Of a stretch of 64,000 bases of DNA, positions 1 to 64,000 are shown piece after piece (positions within the stretch are counted from its first letter, which is position 1; each line of letters begins with the position of its first letter). Both the position numbers and the translations under genes were made by a program. The notes beneath the pieces are model-generated. The model did no database searches. It saw only the letters and a list, made by a program, of their open reading frames with translations, and was not told the DNA's origin. The stretch covers positions 2,914,001 through 2,978,000 of the forward strand of contig OZ024845.1 of assembly GCA_964017145.1 (NCBI GenBank), read 5' to 3'. Source of the stretch: Agrocybe praecox (taxonomy: Eukaryota > Basidiomycota > Agaricomycetes > Agaricales > Agrocybaceae).

Positions 1-1260
1 CTTGCCTTATCATATGTCCTCCTCAATATGGCACAGTACTTGTTTCCCTCACTCCTATGTTGGACCTCGCATCATTTCGTCCGAATTGATTCCCACTGTC
101 AGTCAACTCTGCACGCTGTACCAATGGCATACCCTCCCTCTCTATCAACGCCAGCGCCTTCCTGTATGCCCTCCTCTGGTGACCGACAATATTCATCTTG
201 GTCGGGGGCATAGTATTACTCCCTTGTGCCTTAACCATACACACTCTCTGCTTCTCCTTTTTCTGCAAGCCACTTCATTTCCCCTCCCCCGATCATCCTC
301 TTCCAATTCGGCCCTTTCAATCACATTCATCTGTGCTGTCCTCCGCTTCTCTTTCCATTCCCCTCTTCTTGCTCCTCCAACATAGCCAGCCAATGACATG
401 CCCTCGGTGCCGATCGTGTCTCTTATGCTCTGTCTGTCAACCACCATGGTCTCTGATTTTGTGGCTTTTCTGTGTCATCCCGGCGTCCATCCTCATATAC
501 ATACCCCTTATTAATATGTCCTCATCTTCCTCTGAGGGAATGGGTTCCCTCGAGTCTTTTGCTTCTCTCCTTGATCTTTTGTACTGTGCTTGTCACTCGT
601 CCGCTCTTTACACTGGCCACTTTACTAAGCCCCTGTCGCTTTCTTGTCCAATATGAAGAGTGCCAACCCTCTAATTCATCTACCCCTTTTTCTTGTTCCA
701 TCTTTCAGTGTGCCTGTCTGCGACCTCATCACTCCCTCTCTCTATATCTTTTTCATTCGACTTTCGGACCAAATAAGAATAAGATGTACTTGAAAGATGC
801 CGTTCGTTGATGGAAAATACTTGGGTGTGATGACATTCAGTCATTCCAAACTCGGTTTGCATCAACCTATTTCTCTGACTCCAAGCTTCTATTTCTTTTC
901 ATCAACATATGCCCCTAATCCTTTGACCTTGGATTCTCAGAAACATGCTAAACTGGCTCTTGTCAGCCATCTCAGATGTCGATGCATCTCACCTCTCCTG
1001 TTCTGCTGCACGGTAGGCCATCTGGATTACTTGAAGTCTAAGCTCCACACCTTTCTCACTGTACTTGACATCTATCTGGGCCATTGTGCTTGTCTTACTG
1101 ACCCATTTGCTCACATGGCGTATAAATTCCCGCCCTGCCATTGGTCGAGCACCTTGCTCCTTTTGTGCCAGAGAGTCAATGTTACCCTACATATCTTATA
1201 TCATTTTCCCTCTTTCGATGGTTCAAGAACAACCACTTATCCTCGACTTGCCCACCTCTT
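1..1260. other. No supported gene; pyrimidine-rich plus strand
   Basis: The plus strand is strongly pyrimidine-rich (purine-rich on the minus strand), a composition common in degraded retroelement interiors. Open stretches exist on both strands but none shows a recognisable domain, a splice pattern or a credible start. It lies next to the solo LTR at 1266-1746 and could be an old, unrelated retroelement remnant. Confidence 0.4.
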
Positions 1261-1265
1261 CTTCC

Positions 1266-1746
1266 TGTCAGAGTTTCCCCTATTTTCCCCTATTTTCCTA
1301 TATTTATTTCGCATTTTTCCCTTTCTTAATTATGTAGATATCTTATCTCTTTGATTACATACTTATTACTTTACATTCTCCTGAGCACAGCCTCAGCATA
1401 GCTTTGCATAGCTTCCATAGCATAGCACAGCCTGCATAGCCTTGCACAGCTTACACAGCCTTGGCACAGCCCCTTTCATTCTACATCATTCCTTTTCTTT
1501 CTTTATGATGTCATTATCTTATTCATCATCCCTTGTCTATGATATACTGTAGGAACATTCTAGAATACCTGTAGAGTATAAATACTGGACCTGTAGGTAG
1601 CTGTAGCCCCAGCTTCAATCTCTTAGGATTTCCACTATCATTGGTGTGATCTCTTAGAACCATTGAGTGTCTCTTCTCTCTCTCTCTCTCTCTCAGCTTG
1701 TCTTCGTTGGTGGCCTTGTCACACTGATTGTAGTGTTGCCCTGACA
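1266..1746 (-). mobile_element. Solo LTR with 5-bp target-site duplication
   Basis: A 481-bp element beginning TGTCAGAG and ending CCCTGACA, flanked on both sides by the direct 5-bp repeat CTTCC (1261-1265 and 1747-1751). It is the inverted relative of the element at 11999-12503. In LTR orientation (minus strand) it contains a GA microsatellite, a TATA-like segment and, towards the far end, an imperfect ~10-bp tandem array built on GCATAGC/GCACAGC (about 1385-1480). No internal retroelement region adjoins it, so it is a solo LTR left by recombination. The TG..CA ends and 5-bp TSD fit a Ty3/gypsy- or copia-type retrotransposon; the superfamily cannot be fixed from the LTR alone. Confidence 0.88.
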
Positions 1747-1751
1747 CTTCC

Positions 1752-3863
1752 GACATTCCTTCATTCTCCGTCCATGTCATGCCCCCAGGTGACATGATCA
1801 TTCTGTCTGTCCTGCATCCATCAATTGGAAATGCATGAGCTCTCGATCTCTCCTTACTTGTTGACTTTCGTATCAAACCACTTGAATAACACATGCACAT
1901 TTGAGGAACGACGTCATTTATGTGAAATACATGGGCTGCAATGCACTAGAACTTGGGACACTTTGACAGGGAATGACAAGCTGGACTCGGAATCGATGAC
2001 AGTCTCTTCCGGCCTCTTTCTTCTTGGTGAACTGAGAACACATCACACCACCTCTCATTCGTGCGAGACTCGAGAACAATGTCCCTCAACCTGCACTTCT
2101 GTCCATTAATCGGTCGTTCTTCCATGTTATCCTGCCCATCTAAATTACTACATCCCTGTGTGTTGCCTTATCACTTGTTTTCCAGCTTCTTTCATGCTCG
2201 CATTACCTTGTACTTCCTCTTCCTCCTGTCCTCTCTTTCATGCGACCTCCCTGGAAACTGCTTCATTATACCATCAATCTCTTGACGTCAGTCTGCTAAG
2301 CCCATAGCTCGTCCGTGTCAAGTCCTGTGTTCTACGTAGATCAGTGTTTTTTGAATGGTCTTTTCTTCTCGATTACATTTGTTGAGATTTATTTCCTTCC
2401 TGCAGGCATTTTATAATGTGTGAGAGTATCCTTTGTATCCATGCATTCTGAATAATATATAGATAATAATCGAGAAGAATAAGAAAAGAAAGACGAAGCT
2501 TATTCCTGGCAACAATGAAAAAAGAAAGAAAATGCCTAGGAACAGGAGAATGAGGACAGAAAATTCTAGAAACTTGCGTGAAGCGAAAGAAAAAGTGAAA
2601 AAAAAGGAATACAGTGCAAGATGAACGAAGGAACTTAGGTAGTAATAATCGATGTTCTAGAAGGCCTTTAATGCTCTCCTATGCATTCAGATGTCTCCAA
2701 TTCACAGCCTGTATGTATTCTTGGCAAAAGAAGGAAAGCCCATTTGATAATTATGATGCTGGTCTAGGAATTATATCATCTACAGTCTCCTCATCTTGCA
2801 TAAGAAAGATCCCAGGGTCCAAATTGCCAGAGAACTGAAGAACATGTAGACTTGAATGAGCGAAAGTGCATGCAGCTTGGATTCCAATGAAAGCAAAGTG
2901 TCATCGTTGAGACAAGTTATAATGTCTTCATAATCGACACAACATTGATGGAAAGAATTTGGAAACATGTACGCCTGCATTATGAGGATGATTTATCCAA
3001 GGAACAGCAGCTGCAATAGACGTGCAAGTTGTATGTATGGGTTTTATAAAATAAGGCTTATTGAAGCCGAACGTTCTGCAGAAAGGCGAGCGTAAGCAAG
3101 AACTTAACAACAAGCAGAGAAGAGTCCCGAGAGATAAGTAGAAAAAAGGCAAAGATTCAGCTGTTGGATGCTGATACACTGTTGAGCCTCCTAGGTGCAA
3201 ACCAGCAACAAACAAAAATATAGGGGGACCGTACACCAAGGGTACTCGTTGTATATAGCGTAGATAGATGTGAGCATGCTTCCCTGGCTTCAAAACCAGT
3301 GTGAAACAAAATGACAGAGTGTAAGTGTAGATAGACACTTTGAACCACTCTGGAACGAGATAACGACAGGTAACAAGAGTCCTAGTAGCCTACGACTGTA
3401 GACACAATATAGAGGACGAGTGCGAGACCGATTTCGAGTGATATAACTTAGTGTATTTCTATCTACAATATATACAACACCTTTTATACTACTACAAAGA
3501 AAATTGAACATAAATGAATTAATAAGCCAAGAAAAACAATCATATGCGCTAAGAAAATATAATAAATGGTAATGAACACGAATTGTATTTTTACAGATTT
3601 TTAAAAATCATGTGGAAGCCAGGAATTGAAGTTCGAGAGGTTGAAACATTGAAAAGTGCGAAGTTGGCGGAGTTTTGGCACTTTCCGAGCGTGCAATGAT
3701 GCCGCACATGGTAAATTGGGGTTGGCTCAAAGACCATGATTTTGAAGAATAAAACATAGAATGATAAGAAAGAGTGCAAAATGGGGTTATAATACATACA
3801 AAAAATGGAGAAACCAGTGAGGGAATCAGTTATGCACGGCCTCATTATGGTGAGCACATTTTT
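1752..3863. other. Intergenic, no gene recognised
   Basis: About 2.1 kb with short open frames only and AT-rich stretches around 2400-2600 and 3500-3800. I see no domain, no convincing exon-intron structure and no repeat shared with the rest of the window. Confidence 0.45.
3856..3863. repeat. Candidate 8-bp TSD, left copy
   Basis: The octamer ACATTTTT directly precedes the left 876-bp inverted repeat. GCATTTTT directly follows the right one at 18427-18434, a 7 of 8 match. Zisupton-type KDZ elements make 8-bp duplications, so this fits one transposed unit, but T-rich octamers match easily by chance. Confidence 0.4.
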
Positions 3864-4739
3864 CACCTCAACATCATGTTATTTGTAACTAATTAGGATG
3901 TCGGACATATGCGGAGTGGCAAGCTAAATAGAATAGAATATGTATTTCCCACTCACTGTCAATAAAGTGGTGGATATCTCCTGCCAGACTTCTCTCACCA
4001 AGTCCTTTTTTGCGTGCTCTGGCGTGTGTACGCGTGTATGCCCCCTGTCCCGTGTGCGCCATGGTCTGTGCCCTCCTTGGATATCTCCGTTCCCGGCTGA
4101 CCTTTCGGCAAAGTGTTCTTCGGCTGATGGTGCTGTCCCCTGTCTACTTGGCGCCTCTCCTGCCTGCTGTGTTGGGCGCTCCTGCCCTCCCCCTCCATGT
4201 TGTCACTGTATGCATCCACAAAGACACTACATATGTATTTGATGAGTGTTATAATAAAAAAAACATGTAATATTGTGTATTATCTAATCACTAACTAATA
4301 TACAGTACATCAATTGGCACAACATGCCTTTTTGCCTGCTCATCGAGCAGCACGGTGAGTACATCCCCTATACTCAGGGGGGGAGGGCGGGAAACCGACT
4401 GTATAGGTTATGCATATGGACCCACCTTTCAACTCCACATGTCATACTAAGGACATGAAACTTGATGAAATTAAGTGATATCAACTATTTTTGACATCGC
4501 GTTACAATTAGACACTAAGTAATATTAATAGTTGTGGAGACTTGTAGTTAAACAAACAAAAATGTATGTAGTATTCACCTCAAATAAAGAGGTTTTTAAG
4601 ACTCTATACTGCAGGCACTGCTGATGCGCAATGCGTGGTGAGGACAGGTAGAACAGAGAGCAGGAGAGGAGGGGTTTTGCACCTCAGGTATGTAATGATG
4701 TGGCATCCACATTGTAACTCCGGTGCTATCATAGCACGG
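3864..4739 (+). repeat. Long inverted repeat, left copy (partner 17551-18426)
   Basis: About 876 bp beginning CACCTCAACATCA and ending at a short palindrome around GTGCTATCATAGCAC. The same sequence occurs inverted at 17551-18426 with only a handful of differences by eye. Each copy has a ~100-codon open frame on one strand and ~74 on the other, but these share no features of a real protein and probably reflect GC-rich composition. The pair may be the terminal inverted repeats of a 14.6-kb unit, or two copies of one non-autonomous element. The inner KDZ TIR starts within 3 bp of this repeat's end. Confidence 0.75.
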
Positions 4740-4862
4740 AGTTGAAACAAGTTTCGGAAATAAGACCTACCTGTGAATGTAAAGTCCACAAAATATTTTT
4801 ATCTCATATTTGAAGCACAAAGGTATGTAGTAACACGATAAGATAGCCAGGAATCTTGACCA
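4737..4862 (+). repeat. Inner terminal inverted repeat of KDZ region A, left
   Basis: Starts CGGAGTTGAAACAAGTTTCG and is matched, inverted, by 15708-15829, including the segments around TTTTTATCTCATATTTGA and the tract just before the end. By eye roughly 6-10% of positions differ, so these TIRs are older than the 876-bp repeats outside them. They bracket the transposase pseudogene and two cargo genes (about 11.1 kb). No convincing target-site duplication flanks this inner pair. Confidence 0.65.
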
Positions 4863-6337
4863 TCTTATCACGTAAGTAACGTGCATTCATAAAATCCATC
4901 TTATCTTGTTGATGTCTCGTTGTACTCTAAATATAGTACTTACATATTTTTACCATGTTTCCAAGCCAGCTTGTCATCGATAACAACATACCTCCTACCT
5001 CTCACCATTATACAATCATGCCTAGTGCACGGTCTGGCGTGTCTAGAAAAGCTCCAATCAGCTCGGGGGATCCACGAGGCACAATACAACAATGTACCTT
5101 GGGTGCTCATGCCCTTCAACACGCCCGAGAAGCAGGCTGGCAATGTGTACAAATGGTGCAAGCAGGTAAGCTATATTTCTACATGTATTTAGGTACTAGC
5201 ACCCTCTGAGTGATCATATTACTTTTTGTAATACCTCAGGACTTGGCCCTCAACCTCTCGATGCATTGAATGACATACATGGTTACACATCAACACCTAT
5301 TGATTACCCTAACCACGAAGGACCCAATTCTTCACATAATCCGACGAATTCTGACTCTGATAACAGGTCACTGGCATCAGGGACCGAGAGGGATTGGCAG
5401 GATATTCCAGAGACCTTGGCAGATAACAATATTTTTGTTGAAGCAGCCAGAGATCTCATGGATGAAAGGTATGACTCGGAATTCAGAGTTTGTTTATCAA
5501 ATTTGTAAAATCTCACCCTTGCAGGCTTCGTGGAAGAGTGTACCATGATAAGCAAACCTGGCAAGACTGTCAGAAGCGACTACACAAAAACTGGGAACCC
5601 CATATCACCGAGATGTATAGCGCTTATCTAGTGTGGAAGTACCCTGAGCATTATACCCCGCCATCCCCAGCCCCTGATGTACACATGCCATCCTCACCTC
5701 CCGCTCCCGAAAATCTATCAAACGAAGACTCAGAGCCCACTAGTCCTAGTAGCAAATCATCGTCGAAGAACTGGGATTTCAACATCAAGGTATTCAACAT
5801 TTACACCCTTGAGACCCAAGTCAACATTCCACGCAACACGGACTCCAAGTCTGTCACCGAAGCACTTATGTTTCACGGCTACATTGGTAACTCGCCCACA
5901 AAGCCATCCATTGCATTTTCTGTTCGCACCTTGAAACTTTTTAGCTGTATACACGCTCGTAAACCATCGTTTAGTGTGGAAGCATTCACTAAGGTTCTTT
6001 GTGACACTTATAATGTACGTGATCTAGCAATCTCTCCATTCCTCAACTCATAACTAGTTTCAGATGCCGTACATCCGCACATATCGCATTGCGTTATCCA
6101 ATGCATTTGACGCGTACCTAACGTTGATGCGGGTAGTTGACAGTAAGGTGGCTGAAGCTTTGGGACACATAGGCAAGAATTGGCAAGTTCAAAACACGTG
6201 CCCAGCATGCACTCACAAAGTTCGTTTTTGTATATTTTTATGTAAATGAATATATCTTAGTTTTGCATCCATAGCTTAGAGATGAGCCTCCATTACGTTT
6301 CAAAAAAATGTTTGCCATTGATGCAAAATTCTCTTTA

Positions 6338-6489
6338 AAGAGAATGGCCCCAGGAGCTAGTCAAAGCAAGGGTGACACTTGAACATTTGAGGAGAGCGAC
6401 TACTATCTTAGTGAAGAGAATGGCCCCAGGAGCTAGTCAAAGTGAGGGTGACACTTGAACATTTGAGGAGAGCGACTACTATCTTAGTG
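6338..6489 (+). repeat. 76-bp tandem duplication inside the transposase
   Basis: Two adjacent copies (6338-6413 and 6414-6489) of a 76-bp segment differing at two or so positions. The length is not a multiple of three, so it shifts the transposase frame just after the SLKRM motif. Both copies carry the same premature TGA, so that mutation came before the duplication. Confidence 0.85.
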
Positions 6490-7479
6490 AAGACTACGTT
6501 AATCTCTACAAGGACGAAGTCAAATCACGCAAGAGTCGACCTTCGGCTGAGGCTCCTGACAATCTGGTGGGAAGCGCCAAACACAATGAAGATCAATGGG
6601 AGGACATAAAAGTATTACTGGTACATCATGAAGATTACTCAGGCTGTGCCACACAATGGAAAGCAGCAGCATCCGATGACATGAAAACTATGTGGAGGAT
6701 TTTCCATGAAGCGGGTATTTTTGCATCAGCCTGTCAACACAGATTGATATTATAGATTGCAGATCTCATTCAATCCGGGGAGCTGTGGGTCATTTCTTAT
6801 CAAATTTTGTGTAAATGAATCTGTGATGTAACTATATTAATTCAAAGTTTACAGGGCAAAATATCCACTTGCTATTATTGCAAAGGCCCTCAAAGTTTTA
6901 GGAGATAGTTGGTTTGTGGGTTATGACATCGGATGCGCCTTTTCCAAGACTATTGAAAATAGTTTGCTTGGTTCAGATTTCAATTCACAAAATTGCTGAT
7001 GCTGTGTCAACACCTTCCACGGCTATTCTCACAGTTATGACTGTCAGAAACAACATCACCCAAATGTCATTGAAGGAATGGGGCTAGAGGATCTTGAGGT
7101 GATGGAACATATTTTTAGTGCATCCAACCAGCTAGGGTCCGTCACGCACTACATGACGTGCTATTGTCGGCGTGTATTCATTCACAATTTCTTTCGGCAA
7201 TGGGATGAAGACAAATATGCGAACCTTGGTGAGATGCTGCACAACAACTATGTTCAGGCATTGCAAATTATCCAAGAGGAAGAACCAGTGCTAGCTCATG
7301 CAAAGGAATCCTTACAGATTGCTGACGGCGATCTTGAAAGGTGGTATGAAGAAGAAGTAGCATATTTCTGCTCACTTGGACAGAAACCTGAGTATGACGT
7401 ACTCAGCGTGGCCTACGTTGAAGTGTTGCAGAAGTATCGGGAAGTGAGGTACATTTAAAACGATGTTGTAATTCTTGTA

Positions 7480-8203
7480 CAGTTCTGGACAATCAAACTC
7501 ATCAAATTTTTTGGACAAGTTTATTAGAGTTTATTAGAGCACCACAAGTAAAATATAATGTATATTACTGCATAAACATATAGTATAGACCCTACTTGAG
7601 GTAATTCCACGAGCAGAATTTTTTCAATTTGAGTTTCAACAAATTTTGGCCCAAAATATTTGGCAGAGCCTAAAAATAGAGCTAAAATCCGGAAAAAATC
7701 ATTTTTGGATAGCTTTCATAAATAGGAGTTCACCGGAAAAAGTTTCCACAATTTTATCGAGCCGTTCCCTCAGCAAAAAATTTGCAAAATGTTGTCTAAA
7801 GGTGGAAGACCTGCCAAGAAGAAGAAGCGAAATATATCTGGTTTGTGCAACCAGACAAAGCCATTAATCAAGTCAACAGCAGAGAAAATCACCCCATCTA
7901 GTCCAGTGGCAGACACGGCAGACAGTGAGCACCAGAAGCTGCAATGTCAATGCTTGAGACGTCTGCCGAGAAGACGCAGTAAGATGACAAATCCCGCATG
8001 TGATATTTTTATCTCAATCAAGTCCGAAAAGTCTCGCTCAAATGGCCAAAAAAATTGGCGGAGCCAAAACATCGTGGGAATTTTAAGAAAATACCATATT
8101 TCGACTCCATTTGAAAAGCTGATTCCAAAAATATTATTACTTTGACCCACAAAACTCCTGTTGCCGAGTTACGAAATTTGATGAGTTTGATTGTCCAGAA
8201 CTG
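7480..8203. mobile_element. Mariner/Tc1-type MITE with TA duplication
   Basis: A 724-bp element with terminal inverted repeats starting CAGTTCTGGACAATCAAACT, at least 27 bp each, flanked by TA at 7478-7479 and 8204-8205. The CAG.. termini and TA target site are the signature of the Tc1/mariner superfamily. It sits inside an intron of the KDZ transposase pseudogene, between the exon ending near 7443 and the exon starting near 8237. An internal open stretch (7789-8145, starting with SKGGRPAKKKKRNISG) is basic and may be the N-terminal remnant of the parent transposase or captured sequence. No DDE/D catalytic region is present, so the element is non-autonomous. Confidence 0.85.
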
Positions 8204-9334
8204 TACGGCCTAGTAATTGATATATTCCCTGGTGCAGTGCTAAGTATGAGACAGCCAACGGACGCTTCATGCGCATAGAAATTGAAACACCCGAACATGC
8301 GGCTAGTCAAACATATCAGACAGCCCTGTCAAAGATGCAGAAAAAAGAGACCAAACACCGATTTCTAAGCGAGTGCAAGGAACAAGTCCTACAAGAGATA
8401 GTCGAGCTTGAGACTTGCTTAGATATCAGTGAGCAATAGACTCCGCTGACGCCAGCTTATCAGAAAGCTGCAGCATATTCTGCCACCCGTGATTTTCATC
8501 TTGCCTTGGACAGACTACAGAAACTAGTAGTTCAATGACTTTTTGAACTTCATAAGCTCAATTTAAATCACACTGGTGAGTCTTATTGACCAACTAAATC
8601 ATGGCGCTAAATATAGCGCTCATTCTCGATGTTCAATACAGGTCATAAAATGCGAACGCACATTGCCAAGGCTCTGCAAACATGTTGTAAAGCCATCTGC
8701 AATGCTGTTGAGAAGTACAATCAAGCTGCTCTCCAGATGAGTCCCCCAAAACCCACCCTTGATTGGTCGCAAGTGTCAACATATTCATTTCTTGAACAAT
8801 TTTGAGGAACATCAGCAGACATCTCACAGAAGCGGTGGAACAAGCTCGCAGTACGTGAGACCATCAAGCAAGACCTTCGCATCAAATGCGCATATGAAGA
8901 AATTATGTGATGCAATATCGAGATACGGCGGGTCATCACCGCCATTTATGACGAGCAGGATGACCACATGCACTTATTGGCTCAGCTCAAGGCTCAGCAC
9001 GATCCTATCTACAGTGCTGTTTTTCATTACTGCAACAGACACAAACGCATAAATAAAAATATTCTAGCGTGATTTGCGAGGACTAAATCACTACGGGGAT
9101 TTACTGGCAATACATCAAGAGGATGAGCATTGAAACGAGTTTCTAGCCCACCAACGTTAACGACCATTGACAATTCCAAGTCTCAACCTTCCCTTACTAG
9201 TGACAGAGTACTACATGCCGATGATTCCTCCTCCAATGAAGATGATTTTTCAAGAAGACGGAGATAACAAGAATATAGAAAGTGATATCAGTGGGTTGAT
9301 TGACTATATGTATGAACTGCCAATGCGATCATGA

Positions 9335-9729
9335 ACTTCTTAAGTTCTTATTGACATAGCACATTCAATCATTCATTTGACGGTAAACTAGATGTATTTT
9401 ATTTACTCAAACCTATTGTATTATAATGCTTCTTGTGCGAAAGAATGAGGAGCACAAGCGACTCCGAGTATAAGGCCCAGACATGAGTTTGGCATGAGGC
9501 CCAGGTGTGCTTAATATAAGACTGATGACCACGGTATTGATCAAATCCGCTGCATCACTTCTTATTTTCTGCCATCACTTCATGAATAGCATACTCGGCA
9601 CCTTTTGGACAGCACATCTTGGAGGACGGTCACCAGGGGTCTATATTTTTAATGATATGTATGTTTATTTTTGATTTTCTAGAAAGGTAGACTAACATGT
9701 TTATTATGGACACTAGGCCGTTCATTGTA
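9335..9729. other. Spacer after the transposase pseudogene
   Basis: About 400 bp between the stop of the decayed transposase and the foldback element. It has no open frame of note and no recognised motif. Confidence 0.4.
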
Positions 9730-11992
9730 CCAGGGATATGATGCACTGTTTGCACCATAAATATCCCCCCCCTCCGATAACTTACCAAGACTTTTTCTGA
9801 CCTCTCCCGTGTACTGTAGTCCCTATATAATGATTGTAAAACCTGTAGAATAGTAAATAATGAGTTTTAGAGCAAAAATCCGCATTAAAATCCCCCTATT
9901 GGGCGAGCTATTTTAAGAATAAACAAATATGATGAGTAGAGACCACCATTACCTTTCCTGACCTATCCCGTGTATTGTAGTCCCTATATAATGATTGTAA
10001 AATCTTTAGAATAGTAAATAATGAGTTTTAGAACAGAAATTGGCATTGGAATCCACTTATTGGGCGAGCTATTTTAGGAATAAGCAGATGTAAATGACTA
10101 GAGACCACCATTACTTTTTCTGACCTCTCCCGTGTATTGTAGGCCCAATATAAGTATTATAAATTCTATAGGATAGTAAATAACGAGTTTTAGAACAAAA
10201 ATCAGCGTCGAAATAGCCCTCCTCGGTGATTTATTTTAGGAGCAGTCTTACCATATTTGCCGGATCGGTTTCTTCGTTGTAAACTCTCAAAAACAGGTTT
10301 TTCAAGCATAGTTCACCATAAATGAGACTTTGTCATCTTTTGACATTGTAAAAATATGTAGTACCTGTTTTCTTGATAAATAGGCTCAAATTCACGGATC
10401 AATTAAAGGTAGTAACTTGTGAGATGATACATTATCTACATTGAGGCATCTCGCTGCATAAGAAATATGTCAGAGGCCAAGAAATATGTACGCCTATGTA
10501 CTATGTGCGTGTTTATATCAGAATCTTGTTTTTGTGCTATTCATATCATGATTCTCATGGTGTTGAGCATGTACACTGCCATTCGGAGTTGCCCAAAGAT
10601 AGACTTATGTACGTCGTGCTGGCGCATGTCTCTACATCAGACCTTGGTACTTAAATGGATCATGAACTTTAATTTCATTATATTGGGAGCCCTTTCTATG
10701 TTGTATGGCCCTCATACATGATAAAGTTGTGTTCATATGCAAGGTGTGGCCGTTAGGCGAAGCGTGGGAACTATTCAAACAACCCTCGAAAAACCAGTTA
10801 TTCACATTTCTCTGGCCGCACAGACAGCCGAAAGAGGTGTAAAACTCACAAAACGAGGAAGAATAATAGCTTTATAAATTTTACCCATGGGTTACACGTC
10901 AATATAATTTGGGTTTTCCTTGCTGCCGGACTCAAATAAATCCCAAAAGTTAGTGCTGCATGCTTTATACGATAATTTATGATTATCTGTACTTGTTTTA
11001 AGGATAGATACAGGTTCATTTGTATTATGTATCCTAATGACAATGTCACAAGTGATGTTTACAATGAGGGGTATAAAATAAATAGTAGTGACTCTCCGCT
11101 TCGCAGTGCTGCTATTTTTAGATCACGAAGCTACGCGATGTCAGGGAAACATGCAATATGTATGGACTGACCTATAATTTCTTCGCTTTTGAAGACTCGT
11201 CTTTGGGGTTACTACATATCCTATATATCCTATATTACACTATTGGGGTACAACTGGGAGTATAATGAGTGTAAACAGAAAGTAGGGACATAGAATCAAA
11301 TATCAGTTAAAAACGCTATGGAATAGTGGTTTTACTCAGAAAAATATGTAAAAAAACAGACAAGTATTTCTTTGTCCTCTGTAATGTAGATAAGACCTCA
11401 TTATAGATAAATAACGCCGAAAAGCATTCATTTAGACAGTTTATAATGAGGAAACCGTCCCTGCCAATGTCATCAGACTGCTCTTAAAATAAATCACCGA
11501 GGAGGGCTATTTCGACACTGATTTTTGTTCTAAAACTCGTTATTTACTATCCTATAGAATTTATAATACTTATATTGGGCCTACAATACACGGGAGAGGT
11601 CAGAAAAAGTAATGGTGGTCTCTAGTCATCTACATCTGTTTATTCCTAAAATAACTTGCCCAATAAGTGGATTCCGATGCCAATTTCTGTTCTAAAACTC
11701 ATTATTTACTATTCTACAGATTTTACAATCATTATATAGGGACTACAATACATGGGATAGGTCAGGAAAAGTAATGGTGGTCTCTACTCATCATATTTGT
11801 TTATTCTTAAAATAGTTCCCCCAATAGGGGGATTTTAATGCGGATTTTTGCTCTAAAACTCATTACTTGCTATTCTACAGGTTTTACAATCATTATATAG
11901 GGACTACAGTATACGGAAGAGGTCAGAAAAAGTCTTGGTGAGTTATCAGAGGGGGGGGGCCTATTTATGGTGCAAACAGCGCATCATACCAG
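9730..11992. mobile_element. Foldback-type element with ~520-bp arms
   Basis: The left arm (about 9730-10249) and right arm (about 11468-11992) are inverted copies of each other around a 1.2-kb centre. Each arm is made mainly of three imperfect tandem copies of a ~157-bp unit containing TGACCTCTCCCGTGTATTGT and TAAATAATGAGTTTTAGAAC. The outer ends carry a run of C (or G on the other strand) and the segment TGTTTGCACCATAAATA. Long inverted repeats built of internal tandem repeats are typical of foldback elements. The centre (10250-11467) is AT-rich with only short open frames and no transposase motif. The right end lies 6 bp from the solo LTR at 11999. Confidence 0.78.
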
Positions 11993-11998
11993 GGAAGG

Positions 11999-12503
11999 TG
12001 TCAGGGCAACACTACAATCAGTGTGACAAGGCCACCGACAAAGACAAAGCAAGAGAGAGAGAGAGAGAGAGAGAGAGACACTCAATGATTCTAAGAGATC
12101 ACACCAATGATAGTGGAAATCCTAAGAGATTGAAGCTGGGGCTACAGCTACCTACAGGTCCAGTATTTATACTCTACAGGTATTCTAGAATGTTCCTACA
12201 TAATGTCATAGACAAGGAATGATGAATAAAACAATGTCATCATAAAGAAAGAAAAGGAATGATGTAGAATGAAGGAGGCTGTGACAAAACTATGCAAGCT
12301 GTGCAAGGCTATGCAGGCCATGCAAAGCTATGCAAGCTGTGCAAAGCTGTGCTGAGGCTGTGCTCAGGAGAATGTAAAGTAATAAGTATCTAATCAATGA
12401 GATAAGAGATAAGATAAAGGAGATAAGATATCTACACAATCAGAAGAGGGAAAAATGCGAAATAAATATAGAAAAATAAAGGAGAATTAGGGAAACCCCG
12501 ACA
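11999..12503 (+). mobile_element. Solo LTR with 5-bp target-site duplication
   Basis: A 505-bp element starting TGTCAGGGCAACAC and ending AAACCCCGACA, flanked by GAAGG on both sides (11994-11998 and 12504-12508). It is the same family as 1266-1746 in the opposite orientation, with the same GA microsatellite (about 12055-12077), a TATA-like GTATTTATACTC and the ~10-bp GCAAGCTGT/GCAAAGCTAT tandem array near 12290-12360. It is inserted about 65 bp upstream of the first in-frame ATG of the next gene and may have replaced that gene's promoter or first exon. Confidence 0.88.
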
Positions 12504-12567
12504 GAAGGACTATGATTCTTTCCCCCTCAACGTGGTCTGTCAGACAGAACAAGAAGCCACAAATGTG

Positions 12568-13635
12568 ATGCAACTTCAGCCCCATATCGTCCAGATTCTA
12601 TCAATTAAGCCACCCCTTACGGGCCATAAGGTGGCTTGTGAATTGTATTGGTCCGGTGTTCTGAACAGTATCAACGTTGGGGAGGGTCTATCTAAGTTTC
12701 ATGTTGTGTACTTAGGCGAAACAACAGGCGTGTTTCTGGACAGGTGCGTTGCCTAATATCTTTTCAGGTTACTTATGCTGATTGAGGCCAACGGTAGGAT
12801 CCTTGCTAATAAACAGATAACAGGACAAAAATATCGAGGAAAGGCCTCTTTTCTAACGTTTGCGAAGGCGTTTCTCTGCATGGTATGCAGAGGGGATGCC
12901 TTTGTCCTACCCTGTTCAACTCACCCGCCACCATCTAGCAACCCGCCCATTTCCTGTATTGACTTGGACTTGGATTCAGAATCTGATGCTCCAAATTACC
13001 ACGAAAATCACACCTCTTCTCAAAAATCGCTGTCTAAGCCCTCGAAGTTAAACCAATCATCAAAGAAGGCTGCTAAACCTCCACATAGAGCACCAACTAT
13101 CGAGGAACTGCTGTTGTATGGTCGCCCCAACTTGCCTTCTACTACGCATTCCAGTAAGTGGCACTGATATATTTTAAGCTCTTATCTCATCTATTTTACA
13201 GAGTCTTCACCTTCATCCTCTGAGTCGCCATCAAAAGCCCCCACCACTGCTCCCACAGCTTTATTCTTTCGCGCTACTTCCAAGCCAGGCAAAGTGACCA
13301 GGAAAAAAACAGCCAAAAAACCTGTGGACATGGTGGTGGCACCTACATTTCCTTCACCAGTAGCCCAGTTACATGTTCGCAGCTGGACTGGAATCATGTC
13401 AACCTGTTACGACCCCTGCCAGCTCCCTCTGGCACCCGAAATTCCACATGCCTTGGGTTCTATCATATTGACCTACATTGCTTCCTTCGGCTATGAGTAG
13501 GACATCATAGAATTTCTTGCAGTTGTTTATCATACTTCTCGCAGTGCAGAGGACTTCATCAGGGCCCTTGCTTTGAAAGGGTGGTTGATTGCCGAGGCGC
13601 GCTGGTTTTATGAGATGATTCAGCAGGGAAATTGA
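12568..13635 (+). pseudogene. KDZ cargo gene with RNase H1 N-terminal/viroplasmin-like domain
   Basis: The open frame begins before ATG 12568. Residues from about 35 on (FHVVYLGETTGVFLD, then GQKYRGKASFLTFAKAF) match the pattern of the small RNase H1 N-terminal/viroplasmin-like fold that binds RNA-DNA hybrid or RNA. A Ser/Pro/Lys-rich linker and a conserved-looking C-terminal block (FLAVVYHTSRSAEDFI to RWFYEMIQQ) follow. Exons appear to be 12568-12743, 12768-13153 and 13202-13635, the first junction using a 24-nt intron. A TAG at 13498-13500 interrupts an otherwise continuous frame where tryptophan fits. A protein of similar plan occurs in KDZ element B (minus strand, 37780-40055). The domain call is a pattern match by eye. 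Confidence 0.5.
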
Positions 13636-13810
13636 AGTTTTGTTTTCAACCAGCCTACCAATGACCTATACTTATGTCATTTTTTGAACTCTTAGCTTAT
13701 AGAGTTCTATCTACACGTGATTTACATACTAACACTGTATTGTTTCAATGCTATACAAACTATTCCCCCCCAATTTCATTGTTTTTTTTTTTTTAAATAT
13801 TCTCTTCAAG

Positions 13811-15583
13811 ATGGCAAAATCTGCGAAGGGTGGTCACACCGCTGCCGACTTCAGGCACAAGACTCGCAAAATCAAGAGCCATGCTCCTCGAAAACCCTGG
13901 AGAACGCGCACTCACCCAATGTACAAGCTTACGCCAGCGCAGAAGAGCGCACAACGTGAAAAGCGAAGGAAAAATAAGGAGGACTTGAAGGAGGCCCTGG
14001 ATGCAGCTTGGGGGTCCTGTGGGATGAGGCTGTCAAGCTCAAGGAAAGGTTCAGCAAGCACTGAGCAATATTATTACGAACAGATCATCCATGTGAGTCG
14101 GCGCAAAAAAGGCGAAAGGAAGGTTTCGCATTGGAATGTTTATCTGAGCTCGGAGGTCAAACGTATTAACAAAGGTAAGTTTTTCTGCTATGTCAGTTAT
14201 TCTTATGTCTAATACCTTCCTCAAGATAAGCCTGCTGGTCAACAAAAAAAAGCATGCAAGGTCATTGGTGTCATACACAATTCATGGCAAGCCATGAGCA
14301 AGGACGAGCATGAGGAGGTGACCGATCCATTGATAGAAGACCATGAAGAGATGCGCGAGATGAGGAGCTATTCCAAGCATAATGCTCCACTCAGTTCCTT
14401 CCACGACGCTTGCGCTACACTCACAAGCTTGGAAAAAGAGGTATGTAAACTTTCTGATAACTGTTGGGCAACAAAGGTCTCATTCTGGAGTCTAGATACA
14501 TGCTCTACATGCGTGGACAAACACTAAGGTCATCTTGATGGCTGTATGTTCCTCTATTGACGGTTACATCTGTCCGTTCACTGTCAATACCACTCAACGT
14601 GGCCAGGACTTCATTAGAATGGTTACCGACTCTGAACTTTCGCATTTTACTATTTTCTTCAAAGCTTACTGCCTTGCTGGCCTCAATGGTATACATTTTT
14701 ATAACTTATCATTCTTCTCATTACTAACTAATGATTCTCCTTCTACTACAGGGATGGTTAAAAACTATGTCATGGACCTCTTGGATTTAAAGAAGCAGAC
14801 AGCGGCCTTGATATTGCATAAATTAGGTGAGTGGCTCGTCACTGCTAAATTTGTGCCATGTTCATTTTGTGGCCCCCAGTTGAAGTTGCAGGTGTAAAAA
14901 TCCCTCGAATGATATATACCAATTTCGAAGATGCTATCACCTCAAAATATGGTGTTCTTCTTGTTGGTTGGCCACTCCCAAAGTTTTGTAGCCCCACTGA
15001 TGTCAAATCTCGCAACAAGGTCAAGGTTCTGTACCACACATGGAGTACAGGCATGACTTACTTCCAAAAAATGACGAAGGAAGAATGGGCAAAATGGGAT
15101 GAAAATAGGTACTGTGGAGACCAAAACACCGAAGACTTACCTACTGCCACTGCTGCTCCCTCATCAACTAGTGCCCCAGGTGAAAACAACGACATGGGTT
15201 TTTTGCGGCCGCCATCTCCTTCTCTGAGCAACCCTCCGGCACCTCCATCTCCATCAGAGGCTGTGCCTTCTGCGTCTGGTGCTTCAACACAGCCCTGCAG
15301 ACCGGACGCGAGCATTGCCAGTCTAACAGCATCATTGGACCAGCCACTTGTCGCAAGCGCTACAAATAAGCGCCCTTCCGATGACTTGTCATCTACTGGT
15401 GGCCCTCCCGAGAAGCGTCCAGCACTGCAGACATTACCATCTTTTATCAATGCTACTGGGGTCATGGGTCCGAATAGTATGCTGTTGATTGTCACTAAGA
15501 AACCGCGCAAGAAGAGGTCTGATGCTGGCAAGCCGAGGAAAAGGAAGGGTATGGGAGATGCCACAGCAGCGGAGAGGGCATAA
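13811..15583 (+). CDS. KDZ cargo gene, HMG-like DNA-binding protein
   Basis: Starts at ATG 13811 just after a T-rich tract. Exons are about 13811-14174, 14226-14440, 14495-14688, 14752-14825 and 14880-15583, with introns of about 50-63 nt. Residues 95-150 (HWNVYLSSEVKRIN, then a helix ending HNSWQAMSKDEHEEV) look like an HMG-box-like helical domain. A central globular part (VILMAVCSS, SKYGVLLVGWPLPKFC, MTKEEWAKWDENRY) follows, then a Pro/Ser-rich region and a basic tail suggesting a nuclear localisation signal. No internal stop is seen once the introns are removed. Related HMG-like proteins lie in elements B (40738-43196) and D (about 55480-56097, minus). It presumably helps the transposase or binds element DNA; the precise role is unknown. 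Confidence 0.6.
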
Positions 15584-15707
15584 GGATTTTTTTTAAATAT
15601 AGATATCCTATCAATTTGCAACATATACTTCCTATTTTACTTAATGTCTATTATCATTTGTGCAAACTTCGCTTTTTGGATTATGAGATAAGATTGACCT
15701 TATGCAA

Positions 15708-15829
15708 TAAGATTCCCAGCTATCCTATCGCGTTACTACATACCTTTGTGCCTCAAATATGAGATAAAAATATTGTGTGGACTTTACATTCACAGGTATG
15801 TCTTATTTCCGAAACTTGTTTCAACTCCG
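15708..15829 (-). repeat. Inner terminal inverted repeat of KDZ region A, right
   Basis: The reverse complement of this stretch matches 4737-4862, ending in TTTCAACTCCG. It closes the ~11.1-kb inner unit that holds the transposase pseudogene and both cargo genes. Confidence 0.65.
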
Positions 15830-15835
15830 TTGATA

Positions 15836-17550
15836 AGACTGCCGAACGGCTGGCTCTAAAAATGCGATTTTTACGCATCCTAACACGGTTAATCAACCAA
15901 AAGAGCTTTGCTATTGCCCGGTAGCATATATTGAAGAAAGGTCGGAAACGTCAACAAGACAGACCACTACTGAGAGCAAGATGCCTGTACAAACGAGCAA
16001 GAAACCCTACATGTTCGGCAAGAGTAATTATTCTAATTACGGAAACAAAACGTATACGAATAAAAGACTAGTCCGTCTACCATTTGAAAAGGGTCTGCCA
16101 CATGCGGGAGTCGAACGGGAGACCACATTAGAAAGGCTGCTGATACAGCGCCCTAATCGCCTAACCCCATGCAGAAGCATAAAGCGAGCTCGTTGCGCGG
16201 TTATAGTTGACCGGTGTTATAATTAGCACACCAACGGAATTAATCAAGAATGAGAGTTCTGGAAAAGGTCGGGCTCGATACAAGAAAGGCTGGACCACTT
16301 CGTACGAAGCAGGCCCATTGGCCAACGTGACATCAGAACGATCTCGACCTGTTAATCGGCTAGATGAGCCGAGACGGTCCAAATATAGAAAGCGCTGGCT
16401 CATTTGATGGGCGTCTACGTCCTTGTCACACACTGTTGAACAGAAGATGTACTCAATGTGAACGGGTCAGACACGTTGAATAAGAAAAGTATAGTAGCCA
16501 AACACCCTAGAAAAGCAAGGGGACGGCTGGCGAGAAGTTACGGTGGCCACCAGTGCGACCGATCGGTCAAAATAAAACAGTGTAGCCGAGAGATCGGACA
16601 TGATCGATAAAAGGGGTGCAACACCTCACCCGACTCACGGTCGATGTCGCAATACTTGCATATAGCATCGATAAGGCGGACACGTCGGTAGTAGGGGTAA
16701 CCGGCAGTGCTTTTCACATGTATCTGTAAATATTTCGTAGTATAAAAGGCATGTACAGTAATTTACAAAAACAAGCTTTTGGCACCCATTTTAACGTTGT
16801 GAACCAGTCTCGTACTATTAAGCAGCGAAAAGTCGGACAAGTCCTTAAGACTTCTAGATAGAAATTTGGGTATTGGTTTTGAATAGAACAATCGTTCGTT
16901 AAATGCTACCTATTTGGTGTGAACTAAGCGGACAAGTTTCGAAAAAGACAGAACATTTGAGTACGCTACTGGGGTAACCCTTCCATCTCCAGACATCAGC
17001 AATTGTTAATAGGCCTTGATACTTCGGGCATACGTTAGGTGTTTTGGTGGCATCTTTTGTACGACGACTCGACAAGGACCTGAGTTCAGTCAAGTGAGTG
17101 TGCTCGTTGGTTTTGGTGGCCTCGAGTAGCTGTTAGGTTTTGGTGGCTTCTCAGTCCGTAATTGCTTTTGTGTGTTCAGACAGACCGTAGTTGTCTCCGA
17201 GTTCCGTGTTACCGGTCAGCCTTGTTACAAGTGTGTACTGCTTTTGAAGGAGTCTTGCCGCTTGAAAATAGAAATCTATTTTATTTGAGAAGTCCACCCC
17301 TTTGAAGTGTACACCCCTTTCTACTTGCCTTCCCCCTTTTTGAAAACTACCTATATCATAAAACTACTATCCCTCCTTCGACATCTTTCCCTAGTCAATT
17401 GATTAGGTGTACAGTTTGTCAACAGGTCCAACCCGTCGCTATCAAACAGAGCCTCTCGCCAACTACTAGCCTACGGGTTGTGTTATTTTGGTTGTTTGGG
17501 TTTTGTGTGGTTGTGTGTGTGTCTAGGCCTCACCCGAACGAAGCACTTCA
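15836..17550. other. 1.7 kb without protein-coding genes
   Basis: Lies between the inner and outer right-hand inverted repeats of region A. Apart from a tRNA-like unit on the minus strand (16097-16173) no gene is recognised. The base composition is less AT-rich than the foldback element, and the sequence is not repeated elsewhere in the window. Confidence 0.45.
16097..16173 (-). ncRNA. tRNA-like (Pol III-type) sequence, possible pseudo-tRNA or SINE head
   Basis: Read on the minus strand, a 77-nt stretch has an A-box-like TTAGGCGATTAGGG, a B-box-like GTTCGACTCC at the usual spacing, a D-arm that can pair (GGCG with CGCT) and a TTTT terminator shortly downstream (plus-strand AAAA at 16087-16090). 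The acceptor and T stems do not pair well. It is therefore not a functional tRNA as written and may be a decayed tRNA or the head of a SINE. Confidence 0.3.
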
Positions 17551-18426
17551 CCGTGCTATGATAGCACCGGAGTTACAATGTGGATGCCACATCATTACAT
17601 ACCTGAGGTGCAAAACCCCTCCTCTCCTGCTCTCTGTTCTACCTGTCCTCACCACGCATTGCGCATCAGCAGTGCCTGCAGTATAGAGTCTTAAAAACCT
17701 CTTTATTTGAGGTGAATACTACATACATTTTTGTTTGTTTAACTACAAGTCTCCACAACTATTAATATTACTTAGTGTCTAATTGTAACGCGATGTCAAA
17801 AATAGTTGATATCACTTAATTTCATCAAGTTTCATGTCCTTAGTATGACATGTGGAGTTGAAAGGTGGGTCCATATGCATAACCTATACAGTCGGTTTCC
17901 CGCCCTCCCCCCCTGAGTATAGGGGATGTACTCACCGTGCTGCTCGATGAGCAGGCAAAAAGGCATGTTGTGCCAATTGATGTACTGTATATTAGTTAGT
18001 GATTAGATAATACACAATATTACATGTTTTTTTTATTATAACACTCATCAAATACATATGTAGTGTCTTTGTGGATGCATACAGTGACAACATGGAGGGG
18101 GAGGGCAGGAGCGCCCAACACAGCAGGCAGGAGAGGCGCCAAGTAGACAGGGGACAGCACCATCAGCCGAAGAACACTTTGCCGAAAGGTCAGCCGGGAA
18201 CGGAGATATCCAAGGAGGGCACAGACCATGGCGCACACGGGACAGGGGGCATACACACGTACACACGCCAGAGCACGCAAAAAAGGACTTGGTGAGAGAA
18301 GTCTGGCAGGAGATATCCACCACTTTATTGACAGTGAGTGGGAAATACATATTCTATTCTATTTAGCTTGCCACTCCGCATATGTCCGACATCCTAATTA
18401 GTTACAAATAACGTGATGTTGAGGTG
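17551..18426 (-). repeat. Long inverted repeat, right copy (partner 3864-4739)
   Basis: Inverted copy of 3864-4739 with very few differences. One visible change alters a single codon in the longest open frame. It ends GTTGAGGTG and is followed by the candidate duplication GCATTTTT at 18427-18434. Near-identity over 876 bp at a distance of 12.8 kb implies recent insertion, gene conversion or an element whose arms are kept alike. Confidence 0.75.
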
Positions 18427-18540
18427 GCATTTTTGATGTGTTTGATGCGCACGTCCAAATCCGGAAGTGGCTGTGCCACAAAGCGGACTTAGTCGAAATT
18501 CGCGTTCAAAGCTGCAGCATGCTCATCAATGCACAAGCGG

Positions 18541-18819
18541 TGTATTATGAACACACACAATCCTCTCTTTTTTCGTTTACTTCGATACACGTTTCACTTT
18601 GATTGTGGACTGCTGCACAGTCTCGATACATAGTTTCCGACTTATGTCTGCCTCACGACTACCGAACGATATCCGCACCTAGAAGGTGCTGCACCTCACT
18701 ATAAATACCACGTAGAATACTCTCTTGATCTGAATCTAGTTCTTGAGAATCATATTCGTTTATACTCTAAACACAGAATATCTCGAACCTACGACTTTAG
18801 AACTTCTTCGGCATAATAC
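18541..18819 (+). repeat. 5' LTR of the chromovirus
   Basis: Begins TGTATTATGAAC and ends near GGCATAATAC. It contains a TATA-type box (CACTATAAATACC, about 18699-18711) expected to drive the element transcript. It aligns with 25601-25880. Confidence 0.88.
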
Positions 18820-19122
18820 TTTGATAGTATTGCGCATACGAAACGTTCTTAGTCGTAACAAAAGAACTAGATACCTCTATACCTCTACCAAACTTGACCG
18901 TAGAGATCCATCACCATTACTTCCCCGACCAACGACGAACTACGCCTACGCGGCGACACAGAGGACTTCTCCTCTGATAGTACAGAAACCCCTGAAAGAA
19001 ACTTCGGAACCCCAAACGACGACAACGACTATAGTTACACCCCCATCCCACAGACAAACTACGTAGACCCCTTTACTGGTCTACCTATCGGCATTGAAGC
19101 TACTACCATTGTCATCCCTACC

Positions 19123-20241
19123 ATGCCTGACCCCGGAAATAACCCTGCCGCACCGAGCACCGATAAAAATTATCGACTCAGAGTGCCATTCGACTACGAC
19201 GGAGACAAGAGGACCTTCATTGACTTCATGCAGCTCGTCCAGATCTACATAACAGGAAACTCAGACTCTTTCAAAACCGACAGCTCAAAAATCCTCTTCG
19301 TCATTTCCTATCTCGTAAAAGGAGAAGCCAACTCCTGGAGAAGAAGCTTCATGCTAGCCAAACAAAAAGCAGCCCAGAAAGCGGGAAGAGCCAACATCGA
19401 TCTAGGGACATGGAAAGACTTCGACACTGCCCTAAACAAAGCCTTCCAGTCCATCAATAGCAAGAACGATACTTTGTACCAACTTAACCACCTAAAAATG
19501 AAAGGGAACACTACCGCCGAAGAACACGTTGCCACCTTCAAGAACCTCGTCGTCGACGCCGAAGTAAGCGTCTTCGACGATCTTCACCAGAAATTCGAAG
19601 AAACCCTTCCGGAACACCTCAGAGAAAGAATCGACTTCCAGAAAACCCCCAACAGAATCGAAGAATGGTACGACGCCGTCATTGAGGCCGACAACAAATT
19701 CCGACGCCTCAAAGCCTCCCTCAATCGCACCCCTGTCAACCGAAACAAAGGGGAGATCAACAAAAATCTACGAAGGAACAACAACAACAACAACAGCAAC
19801 AACAACTACGTTCCCAGAGGGAGAACGTACTACTTCTCTCAGAATCAACCTCATCGACAACCCGAAAGAGACCCCAATGCCATGGACGTAGATGTCCTTT
19901 CCATGAACGAACGCACCATCCTCATGAAGAAGGGTGCATGCTTCAACTGTAAAGGGATCGGACACCTCGCACGAGACTTCCCCAAACCACGAGGTTCTCG
20001 CCCCTCCTACAATAGCAACAACACAAACCATCGACAAGGGTCCTCCAACCCCAACTATTGCGGCAACAACCCGAACAACAAGAAACCCTCTGTCAAGGAT
20101 GTGAATTCCTTCATCCCAAACATGTCACACGAAGAACGGGCACAAGTCTTCTGCACCTCTTTCGGAGGACCGGAAGAACAGGCCGACAAAGGACCAACCT
20201 ATGAGGAAGGACCAACCTATGAAGAACCGGGTTTTCAGTAA
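19123..20241 (+). CDS. gag: Gag polyprotein of the chromovirus
   Basis: A 372-residue ORF with ATG at 19123. Residues 20-210 have the helical capsid character of Ty3/gypsy Gag (GDKRTFIDFMQLVQIYI, WKDFDTALNKAFQ). An Asn-rich stretch comes next, then one zinc knuckle at about residue 273 reading CFNCKGIGHLARDF, in which the fourth ligand of the usual CX2CX4HX4C is Phe. The knuckle normally binds genomic RNA for packaging, so this copy may be impaired. The last residues are a short repeat of GPTYEE. The stop at 20239 directly follows a slippery heptamer that feeds ribosomes into pol. Confidence 0.92.
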   Translation: MPDPGNNPAAPSTDKNYRLRVPFDYDGDKRTFIDFMQLVQIYITGNSDSFKTDSSKILFVISYLVKGEANSWRRSFMLAKQKAAQKAGRANIDLGTWKDFDTALNKAFQSINSKNDTLYQLNHLKMKGNTTAEEHVATFKNLVVDAEVSVFDDLHQKFEETLPEHLRERIDFQKTPNRIEEWYDAVIEADNKFRRLKASLNRTPVNRNKGEINKNLRRNNNNNNSNNNYVPRGRTYYFSQNQPHRQPERDPNAMDVDVLSMNERTILMKKGACFNCKGIGHLARDFPKPRGSRPSYNSNNTNHRQGSSNPNYCGNNPNNKKPSVKDVNSFIPNMSHEERAQVFCTSFGGPEEQADKGPTYEEGPTYEEPGFQ

Positions 20242-23200
20242 AGGAGGCTGCCTCGACGTCAGTGACTCCTTCATTTTCTATATCACATGTATTGGTTGCG
20301 CAAATAGACAAAAAATCTATTTATATTCCCGTCTCTTTTAAGAAAACCAATACATCAGAAAACGTCGAAGAAGAAGCACTCACAGATACCGGAGCATCCG
20401 GCAAGTTTATCGACGAAGAATACAGACGGAAATTGAAACTTCCGAAAATACCACTAAAAGAAGCACTTGACGTCTACAACGTGGACGGAACCTTAAACAA
20501 AAAAGGAACCATCACCCATTACGTCAAAATCCTGCTAACTATCGGCGGAAGGACTAAATGGGGATCCTTCTATTGCACCGGATTAGGAAAGCAGAAGATC
20601 ATCTTGGGACTGCCATGGTTCCGAGAAAACAACCCAAACATCAATTGGGAGACGGGACATGTTTCCTGGAAAATCAAAACCAAAGAAGTCAGAACCACCA
20701 GAATCAAAAGAACTGGAACGATCAAAACCAAGAAAGAAGACACAAGGGACCTCGATCTTTTACTTCAATATATTAACGGAGAACTACACCAAAACGAACC
20801 CGAACCCGAATGGATCAGAGTCAAAACCACCGCCTCTCAGACTCTCGCTCAGAAACACGAAGAAGTCAAAAAAGAAAGACCGACAAAAGAAATCGTCCCG
20901 AAACAATTCCATGAATTCCTCAAAGTCTTCGATAAAGAAGCGTCCAACCGATTCCCAACTTCCAAACCTTGGGATCATAGAATCGAAATGAAGGAAGGAT
21001 TTGAACCAAAATCCTTCAAAACGTACAACCTCACCCCAGGAGAAACAGAAGAACTGGACGCCTTCCTTGAAGAACAACTCTCTAAAGGGTATATCCGACC
21101 GTCAAAATCCCCAATGGCCTCCCCGTTCTTTTTCGTATCAAAAAAGGACGGAAAGTTAAGACCATGCCAGGACTACAGATATCTAAACGAATGGAACGTC
21201 AAAAATGCCTATCCGCTCCCCTTGATCTCCGAACTGCTTGACAAGCTCAAAGGCGCCAAACTATTCACCAAGTTTGACGTCCGATGGGGCTACAACAACA
21301 TCAGAATCAAAAAGGGAGACGAATGGAAAGCTGCATTTAAAACCAACCGAGGACTTTTCAAACCAACTGTGATGTTCTTTGGGATGTGCAACTCCCCTGC
21401 CACGTTCCAAGCTATGATGGACCACGTCTTCAAAGGCCTAATCTCAGAAGGATTAATCATTGTCTACATGGACGACATCCTCATCTTTGCCAAAGATAAG
21501 AAACAACTAGACAAAACCACCTGAAGGGTCCTTAGAAGGCTCCAAGAAAATGACCTATACCTGAAACCCGAAAAATGCTCTTTCGAAAAGACGAAAATCG
21601 ACTACCTTGGAATGATCATCCAAGAAGGAAGGATATCCATGGATCCAACCAAACTGAAAGGAATCCGAGACTGGCCAGTCCCAAAAACCGTCAAACAAGT
21701 TAGATCGTTCTTAGGATTTGGAAACTTCTATCAAAGATTCATCCGAAAATATTCGGATATCACCAAACCCCTAAACAATCTTCTACAGAAGAACAAAGGA
21801 TTCCTCTGGAACGACGAAGCCCAGAAAGCCTTTGAAACCCTAAAACAGAAGTTCACAGAAGAACCCGTCTTAATGATGCCCGACACCTCCAAATCCTTCC
21901 AAATTGAATCAGACACATCAAAATACGTGTCAGGAGCCGTCCTCACTCAGCTCGACAACAACGGGAGCAGACACCCCTGTGCATTTATTTCGAAAACCTT
22001 CAACGAAGCTGAACGAAACTACGAAATCTACGATAGAGAACTACTCGCTATTATTCAAGCGTTACAGGAGTGGAGACACTACATTCAGGGCTCCGCTTTC
22101 GAGACCACCATTCTCTCAGATCACAAGAACCTGACCTACTTCAGAAACGCCCAGAAACTGAACAGGAGACAAGCCAGATGGTCGCTGTACCTCTCCGAAT
22201 TCAACATCAAATTGATACACACTCCAGGAACCAAAATGATTCAGTCCGACGCCCTATCCAGAAGACCGGACTTATGCCCAGAAGAAGATCACGACAACGA
22301 AAATAAGACCCTACTGCCAGACAATTTATTTGTCAATCTGATCGACACAGAACTCCAAGACAGAATCGCGAACTCCGACAAACTCGACCTTGATGCAGCG
22401 AATGCAATCAAATTCCTATTAGAAAAAGGACCAACAGAACTACACAATAAACTCGAAGATTGGACCATCGAAGAATTCAAAGGAAAAAACATCCTATTTT
22501 ACCAAGGAAAAAACTATGTGCCTAACGACCAAGCTCTCAGAAGGACTATCGTCAAAAAATACCATGACACGCTCACCGCCAGACACCCAGGAGAACTGGA
22601 AACCTTTAACGCCATCCAAAAATACTACTGGTGGCCAGGACTACGAATGTTCATAAAGAACTATGTAAAAGGATGCGGACTATGCCAACAATTCAAAATC
22701 AACAGGAACCCCACCAAACCAGCCTTCCAACCAACTGAAGGAGCTAAATCCAACAGACCGTTCGCGAACTGTTCTATGGACATGATCACAGATCTACCAG
22801 AAATCAATGGATACGACTCCATCCTATCCGTTGTGGACCATGGACTTACTAAGGGGGCAATTTTCATCCCTTGCTCGAAAACCCTTACCGAAGAACAAGC
22901 CGGAAAACTCCTTCTAGAAAACCTCTACAAACGATTCAGTCTCCCCGACAGCATCATCTCCGACAGAGGACCACAATTCGCAGCCAAGGCATTTCGAGAA
23001 CTCCTGAAACAGCTAGGAGTCGAATCCAAACTGACCACTGCCTATCACCCTCAAGCAGATGGAACCACCGAAAGATTTAATCAAGAAATCGAAGCGTACA
23101 TAGCCATATTTTGCTCAGCAAACCCAGAAACCTGGGAAGATGCTATTCCAACTTTGGAATTTACACACAACGACAGAAGACATTCGGACAGACAGAAATC

Positions 23201-23840
23201 ACCTTTCGCTCTTATGCTAGGAACCGAACCCTTAGCAATCCCTACCACATTCAAAAACACCAAATTCCCATCCATCGAAGAAAGACTCCAAAACCTCGTC
23301 AAAGACCGAGAAGAAGCCAACACCGCCCACGAACTAGCCCGAGCCTGAATACTCTCCAGAAGAAAAGGAAAACCGATCACGTTCAAAAACAGACCAAAGG
23401 TCTGGCTCGATTCCAGAAACCTGAAGACCTACAATAACAAGAAACTGTCACCACGAAGAGAAGGGCCGTTCAAAATCATCGAAACCAAGGGACCCCTATC
23501 CTTCAAGCTGGAACTCCCCAAGACATGGAGAATACACAACGTATTCCATGCAACTCTCCTCATGCCCTACACAGAAAACGAAATCTATGGGCCGAACTTC
23601 CCTGAACCACCCCCAGAATTGATTAACGAAGAAGAACATTACAAAGTCGAAACCATCCGATCACATCGGAAACAAGGCAAACCGAAGAAGGGACAACCCC
23701 AGAAATATAAATACCTCATCAAATGGGCCGGATATTCAGTCAGCAGCAACTCGTGGGAACCCACAGAAATGTTCGGAACAACCGGAAAGAAAATTCTGAA
23801 CGACTATCAACGACGACATCAACTCCCAATCACTGCCTGA
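20223..23840 (+). pseudogene. pol: Pol polyprotein with two premature TGA codons
   Basis: Read in the -1 frame relative to gag. Domains in order: aspartic protease (ALTDTGASGKFID, near 20370), reverse transcriptase (YPLPLISELLDKLKGAK near 21210; active-site YMDDILIF near 21465), RNase H (start DTSKYVSGAVL near 21910), integrase zinc finger (HDTLTARH to CGLCQQ) and integrase core with Asp in SMDMITDLP, Asp in ISDRGPQF and Glu in TTERFNQEIE. The C-terminal chromodomain YLIKWAGYSVSSNSWEPTEM is near 23710. TGA codons at 21522-21524 and 23346-23348 stand where relatives have arginine, consistent with CGA to TGA. The frame otherwise stays open to the true stop at 23838. All catalytic residues named are present, so the loss is recent. 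Confidence 0.92.
20229..20235 (+). promoter_or_regulatory. -1 ribosomal frameshift site GGGTTTT
   Basis: The heptamer G GGT TTT fits the X XXY YYZ rule in the gag frame, three bases before the gag stop codon region. A -1 slip enters exactly the pol frame, which is open from 20223. Downstream bases (AGGAG at about 20241 with CTCCT at about 20266) could pair into a stimulatory hairpin. Such -1 shifting is a known way for Ty3/gypsy elements to make Gag-Pol. Confidence 0.75.
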
Positions 23841-23847
23841 AATCACC

Positions 23848-24246
23848 ATGCACTTCTTCACCGTACCATGCATTGTCCTCACCACTTCTGGGGGAGGAAT
23901 CATACCGTTCCTGAAAGGCTGGACCATGCCTATGGCATCAGGAAAACGAACCCCAGAAGTCACCATCGCACAGCAAAAACTCTGGAACATCTCCAGATCC
24001 GAAGAACACCTGGAAAACACACTGTTCTATCAAAAACCGCTACAGGAAGAAGACGAAACGAGTAGCACAGACTCCTTGATACCCCTTTTCGACGAAGAAG
24101 AAGAAAAACCCAGGCCCCTTCTCGACTGGCAATACGCACAAGAAGACGATCCCTTCCCATACGAACCAATGACCTTTGCCAATAACGATCACCAAACCAG
24201 AAACCCTAGAAAACCCCTACCTCGTGTCAAATGCAAGGCAAAATGA
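23848..24246 (+). CDS. Chromovirus accessory ORF after pol, unknown
   Basis: A 132-residue ORF starting 8 bp after the pol stop in another frame. It is acidic in its second half (DEEEEKPRPL) and Pro-rich, with no recognised domain. Its codon use and purine bias resemble the element rather than a host gene. It may be expressed as part of the downstream ORF region by an unseen intron or re-initiation, or not at all. Confidence 0.4.
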   Translation: MHFFTVPCIVLTTSGGGIIPFLKGWTMPMASGKRTPEVTIAQQKLWNISRSEEHLENTLFYQKPLQEEDETSSTDSLIPLFDEEEEKPRPLLDWQYAQEDDPFPYEPMTFANNDHQTRNPRKPLPRVKCKAK

Positions 24247-24400
24247 TTCACACAAAAGAAATTCACACCCTCTCTCGAAACCATCCCAGAAAACCACTTA
24301 AAAAGGTCGACCACCCTGACGAAATCTCAGAACCGAAAACCCTACGCCTCCATCGCGCAATTTCTCTATCCATCCTCCGAACAACTCATCTTCTGAACAA

Positions 24401-25566
24401 ATGGCTCAATACCAAGCGAACTACCCCTTCTGCATAACTTACGCCGAATTCCACGACTCTTCTCGAAGCTTCGTCGACAGACAAGCTCTCTTCAACATCG
24501 TCGCCCCTCACGACCAATTTCACAACTCCCTAACTACCCTTCTCAATATCAAAAATGAAATACACCAACAGGAAAGAAACCTCGAAGATCTCCGACGACT
24601 CGCCGCTACCCGACTCGATGCCCTTTGCTGGGAAGGCCTCGAAACTCTCACCCAGAATTTCTGGGAAGAACAACGAACATTCCTCATAGACCAAAATCGT
24701 CCCATCCCAGCATACATTCCTTCCCCTTATCCACTCGGTCACGAAACAAACCCTATCACCTTCCCAGAAACCAGAGCCTCGACTCCTACTCCCGATCCAA
24801 ATCCTGTTACCCCACAAGAACAACCTTTTACCACCATCAACAAACAAGGAGAAGAACTAGGCGAAGGATCCGAAACAAATCATCGTATCGACACCCCTTA
24901 TCCTCGACGATCCTCGCCCGGACCCTCTCCTTCTCCGGAATCCTCGGGACCCATTCAATCAGGACGAAACTCTCATCCATTCACCGCTCAAGATGTCCTC
25001 ATCGAACTCGCCCAAGACAACTCCACCGACTCTCCTCCTGCTCTCACCAACGAACCACGAGAATCCGTTGTCACCGAAGGAATATTACGACAAACCTTCC
25101 CCGATAACGAACAACTCGTTGACACACTATTAAGGCGACAGACACAAACACCCAGACCCCTCACCGATGCAGAAAGGGACACCGCCGCTCTCGGACGACT
25201 AGCTCAACGACAGCTTGACTTCTTTAATCGACGAACACCTGTAGCCGAACGAATTTCCCCTCGACAATTCCTTCAAGAAGTGTTTGGTAACTTAGGGAAC
25301 ATCCGACTCAACGCCGAACCAATGGAAGTCCACATAGAACCAGAACAGAACCTATGACCTCTCGAACAACTCCCCCGCCGAAGCCCCAGAATCGCTCGAC
25401 AACTCCCCGTACCACCGCAACCTCGACAACCCACCTCTACCTTTCTCAGCAGACGATCTTACGAAACAAACCGACCACGCCGACCGGACAACCAACACGG
25501 CAACCCATCCTGCTACCAATGTGGACGAGTAGGACATCTTGCCAGAAATTGTCCTGATCGTTTCTA
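24401..25566 (+). pseudogene. Third ORF with zinc knuckle, downstream of pol
   Basis: ATG at 24401. About 318 residues to a TGA at 25355-25357, after which the same frame runs on for a further ~69 codons to TAG near 25564. The N-terminal part (YAEFHDSSRSFVDRQALFN, then an EIHQQERNLEDLRRLA coiled-coil-like helix) is followed by a Pro/Ser/Thr-rich middle. After the premature stop comes an intact CX2CX4HX4C zinc knuckle CYQCGRVGHLARNC near 25511. The TGA fits CGA to TGA. A Gag-like nucleic-acid-binding ORF located 3' of pol is an extra ORF beyond the standard gypsy set. Its role is not known; it may supply the knuckle function weakened in gag. Confidence 0.7.
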
Positions 25567-25589
25567 GTCGAATCTGGAATATTCGGTCT

Positions 25590-25600
25590 AGAACGGGGGT
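25590..25600 (+). promoter_or_regulatory. Polypurine tract before the 3' LTR
   Basis: AGAACGGGGGT lies directly upstream of the 3' LTR, where plus-strand DNA synthesis is primed in LTR retrotransposons. Position and purine content support the call. Confidence 0.6.
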
Positions 25601-25880
25601 AATATTACGAACACGCACGATCCTCTCTTTTTTCATTTACTTCGATATGTGTTTCACTTTGACTGCGGACTGCTGCACAGTCTCGATACATAGTTTCCGA
25701 CTCATGTCTGCCTCACGACTACCGAACGATATCTGCACCTAGAAGGTGCTGCACCTCACTATAAATACCACGTAGAATACTCTCTTGATCTGTATCTAGT
25801 TCTTGAGAATCATATTCGTTTATACTCTAAACACAGAATATATCGAACCTACGACTTCAGAACTTCTTCGGCATAATTAC
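25601..25880 (+). repeat. 3' LTR of the chromovirus
   Basis: Aligns with 18541-18819 with about 14 differences. It keeps CpG at several places where the 5' LTR has TpG or CpA, and the reverse at others. It ends at GGCATAAT and runs directly into the direct repeat beginning near 25878. Confidence 0.88.
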
Positions 25881-26036
25881 GAGTCTTTTACGTAAGTAAA
25901 AACGAGTTCTTTTAACCGAGGTGGTTTCTGCGACTTTCTCTGACCCTTGTTGACCCCCATCAGTGATGGCATCAAATGACCATATGGCTTCTGGTTGTTT
26001 AGGTAATCATATAATAGCCTCCGTGATGCACGTACA
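25878..26036 (+). repeat. ~160-bp direct repeat, copy 1
   Basis: Starts TTACGAGTCTTTTACGTAAG and ends near GCACGTAC; the same sequence recurs at 29531-29700 in the same orientation with roughly 8% differences. It contains the small inverted repeat TTTTAC/GTAAAA. It may be a short non-autonomous element inserted twice, or the ends of a 3.8-kb unit. Confidence 0.7.
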
Positions 26037-26701
26037 TAAATAGTACATAAACAACATACTAACATATTAACAATTAACAAATGGAATGGAAAGGAATCAC
26101 AAATAACAACAAGACAACAAGACAACGGTCCTAAGTAAGTGCTTTGACAGATTTACGGAAGTAGTGTATCATTGCGTGAGCTTGAAGTAGGCTGGTGGTG
26201 ATGAGCAGACGCCGAGCGCGACGGTTTTCATCGCTCACCATTTGCTCGGCTGGATGCCGGGGTGGGCCGTTCCGTTAGACCCCTTGCTATCAAATGTGCC
26301 ACGTGATGAATTTTGCGACGCGTCTTCTTCGTGTGCTTTCGTTTTTTCTAGAATCTAGAAGACATACCTTCCGACGACCACATGCAAGGCAAAATTTTAT
26401 TGCTATGGCGAGAGGGCACTTCATTTACAGACCTTCACCTTTTTTTGCCGCTCGTCCCCCACGCCTTGAAGATGGATTCTCTTTGTTGCCCCCTATATCG
26501 CAGAACGGGATGGGGAGTTTGTGTCCCGCCTCTCTCGGATTTATTACATCGGTAGTCTGTTTGTAACCATGCGTGCATTGTAAATTCCGTCGGTTATCGT
26601 CTGCTGACTGTCTTAGTTATTATTGATGTTGCAATATATAAGCGCTTTTTCTCCTGTTTCCCTATCCACTTGACCTGTACTCATGGACACAATTTGTCAG
26701 T
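26037..26701. other. Upstream region of the orphan gene pair
   Basis: No gene is recognised before the TATA-like box at 26635. The segment 26290-26570 has an open frame but no domain. Confidence 0.35.
26635..26642 (+). promoter_or_regulatory. TATA-like box
   Basis: TATATAAG about 67 bp upstream of the long open frame that begins near 26702. Confidence 0.4.
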
Positions 26702-27508
26702 TTGGTTTGTGTTCGAATACTGCATCGCGCGCTTGACTTATCTTTTCCTACAGCGGCTCGTTGCTTGAATCATCTCCCGCCTTTTGAGGACGTACCGTCC
26801 GTTCTTCATACCATTCTGTTGCAAAGAGCAGCGCACGTCGCCATCATATCCCTCGACAGCATCTGCTCCCTCTTTGGGTTCGGCACTTCCACTTTGCTAC
26901 TTCGGGTGCTCAAGCTCACCGGTACAATCATGTCGGGCTCGGCTGTCCTTCTCTTGGTCCATCCGGGACTCTTTGCGGCCAATAATGTTGACCTATACAC
27001 CGCTTCCGAAGACAACAATCTTCCACTCCTATATTTCTTGGAGTCGTGTGGGTATCAGTGCGTTTCCCGACAATCCGCTCCTGTGTGCGCGTACCCTTCC
27101 AATTTGGTGTGCTCAGCCATGAGTTTTCGTCGCACCTGTGCTTCTGTTTCTACTGAAGTCAACGTGATTTTCATCGATCCTCCCAACCCCATTGCCGCTG
27201 TTGTTGAATTTCATTCGACGATCTTGATGAACTACGTTTCTTGGTATGGTGTGGTCATCCTTTATCCGGCTCTGACTTTATTTCGCCATGCGGTGGTCGT
27301 TCGTCCTGATTCAGATGCGGTGCGCGGATGTGTTTCGAAGTACGAAGGACGTGGGTTTGAATATCTGTGGCCGATATCTCAATCCCTTAGTGGCGAAAGG
27401 AGTCTTTATGATGAAGGTGTCCTCTTCGTACCATTCCAGGAGGATGGTGCATGTGTGAAGGATGTGGAGGAAGAGTTCAGCTGGAATTTAGAGTGCAATT
27501 ATTTCTGA
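26702..27508 (+). CDS. Lineage-specific orphan protein, copy 1
   Basis: A 268-codon open frame without an ATG at its 5' end; a short upstream exon or ATG 26930 could be the start. The signature SGSAVLLLVHPG followed by NNVDLY resembles the GS-x(n)-D-x-D motif of nucleotidyltransferase-like folds. Conserved blocks follow: VVEFHSTILMNYVSWYG, YPALTL, SKYEGRGFEY and YDEGVLFVPF. The same blocks recur in the next gene, so the two are tandem paralogues. This type of orphan is, from memory, multi-copy in agaricomycetes; catalytic activity is not shown. The product ends with an acidic EEEFSWNLE tail. Confidence 0.55.
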   Translation: MVCVRILHRALDLSFPTAARCLNHLPPFEDVPSVLHTILLQRAAHVAIISLDSICSLFGFGTSTLLLRVLKLTGTIMSGSAVLLLVHPGLFAANNVDLYTASEDNNLPLLYFLESCGYQCVSRQSAPVCAYPSNLVCSAMSFRRTCASVSTEVNVIFIDPPNPIAAVVEFHSTILMNYVSWYGVVILYPALTLFRHAVVVRPDSDAVRGCVSKYEGRGFEYLWPISQSLSGERSLYDEGVLFVPFQEDGACVKDVEEEFSWNLECNYF

Positions 27509-27740
27509 TGTGTACCCCAAACTCCTGCCAAATTGAATGTGTATTCAATTGTTGATAAGATCGATCCAGCCCTTCGCGCGATACAATATTACTCCTCTGT
27601 GGGTCACCCTCCTGTCTTTTCTTTCTCTCCTGTCGTGTCTGCTCCTATGCCTATGGACCCCACCTGTAAGCAGCGCCGACAGTAATCCATACCTTCAAGT
27701 TCTGACTCTTTGCATTGGATGTTGCAGTGTTGCTCGCCCT

Positions 27741-28602
27741 CATGGTCTATTGTGGTAGTCGCCCACTTGCTATCCGCTTGTCTATTGCGCTTGATATCGT
27801 TGGCGACAATGCGTATATCGCTCTTGACTCAGAGTGCCACTGTTATGGTTTTGGTTCGGCGTCCAGACTGTTGTGACTTATGAAGGCAGCGGATGTTCAT
27901 GTGTCCGGCTCCCTCGTTCTCAAAATTCTCCTCCTCTCTTCTTTCACCACGGGCGACATCGATTTTTACGTGGCCGATACCAGTGGTGGGATTTACATCC
28001 TTCTCGCTTTCCTCCATGCGTCTGGATACCAGCTGCAGTCGCTCCCTTCTCCCGAATACATTGCGTACACTTCGACATCTTCCGCCATCGTCACCGTGTT
28101 GAAACTCGAAAGAAGATTAGATAGTCATGGCACTTCTGTCAACATCATTGTTGTTAGAACTGCCATAGACATTTATCGTACGGTGGTTGGGTTCCATTCC
28201 ACGGTTGTCATGAATATCCTTTCATGGTTCGGCATCGTTTGTCTCTATCCCCGATGGACTCTTCGCAGCTTCGGTTTGATTACGCGGGAAAACCACAACA
28301 CCTGGAGGTGTTTTCGGAAATACCAGTCCAGGGGGGTTGAGTTCACGCGCTCTTGCACGGATGAGTACCCTCGTGGGTCGACGCGTCATACCAACGACGG
28401 CAGTATTCTGGTCGTGCCTCTCGATGAGCTCGACTCCAGCAGTATATTGAGGCAATTTGTGCCTGAGTTTGAATGGACTGTGGTTCCCACAGCTTATCCT
28501 AATGGTACGTTTTTCTCGTTTTCGGTTTCCCATCTCATCCTCACTGCTGCCAGGATATCCAGGCCCTGCCAACGTGGATTTGTGAAGGACGTAGTGCCGT
28601 AG
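27741..28602 (+). pseudogene. Lineage-specific orphan protein, copy 2 with premature stop
   Basis: Paralogue of the gene at 26702-27508. ATG 27741 opens a frame through a YGFGSASRLL block, which aligns with FGFGTSTLLL of copy 1. It then meets TGA at 27874-27876 where copy 1 has Arg, again fitting CGA to TGA. The frame continues through VSGSLVLKIL, GDIDFYVAD, VVGFHSTVVMNILSWFG and RKYQSRGVEF to about 28602, possibly with a late intron near 28505. It is inactivated unless ATG 27880 is used. Confidence 0.55.
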
Positions 28603-28897
28603 TCTATGCCCTCTGTACTTTGTGTTTGCGCATATAATACATTTTCGTTGCCGTGCCTCCCTTCTTTCGTTAAGTACGATATCGCGGTTGTTATTCACTT
28701 AATACGATAATGTAATTTCTAAATACCCTGAGTGTTGTCTCTGATGTCCATCGATGCCAGCCTCTTCTGTGTCTCTACCACCGCTTCGTCGTCGCTATAC
28801 AATGCCTTGCATTTCTTCTCCGCGACTCTGATGTGCGGAGGCGGAAACCTGTCCCTCATCAAGAGAATTGCAGCAGACTGTGAATAATTTAATTAGT

Positions 28898-29526
28898 TCA
28901 ACTTTTGAGAAGGAATCGTAAACTGATAAAACTTACATCTCTTTCGGTCGTGTCGAGCACCATAATCCCCTTTAAATGTGGTACAAACCAGTGCTTGGCA
29001 TTTTTTCCTGCGTACACGGCGAATGTAATCGATAGCTCGACTATGTCGCCTACTTTGATGAGAACGGGATTGATGTGTTTGTAGCTGGTGGAAATACTTA
29101 GTGTTGCTTTTGTTGCTTTCTGTGAGCGCCACGGTGTACTCACCTTACTGTGCCGTCCCGTCCGTTGACACATCTTGCCCTGTATTCGACAACATTATTC
29201 TTCGTGTGGATGAACCCCTCGTCTACCATCCCTTCAAGGACGCCGTAAGGGTCCTCGGATTGGGTGAACGGGACTTTACACACGCCCGCGTCTGGTTTTG
29301 GGCGGTCGAAGTACCTGGTGTAAGAATCAATAGAACGAAACATTTTGTACGTCCCTGGGTTCCAGCCTTCGAGTGCACCAGTTTCAAAGTGGTTGCTAAA
29401 CTCGACAAATATCCGGTCGAGATTTGATGCACTTTTGTCGAAGCTTTCGCTTCCTAGACCCGTAACTGTGATTGCCTGCCTAATGTGAGGCCTCTGTCTG
29501 ACCATGATAGACCGACTCCTGTACAT
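28898..29526 (-). CDS. Uncharacterised two-exon gene
   Basis: On the minus strand, exon 1 (29526 to about 29150) encodes a 125-residue stretch with FVEFSNHFETGALEGWNPG. It ends at a GTGAGT donor near 29149, with CTAAG branch and CCAG acceptor near 29088. Exon 2 runs on as NPVLIKVGDIVELSITFAVY to about 28898. The KVGDIVELSITF segment resembles a block I recall from many short agaricomycete orphan proteins found near transposons. No function can be assigned. Confidence 0.45.
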
Positions 29527-29530
29527 ATAA

Positions 29531-29700
29531 ATTACGAGTCTTTTACGTAAGTAAAAACGAGTTCTTTTAATCGAGGTGGTTTCTGCGACTTTCTCTGACC
29601 CTTGTTGACCCCCATCAGTGATGGCATCAAATTGACCATATGGTTTTTGGTTGTTAGGTAATCATGAACATAATAACCTCCGTAACATTGCACGTACTGG
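29531..29700 (+). repeat. ~160-bp direct repeat, copy 2
   Basis: Direct copy of 25878-26036, slightly longer through small insertions. It brackets the orphan gene cluster on the right. Confidence 0.7.
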
Positions 29701-29739
29701 CTTCGTGACCAACCGTTTCTGGCGATCTCGGCACTAGAT

Positions 29740-30100
29740 GGCCCTTCAAAGAATGTTTGCCACTGAATGTGTGCTTAGGCCTAACGGAACTGCAGTACCA
29801 TGCTACACCATAGCCCTTCTAGAGGAAACAAAAGGACAGAATGAGGATGCTGTTAAAGTGATGCTGCTCTCACTTCCTCTGGTGCGTAGTTGAGACAAAT
29901 AAAACACGTTGAGGAAGAGCTGACCTTCCACACAGGTGGAATTGAGACAGTATGGACCTTCTTTTCTTTTCGCACTTGGCGCGAAGTATTCTCAACGAAC
30001 CGTTACTCTTATAGACCATGTCATTCATAATGACCGCGTTTTACATGGCTTATGTCAATCCAATCGTTCAAGCGAGGATCACCCTTTGCAGCCAACCTGA
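29740..30100 (+). pseudogene. 5' part of an interrupted gene
   Basis: ATG 29740 opens an exon to 29881. A 54-nt intron (GTGCGT..ACACAG, 29882-29935) follows, then a second exon open up to the first base of the KDZ B terminal repeat at 30098. The repeat's first three bases, TGA, then supply a stop. The encoded ~100 residues (QRMFATECVLRPNG, GPSFLFALGAKYSQRTVTL) show no recognised domain. The continuation is not found just right of element B, so flanking DNA may have been rearranged. Confidence 0.5.
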
Positions 30101-30521
30101 TGTATCAAATACGGCAAAAAGTGGATTTGGTGATGTATCATAGAGGGTAGTTGCCCACCCCGGCAGTGATATATCATGCCTACGAACTGTGCCGGAGGCC
30201 ATCAGAAGGCAGAGGCTAGTGGGCATTGGTAAACATAGACAAATAACCTCATTTTGAGGGGTTTGGGCCTTCGGTTAGGTGCTGCAGGCGTAGTGGTTGT
30301 GTTTTACGGGCGCTGAGTGGTCTCTTTGCAGTCTATAAATATGTTCCTATTTTTCCATGGCATTTGCGCGCCTAAAAAAGGACGGGACGGGATGGATTGG
30401 CAGCAATGGATTTGGATGACGTGTTATAAATAGCGTGCTTAGACGCTATAAGTGGGCGTTGCGTTATATTTAGTTGCATCATTATATTTAGTTACATTGT
30501 TATATTTAGGAGTTCTGATTT
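30098..30521 (+). repeat. Terminal inverted repeat of KDZ B, left
   Basis: Begins TGATGTATCAAATACGGC, has an internal TGATGTATCA repeat at about 30131, and matches the reverse complement of 43367-43773 almost perfectly, apart from a short extra segment near 30470-30490. Confidence 0.9.
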
Positions 30522-30782
30522 GTCAAGTTCAATTAGTCATTTTGTCTAAATTTATTTTTGTCTGGAACATAATTCAGAATCATTATTTTCGTCACTGCAT
30601 ATGATGTTTCGTATTGATCCTGCACAGGCTACACCGATAGTAAAATGTTTAATAACACATAGGCAAGAAAGACAGAGTAAATAATATGTACATCAAGGGA
30701 TTGTAGTAATTATGTGCATGCGTAAAACGGGAAAATAAAATAAAATCATACGAAGTTGTATTGTGCCATGTCATCCGTTGGA

Positions 30783-33700
30783 CTAACCCTCCATGTCGTA
30801 GTCCTCTATGCCCAGTGCCTCCTGTTCCAAGCGGACAAAGCCATCCTCGGTTTCCTCATTATCCTGCTCGTCCTCGTCGTCCTCGTCTTCCTCGTCCTCA
30901 TCTTCCTCGTCCTCGTCCTCGTCCATCATCGACGTTTGAGGGTGGTTTTCAGGTACGTCTGTGTCTAACACGGAGATATCACGCTCAAGATGGGAGCTTT
31001 GTAGCGACTTCTTCCACAAATCGATGAAGATTTTGTCCAGAGATTCTTGCCTTTTGGCTTGCATTTCTGCGTAAGCGTCGAGGGCCTCTGCCATTTGGGG
31101 CGATGCATGCGAATGTGTACCGATTTTTTCTCGCCACTGCTTAGCCTTCCATCGAAGATATGCGAGAACCCTTCGCATTTCTTCCTTCAGAAGCAGTACC
31201 TCCTCCTTTGCCCTGCGTGCTCGCGCTCTGCTCTTTGCCCATTCAGAGAGTAAAATGTCCTCCTTCTCGTCCTCTGCACTGAATGCGCCAGGCGTCAACC
31301 AAATCCATGACAGTGTTTTCCGTGTTTCGCCAGTGCCGTCGCGACGACTCCGAGGTTCATTCAGGAGAGACAACTCTTCTTCGCTGGCCAAGTTAATCGT
31401 AGTTTGTCCATCCTCGAGTGTCCCAGGCCGACCGACTTTCTTTGGAAGTTTTGTCGGATCTTCGTAACTTCGAACATCAGAGTCGAAAAGAGGTTGATAC
31501 ATTTTTTCCCACTGGCCCAGTCCTTCTAGAGCTATCTTCGCCTGCCTTGCAACGCGATATTTGTCAACTGATCGTCGAACTCGAAGATGTACGGCATCTA
31601 TTAGGGCCCTCGAACGGGTACCCTCGCGCTGTCCTCGTACGTTCCGGTTTTTGAATAAAACCATGCGTTGTTTGAGCTTTAATGTCCGCCTTAATTCGTC
31701 CAAGGCGTCGCTGCATTGTGCAGTCCGCATTTTTGCCTCTATCTGTGGCAGACCGGGGTGGCAGATTGCTGATCTGACAGGCTCGGGAATGTGTGATGGG
31801 AGAACAATGATTGTGTCCTCGGGATGGTCAGATTTAGGGACGAATGGATCAGTGGTCGATGAGCGACTGCAATCGTTTCGATACTGCAATAAGCCCGGCA
31901 TATAGATGGCTGCAAGTAACTCCCAAGCTCGAATGCAACTCCTCAATGCATTCCGTTGCTTGGCAATTGACTCCTCTTTTCGCAGGGTGGATGAGGCGAG
32001 AGGGTCCTTGACGGTGCGGTGAAGACGACGCCTTGAGAAAGAGACATAGATAAGTATATAAGGTAGACCATAGTTATGTGGAATGAGACAGAGGGTGACG
32101 TACTGTGCGTGTTCCAGCTCAAGAGCCATGAGTATGAAATACGACGGCGATGTTCGATGAATTTGTGGGGCACCAGATTCCATGAGACGCCTTTCTTCTT
32201 CCGCAAACTCCTTCCTGACAGAGGCCTCAGAGATACCTTGACGCAGTATGTCAGTTATGTACTTGAAAAGAAAAGCGAGTTCAACACTCACATTTGCTAT
32301 CTGTGTGGTAAGGGTTGAACCTATTCTTTGGGAAGGGAGCTTGCTCCCACTCCGTGCACAACCTTTCCCACTGAGCTACGGTACTCTGGCGCAGTGTTGA
32401 AGTCAGGCCTCGATGGCTCTCGGTAAGTACGTTTCGATCGGCAACAGCTGCCCGGTAGCGACGTGCGAGGGTTTTACCCTGTCCGATATATTTCTCCCAG
32501 TTCCAAAATCCGAAATGGTCGTCCAAGACGTCATGCCTCGAGCCAGGTGCCTGCGTTTTGGTTGTATTCCCCAGAGCATTGTGTGGACTCCAAACGCGCT
32601 CCGGGCATTCACAATCAGTTAATCCAACACCGGGTAGGTAGTTGAGGGAATATATCTGATGTCCGACACTTTGATGCATGGGCTCGTGAAGTTTTGGTAT
32701 GGCAGGGGTGAGTTTGATAGCAGGTCGGGGCTTAATTTCCTCGGGCCAGTGGTCGTCAATTCGTTTGAACAGGTTTGTAAACCATTGGCAGGCCACGTCA
32801 TAGCTGATCAGAACGAGGGAGACCAGTACATTTTGGAGGGCCGAACCAACGATGTAATCCATATTAGCATATCTATAAGATAGAAATAAATTAGAACCTA
32901 TCGAATTGAAAATTATAACGCATAGAACCTTTCTCCTTTATGTAAATTACCAACACCGACTGGCAATATCATTTCTGAGCGACCACAGACAGTCATGTTG
33001 ACGCCGGTATAACGTAGACCTCGAGAGAATTTTGTATTAGCTTTGGCTAGTGCTTGAAATCCTACACAAGTGCTTATCTGATATTAAGATCAACAGAGGG
33101 AAGGAATTCGGAAAACTGAAATACATACATCCTCATCGTCGGCCCTACTGAGAACATACGCTTCATATGGCTGGCGTGGCACCATATAACCCCATCCAAT
33201 GCCCAGACCTGGATCCTGCGAGTAATTTGAAACGAGTTGATTCTTCAGCCGAAAGTTGGCATCCATGCATATTATAACCATGTAGAGAAACCTATGTAAT
33301 ATAAAATGAGAATAAGCATGATATAAGAAGGGGAAACGTACTTCATTCCATCCGGTACACTCTCCCACCCATCTAGTAAATTGATACCTGGGTAGGGACA
33401 AGAGGGACATCTAACGGCAAGCTCGCCCGACTTAGTTGCATCGACTCCAGAGGGATCATGCGCCCGACCCGCCCATTTTAACATCTTGAGATGACGCCAT
33501 TGCATTATCATGCGAAATAGGGCTCTATATCGCGACCGTCGGGGATGCAGGCCTGTGCTGTCAGTTAGTTTTTCCAGAGCACGATAAAAGTCGTAGGTAG
33601 ACGCTTTGGTGGTAAGCGCGTATTTATGTAGTTGATTTAGTAGCTCGAAGGTAGCGCAGGCTTTCGGATTGAGCTGCGTTGCAGGATAAATTCGTCGGCG

Positions 33701-34592
33701 GAGTAGTTGTAAGTGGAAAGGGATGGATCGAGTGCAGCCGCAATACTGAATTGACACCTCATGTATTCCGTTGGTGTGGAGAACTAGGAGTCTTGAATGG
33801 CAAGGTACCGGATTGTCGCAATTCAACCCAGAGTGGTTCAGTTGGATTTTCAGGCCCAGAGTTTTAAGCGTTGTATTCTCGAAATGAGTACCATTCCATT
33901 TCTTAGTGAAACGAAAGTCAGGCAGGGAAGAGAATAAAATATTGATAAATCGAAAGAAATACCTTGATTCTATGAAATGGAAGCTGGCGATGCCTCCTCA
34001 CGCAGCATGCCGCGCAGCATAAGTCGGGGATGAAGCATTCCTCGCACCGATAAAGGGGGAAACCAGGGGGATTTTTTTGCCTTGAGATACAATCCGGGCA
34101 TGTTTGATATGCGGAAAAGTCCCCTCGACCAGACCAAGACAGCATTTCCTGCAGGTATGTTTGACGGTATTGTCTCTTCCATACGACATGAGGGCGTCTC
34201 TGATATAGTTATGTTTAGTAGGATGTGCAGGGGAAAAAGTCATCCAAGTAATCACTCACCGCTATCTCGGTCCTCTTCCTCTTCTTCTTCACGGGCAACT
34301 TGCTTGGTGCATCAACCATAACTTCACTGTTTAGGACAGAGTCATACAAGTCCGATGTGGGATCGAGTGCAAAATCCTCGCTATCGGGTGGTTCCCAGGA
34401 GGGCGCGGTTTCCCAGAGACTAGCTGATAGAGTAGGATCCCGGGCCATTGGGGCACTCAGAACTGTTTTTCCTGTTCGTAGCCGCTTTCCCTCCCTTGCA
34501 TGAATTGTATCGTAGTCTCCGAATACCGGTACTTCGTCGTGATACGCATGGTTAATTGCTTTCCTCGGTTTTTTCTTCGCCCGGGCCGACAT
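30783..34592 (-). CDS. KDZ transposase, CxC2 type, apparently intact
   Basis: ATG at 34592. About seven or more exons are separated by introns of about 50-60 nt. An N-terminal basic/acidic region is followed by the CxC2 cysteine cluster (CPDCISRQ, then YRCEECFIPDLCCAACC, near 34100-33980) and the HTNGIHEVSIQYCGC block (33760). The catalytic-type motif MDANFRLKN is near 33255, with SYDVACQW near 32800 and an RVWSPHN box near 32590. The C-terminal half shows TLSWIWLTPGAF and KEEMRRVLAYLRWKAKQW and ends in a very acidic Asp/Glu tail (about 30800-30950). The family forms DDE-type nuclear DNA transposases. Length, motif order and absence of stops suggest an active or recently active copy. It is transcribed divergently from the TET/JBP gene. 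Confidence 0.88.
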
Positions 34593-34937
34593 TTAACAAA
34601 GCGAGTTCAGCGGCTGAGGTAGCCCAAAGATTCAGAGCAAGTAGATACTGCAAAGTTCAAGACTGTACGGTGGTGTACTATATTAAAGACTTGGGGTATT
34701 TTGGAACGCGTCAGGTATGCGGTCACATGACATTCAGGCTGAAAAACATTACCTGTTTGAACTTTGAACCGAATTTTGACGTTCTTTCTTGATCACTTAG
34801 CTAGTTCACCTTCATGCAGAGGAGTGGTGTGCCCAAGCCCGGGAACTCTCTCTTTTGCTTGCTTTGTTGAACGCACTCATCCCCTGTCGCCGTTATCCCT
34901 CCCGCCTTCAACTCATAAACTCATCGCTGATTTAAAA
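34593..34937. promoter_or_regulatory. Divergent promoter region shared by transposase and TET/JBP
   Basis: Only 345 bp separate the two start codons, which point away from each other. A single bidirectional promoter is likely and would co-express the two proteins. No TATA box stands out on either side. Confidence 0.5.
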
Positions 34938-36665
34938 ATGGCACAAGAGGTCCTAGCCTCATTCGACCTCGGTTGTGATTTGAGATCTTTGCTCCTAGCG
35001 ACTGGTCATCTGCAGGACCGAAATGAATCTGAACCGGACCTTTTCAGTCTATTGCCCATGTCCTCGACTGCGGAGGACGATCCACAAGACGCTATCGAAG
35101 ACTTTCAGCTTCTACCCCCTCTGGCCACAAACTCCGAGTCTGCCAGTCAGTCGCAAGACGATGCCGAACTTGACCCCATCCTCTTTAGCCTTTCACCTAT
35201 GTCATCCATCAGCGATCATTCCCAGGACGACATCGAGGACCAAGTTCACCTCCCATTACCTTCGAGCGCAAAATCTGCCAACGCCTGTCCAAACTTTTTA
35301 GCAAACGCTGCATCACCTGTATTTCCCGTCAAAAACATTCCGTGCGGAGGTGTCGAAGCAGCGAACGACATAAGCTCGAAGGAGAAGAGGAAACGAAAGA
35401 ACAAAGAGCACAGCCGAGCTGCTCGTAAGAAGAGAAAAGAGGAAAATAAATCCGAGCAAAAGATAGGCGAATACGTGGTTCGCGAGGAAATACTCAAGCG
35501 CATGGAAAACGCGAAGCCCGCTCTGTGCCAATTCGATTTTTCTGGCAGCAAAGTCACGAAGACAGCATTTATCGGGAAGGACGACGGAGTTCGGACCAAG
35601 AAAGTCCACACCATCCAGGAGGTGACAGGGAAGTTGGGTTTTAGGCTGCAGAAGTGGGACGGAAGGTAAGTCCTAACATGTTTTGCATACCAAGCTGCCG
35701 TCTCTAACTTATTAATACCCTACAGGACACCCATGCCGATCATCGACGAGCAGCGATTATTTGTTGGCCTTCTCGCCGGCCAACCAAACGCTCCTAACTG
35801 GGCGGAGTTGCATAAAGAAGCAGCAGCGGCTATGGAGACTCTCAGGCCTCGTTGCGTTCCTCGAAAGATCAAACTCAATAAGCCAATTAATCGACGAGGA
35901 AATTTTGTAGCTCTCACCACCGGCATCTCTCACGGCGGTGGACAAGAGAAACCAGGAATTCTTTGCCCCGATGGTTCCAAAAAAGATGGCCCAAATGCGC
36001 AGGTGTTGAAGGAGCTCCACCAGATTCCTACCTTCAAGAGACTGACAGGCTTCGTTTCAGGTAGGTTTGATTCGCATGTTAATCCATCCACCACGCTTGT
36101 CTAAATGATCATGACACCAGCTGCTATTGCCACATGGGCACCGGACCTCCATGCTCACTATGTTCAAACCCTACGCAATATGCACGATGCACACCCCGAA
36201 CTGAAGCGCGCTTTCGAAAACAGTATCTTCTGCGCATTTACCTACAATCTTGGTCCTCGAACGGTCTGCTATAAACATAAAGACTTCGGCAACCTACCCT
36301 ACGGATTATGCGCCATAACGTCCCTTGGCAACTACGACCCTATACAAGGTGGCCACCTCATTTTATGGGAGTGTCGCCTTGTTATCAAATTCCCTCCAGG
36401 CTCTACTATCTTGATCACCTCCGCTGCCATCACGCATTCCAACACCTCCCTCCTCCCACACGAATCGCGTTATTCGTTCGCTCAGTATACGGCTGGAGGA
36501 ATCTTTCGATGGGTTGAACACGGCTTCAAGTCTTCCGAGGAATATTACAACTCTTTGACCCCTGACCGTTTAGAGGAGGTGTTGCTCAAGGAGGCTGAGC
36601 GCTGGACCTATGGACTTTCTCTACTTCCAACCATTCCTCCACCCAACTTGACTGCCCAATATTAG
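34938..36665 (+). CDS. TET/JBP-family DNA dioxygenase
   Basis: Exons 34938-35665, 35726-36060 and 36121-36665 give a 535-residue protein. The N-terminal ~150 residues are acidic and repetitive (FSLLPMSS and FSLSPMSS), followed by a basic nuclear segment near 160-185 (KEKRKRKNKEHSRAARKKRK). The C-terminal half is a 2-oxoglutarate/Fe(II) dioxygenase domain: HKD motif at residues 407-409 in CYKHKDFGNLPYG, distal His at 460 in THSNTSL, and Arg 471 in RYSFAQYTAGG for 2-oxoglutarate. All expected ligands are present. TET/JBP enzymes oxidise 5-methylcytosine (or thymine) in DNA; fungal forms are linked to KDZ elements. Residue numbers are my own count. No stop or frameshift is seen. Confidence 0.9.
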
Positions 36666-37003
36666 TAGAATTTTGTGTAATAGGTAGAACATCGTGTATC
36701 GTCTAAAAATTGTCGTCTAAAAATACATCTTGACCTGCGTGGTGATTTCGTGCACGCAACCAAGCCTTTTTTCCAACATAATGGGAGACGAGCTCTACTC
36801 CTCTGCTAATAAAGTCAATAAATGACTAGAAGTACATTGAATATATCATCTGGTAATTTTTTAATGTCAATTTACACACACGGTGAACTCCAATTAAGTT
36901 ACAAGTCAGAATGTACACCAAACTTCAAATTCCTTAATTGGAATGTTGAAGTTCAACGAACTTAAAGCTTCAAGCTTGATCATTCACTTCGACCTTCGCC
37001 GCA
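36666..37003. other. Intergenic, inside KDZ B
   Basis: AT-rich spacer after the TET/JBP stop. It holds AATAAA-like sequence near 36809 that could serve polyadenylation. Confidence 0.4.
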
Positions 37004-37520
37004 ATGAGCTCCAAGCTTGATAACTCAGTCCTTGATAACACGCATAACGTTAAACGCCGCGCCTATTATTACAAGTAAGTGGATGCTTCATTTCAGATTT
37101 TCAATGCAATCGTCTTACGCTATTATTCACTTTGAGCAACTTACATGAAGAACGTAGGCGCGCAAGAATTCGTGCCAGAAAGTGAGTTCCGTTACTTATG
37201 GTATTGCTTGTACTTCTAAGGTTCTAAAATCTGATATGCTAACTATAGGAGCACAAATAAGAACCATTCAGACGAGTACTTGTCTGCGAAACGCGAAAAC
37301 CATCGTCAAGCACAGGCCAAGTACCGCCAGGCAAACCGAGATCGTCTGCGAATTAAGGGTGTAGAATATAGGTAACTGCCTCTTTCAATATAATGCTCGT
37401 TAACTCACAGGTTTTTTCCTCGTGCACAGAATGAAGAAAAAAAAAGAAGCCGAGACAGCAAGGGATGAGGTGGAGTACCAACACCTTATGTCTCTGGCAT
37501 ATGAATCACTGGCTTCTTAA
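37004..37520 (+). CDS. Small basic KDZ cargo protein
   Basis: Four short exons (about 37004-37074, 37136-37180, 37249-37371, 37431-37520) give about 108 residues. The protein is almost entirely Arg/Lys/Gln/Glu helix (RRARIRARK, QAQAKYRQANRDRLR, MKKKKEAET), resembling the basic region of bZIP proteins or the R/K-rich helical repeats common in agaricomycete orphan proteins. It probably binds nucleic acid. Short introns with clean GT..AG ends and a continuous frame after splicing support it. No closer family can be named. Confidence 0.55.
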
Positions 37521-37779
37521 TTTATATGTTTAACTACTTTGAGAATCCAATGATTATGAGGCGCGAAAAACCATTCTATTGGGAACAACAACAAAATGTA
37601 AAAACATTTTTCCTCAAGATGAAACTAAGTAAACTATACGGTACTATGAGTATATAGAGGGATGATATCGGAGCATGGCATAGTCATAGGGGCATAGTAG
37701 GAGCATAGGGGCATGGGAGTAATCATAGGGCATAAGAACGTAGCAAGAAAATAAATAAATAATGACCCGCCATCGCTTC

Positions 37780-40055
37780 TCAGTTCAATTCTGCGATGTC
37801 GTCGAAGTAGGAGGGGTCGATATCCGAAAGACCTGAAAATTCGCTCTCTGCATCCAACATGATCCTGTCCTCCTCGTTGGCGAGGACGGTGTAAGGTGGA
37901 GGAGGGGCATTTCCGTACGCAGGTGGTGGCGCTGTTGGGAGATCTGACGGCGGCGAATTGAAAACGAGTGCTGGAGGCGGTGGTGGTGGAATAGAATGAT
38001 GTCCAAGAGGATGCGGTGGTGGGATGCCATGAGCTCCAAGAGGAGGAGGAGGTGGAATACGAGGCACGGATGGTGGTGGTGAAAGACAAGGAGGTGGTGG
38101 CGGATCGTAGCTACCTGTACGTGCTGTGGAGACGGAAGCGAACGGAGCTAGGATGTGAGCCATAGACAATGGTGCAGAGGAACTTGAAGCAAATGGCGCG
38201 GAGTCGAAATCCGTGGTGGAAGACAGATAGGTAGTTGGGTCTGGAGTAGCTGTCGCCTCATCGAGCATGGCATCGTAGTCGAATATATCGGGGCTTTGGT
38301 CAATATGGCATCTTTTGTGTTGATTGGCGGGGGTAGATGGCGTCTTGCGTTTGAGTTGGAAAGTCGCGTTGTCATTGCCTCCATCGGCATTGATGGAGGC
38401 CTTGCCTTTACCCTTGCCTGTTTGCTGCCTCTGCTGATCGTCCGTCCTGTTGATGTTGATGTCTTCCTTCGTGTCGCCGTTGTTGCTGTCGTCGTCGTCG
38501 TCGTCGTCGGTGACTTCAATCTCGGAATAAGGCGCTGAATCGGGCATGTCTTCATAGAGAGGGGGATAGAACTTCTTGACGATCTTGGTTTTCTTGCCTG
38601 GGGTTGCATTTCGGGCCTTTCGAATAGATACGGTGCTACGGGAAGACTTTTTGACGCGGGTGGGAGCAGGCGGAGCGGACACAGAAATCGAAGGTTGAAT
38701 GGGATTTGGGGCAGGGATAGAAAACGGCGATATCATGTCAACGGCAGCCAGGATCTTGCTTGTCTGCTTCTTCGGTTTCCGAATTTCTGGGTTAGCTAAC
38801 AAGGAAGGGAAGTTTGGAATAGTTGAGGTGTTTGGGTCTTTGCCTTTAGGAGCAGTCTTGTTAGCCAAAATTGTTGCCCGATCACCTGGTGCTGAGGTCC
38901 ATTTCGCCGGGGGACGGACTGCCACATATCTTTTTGCCGATTGAATGAGACCTTGGCGAGGACATGTGCATCGCGTCCCTGCGTTTTTGCAAGGAAGGAT
39001 CTGTTCCACCTTGCAGCGCTGGCAAAGGGCATGGTCCGGAAGTACGGGCTCTTCGTCGGTAGGGAAGTCGACGTTTGGGAATTCTATATCCGAGTCCGAA
39101 TCGCTTTCGATCCAGACAGGGGCCGGATTAGCACATGCAGCAGGGGGTTGGCGAACAGGATGAGAAGTGCGAGGGCCTGGGGCAGAAATAGAAGGTGGAG
39201 GCAAAAGAGGTGGAGGCGCAGAGCCAGTCGCCAAGCTGCCGCCAGAGCTAGGTCCTAGATTCAATGCTCTGGCGACCCCGGATGATGTCGCGGCTGAAGC
39301 GAAGTTGATGAGGCGTTGACTGCGACGTGGGACCTCAGTTTCTGGGCGACCCCGAGAAGCGGGGGTTGGAGTGTTGACAGCGCGAGCAGCAGCCAACATG
39401 CGTCGATAGCAGGAGGCGTTAGCAGCTTGTGGAGGGGTATCAAGGGTGATGGCATTTTCTTTAGCGCCCGGTGCAGCGCTGGCCTTCGCATCTGGTTTCG
39501 ATGCCTCAAGCTCGCGCTGGGGACGAGCGGCGTTGGGTATGATGCTCGACTGCTGGGCAGGCTGGGAGAAAGGAGGCGCGGATGATGGGATACGAGGGAT
39601 GGACGAGGGAGCCATACCGCGGAAAAGAATGCCATCGTAGTAGGCGGTGGCCTCTTCACGGGTATCGAACCTAAAAAGGAAACAGCGCCTATACGCCGCC
39701 ACATCAAAGCGACGGACTTGACTAGGTAATTTAGAAAACATGTGAGCAATAGGAGAGCAAATGAAAAAAAAAACGAAACTTACCTCTCATGATTCAAGAT
39801 TGCAAGGGTGTCGTCTGCAACAACGACCCATGTTGCACCACCATGCGAGCCGTCGGGGTTCGCTATTTCGACATCCATGGAGTCAGCCACGGTATCTGCT
39901 CAAAAAAAAAAGTCAATGGGGTCCAAACATCAAGTTCCGGGAAACGGGCTTACTTGTATTGTGGTCCTTGTCCGAGTTTTTTGGATCTGAATATCGTAGG
40001 TTTAGAATAATGTTAGGTACATATAATACAGTTACGTACCTTTTTTCTGAGCCAT
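37780..40055 (-). CDS. Pro/Ser-rich KDZ cargo protein with viroplasmin-like N-terminus
   Basis: ATG at 40055. Three short 5' exons (about 40055-40040, 39987-39955, 39894-39784) splice to a long last exon (about 39727-37780), for about 700 residues. The first ~90 (ATWVVVADDTLAILNHE, then FDTREEATAYYDGILFRG) follow the pattern of RNase H1 N-terminal/viroplasmin-like domains. A long disordered Pro/Ser region comes next, then a cysteine cluster CQRCKVEQILPC..CTC near 38960-39030, an Asp run near 38490 and PPPP-rich repeats near 37900-38100. The same plan occurs at 12568-13635 in region A. It may bind RNA-DNA hybrids, single-stranded DNA or RNA during transposition; that is inference. Confidence 0.6.
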
Positions 40056-40737
40056 AATTCTGGTAAGAGGGTAGGTAAAACGAGGAGTGTAAAGGTGAAT
40101 TCGATGATGTCGGAGAAGGTGATTTTGCTGCCTTTTTATGAGAAGAACGAGAGCAAACAAGTGTAAAGGAAAGATGGGCCACGATTTCGATTTCTTGGTA
40201 GTGGGAAAGAGGAATAAATCTACGAAGGGTCGGTAAAAAGAAAAGTCAATTGATTCAGCACGTTTATCTGACATAAAACGGTTACATACAGGTTTTGCGA
40301 TTTCGTAAATCGTTTGGGAAGTGGTGCAAATCGCGAGCTAGCCTGAAGAGGCGCATGCGAGGTTGAAAACATCTAAGATCACAAAAATGATACGTTCAGT
40401 AATAGTTAAAATAAAATAAAATAAAAAGGAGGGGGGTTCTTCCGTACATATGCGTCCTCCGATGTTTCGGTACGTCGCTTCCATGATAGAATCGATCGGG
40501 TACTAATATAGTGAAATAAAATACCTGTAGGTTCCAAATAATTACAAAATAATCGATGTTAGTGGGGGCGTATGTTGCGAAAAAAGATAGCAATACGTAC
40601 GCAGGTGCTGTTCTATATAGTAACAACAAGACCCTTCAAGTCCGGGCCCTACCCTGCTCAAATTTTCTCCTGCCTCTTGCATCCATCTGTTGTACTCTGT
40701 CTCAATTTGGTGAAATCGTTGTCCTTACTTGTCCAGG

Positions 40738-43196
40738 ATGCCGAATCCAGGTGCTTTTCGTGGCTCGAGGAAAGAGTTCCTCACAAGCCAAAAGAATGAA
40801 TACGCTGCAGCTGTCAAAGACAACTGTGCGGCCGAGGCCCTGTCTTTGATTCAGCGTATGTACTTCAAACGGTTCCCTATCGACTTACCTCATGACGAGG
40901 AACCAACGCCAGAGTTTCTGGCCTCGGTCAACGATGACGAGCCCGATCCCGAACGCCCCCCTCCCTATGCCGACGGTCTTTCGCCAGAGGAACACAAAAA
41001 AGCGATGGATGAGTACGAGGCGCGTCAAGGACTTATTCGGCTGCGTAGGATGGTAAGTTTCTGAATCTGATTACCAAATGAAATTAGATCATGTGACTTA
41101 CATACCACCTTTGTTACGTAGCAAATCAAACGATGGCTGAACTATCAATATATGAAGGACCACGATCCCAACTCAAAGGATTCCGGGGCATACAACCCCT
41201 ACCGCATTCTTCTCCAAAAGCTCACTGGCAAGGATGGATGTCGACCTCGTCGCAAGACCGCTTCTAATGTTTGGCGCCGATCCCACCGCGACGAAATCGA
41301 AAAGCGGGTCAAAATTCACGCCGCAGCTCAAGGGATCGAGAAGAAACATTTCGCTGCACTACGGGATCGGTTCGCTAAGGAGATGTTCGGAAACTTATCT
41401 CAAGAACAGCAAAACTATTGGACTAATGAGGCCGAAGCGGAGTACACGAAAGATATGGAAAAATGGAAAATAGAAAACAATGCCACTGTTTCGACTGCTC
41501 CTGCAGATCGCCAAATGTAAGTGAATGTCATTATTCTATCTTATAAATCTCTAATGGTATCTATCGATGTGAATTAGGGCTATTCAAGGTCTAATCTCCT
41601 TTTCCCAGCCTCTGTTGGACATGATGGCGGAGGCGACTGGTTGGAAAGTCACTTTACTGGCAGGGGGTCCTGAGCCCACCCATGATGGTAAACTCAACAT
41701 GATAAGGTATTTTTCTTCTGCCTTTTACATTATAAATTTCTCATTTTCACTCAAGCATACACTCCGGCACCATACCTGGTGATATCAAGATGAATTTCGG
41801 TACCGCGGAACGCCTTCGTTATAAACAATACATTGTACCCATTTTTGGTTCTTTCTTACAGAAATGCTACAGTAAGTACATTGTTTATTTTTCCTATTTC
41901 TTTCCTATCTGATCCTTCCTTCCAGCTCCCAATGAATGTCGTTCTCGCGCGTTGAAGACGGACCACGGAGACGTGCAACTCTCATCCCTGGACTTGGATA
42001 TCAATGTCACTGTCGACGCTATTCATCCCTCAAACGCCGACCCATCTCTCAACCCGTCCAATGACCTAGCTTCTCCGCCTCCGCCTTATGTATGTCAAGC
42101 GGATGACAACTCGTCGCTGACAGTGTCATCATCCGACACGGTCCCACCTACATCTACGGTCCCTACTTCGTCCAAGGCCTTACCCTCTTCGTCCGCTGTA
42201 TGCCAGTCACCTGCATCTCTTTCTTCATCAACGGCCCTATCTTCTTCGCCTCCGGCTGCTCTATCTTCGGCTGCTTTGTTCCGGTCAGACATTCAATTTC
42301 AATCTCAGTCTACTCCCAATTCCCCCGATGTATCTCCCGTGCCCTCACCAAGGCTCTCGCGTGCTGATCTGCCGACTGAAGCCTCTGTCCCCGGTGATGC
42401 CCAGGAATCGATCTTGCCACCGCCCGCCCATCAGCCAATGGAATCTGCCACGCAGGCCATGAGCCACTCTTTATCGACTATCCCTTCCAATTCCAATGCT
42501 GGCTCCAAGCGGTCCTCAGACGCCATATCAACGCAGCATGACTCTTCTCCTGCGAAACGCGCGCGAGTGGACTCACCAAAGCCATCCATTCAAACCTCTC
42601 TGAACGACACCGCTTCTCTGGCCTTGGTACCGAATCCTTCGCCAGATTCCGCTTCGCCTCTTGCACCTCTTCCTAATCACTTTTCTTCCGCTTTGCTTTC
42701 CGTGCGAACCTCGTCAATTTCCTGGTTGCAGAAGGGCATGGAGACCTTGGAATCGAAGGACCTTGGGCCTAAATGGAAGAAACTGGTCGACATATGGTTT
42801 ACATACTCAACTGCGGATGCACTGGAAAGGATAAGTTCGCTACCTGCCAAGAATCACCCTGACGAAGTTGGGGAGTGGATGAAACGTCATCGTAATCCCG
42901 CCTTTTGCCCCAGTATCGACCACTTCAAGTTTAGCAAGACATTCATCCAGTGGTATACGATGATTCAACCAACCTGGCGTCTCGATGAAACCAGCAACGT
43001 CAAATTTTCTTTGCTCAAGGGGAATTGGGATGTGTTTCAGAAATCTGGACCCAATGGCACCCTCATCGTCATGATAGCCTTGTTCTACTGGGGGACTGCT
43101 GTACAGGACAAAGGGGAACCAGCGCAGAACAAGTGGTTGGTGTACGTAGATGATTGTTTTCGAATCTTCTCTCATTTTTGCCAGCTCTCTGAATGA
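40738..43196 (+). CDS. HMG-like KDZ cargo protein
   Basis: ATG at 40738; exons about 40738-41053, 41122-41519, 41579-41706, 41755-41870 and 41926-43196, with introns of 48-68 nt. The first 250 residues are helical, with an HMG-box-like segment (AALRDRFAKEMFGNLSQEQQNYWTNEA split across 41351-41440), then TGWKVTLLAGGPEP and FGTAERLRYKQYI. A long Ser/Pro/Thr-rich linker follows. The last ~190 residues form a second globular domain (WLQKGMETLESKDLGPKWKK, YWGTAVQDKG) seen in other agaricomycete orphans from memory. It resembles the genes at 13811-15583 and 55480-56097. It is probably nuclear and DNA-binding; the exact role is unknown. Confidence 0.65.
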
Positions 43197-43366
43197 GAAG
43201 TTTCCCATTTCTTTACATAAATACTACCCTGACGTGAATATATTTTTTTCCCTGCGCCATTCTGGTTTTTGTGAGATGAAAATAGCGAGGGTCTAGACCT
43301 TGTCTAATTTTAAATATGACATGTCAACCTATTTCGGTACAGTGCATCAATGGCATCATTAACTCG

Positions 43367-43773
43367 CAAATCAGAACTGCTAAATATAACAATGTAACTA
43401 AATATAACGCAACGCCCACTTATAGCGTCTAAGCACGCTATTTATAACACGTCATCCAAATCCATTGCTGCCAATCCATCCCGTCCCGTCCTTTTTTAGG
43501 CGCGCAAATGCCATGGAAAAATAGGAACATATTTATAGACTGCAAAGAGACCACTCAGCGCCCGTAAAACACAACCACTACGCCTGCAGCGCCTAACCGA
43601 AGGCCCAAACCCCTCAAAATGAGGTTATTTGTCTATGTTTACCAATGCCCACTAGCCTCTGCCTTCTGATGGCCTCCGGCACAGTTCGTAGGCATGATAT
43701 ATCACTGCCGGGGTGGGCAACTACCCTCTATGATACATCACCAAATCCACTTTTTGCCGTATTTGATACATCA
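43367..43773 (-). repeat. Terminal inverted repeat of KDZ B, right
   Basis: Reverse complement of 30098-30521, ending ATTTGATACATCA. It includes the same TATAAATA-containing segment and the CGGGACGGGATGGATTGG tract in inverted form. Confidence 0.9.
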
Positions 43774-44880
43774 ATATACCAGACAAGGCTGCGAGGATAC
43801 AGGCCGAGCTGGACCTCGTTGGAATGGATAGCCTTCATGACTTCTTACGAGTCTCACAGAGAGAAACTGTCTTACTTTCGGGCTTTCCTGAGCGAAGCTA
43901 TGCGGTATGTGACTGTCCGTTCACCTCAACGTCCTTTTTTTCTTGATAGTGTCACTATGTTAACTGATATTTTTTGCGTCAGTTGGGGAGCTTCTACGCC
44001 TCTGGGTGAGTACCATTTACCTGAGATGTATAAAGCCACCTCTGAACTAACTAATTCGTCAGGGCGTCCCTCATCGTCTTGGGGCCCACCATACTCCTTC
44101 CCACCACCACCACAGTTTCTTCTCCCCCTTCGTCTCCTCTGGCCACGCCGCACAGAGATGATGGAGACAACCTCATCCTAGCTGAGAAGAAATCATACCC
44201 ATACCAGTGCCCGCCGATGAAAAAATAGTGATCGTCGTTCCAAAACCTATCAGAAGCGGTGGGGTACCCATTTCCGTTTCTGTACCTGTCGTCGCGTCGT
44301 CGTCGCACTCTTCTTCTCCCTCTCACCATGCTCAGTCCCATTCCCAGCAATCCCAGTCCCAGCAGCAACGACACACTCACACCTAGACCCAGCCCTGACG
44401 TCCACGGATCTCATCCTCCGAGCTCAAGCTGCTTGTGTACCTCTATTGTACAGTCATATATGGTGTGGAGAGCCGGGATAGGTGGGATGTGATGATTGGG
44501 CGTGGGATTGGGAACGGGATGGGCGTGGCTATGGGTGTAGGTTCTGGGCACGTTGCCGTTGGCGCTGGAAAGGAGAACGCGAACGCGAACGGGCCTGGCG
44601 GCTTTGTGAGGTTCCCATTAGTCGAAGTCGAAGATGAGGTCGGATTCAAAGCGAACAAGAAGGAAGAGGAAAAAGACAAGGAGGAAATACACATACGGCT
44701 CTGCCAAAGCCGAGCAAGCTGCCCAGCTGGACGTGCAAGATACATTGCTTGCGATTCGCCTCCGGGATTTCTTGAGGGCGCAGGGTGTTAATGAACGGGA
44801 GCTGGATGTTCGGTTTGAGGGTGAGGGTCATGTGCGTGCAGAGGAAGGGGAAGAGGATTGTTGAGATGGTGTGCATGCAG
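43774..44880 (+). pseudogene. 3' remainder of a broken host gene
   Basis: Directly right of element B the frame reads RLRGYRPSWTSLEWIAFM and SYFRAFLSEAMR. Two introns (GTATGT..CGTCAG, about 43904-43981; GTGAGT..CGTCAG, about 44007-44062) follow, then LLPTTTTVSSPPSSPLATPH and a Ser/His/Gln-rich region. Further low-complexity coding-like sequence continues with frameshifts to about 44880 (LLAIRLRDFLRAQGVNEREL). The upstream exons are missing and the frame is broken, so it is a relic cut by KDZ B. No domain is recognised. Confidence 0.45.
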
Positions 44881-45360
44881 AGGAAAAGGGGGGTGCGGAA
44901 GGATCATGGTGCATAGGGCTCCGGGGGATGTCGATGATGATGGCGAGGAGGGCGAGGAGGACGAGGAAGAGAAGATCGTTGTTGAGCATGCTCATGTTCA
45001 AGCTCGAGCTTCGAGTTGGAAGAAGGAATTGAAGAGGCCGATGAGGGCTTCGCCTGAGCCCCCGAAGGTATCTAAATCCAAATCAACGCAACAACAACAG
45101 CGCCCCGTCCTCCGTCCGTCCTACATGATCGTGTTTCTGACGATGAGGCATAGGATGAGTGCGCCCTTCTTCTTCCGCACATTCCGGCTTAGGGCTAAGG
45201 AGGAAGAGCGGGTTGGGGGTGTGTGCGTGGGTCGGTGATGTGGATGAGAACGAGAAAGGAGAAGTGAGAGAGGTGGAGGGAGAGTTTGATTGGTTGATTA
45301 TTGCCCAGTACGTTTTCTCTGATTTCTGAAAGTAACATCATACCAATAGGCGCTCTTCAG
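44881..45360. other. Coding-like but degenerate stretch
   Basis: Purine-rich sequence with short open frames (an RMSAPFFFRTFRLRAKEEE segment near 45160). It may be a further decayed part of the gene on its left. No intact gene is seen. Confidence 0.3.
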
Positions 45361-46468
45361 TCATTCAAAAAGTACACCAAGGCTTGCTACAACTCTGCTC
45401 AATTCAAGGCCAAGGCACAGGAGGCTTCATCTTTTTTTCAACAGCGTGAGGAACTATGTTTTTGGGCGCCCAACCACCCTTGAGAATGCTGTGAGTGGAT
45501 GTATACCATCAATAACCTCCAATGTCTAAATAATTTCTGTTTTCAGTGGAATGTGGGTTGAGCCCCCGTTAAGATTTATTTGTGCCTCACTAAAATTAAT
45601 ATCCAGATCTACGACTTCATCAACTCTGAACTCACCCACAACACGACCTATGCTCGCTGTCTTCTCCTAGTTTCCTCGAACAAGCGCGTCACTGGGACAA
45701 GTACCACGAAAGTGGAGTCTTCTCCGACAAAGATATCACAGGCATTGGAAATGGTTCGTGTTATTTCTCACTTTGTATGTGCTAAACTCTTTGCTAAAGT
45801 TGGGTTTTCTTTTCGTATGTAGTTGCTGGTCGCACCATCCTCGAGTCCCTCGAGTGCATTGCATTCAACGGCGACCCCATGCAATTCATGCTTGTCGAAA
45901 CCACCTACCAGCCATTCGTCTCTTTCCAACAAACCAGCATTACTGAAGAACACCCTGAGATGTCCGGCATTCATGAGTATCTCCCTTGAGCTTACTTTTA
46001 TGCTTTGTTCATTCTCAAATTTCAGCAAATTATGCCTCCGCCATTGCTATCGAGCTCCGTCGCGGCTCTCCTCCCGATGTCCGTGACTTCCTCCGCATCC
46101 GGTTCAAGAACGGAACCGCCACAGGATTCGAAGATGTTCATGTCTTTGGCCACCATGCTGACATCCCCTTCACCGAAATTGTCTACCGTGCCGAGGTATT
46201 TAACTCATTCATTCTGAGCTGCCTTAATCGAGCGCTAATTATCCTGTCATCAGAGTGCTGCTATCACTAGCAACAAGCTCGGACGGCATATGTGCCATTT
46301 TCGGGCCTCAGAAATGAATCTCTGCTTGAACATGAACCTGGTCAAACTTCTTACACTGAATCAAGAAATATAAGCTCGTTGCCTTTCTTGATCTGTGGTG
46401 TATTCTGCATGTTGCATCGACTTACCACATTTTTTGTCGATCGAGACGTGCTCTGCAGCCAAGGTTAG
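45361..46468 (+). pseudogene. Histidine-phosphatase-like gene, 5'-truncated
   Basis: Exon fragments encode SVRNYVFGRPTTLENA (with a frameshift just before it near 45430), an intron from about 45491, WNV and YDFINSELTHNTTYA. PSFLEQARHWDKYHESG, GRTILESLECIAF, NYASAIAIELRRGSPPDVRD and VHVFGHHADIPFTEIVYR follow. This series matches the second half of fungal secreted histidine phosphatases (phosphoglycerate-mutase-like/acid phosphatase superfamily) as I recall them. The N-terminal part with the catalytic RHG motif is absent, and frameshifts occur near 45430 and 45640. The end continues into a hydrophobic segment (SSLPFLICGVFCMLH). It is a relic of a once-functional host gene. Confidence 0.5.
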
Positions 46469-48270
46469 TGGGTTTCCTGTGGGTTGTATAGCTTTGTAAC
46501 TTACCGCTGTCCATTCTCAGGCGTATCCGAACGTTTTTCGATGATATCTGATACTTATGAATGTCAGTAAGAAACAGGTGAGAGTTCATAAACTCCCGAA
46601 ACGAGTATTTACCTCTAAATTCACAGCCATTGACTCGCATCGCCGTTCATACCAGCAACAGCAAGCCTATTGTGTAGTCAGCTGCCTAAGTCGAAAGGTC
46701 AATAAAAACGCCTTGCAAAGAGATTGTAAGTAATGTTTCGAATGCACGCAAAGACAAAAAATACTCAGTCATGCTTCCAGGTAGAAGCCTACCGACGTCA
46801 GAAGCTCGCGGTAGATAGCTGCAAAAGTGGTGAGTGATTTATCAATAGCTGAGGTGGGGTACTCACAATCGATTCACAACATCGTTCTCGCACCGCAGAC
46901 GGCGAATTTGCACTAGCAGAGTTGCTGTACATCACCGATTGGTGTAATATTTCTGGAAATGAGTTGTAAATAGCGAATCGAATGCATGCAAGGGAGAACG
47001 ACTTACCGACTGCATCAGATCAATCCCTAGTACGTCCGCAACGTGTCTGCCTTTTGATAGAGTTGCTAACCCAAGCCTTGCAAGCCAAACGAACACCAGC
47101 ACTCGCTCTCTTACATCACACAACCCTCGATCTGCTTTGATATGTCACCCGCATCCGAACAAATGCTGGCACTTGCTGCGTTGCACTCCCTAGCCATCCG
47201 AATCGCGCTCGAAATTTTGGATCCCTCGCAGCCATTCGAAATACGGCTCTCTGTGTGCATGAGGACTGGCATAGAAGCCAAGTCGAATGCGAGGAAAGAA
47301 CAATGAATGTAGGATTCGTCTTTGCTGGGGTCGGCGGACGCGTCAATTCTGGCATGATAAAGACGATTCAACGTTGGGGTAATTGAGGACGGGATAACAA
47401 GCGGGATGGATGGTGGATGTGAGGAGAGGGATGCAGGGTCGATGAAGGATGGTGCAGAGTGGTGTTTGAAGGAAGAGTTGGCTGATACAAACGATGTTGG
47501 CCCTCGAGCAAATACCGTCATTTGTTGCCTCCTCAATGCGCCACCACACACACACACCCTTGCTTTTGCAGATCCTGTTCCGTCCTCACAGAGCCTCAAC
47601 TCTGTGGACGACCATTCACATCGAACTTCGGACACAGTTTAGAGCCGAACACAGATACAACGCTGCTCGAGTCGTCGGACAGCTCGATAAATGCAATTGA
47701 AAGGTTTCTGAACGTTGGAGTCGGGTGCTGGATGGTTGGATTGACGGCAGGGGTGACAAGACAGTGCGGGGGTGAAGAAAGAGGTGCCTGATGCGAACCT
47801 AGACAACGTCTGAGATGTGCAGAAGTGTTGCTGGATAATGTTCAAGAACCTTTGGAAACTATGATCGTACGTGATTGAACATACATACTACCAGGGAAAT
47901 AATCGACTAATGGTGAAATTTGCAGGATCCACCAAACAGAAAAGGCGCCCAGAACGTTTTCGGACGTTTAAGACTCTTTACCCACAGACACCTAGTTTTA
48001 TCCAGTAGTGCGAGACTATTTCATACCTCAAGGCCTCATCTATCGCGCCCTGCACCGTGGCAATACACCTTAACATATGTGCTTCATGAATTATGTCTCA
48101 TGCTTCGCGTTATATTTACTCACACTTCGTAGGCACATGTACGCGGCAGCCGCCAATGACCCTCGTGTTTTGGTCATCGCATACGATGCCACCGGACTCA
48201 AATGACTCGTCATCGAGAGTTTCAACTCCAACGACGTACTTAGACGTGATCGTTAATACATGTACAATTT
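46469..48270. other. No supported gene
   Basis: 1.8 kb with scattered open frames. The longest, on the minus strand (47111-47635), is 174 codons with a Ser/Pro-rich biased composition and no domain. Donor-like GTAAGT sites occur near 46727, but no coherent exon chain can be built. A minus-strand open stretch near 48130-48240 (GVETLDDESFESGGIV) could be the end of an unknown gene. Confidence 0.35.
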
Positions 48271-48379
48271 TTATTTTTATTTGTTAATGTTTTTCTTGTT
48301 TTTCTTGTCACACATCTGTGTAAGTACACGGGCGCCACATAGTACACTACTAAGAAAAAACAAACAATGATACATAATC

Positions 48380-48870
48380 AAAGACTCATACTGCCACGCG
48401 TAGCGGTGGCCCTGCAAAACAAGTAAAATAATACAAGTTAGATCGTGAGCATACGGTCTGATATTTCGTGAAAAACGTACGGCGGTTTCGAGATAGGTGG
48501 GAGCATCTTCCCACATACAACGCCTTGAAGCCTTATTATGGCTAAGTCAGGATCGCCACCGTCCACAGCTCTGTCGCATAGGGTCCAGGATTTGTTTGCA
48601 ACACAATGATATATGTGCAGACGGGTGAACTTTTTTTGTTTTTGGGTTATTGGAGACAGCAACGTATAGGGGCATGAAACACTCACGTCTAACTTGCACA
48701 GTTGGTGTATGTTGTCGGCGCTGTATTCGGTTCTTTCGGTGCACATCTTTTCCAGGGCCACTGCTAGGAAACATGTTTTTTTAACAATAATCTTCAGGGA
48801 TGAGGAACACCTGCTTACCTGCTTTTGCCTTGTCGTAGAATTGATCCATCGTCGATGGCTGAATCCGCTG
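48380..48870 (-). CDS. Small multi-exon orphan gene
   Basis: On the minus strand ATG near 48852 opens MDQFYDKAKA. A GTAAGC..CCTAG intron (about 48820-48771) leads to an exon with VALEKMCTERTEYSADNIHQ, then a GTGAGT donor near 48687. A further exon reads DRAVDGGDPDLAIIRLQGVV, ending at GTACGT near 48480, and a last short exon starts GGCCACCGC near 48416. Donors, acceptors and branch points look genuine. The product is about 120 residues with no recognised domain. Exon borders are approximate. Confidence 0.4.
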
Positions 48871-49177
48871 AGGGGTCTGAGTCGTTATGCGTGCCTTTCT
48901 GTGCTGTACCCAATGGATCTGTGATGCTGATCTGCACTTATATTAACGATATTGCATTCGAAATTCATAAGGTGTTTCGTGATCAAGCGCGCACGTCCGT
49001 CCGTAAGTCGCATTGGAGCGTGTATTTCCAATGTCTTGTGATGGTCCTATCTCTTCTGATCTGACCAGTTTGAAGCGCATCACGCAAGTCGTTGGAATTC
49101 TGGGCATGGTGTGCCATGTGCGTCGCGTCGGAATTACTGATCAAATGAGTCGTTACCCAAAACAACCAAAAAAACGG

Positions 49178-49185
49178 TATATAAG
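49178..49185 (+). promoter_or_regulatory. TATA box of the 13-exon gene
   Basis: TATATAAG 49 bp upstream of ATG 49234, a plausible core promoter position. Confidence 0.5.
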
Positions 49186-49233
49186 GGCTGTCACTTTTTT
49201 CAATCTTCCAGCGTGGTTTGACTCTTCACGAAC

Positions 49234-51866
49234 ATGCCTCCTAAAAAGAACGTCGTCCTCGAAGCACTCGACAGTGCATTTCCTCCCGGCAGTACTCCTC
49301 TGGCGCGAAGAACCGCAAAGAAGAATATCGTTGTATCTGACGATGAATTTGCACCGTGAGTTACGTTAGTTTTGTTCACTTGATCTTCCAGACTTACCTT
49401 ATCTTTTTCAGTGCTTCGTCATCCCCTGCGAAGAGAATTGGGAGGAAGAAAAAAGTGTACAAGAGCCCATCCATAATAGAATCTGAGGATGATGAGCCGG
49501 TAATGTATGTTACCGTTTTTTTCCTATGTTTTTGTTTGTTCGTGGTTCGCTCTCGCTGACCTGCCATGCATTACAGTGTGGAACCTCCCGCTCAGAAAGC
49601 GAAGCCTGTCGTCAGTGTCCCTATCGTCGAGGTGTCTGACGAATCAGGCGTTGAAGAAGATTGTGCCAAGGATGCTGTGTCCGACGCGGACGAGGACCTG
49701 GAAGGTGATGATTGCGAATTCGAGGGAGACGTTGCTGTTCCCGCGAGCGACGATGTCGACGATGACTTGGCGGACTTTATCGTTCCCGATGATGATGATA
49801 ACGAGGAAGAGGAGGAAGAGATGTGAGCATGACTCCGTTTGCACAACCGCTGAACGATTCTCACCTCACTTTATCAGCGTTAAACTTGCCCCGGACGATA
49901 GGTACGCTTCCTTGCCATGCCATATTTCACAACTGGGTCCTGATCTTTGACTTAGTATGTACGTCGATCCATCTTCGCCTACCAATGTACGTGTGAAACG
50001 GCCTGCACCCGTCACTCCTCCTCTTGCCACTAGGCGCTCTAAGGTTTACGAGGAGGCCCCTCCTGTTGTTTCTCCTCAAGCATCTCCGTAAGTTTCCTCT
50101 CCTTGATAACATAGACGGGTCTCACCACTGTCTAGTGCTAAGAAGCGCCGTACGAACATTCCGGCTGTCGTTGAGTTTGACTCTACACCCACCACTCCTT
50201 CCAGGAGGCTTCCTGTTGCCGGTAAATCGGCAGCTTCTCTGTTCGAGAAGGTCAAAGAAATCCCCGCTGCACCAGTCACGCCTTCTGCAAAGAAGACCTC
50301 CGCAAAGAGTGTTTCGACACCTGCTGCCAAACCAAAGGCAAAGAGTAGGGTTCCCAAAGTCACGTAAGTATTCTGCGACTTTGAATTTTCTTCCCATATC
50401 CTGATTGTTGGCACTTTTCAGTACTGCACCTCCTCCGGAACCGGAGACAGAGTTGAAGCCTGCTGGTGACCAGCCCTCGTCGCCTCTGACCGAGTGGCCC
50501 GAAACCCCTCCTCCTGCGCCACCTGCTACTTCTGGACGCGTTGTTCCTGCTAAAAAGAAGGCTGTCAAACCAGCTGCTGTAAGGGCTAGTGGTTGAACTC
50601 CTTCGAAGTCCTCCAAGGCTACCGCTGCGTAAGTCCCATCATATCTGTCCTTATTTTTGTGATCGCTTACCTTGTCGTTTTCAGAGTCCCTGCCCAAGCG
50701 ACATCGTTAAATTCCAGTTTACCTCAGGCATCCCCCGCTGATTCTTCTCTTAACAAGGTTTCTGTTGTTAAGACAGAGCCAGCGGTTGTGGCCAAGCCGG
50801 ATGTCTATCACAACGATCACACCCTGTACTATGTCAAGTTAGTTTGTGCACCTTTTTAATCACACTTTTTTCGACTCACTGAATATGTTCATAACGTTAT
50901 TAAAGGTCCATGCCCACGGTTTGTGAGGTCGATAACGATAATCTTCACAACAAAGAATTAGAGCTCAATGGCTACTATGACAGCCTGCCTTTGTTGAGGT
51001 AAGTAGATATTTTTGTTTTCTGCCCCTTGAATCTCGTCTTACCGCTGTTTTTAGACGTGTCGCTATACGCCCCATAAAACCGTCTACGAGTCGTGGTCTG
51101 GTCGACTTTTCTTATTGGCAAACCACGAGCGTTGGAAAGCGTCTGAACACGGTGTTAGTAACAAACCTCCTCTATTCTTTATCTTGGTGTGCTCACCTTT
51201 ATAATTATTCTCCAGTCTCCTAGCTGAAGCTCTCTCATTCGTTCGTAGCGGTCGATACATCAATCCCTCGCGTGCAAGTCCCGATATTCTCAGTGGAAGG
51301 CCTCTCTTTCCCGGTGCTACGCGCGTCGAGCTGTGCACTGGAGGTCGTGCTACGGCCATCTTCGTCTCCCCTTGCATGATCATCGATTCATACCTCCACC
51401 GCTTACACCCTCAACTTAGTTTCTCCGGCTATTTTGTGTCTGGCCTTATGCACACTCTTGAGCTGGACCGACTCATGAGTGCGGTAGGTATGGTGTTGAA
51501 TACCAATGAACTGCAGATGCATATATGGGCGGACGCGCTTAACTTTGGTACCAAGGCTCAAGGTACATTTTCTTCTAACCATCCATGTCGTCATATTCAA
51601 TGCGTGCGCTTCTTCTAGGTAACAACGCAAACACCAAAACGGGTGGCGACAGACTGGAGGGGGTGTTTAATCTCAATGCAAGCCCCACGAAGGCCAAGTC
51701 CACTCAAGTCAATCGCAATGCCGAGCTGGTCGAACCTCTTTTGTACGGCGATTCTAGTATGTATCGGAAAACTATTATCTGCTGTCTAATGTCTCAATGT
51801 TTCGCAATAGTTCCAGTGTACGACGCCAGAGGTCTGCATTTTAGTCTCAGCCTTAGCTGTTACTTT
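49234..51866 (+). pseudogene. 13-exon gene of unknown function, truncated by KDZ C
   Basis: ATG 49234. Exons: 49234-49355, 49412-49504, 49577-49822, 49878-49901, 49956-50087, 50136-50363, 50422-50628, 50685-50837, 50906-50998, 51055-51153, 51216-51562, 51619-51756 and 51811 onward, all with GT..AG introns of 47-72 nt. The N-terminal 350 residues are disordered: basic, then strongly acidic (DDDDNEEEEEE), then Ser/Pro/Lys-rich. The C-terminal part is globular (YYDSLPLLRRVAIRPIK, DFSYWQTTSVGKRL, FVSPCMIIDSYLH). The final exon starts IPVYDARG and is cut by the KDZ C end at about 51867. A TGA at 50594-50596 lies in exon 7. It is probably a nuclear protein; no family is assigned. Confidence 0.6.
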
Positions 51867-53152
51867 CATGTATCAAATCAGGCAAAAAGTAGGCTTAAGT
51901 CATACATCCATACCGGCAATAAGCCATTTGGGCACTCTGCCATCGCCTGCAGAGAGTGCAGTGCAAAATGACACCCAAAGCCGCAGCCAAATATATACAA
52001 ACAATGCAGTTTCGGGCTTTTTTTACCTGATTTTCGTTGTTGCCCAAGCATGGGTGGTTTTTTGGCGTTGAAAAGTGGGGAAATATGTTCTATATATATG
52101 TTACCACCCATTTTCACCATTTGCGCGTCTAAAATACAACGGGAATAGATGGATTGGACATATACAAAACGGATGACGCTTTTTCCAATCCAAAATTAGC
52201 AATCGTGCTAATAATAAATTGTGATAGCCAGTGATACATAATTAGGCATAATGACATCACTGTTCATAACACAGCCCCTCCGGTTTTTATATGTACCCGT
52301 TTTTCCCGGTGCATATAAACTTTGAACATAGCTCTATATAGTAATTTTCATATGTTCGGCAGTTGTTATTTTTAATTAAAAGTAGTGTACGTGATGTAAA
52401 TATGAAGTATATTGATTCAAATGGGCTCACTCATGCAAAGGGATGGGCAAAAAAAAGAAGTACACTAGTGGCTAATCGTCGTCCAGAATATCCGCACCCC
52501 CGAGTACATTGTCCTCTTCCTCCTCTTCTCCGCACTCCTCGTCGCTGCTGTCTAATGCGTTGTCGTTGTCGTTGTCGTCATCTAAGGCCGTGCTAGTGCC
52601 AGCTGCCTCGGATGCTCTACCAGAATCTTCTGTAGCGCCAGGGTTTTTTTTAGGAGGAGAAAGGGGCTTGTCCCACATTTTCTTGAAGTGGAGGCTGAGG
52701 GAGTGGTGGAGGTCGGATTGGCTCAAAGTATAGGCAGACAAACCTTCTGCCATATCTTTGGAAACATCACTTCAGCGATCTTTTTGCTCGGCCCACCACT
52801 TCGACTTCCATGCGAGGAACTGGATGACTCGACTCATCTCCTCTTTTAGCAAAGATACCTCCTCCTTCGCTCTCATGCAGCACGCACGGCTCTTTGCCCA
52901 CTCAACCATTAATAAGGCGTCTTGCTTGTCCTCGGAGGTGATGGAGTTTGGAGCAGTCCATATCCAGGACAGAGTCCTACGCGTTTCACCCGTGCCATCA
53001 CGGCGATCGTGTTGCTCGTTGAGCAAGACAAATTCTTGAGCTTCTTTGGGTGCAGGGTTCTCCACCTGGTCGTCCTCAAGGACGCCTTTCCGACCAGTCT
53101 TGGGACGGAGGCGCTCTGGGTCCTGATACCCGCGAATGTCCACATACCAGTA
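51867..53152. mobile_element. KDZ element C, left end only
   Basis: Begins with ATGTATCAAATCAGGCAAAAAG-type sequence related to the KDZ B terminus, and shares with it the TTTGCGCGTCTAAAA..GATGGATTGG segment near 52125-52160. It contains the 3' end of a transposase on the minus strand and stops abruptly at about 53152, where element D starts. The rest of C is not in the window. Confidence 0.7.
52472..53152 (-). pseudogene. KDZ transposase of element C, C-terminal fragment
   Basis: Minus-strand open frame whose conserved part reads VDIRGYQDPERL, VLLNEQHDRRDGTGETRRTL, SWIWTAPNSI, EWAKSRACCMRAKEEVSL and EEMSRVIQFLAWKSKWW. It aligns with the C-terminus of the element B transposase (VRSYEDPTKL, RRDGTGETRKTLSWIW, EEMRRVLAYLRWKAKQW). 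Going upstream, codons are readable to about 53152 and are then replaced by unrelated DNA with a stop. The acidic tail lies at about 52475-52570. It is a relic disrupted by element D. Confidence 0.82.
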
Positions 53153-53466
53153 CTACAGTGTATCGTATATAACGATAGAAAGAGTGCCTACAGTGTAGCG
53201 CTTCTAACTGATTCAAAGATCTCTTTGAATCTTTCTATCCTAGGTGAACCCAAATAGGAAAGTAGGTATTGTAGGGGGTAGGGCGGTAGTAGGTAGGTTT
53301 GGGTAGGGTATTGAGAGCGTGGTCTGGGAATGGTAGTGGTATTGCAGCAGGGGTAGGATACAGGTATTCGGGTTGGTATTAGGACCGGGCACGGTAGCTC
53401 GAGAATCGACGTGGATTTTCGCGTCTTGCCAATACACGCGGGAATGGTTTGGATCGTGCAAAAGCA

Positions 53467-53990
53467 ATGCGCGTATATGGGGGCAGATCAGAATGGGCAG
53501 GTTGGTAGGATACCGGGTTGGGTGGAAAAGATGGGGGAACCTGGGTTGGTCATAGCACCGGGCGCGGTACTCGAGAAATACACGCGGTACTGGGATGGTC
53601 GTAGCACCGGGCGCGGTACTCGAGAATCGACACGGAAACACGCGTTTCTTGAATACACGCGGTACTGGGATGGAACAGCAAATTGAATCAGCGCGGATTT
53701 CGGCAGGTTGTGAATGCAGATTTTTAGATTTGGGGTGTCCAGGGGGCTGCATTGAGATTACTACGAGGTCACCCGGATATGAAAGTAAAGTAGACTAGAA
53801 TGTGTTTTCTTTAAATCAAATTGGTATTGATTCGTCTCGTGTGTTTGCGCGTCTATATTACCCTAACTAAATTGCTAGCCTTGTATCTTTCCGCGTCTTT
53901 GAGTGATATCGCGTTTATTTTGTAGCCCAACTAAATTTGCACCCTTGTATTCCTCACATCTTGAGTGATATGGGTATGCATGTACCCCAA
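53467..53990 (+). repeat. Terminal/subterminal inverted repeat of D, left
   Basis: Matches 62199-62722 inverted. It includes a ~48-bp tandem pair around ACCGGGCGCGGTACTCGAG (about 53553-53625) and the start of the ~60-bp subterminal array. Confidence 0.8.
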
Positions 53991-54520
53991 ATCAATTCTC
54001 ACCCTTGTATTTTACGCGTCTTTGACTGATATTGCTTAAGCAAAACGCGGAGATACGAAAGAATACAATGTTGGGTACGTAAACACGCGATATAACATGC
54101 GTCGGTGAGATATTTGTTGGGGTACAAAATAGACGCAATATCAAGCAAAGACGCCGGGATATGAAACACATACAACGGTGGGAATGTAGTGGGGTAACAG
54201 TAGAAAGGCGAGCACACAAGACACGGGCAAATGAAAGAGTACAACGGTAGGAACATATTAAAGGATAGTATGGACACTCATATTATATACAACGCGGAAA
54301 ATAAACTACGCGTAGAACACAATGGTTGGAATTAGGTTAGCCAACATAATCAACGCATTACCAGTCAAAGACGCGGAAAATGCAAGAATGAATTGAGTTG
54401 CGCTACATAATAGACGCAATATCAGTCAAAGACGCGGAAGATGGGAGGGTGGCAATTCCGTTAGGGTAATGTAAATGCACGAAAACGCGAGACGCGGAGA
54501 TATGAAGCATTCCACCGGTG
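53878..54520. repeat. Subterminal array of ~60-bp repeats
   Basis: Repeated units contain CTTGTATT, CGCGTCTTTGA, TGATATTGCG and a CCCAACTAAAT-type segment. About two and a half units point one way up to a short palindrome (TTGCTTAAGCAA, about 54026), then around five to seven units point the other way to about 54520. Such arrays near the termini of DNA transposons are commonly transposase binding sites. Confidence 0.65.
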
Positions 54521-54582
54521 AATATACACAACCTTGCATGCATTTGCGTGTTGTATTTTCTCATGTCTACGCGTTCGCATGC

Positions 54583-54590
54583 TATAAATA
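54583..54590 (+). promoter_or_regulatory. TATA box upstream of the first gene of D
   Basis: TATAAATA 159 bp upstream of ATG 54749. The inverted copy carries the same box. Confidence 0.4.
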
Positions 54591-54748
54591 TATGCTACAG
54601 ACTTTGATGGTTATGTAGTGTTTACCCGGGTCCTTTGGCTTTATTTGGATGCCACGTGTGGGTTCGTTTTTTTCAGCTGGCGCGTTTCTTTCTTCCCTTT
54701 CTCCTCCGCCATACATTTGACTTCAAATTTTTTCCCTCAACTTCAACA

Positions 54749-55610
54749 ATGCCTGCTGGTGGTGCCCCATTCACAAACTCGAGCGACTATCTTCGCGCTG
54801 TCGCAGACTGCGAAGCTGTTATTTCTCAGGCTTTGCTCGCTCCACATGCTGACATTGTGGAAGTTTTGAAGGCCCAACAGCACCCATTGGTGAGTACCCA
54901 ATTGTTCAACATCATTGGTGCTCAAATTGACCTATTTTTAGGGCAATATTATGGCAACCCACAGGGCAAACGCGCTTCCGGAAGAATCCCTCAGCCCCCC
55001 ATCATTTCTGTGGCAGTTTGTCACGGATTTTTCCACCGCGTTCAAGTCAGGACAAGCGAACGATGTGTTTCGGCAAACGCAGGCGAAGGCCTATCGCTCA
55101 TTCCGACAACAACTCGACGCGGTCGCGCCAACTCAAAAGCGCGTACCCATTCCTCAAGACGCGTCAATTTTGAATGCCCAAATGTCGCAAATGCGCGTCA
55201 CACCCGTCCCTGAGCCATCCCGTGTTGTCGATTCGAACGCGCTGGAGCCCAGTTGGAATGCTTCGCCCACAGACGATGAAGAGTATGTGCCGAAGGACAA
55301 GAAAAGGAAACGCGAGGAGAGTAAAGAGGAGAAACCCCCGAAGAAAGACGCGGCGAAGAAGAGGAAGCCCCGAAGCGACCCGCCCACCCTGTCGTGCATT
55401 CCACCCAGGCGATACCACATCGCTTGCAAGGCCTGCGAGGCGAAGAAATTGGTTTGCGAGATTCGGATGCCACACCACGTCCCATCAGCAAAGCAGCGCT
55501 CAGAGCACCATCCTAACTGTGTGCGGGTTTCCAGATTTAGGCCATACCGCTCTCGACGCGCGGCCTCGCGTTCTACCTCTTTTCTTTGTTCCGGTGTCAA
55601 CTCTTCGTAA
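54749..55610 (+). CDS. KDZ D cargo gene with Lys-rich linker and partial zinc cluster
   Basis: ATG 54749 and an exon to about 54891; a GTGAGT..TTTTAG intron; then GNIMATHRANALPEES onward to about 55610. The protein has an N-terminal helical part (DYLRAVADCEAVISQALLA), an acidic/basic linker (DDEEYVPKDKKRKREESKEE) and, near 55430, CKACEAKKLVCE. That matches the first half of a fungal Zn2Cys6-type cluster, but the second CxxC half is not recognisable. From about 55480 the sequence overlaps the end of the minus-strand gene, so the two 3' ends were probably fused by a deletion. A second, rearranged copy lies at 62723-63364. Confidence 0.55.
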
Positions 55611-56097
55611 AACTTCTTGATGGCAGACATACGCGCTCCCAAATAGTTTTTGTGGGAGCCGTTCGCGTTCTCAACACCCAAAGCCACTGCAATGTTAGCA
55701 TCGATCGCGTCTTGGTACATTTGATAAGTGACTTCGTTGAGCTTCACACGGATTGTTGCAGAACCAATGGGTTTGGGCCGGTTAAGTCGCCAATTATTTA
55801 CAGTGAACGAGGCCAAACGCTGCACTAGGTTCAGCTGAAAGATGCATGTCTCCAAAAACCAAGACCAACCTTGATGTGGAGGCGAACATCAGATATTTGC
55901 CCTGTTTTATCTTCCCAGTAGGCACATATCAACGGCACAATCTTTTTCTTAGCCAACAAACAGCGCTCGTTAGGATCCGCGCATCGTCTGTATTCAGCCC
56001 GGAATGGTTTCGCAATGCGCCGCTCCTGGTCATTCAATAACCAGGGTATTGTGTTTGATGCATCAGTGGGTTGTAACATGTTGGGAGTGAGGGACAT
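55480..56097 (-). CDS. HMG-like KDZ D cargo gene
   Basis: Minus strand, ATG at 56097. Exon 1 (RRIAKPFRAEYRRCADPNER, AYWEDKTGQISDVRLHIK) ends near 55873; the intron runs to about 55837. Exon 2 carries LNLVQRLASFTVNN, YQMYQDAIDANIAVALG and ARMSAIKKFYEELTPEQRKE near 55620, which resembles the HMG-like segment of the cargo proteins of A and B, and then YGLNLETRT. Beyond this the frame runs into the neighbouring plus-strand gene, so the natural end appears lost. Confidence 0.55.
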
Positions 56098-56402
56098 TGT
56101 TCTGTTCTATGGCAATGCATTGCATCCAGTCTGAACCTTATATATATCATCTCAATTGCCTGATGTTCGGCAACAGACACATGTTTGCTGAGAGGCTTTG
56201 TTTACTGCACATGTACATACACATGGCAGGAGTGCCTTTCACCCAATCTAATCGTTTGAACACGAAGTAAGAAAGATGCAACGCGATAAAGATGAACTCG
56301 TATCCACCTTGATCATCAAGTTGGAAATAAAAATAAGTAATCCGAAAGTAGTATATAAACTTTTTCGATAAGGCTAACAGACAACAGACTACATCTTCAA
56401 GA

Positions 56403-59400
56403 ATGGTAAAGTCCAAAAAAACGGATGTGCCCTATGACCGCGATGAGCAGGTTGTTGCTTATTTTGATGAATCTGACGAGGAACCGCCTGGCCGGGTGAC
56501 GAAAAAGCGCAAACGAACAAATCTATTGGCTCATTCCGAAGAAAATTCCGCCTCTCCCTCTAGGGTAAACACACCGCGTCCTGAGGATAACACTAACCGA
56601 CCCCAAACGCGTGCTGAAAACGCCCGCACATCCGTAAATATGGCGTTGCCACAACATGACAAGGAACAGGCGCCCGTTGCGGCCCTAACCGACAACGATG
56701 ACGCCCATTCCGTTGATATACCCCGGAAGCGCGTGCGTATACATACAGTTGATAACCCTGAGGTAAAGCTAATCCATATTTGTTCTAGACCCAGAGCGAC
56801 TATGTTCGCCAGTTTGTTGAACGCGCGCCGGGTCTTCTTGAAGGTCTTTTAAGCCGCGAAGCGTTGTCACCGGAGGCCGCGTCTTGTCCAAGTTGCACAG
56901 ACAAGTTCGCGTTATGGCGTTGTCTTGATTGTGTCTCGTCGCCAACACTCTGTCGCGGATGCATGCGAACTAGCCATAGATTCAATGCCTTGCACCGCGT
57001 CGAGAGGTGGAATGGGTCGTTTTATATGCCAAGCAAGCTGTGGCAAACCGGATGTTACCTTCTCATTCCACATCATGACGGTGTTCCTTTGTGCGACAGT
57101 CTGCTCCACGAAATTAATGTAATCGAAAAGCATCAGGAGACGAAGGACGCGGAGGAACAACGGGCAATTGCACACCAATATCAAGCACAAAAGCAAGACC
57201 CGTCACCGCGTGTTATGTTGGATGCGACACTTTCTGCAGAGGATACACGTGCTGTTCATAGGAACGATGGGCATGTCTTCGACTTAGCAGACGAGTCCTT
57301 GTATGTAGAGTCAAACGAGTGCGACGACGAAATGCCGGGTCTTCTAGAAGTACCATTTCTTCCCGCGTATATGGACACTGACGACGAAGATGACGAAGAC
57401 GCGGACGCGGAAATGCATACAGCTCCCGGTGCCGCGTCTGAAAGCATGTTGCACGAAACGTATCACGCGTCATATGTGCGTGTTGTCCATACGACTGGCA
57501 TACACTCCCTGGGCATGGTTTCCTGTCAATGCAGAGGAATGGGCCTTCTCCCCGTTGATCTCATGGCCAGCCATATGGTCCCGGCAAGCTTCGAAATAAT
57601 CCGTACTTTGTTCACAGTACAGGTTCTTGACGGTTTCCGTCTGAGCAATCTAGAGCTCCATGCATCCGCGTACAACTTCTACAACATGTTGAGGAGGATT
57701 ACTTCTCCATTGGCACCATCCGAGGTGGTCGACTTGCACAACGAGTTCCGGAGGATGTCGCGTCTTTGGCGCTGGCTTAAAAAGCTGAAATGGTCTGGGT
57801 ATGGTCACAATGGTCGGAAACCCGAAGAAGCCACGCATGGGGAAATGGCCCTTTTCTGTCCAGCATGTCCTCAGGTAGATATTAATCTGCCGCAGGATTG
57901 GCGCGAAAGACGCGATCAATGGATGTACCGGCGCGTCTTTGTAGCAGATGGCAACTTTAAAGCTGACCATGTCAGATCTGTCGTGCCTTCACGCGATTAT
58001 TGGTTAATTGATGGAGCCGGGATGGCTCCAAAACGCGAAGATTACACCGACTTTCTGAAGACTGCCGCTGAACGGCCAACGGTAAGCATTAGACACGTCT
58101 CTATTTCTTCCAGATATCTCACAATCCTTCAGAAAGTGCCTTGCGAGCACCGGTTCAAGGTTCTCCAGACTGCGAAACAAACATCCAAATCATGCGATGT
58201 GACCGGCGTTGTAGGTGTCGCGTGTTCGCGACACGGGTGTTTCAGCCCGAACGCGCTTGTTGACCTCTTCAAAGGCGAACAACAGAAAAACGTCGACTAC
58301 GCATTGATGCAGGCAATTAGGACCACCGGTGTAACTGTGGAACAGGGGGTCACTCTAATCTATGACATTGCATGCCAATATTCAGTTCATTTGCTCGCTC
58401 GAATTGGTCATCTTTTGCCACCCGGGATGCAGATCGATCGCGCCATTGGCATGTTCCACGTCCATGGGCATAAAGACGAATGTTTCTTCCGGTTTGCGCC
58501 ATCATTCATCCCTGGCTCTGCAATAACGAGTGGCGAAATTTTGGAGAGTCTCTGGAGTACCCTCAATAGGATTTCGCAAGCAGCGCGTACCGCCACACTT
58601 GCTCACCGCGCCGAAATATTGGACGACCACGCAAATGACTCGAACTTCAGAAAGGCATTGTCCATGGCCAGTTATCTCTGTCGGCGGCTCACAAAGGCCT
58701 CAATTATGAAAGAAGATATAACCACCTACTTCAACAATCTTTGCACCAATGTACCCGCCCATGTACTTCGACAATGGACTGAGGAAATCAATGACGCGGA
58801 ATCGCGTCGATATGCAGATGTGAAAGCAATGGATATTTATATTCCCGTCGGACAACGCGCTACAGGCAGATCTGTCGAGGAGACGCGTGCTAACTCACGC
58901 GCCGGGGGTGCTGATGTATATGCATGGCTTGAATTTGCTCTTACAGTGGAGGAGAATCAGTATGTCCGCATTCCACTATATCTGTACAATGTGTAGTGTT
59001 TAATCTTGAATTAGAATCGAGATTATGAATCGCGTCCGACGCATTGGTCGCGTAATCGATGAGACTGAGCAAAATAAAATTGAGGAACTACGCGAGGTTT
59101 TGAAAACGTACTTTCTTCACTTGGCAGAACTCCAGGCGAAGGCAGGAATTAATTATGAACGCGGTCCAGGCAACCTAGCTTTTGTCGGGAATGACATCGA
59201 CTGGGATGGACAGACAACCATGATAACCAACGACGCGACAAATGACGCGGGTGTTGCATATCCACCGGTGGGTATTTTTGCACCCGAGGGCGATCAACCT
59301 ATCGAAAAGCAAATGATTTGTCTTCCATCCAACGGCAACACGCATGGGCAATTCGTTGCTGAAGAGTTAGAACTACGCGTGGAGCAGGCTGCCAAGCACT

Positions 59401-60090
59401 TAGCACATCTACACGAGCTCATTGCGGACAAGTCCTTTCAGTATTCCGCGTTGATTCGGACTGGCAACCTACCTCAGGTTCGCACCCGCGCGCGTACAGC
59501 CTTACATGAAATGAATGCAAAGATTGCGTTCCATGCGAGGACATATAATCGTGTTCGCTGTCGCCTTGTTATGCTAGGTGCCGACGATACCACCCTGAAT
59601 CAATATCAGCTACTTGCGCGTGAGGACATTGCCGCCAGTACAGCTATATTGAATTACAATGAACGTGGGTCTACAACTGCGGTTAGGCTTTCCTGGATCT
59701 GGCAATCGGTGACAATTAGAATAGAGGGCAATACTGTTGAAAACGCGCCCGCGGATGCGACTGTGTTACTTGAATGTGAGTACGGCAAAGACATTGAAGA
59801 CGCGATAATGACGCGTCTTGACAGTTAAACGCGTCCACTGGCTACGCGGACGAGCATTATCTCAACGCTGGAACGAAGAATATAAGCTGGTTACCAATGA
59901 AATGCAATGGACCGTACGCTATTTTTTGAAGAAGGCGAATGATTGGAACAAAGTCCAGGCCAATTCTCCGGGGATTTCCATGGGAGCAATTGCGTACGCA
60001 AACAGGCAATGTTCTCAGTGGACTGAGCTTGCTAACCGCGCACATGTTCGTTTTTCCACCAACAACGCTGATTATGAGGCTCCGAACTAA
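56403..60090 (+). CDS. KDZ transposase of element D, CxC2 type
   Basis: ATG 56403. Exons about 56403-56762, 56789-58081, 58133-58961, 59022-59775 and 59827-60090 give roughly 1,150 residues. Residues 1-120 are charged. The CxC2 cluster CPSCTDKFALWRCLDC..LCRGC..H is at about 56885-56985, followed by VERWNGSFYMP. Then come HTTGIHSLGMVSCQC, WLKKLKWSGYGHNG, the catalytic-type DGNFKADH near 57945, CDVTGVVGVACSRHGCF near 58195, YDIACQY near 58360 and GHKDECFFRF..GEILESLWSTLN near 58460-58570. The C-terminus has RLSWIWQSV and WLRGRALSQRW. The first intron would be only 26 nt. All blocks are in frame after splicing, so the gene looks functional. Confidence 0.88.
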
Positions 60091-60304
60091 AGTCGTAGAC
60101 TCACGTATTGAACCACCGCGTACCAGGAGTCGCAATCGCGTCTTTCCTTCCGCGTACCAAGAGACGCGCTCGCGTCTTTTCAATTTAGTTACATGATTGC
60201 ATGTGACTAGATACTTTATTTCAAGATGACACATCCGTGACTATTGAGCGATTATCTGTGACCAATTCAAATCCTGTCATTTCTTTCATACTTACTTCAC
60301 CAAG
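60091..60304. other. Spacer with CGCGT-rich tract
   Basis: Contains several CCGCGTACCA/TCGCGTCTTT repeats within about 90 bp (60110-60180), just past the transposase stop. No gene. Confidence 0.5.
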
Positions 60305-61885
60305 ATGCCCGCTATTCCTTGTCACTTATTTGACCCATCCTATCCCGCTAGCCCTGATGCAGCAAAAGCCCAGCTTCGTTGGCAACAATGTCTTGATTAT
60401 GGTGACTCCCGCATGCGACCTGTCCTACGAGAGATTATGAATACTACAGGAGAGAGGGCCAAATGGCTGACTTCCCTCTTTTTTGATGAATTGGTTAGTC
60501 GGTGATCAACAGTATCACATGATTCCTTTGCTAAGCATTTCATCTTTATTTTTATTTAGCAAACTTGGATGATCTGTCTGGGTCTGGGCACCGCGTCAGG
60601 CCTTCCGCTCCATGTACCGGTTCTCTTGCGCTCCATAGTTCAGTCATATGGTGGCAGTATTGCTGTCGACGCCAATTTGGTCATCAACATCACGCCCGCT
60701 GTTAAGAAAATCATCGACGCGGGCACCGATGCGCAGGATCCATGGCATGAGGTTACCGTGTACTATCGCGATTTTTGGACCATGCAAAAACAACCGGTGA
60801 ACGGAATCACCCCTCATATTCAATATGGTGACATTGACGCGGCACTTGCTTTCCACGAACACGCGGTGCCGAGAACATTACATCCCAAGATAGCAGAAGG
60901 TGACCCCGCCCTTGCCACCACCATTCAGCGAGCCATTGTACCACACGCAAAGGATTGTTGGACATGCCTGCTCAACCGCCAACTCGCGTCCGATGCATTG
61001 AATGGCCTGCAGGGCCTCTTGTATGGGAAACGCGCCAGACAATCGCCGGCAATGGTCAGCATTGGTGTTCAAACATTAGACGCGGTGCTTCCAACAACGT
61101 CCATCACTCCTAAAAACATTGTGAATCTCGGGTCTTCGGATTTGACCTCAACCCTGCGTCGACCTACCACCCCATCCACTATCAAGCATCCAATCGTCTT
61201 GGACGACAGCGGTGACGAAGTACCGGTGAAGAAGACTGCGCGTCCAGCACCACGCAAAAAAATAAAAACCGCGTTTTCTGCCACCCGCCCTGCCAAAGAC
61301 GATTCCCTGGACAGGCCTTCCAATGTCAACACATCCAGCAACACCAAAAAAGTCGCAGAGGAATGGCAAGGTTTAGATTTTAGCGCGATCCATATCGCGT
61401 CAAATGTCTCGAAGAAAACCAAGCCATCAAGCCGCGTTCTCAAGGATCACTCCGTTGCCATAGCATGGGACGCCATCGACTTCACTGAGAAAGCTTCGAA
61501 AGACGCGCCCTCCGCATTGAACTCACAAAGTCTCACCCCGCTCTCAGCTCCCCGAATCGACTCCTCTGACGCGGTCACTCATACTATTAAACACGAGATG
61601 ATTGACGCGTGGAGCGACCTCGAGTTCACGCGCACAGATATTCCAATGGACGTCGACAATGTGTCCAAAGAGAGCGAGGTGCATGCAGAATATGTTGGCA
61701 GTTCCGAAGAGGAAGAGAGTGGGAGTTATGATGATGATAGTGACAGTGAGGATGATGATGGTATAAGTGGAGCAGAGATTGCCCTGGAACACTCCCTTGC
61801 CACTGCGAGTGCTCGCTACCCGCTCGAGGCTTTTGAGTCCATTGAAGCGTCCCTCTTCGCTCACCCCGAAGATGAAAATGTTTGA
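60305..61885 (+). CDS. KDZ D cargo gene of unknown function
   Basis: ATG 60305. Exon 1 runs to about 60493, an intron (GTTAGT..ATTTAG) to about 60560, and the second exon to TGA near 61883, for about 500 residues. The first ~200 form a globular part (LTSLFFDELQTWMICLG, HVPVLLRSIVQSYGG, CWTCLLNRQLASDALNG). The rest is disordered: Ser/Thr/Lys-rich with a basic stretch (ARPAPRKKIKTAF) and an acidic patch (EEESGSYDDDSDSEDDDG). It is probably a nuclear accessory protein of the element, with no recognised family. Confidence 0.6.
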
Positions 61886-62198
61886 GTGATTCTCTCAACA
61901 CGGGGTTTTTTTAAAAATAATTACTTAGTGTCTTGTTCTGCGCGCGTCTTCCCTTCCCCCCGAGCCCTTTTTTTTTTTTAATTGTAATAAAATCTTTTGC
62001 TGCCTGATAGAAATGCCTCAAGACGCGTGTAATTGGAAGAATATAGCATTGAGAGAATTTAGTTTGAGTACAGTATAGACACGTGAGCACGCAAGACGCG
62101 CAGATATGAAAGTACAACAGGGAATTTAGTTATGTGATACTAGGGACACTGATATTGCTCAAAGAGCGGGAAATAAACTTGCAATCGTGGGAAATTAG

Positions 62199-62722
62199 TT
62201 TGGGTACATGCATACCCATATCACTCAAGATGTGAGGAATACAAGGGTGCAAATTTAGTTGGGCTACAAAATAAACGCGATATCACTCAAAGACGCGGAA
62301 AGATACAAGGCTAGCAATTTAGTTAGGGTAATATAGACGCGCAAACACGCGAGACGAATCAATACCAATTTGATTTAAAGAAAACACATTCTAGTCTACT
62401 TTACTTTCATATCCGGGTGACCTCGTAGTAATCTCAATGCAGCCCCCTGGACACCCCAAATCTAAAAATCTGCATTCACAACCTGCCGAAATCCGCGCTG
62501 ATTCAATTTGCTGTTCCATCCCAGTACCGCGTGTATTCAAGAAACGCGTGTTTCCGTGTCGATTCTCGAGTACCGCGCCCGGTGCTACGACCATCCCAGT
62601 ACCGCGTGTATTTCTCGAGTACCGCGCCCGGTGCTATGACCAACCCAGGTTCCCCCATCTTTTCCACCCAACCCGGTATCCTACCAACCTGCCCATTCTG
62701 ATCTGCCCCCATATACGCGCAT
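62199..62722 (-). repeat. Terminal/subterminal inverted repeat of D, right
   Basis: Reverse complement of 53467-53990. It stops at 62722, where the sequence switches to the inverted gene copy. Confidence 0.8.
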
Positions 62723-63364
62723 TGGGTGGGCGGGTCGCTTCGGGGCTTCCTCTTCTTCGCCGCGTCTTTCTTCGGGGGTTTCTCCTCTTTACTCTCCTCG
62801 CGTTTCCTTTTCTTGTCCTTCGGCACATACTCTTCATCGTCTGTGGGCGAAGCATTCCAACTGGGCTCCAGCGCGTTCGAATCGACAACACGGGATGGCT
62901 CAGGGACGGGTGTGACGCGCATTTGCGACATTTGGGCATTCAAAATTGACGCGTCTTGAGGAATGGGTACGCGCTTTTGAGTTGGCGCGACCGCGTCGAG
63001 TTGTTGTCGGAATGAGCGATAGGCCTTCGCCTGCGTTTGCCGAAACACATCGTTCGCTTGTCCTGACTTGAACGCGGTGGAAAAATCCGTGACAAACTGC
63101 CACAGAAATGATGGGGGGCTGAGGGATTCTTCCGGAAGCGCGTTTGCCCTGTGGGTTGCCATAATATTGCCCTAAAAATAGGTCAATTTGAGCACCAATG
63201 ATGTTGAACAATTGGGTACTCACCAATGGGTGCTGTTGGGCCTTCAAAACTTCCACAATGTCAGCATGTGGAGCGAGCAAAGCCTGAGAAATAACAGCTT
63301 CGCAGTCTGCGACAGCGCGAAGATAGTCGCTCGAGTTTGTGAATGGGGCACCACCAGCAGGCAT
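62503..63364 (-). pseudogene. Chimeric second copy of the first D gene
   Basis: Same start (63364) and intron as the gene at 54749, identical through KPRSDPPT. Past the junction at 62722 the frame reads on into terminal-repeat sequence (QCAYMGADQNGQVGR) to a stop near 62503. The zinc-cluster-like end is replaced by a tail of transposon-end origin, so this is a fusion ORF created by rearrangement. Confidence 0.75.
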
Positions 63365-64000
63365 TGTTGAAGTTGAGGGAAAAAATTTGAAGTCAAATGT
63401 ATGGCGGAGGAGAAAGGGAAGAAAGAAACGCGCCAGCTGAAAAAAACGAACCCACACGTGGCATCCAAATAAAGCCAAAGGACCCGGGTAAACACTACAT
63501 AACCATCAAAGTCTGTAGCATATATTTATAGCATGCGAACGCGTAGACATGAGAAAATACAACACGCAAATGCATGCAAGGTTGTGTATATTCACCGGTG
63601 GAATGCTTCATATCTCCGCGTCTCGCGTTTTCGTGCATTTACATTACCCTAACGGAATTGCCACCCTCCCATCTTCCGCGTCTTTGACTGATATTGCGTC
63701 TATTATGTAGCGCAACTCAATTCATTCTTGCATTTTCCGCGTCTTTGACTGGTAATGCGTTGATTATGTTGGCTAACCTAATTCCAACCATTGTGTTCTA
63801 CGCGTAGTTTATTTTCCGCGTTGTATATAATATGAGTGTCCATACTATCCTTTAATATGTTCCTACCGTTGTACTCTTTCATTTGCCCGTGTCTTGTGTG
63901 CTCGCCTTTCTACTGTTACCCCACTACATTCCCACCGTTGTATGTGTTTCATATCCCGGCGTCTTTGCTTGATATTGCGTCTATTTTGTACCCCAACAAA
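62723..64000 (-). repeat. Inverted duplication of 54113-55388
   Basis: The reverse complement of this stretch is essentially identical to 54113-55388, including the first gene of D up to the middle of its Lys-rich linker, the TATA box and the subterminal repeats. It continues beyond the window. It is joined directly to the right terminal repeat at 62722/62723 with at most a base or two of overlap. Confidence 0.85.

Follow-up and report, generated by a model that had tools for sequence, protein, structure and literature searches.

A probable complete Kyakuja-like KDZ transposon in Agrocybe praecox with a predicted TET-fold dioxygenase and an interior found in both orientations

In the stretch of Agrocybe praecox DNA analysed here (64,000 nucleotides, hereafter the window) lies E1, which is 13,712 bp long and probably a complete KDZ DNA transposon of a Kyakuja-like kind. 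Two short, unlike caps mark its fixed ends, while the interior has likely been flipped by recombination between the long arms that lie just inside them. The flipping is read from other copies in the same genome, because these show opposite orientations, and more than one flip of the interior is likely. The coordinates of the element and its parts are collected in Table 1.

Table 1. Features of the transposon E1 and its flanks (positions are those of the window)
Feature	Position	Strand	Description
Element E1	30080..43791	+	Complete, 13,712 bp, 5'-CA..TG-3'; based on common caps, perfect target-site duplication (TSD) and empty paralogous sites
TSD, left copy	30073..30079	.	CGAGGAT; flank read
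TSD, right copy	43792..43798	.	CGAGGAT; flank read
Cap A	30080..30097	+	CACCCTTTGCAGCCAACC; 18 bp; sole match within window
Cap B	43774..43791	-	CAGCCTTGTCTGGTATAT (inward reading); 18 bp; sole match within window
Left arm	30098..30491	+	Long subterminal inverted repeat, 394 nt
Right arm	43380..43773	-	Long subterminal inverted repeat, 394 nt
KDZ transposase gene with CxC2 cysteine cluster	30783..34592	-	Exons read one by one; Pfam KDZ, CxC2
TET-fold dioxygenase gene (predicted)	34938..36665	+	3 exons, 535 aa, HxD..N..C type; splice model, fold of homologue P0085, residues
G3	37004..37520	+	Small basic protein, 4 exons, 109 aa; splice model; relatives in E2 and E4
G4	37780..40055	-	Pro-rich with Cys cluster (authors' reading), 683 aa; splice model; relatives in E2 and E4
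G5	40738..43196	+	5 exons, 741 aa; splice model; homologue model mostly helical

Ends of the element and its unoccupied sites

A sequence-only reading had described terminal inverted repeats (TIRs) of over 400 bp, nearly identical and marking exact boundaries. The near identity holds, since the two arms are 99% complementary with four mismatches; their length is 394 nt, with a further 41-nt inverted-repeat stretch out of register with them. The boundaries, however, were placed 18 bp too far inward on each side: the element ends at 30080 and 43791, where CGAGGAT flanks both, and the arms are subterminal. Taking the arm boundaries as the element ends was given up, as there is no duplication at that point and the caps are common to different copies.

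E1 and three further copies from this 59-Mb genome share a constant sequence directly outside the arms. Over these four copies, cap A has the consensus CACCCTTTG[A/C]AGCCAAC[C/T] and cap B, read inwards, CAGCCTTGT[A/C]TGG[C/T]A[G/T]AT. The two caps are unlike, with 9 of 18 positions agreeing in a manual count, and the long inverted repeats begin at base 19. E1, E2 and E4 all start with CACCC and end with GGCTG, and TGATGTATCA or its reverse stands at the outer end of every one of their arms. Each of these copies is flanked by a perfect 7-bp TSD of its own, CGAGGAT in E1, CAAGTTG in E2 (contig C11) and TCAACGT in E4 (C5); that of E3 (C12), read by eye, is CTGAGAG.

The earlier reading had also proposed searching the genome for further TIR copies and for empty sites, and both exist. 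Arm relatives give 50 matches genome-wide, counting the two arms of E1 itself. Cap patterns were searched as the cap plus the first five arm bases (TGATG) with up to three mismatches, the reversed pattern serving as control: cap A returned 49 matches and cap B 75 (E1 included), against one for each control. A TSD of 7–8 bp accompanies 17 of 19 cap pairs (7 bp in 16, 8 bp in one, none in two). Among the 15 A/B pairs beyond E1–E4, whose outer flanks were read, a script found a perfect 7-bp TSD in 11; the pair C6:1146021-1167357 shows CCGCAAT after the cap is shifted by two bases, and C8:1729217-1732783 has the 8-bp duplication. The flanks of C1:4963580/4986760, where cap B has three mismatches and is a doubtful partner, and of C2:2328241/2355349 carry no TSD.

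Unoccupied sites were sought by comparing 800 bp on the left and 800 bp on the right of E1 with the genome. A paralogous site on C2 matches one flank at C2:1783665-1784211 (97%) and the other at C2:1782888-1783671 (95%), the two matches overlapping by exactly 7 bp, and a second site is formed by C6:1340431-1340762 (85%) and C6:1340758-1341030 (79%, from query base 3). Base by base, both are continuous over the junction, with a single CGAGGAT-like copy (one base different at the C6 site) and with no cap, arm or interior, as expected of a clean insertion. Because these sites read through the junction, the boundaries of E1 are fixed without recourse to other copies of the element. The flanks have many partial relatives in the genome, so E1 lies in repeated host DNA.

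Genes of the element and the type of its dioxygenase

The interior had been read as an intact KDZ transposon with an embedded TET/JBP dioxygenase and three more cargo genes, all five open. Gene models were here spliced by hand, with GT-AG introns, from sequence alone. The KDZ assignment is borne out by a PF18758 score of 116.3 bits against a curated cut-off of 26.6 (E 2.2e-33), alongside a CxC2 score of 131.3 bits against 27 (E 2e-38); the stretches MDANFRL, YDVACQW and ECPERVW resemble what we take to be the catalytic acids of the transposase. The three cargo genes are likewise recovered as splice models. As for openness, the dioxygenase, G3, G4 and G5 can all be spliced with no internal stop, and the translated exon stretches of the transposase are open, although this gene was read by exon and has no whole spliced model. 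In the Pfam search, G4 and G5 had no match and the sole match of G3 fell far under the cut-off. G5 has at least 74 homologues; the predicted model of one of them, P0017, is mostly helical (pTM 0.47), and its fold search returned 16 matches, none at E <= 0.001.

The complete gene set noticed in this copy recurs, in the same layout, in two other complete elements, E2 (13,643 bp) and E4 (13,816 bp). When the exons of the five genes are compared among E1, E2 and E4, Nei-Gojobori dN/dS mostly lies at 0.03–0.31, with many dS values above 1 and thus saturated; the ratio is higher for G4 exon 3 (0.53) and G3 exon 3 (0.35) between E2 and E4, and G4 exon 4 of E4 enters with just 46 of 629 codons matched. 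In-frame stops, which may be introns or damage, fall within the transposase stretches aligned from E2 and E4 and, in E4, within one exon each of G5 and G3. For dioxygenase exons 2–3, the ratio in two pairs of moderate divergence is 0.21 (dS 0.25) and 0.26 (dS 0.18), and close pairs, with few changes each, range from 0 to 0.92. The aligned part is stop-free in 25 of 30 dioxygenase copies, duplicates counted.

Linkage of these genes extends beyond the complete elements. A G5 relative lies within 12 kb of 40 of 59 dioxygenase loci, while at most 3.5% of the genome is that near; the count follows removal of three second TET gene pieces (62 to 59) and of one short G5 piece (99 to 98). In Gymnopilus dilepis, homologues of G5 and of the dioxygenase carry consecutive locus tags, on equally long contigs, in three cases (CVT26_001499/001500, CVT26_006140/006141 and CVT26_000663/000664). 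Copies that lack the TET gene lie on C24 and C159 of the genome under study. The best named homologues among the matches listed belong to Agaricales, such as Gymnopilus, Pholiota, Galerina, Agrocybe and Psilocybe. G3, G4 and G5 can be regarded as conserved partners within the element.

The dioxygenase keeps the iron and 2-oxoglutarate residues that had been noticed in it (HxD, distal His and Arg), namely H407-x-D409, H460 and R471. The HxD is present in all 30 genomic copies read, and the whole set in 28 of them. Its TET/JBP identity is upheld in part. The score against PF12851 (Tet_JBP) is 18.6 bits, below the cut-off of 34.9, so it is fold and residues that justify the family name; among 38 aligned members, 13 match this profile at E <= 0.01 (best 3.7e-9). 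The PDB, searched both by sequence and by profile, yielded no TET relative, and the 37 profile matches at E <= 10 were discarded as unrelated proteins, those shown lying mostly in the low-complexity N-terminal part. Fold comparison was substituted for these searches. The predicted structure of the homologue P0085 has a TET fold, closer to TETs than to other 2-oxoglutarate oxygenases, and on realignment CcTet, NgTET1 and TET2 all score above CMD1, which nevertheless falls in the same fold group as the model. The follow-up homologue sets held 37 and 64 of at least 100 dioxygenase homologues and 42 of at least 74 G5 homologues.

At the positions of CcTet residues 331 and 337, all 38 aligned members have Asn and Cys, which in the E1 enzyme are N412 and C418; among the 30 genomic copies the former is Asn in 28 and Asp in 2, and the latter is Cys throughout. 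AG-type TETs are defined by Gly/Ser331 with Asp337, and the PE type by HxE in place of HxD, in the accessible text of Kojima 2025 (PMC12730594); with Asn, Cys and HxD the enzyme falls outside both types. For the PU type the same source gives a residue set, in its Figure 7, and a Pucciniomycete origin; among species-named rows, in the 120 of 790 homologue matches listed, there were no rust genera and only mushroom-type genera. The Asn occupies the position of human TET2 N1387, and a preference for 5mC over 6mA is therefore predicted for the enzyme.

That the dioxygenase might serve something other than demethylation, be it base hypermodification, another substrate or a mere passenger role, we regard as unlikely while giving it real weight. 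Apart from the Pfam score and the PDB searches without a TET relative, such a role would be in keeping with the membership of CMD1, which puts a glyceryl group onto 5mC (PMC12730594, as far as its available text goes), in the same fold group, and with the Cys where CcTet has the Asp337 that it requires for 5mC, according to the accessible part of PMC11040006. Against this, the Asn standing where TET2 has N1387 could give the cytosine contact missing in CcTet, and the three TETs outscore CMD1 in the realignment; a passenger is further disfavored by the 28 of 30 copies with a full residue set and by the dN/dS of 0.21–0.26 in unsaturated pairs.

Interior orientation, arm similarity and proposed mechanism

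When the part of a DNA transposon between its terminal repeats is inverted, the event normally goes unseen, as the two ends look alike. In the E1 family it becomes readable because caps A and B differ. With cap A placed on the left, E2 is collinear with E1, while E4 has its entire interior, with all five genes, turned round between caps and TSD that stay in place. The sequence-only reading had missed this inversion. Among TSD-bounded elements, the dioxygenase lies on the cap-A strand in E1, E2 and E3 and on the opposite strand in seven (E4, C7:2890395, C1:4998985, C3:4088920, C2:11364, C8:2552317 and C6:1146021). A test independent of the dioxygenase looked for the transposase and G5 3' ends in the 1.5 kb inside each of 30 cap-A loci. 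It gave a call at 14 loci and none at 16; once three duplicate locus pairs (end of C1, start of C4) were counted once each, and with E8, a cap pair that has no TSD, included, the transposase adjoins cap A at 5 distinct loci and G5 at 6. On a dioxygenase tree of 26 rows (the 30 copies minus four duplicates), 15 of them labelled for orientation and five of these without a confirmed TSD, orientation takes three changes, two of which are forced by well-supported branches. The sister pair E4 and E8 (dS 0.25) is opposite in orientation, E8 lacking a matching TSD.

Arm length is 394 nt in E1 (4 mismatches), 536 nt in E2 (1 mismatch) and 481 nt in E4 (1 mismatch). In a comparison of the first 113 nt across 18 elements, mean agreement is 0.984 between an element's own two arms, as against means of 0.76–0.83 between arms taken from different elements; none of 20,000 permutations reached the observed own-arm mean. 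Among close relatives, the arms of the other element may be as alike as its own or more so (E2/E3, C3/C8, C2:11364/C8:2552317 and C2:1122428/C5), a failure to separate near siblings that is expected for recent copies. Recombination between arms, together with conversion, would be the simplest single cause of both the inverted interiors and the like arms.

A somewhat less probable objection is that the orientation differences are repeat assembly errors, or a few very old rearrangements, and not recurrent arm recombination. The orientations do rest on the assembly and not on raw reads, the tree forces just two changes, and E2 and E4 are old relatives of E1, with dS above 1 in many exons. Contigs of up to 5 Mb, however, suggest reads far exceeding arms of 394–536 nt; the orientations at cap A are nearly equal in number (5 versus 6 distinct loci), and the sisters E4 and E8 differ, with the same reservation about the TSD of E8. 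Far less credible is a site-specific transposon that ends at the arms and enters, either way round, a short conserved target made of both caps. Such a transposon would account for the interior found both ways between caps and for the lack of any duplicated base between arm and cap; against it, the 7-bp duplications lie outside the caps and neither unoccupied site has caps, so that caps and interior arrived together; the cap matches behind this comparison, being cap plus five arm bases, are of arm-joined caps alone.

In the favored reading, that of a transposon with fixed caps and a recombining interior, the KDZ transposase, which contains the CxC2 zinc cluster, would recognize the caps and arm motifs and would move the element by a cut-and-paste route in which the cuts are staggered by 7 bp. 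Recombination and gene conversion between the arms would account both for the turned interior and for the continued likeness of the arms. For the dioxygenase, given its TET2-like Asn, the predicted substrate is 5mC and not 6mA; by acting in trans on methylated members it would keep the family expressed. A bolder proposal, which we put forward tentatively and consider doubtful, makes the arms a flip switch: the block between the asymmetric ends would be reversed recurrently, with the arms kept identical and two expression states available to each insertion, and a 5mC-specific Asn/Cys TET would keep the family unsilenced.

DNA methyltransferase exons give six matches at four places in the genome. 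E1 has a CpG ratio of 0.95, that is, no depletion, in contrast to 0.53–0.71 in four 4-kb stretches of window positions 1–16000, where decayed KDZ fragments lie. This fits methylation pressure together with an E1 that is young or protected; as a test of protection the ratio is not decisive, because E1 may simply be young. Escape from methylation silencing through the carried TET would also fit. In the available text of PMC8889193, oxidized methylcytosines are described as enriched in transposons of Laccaria and Coprinopsis.

Comparison with known transposons and TET enzymes

Fungal DNA transposons with TET/JBP genes, and their possible escape from silencing, have been published (Kojima 2025, PMC12730594, here and below as far as its accessible text goes), and the linkage of KDZ and TET/JBP in mushrooms, which the sequence-only reading had called known, is documented there for the TET+ Kyakuja of Agaricomycetes. 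As in E1, their KDZ transposase adjoins a TET/JBP-type gene, and both have 5'-CA..TG-3' ends and a 7-bp TSD. The likeness lies in the ends, TSD and gene pairing as described. Kyakuja are described there without TIRs, whereas the family reported here has arms of 394–536 nt starting 18 bp inside its ends; the interior in both orientations is a feature of the E1 family, unlike Kyakuja as described, and the Kyakuja enzymes are of the AG type, with Gly/Ser331 and Asp337 in place of Asn and Cys.

Long repeats also occur in KDZ1–KDZ3 of Cryptococcus neoformans, elements of 9–11 kb with long inverted repeats of 139–241 bp that have been observed to move (PMC12810828, in its accessible part). In that account their repeats are terminal TIRs, their TSDs are 4–8 bp and their cluster is CxC1, in contrast to CxC2 in E1, and the part consulted makes no mention of a TET gene such as the one E1 carries. 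Among the enzymes, CcTet of Coprinopsis cinerea (PDB 8jkk, 7w5p, 7vpn) is about 14% identical to the modelled homologue and has Gly331 and Asp337 (PMC11040006, available text) where the E1 family has Asn and Cys. Human TET2, about 15% identical to the same homologue, is an animal host gene and not transposon-borne. The name KDZ itself reportedly stems from a 2014 PNAS paper.

For arms behind asymmetric caps, interior inversion and the Asn/Cys enzyme type, no report was found in the literature searched, which included few subscription papers. TET-bearing KDZ transposons are already known, and the architecture of E1 and its enzyme type are a new variant. The unlike caps make flip rates, and any effect on silencing, measurable, and with its exact ends and empty sites E1 offers a clean model for asking if a TET carried by a transposon shields the family that encodes it. 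The Asn/Cys enzyme extends transposon-borne TETs past the AG type and comes with a sharp prediction, activity on 5mC and none on 6mA.

Family members lacking a dioxygenase match and short relatives

Two members of the family of E1, the complete 13.7-kb KDZ element of the window, at C24:44565-71674 and C159:26570-40128, carry KDZ matches and matches to G5, the fifth E1 gene, and the genome search for the dioxygenase returned no match at either locus. The C24 member is bounded by a perfect 7-bp duplication, and both members could serve as TET-less controls. Five short relatives, whose caps and arms are the family's own, carry 7-8-bp duplications (Table).

Coordinates of features in the window and in the genome
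Feature	Location	Detail
Inverted repeat	window 3864-4739 / 17551-18426	876 nt, 100%
Decayed KDZ and CxC1 fragments	window ~5475-7206	between the two 876-nt repeats
Ty3/gypsy-type retrotransposon	window 18904-23348	frames Gag-like, reverse transcriptase, RNase H, integrase
Open frame, second KDZ element	window 56789-58996	735 codons; KDZ domain 156 bits
L009, AG-type TET fragment	C12:2719489-2722959	Ser331, Asp337 by position
Short relatives (3.6-5.4 kb)	C2:1122428-1127599
	C5:2482536-2486494
	C6:1150819-1156213
	C1:4621700-4626343
	C8:1729217-1732783

Other mobile sequences and mirrored contig ends

Besides E1, the window contains another KDZ element (53465-64000), whose frame is flanked by inverted repeats measuring 543 and 1277 nt, 99-100% identical, the right arm running up to the window edge. 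The 12.8 kb enclosed by the 876-nt repeat is CpG-depleted, with observed/expected ratios mostly of 0.53-0.71. On a larger scale, the chain of elements at the end of C1 (4.96-5.02 Mb) recurs in mirrored order at the start of C4 (16-74 kb); this shared chain is a duplicated chromosome end or a haplotype copy.

Other TET types in the genome

Weak Tet_JBP matches form a third group (L014, L015, L016, L018 and L019, also L010-L013 and L017), in which a motif beginning HRDxxD takes the place of either the AG set or HxDxxN. On separate contigs, five of these loci are almost identical to each other; L015, which belongs to these five, sits within E3, the 40-kb copy on C12. The AG-type fragment L009 has a TAG at the match edge and a KDZ match about 3 kb away (C12:2717056). 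L009 represents a second TET type within a single genome.
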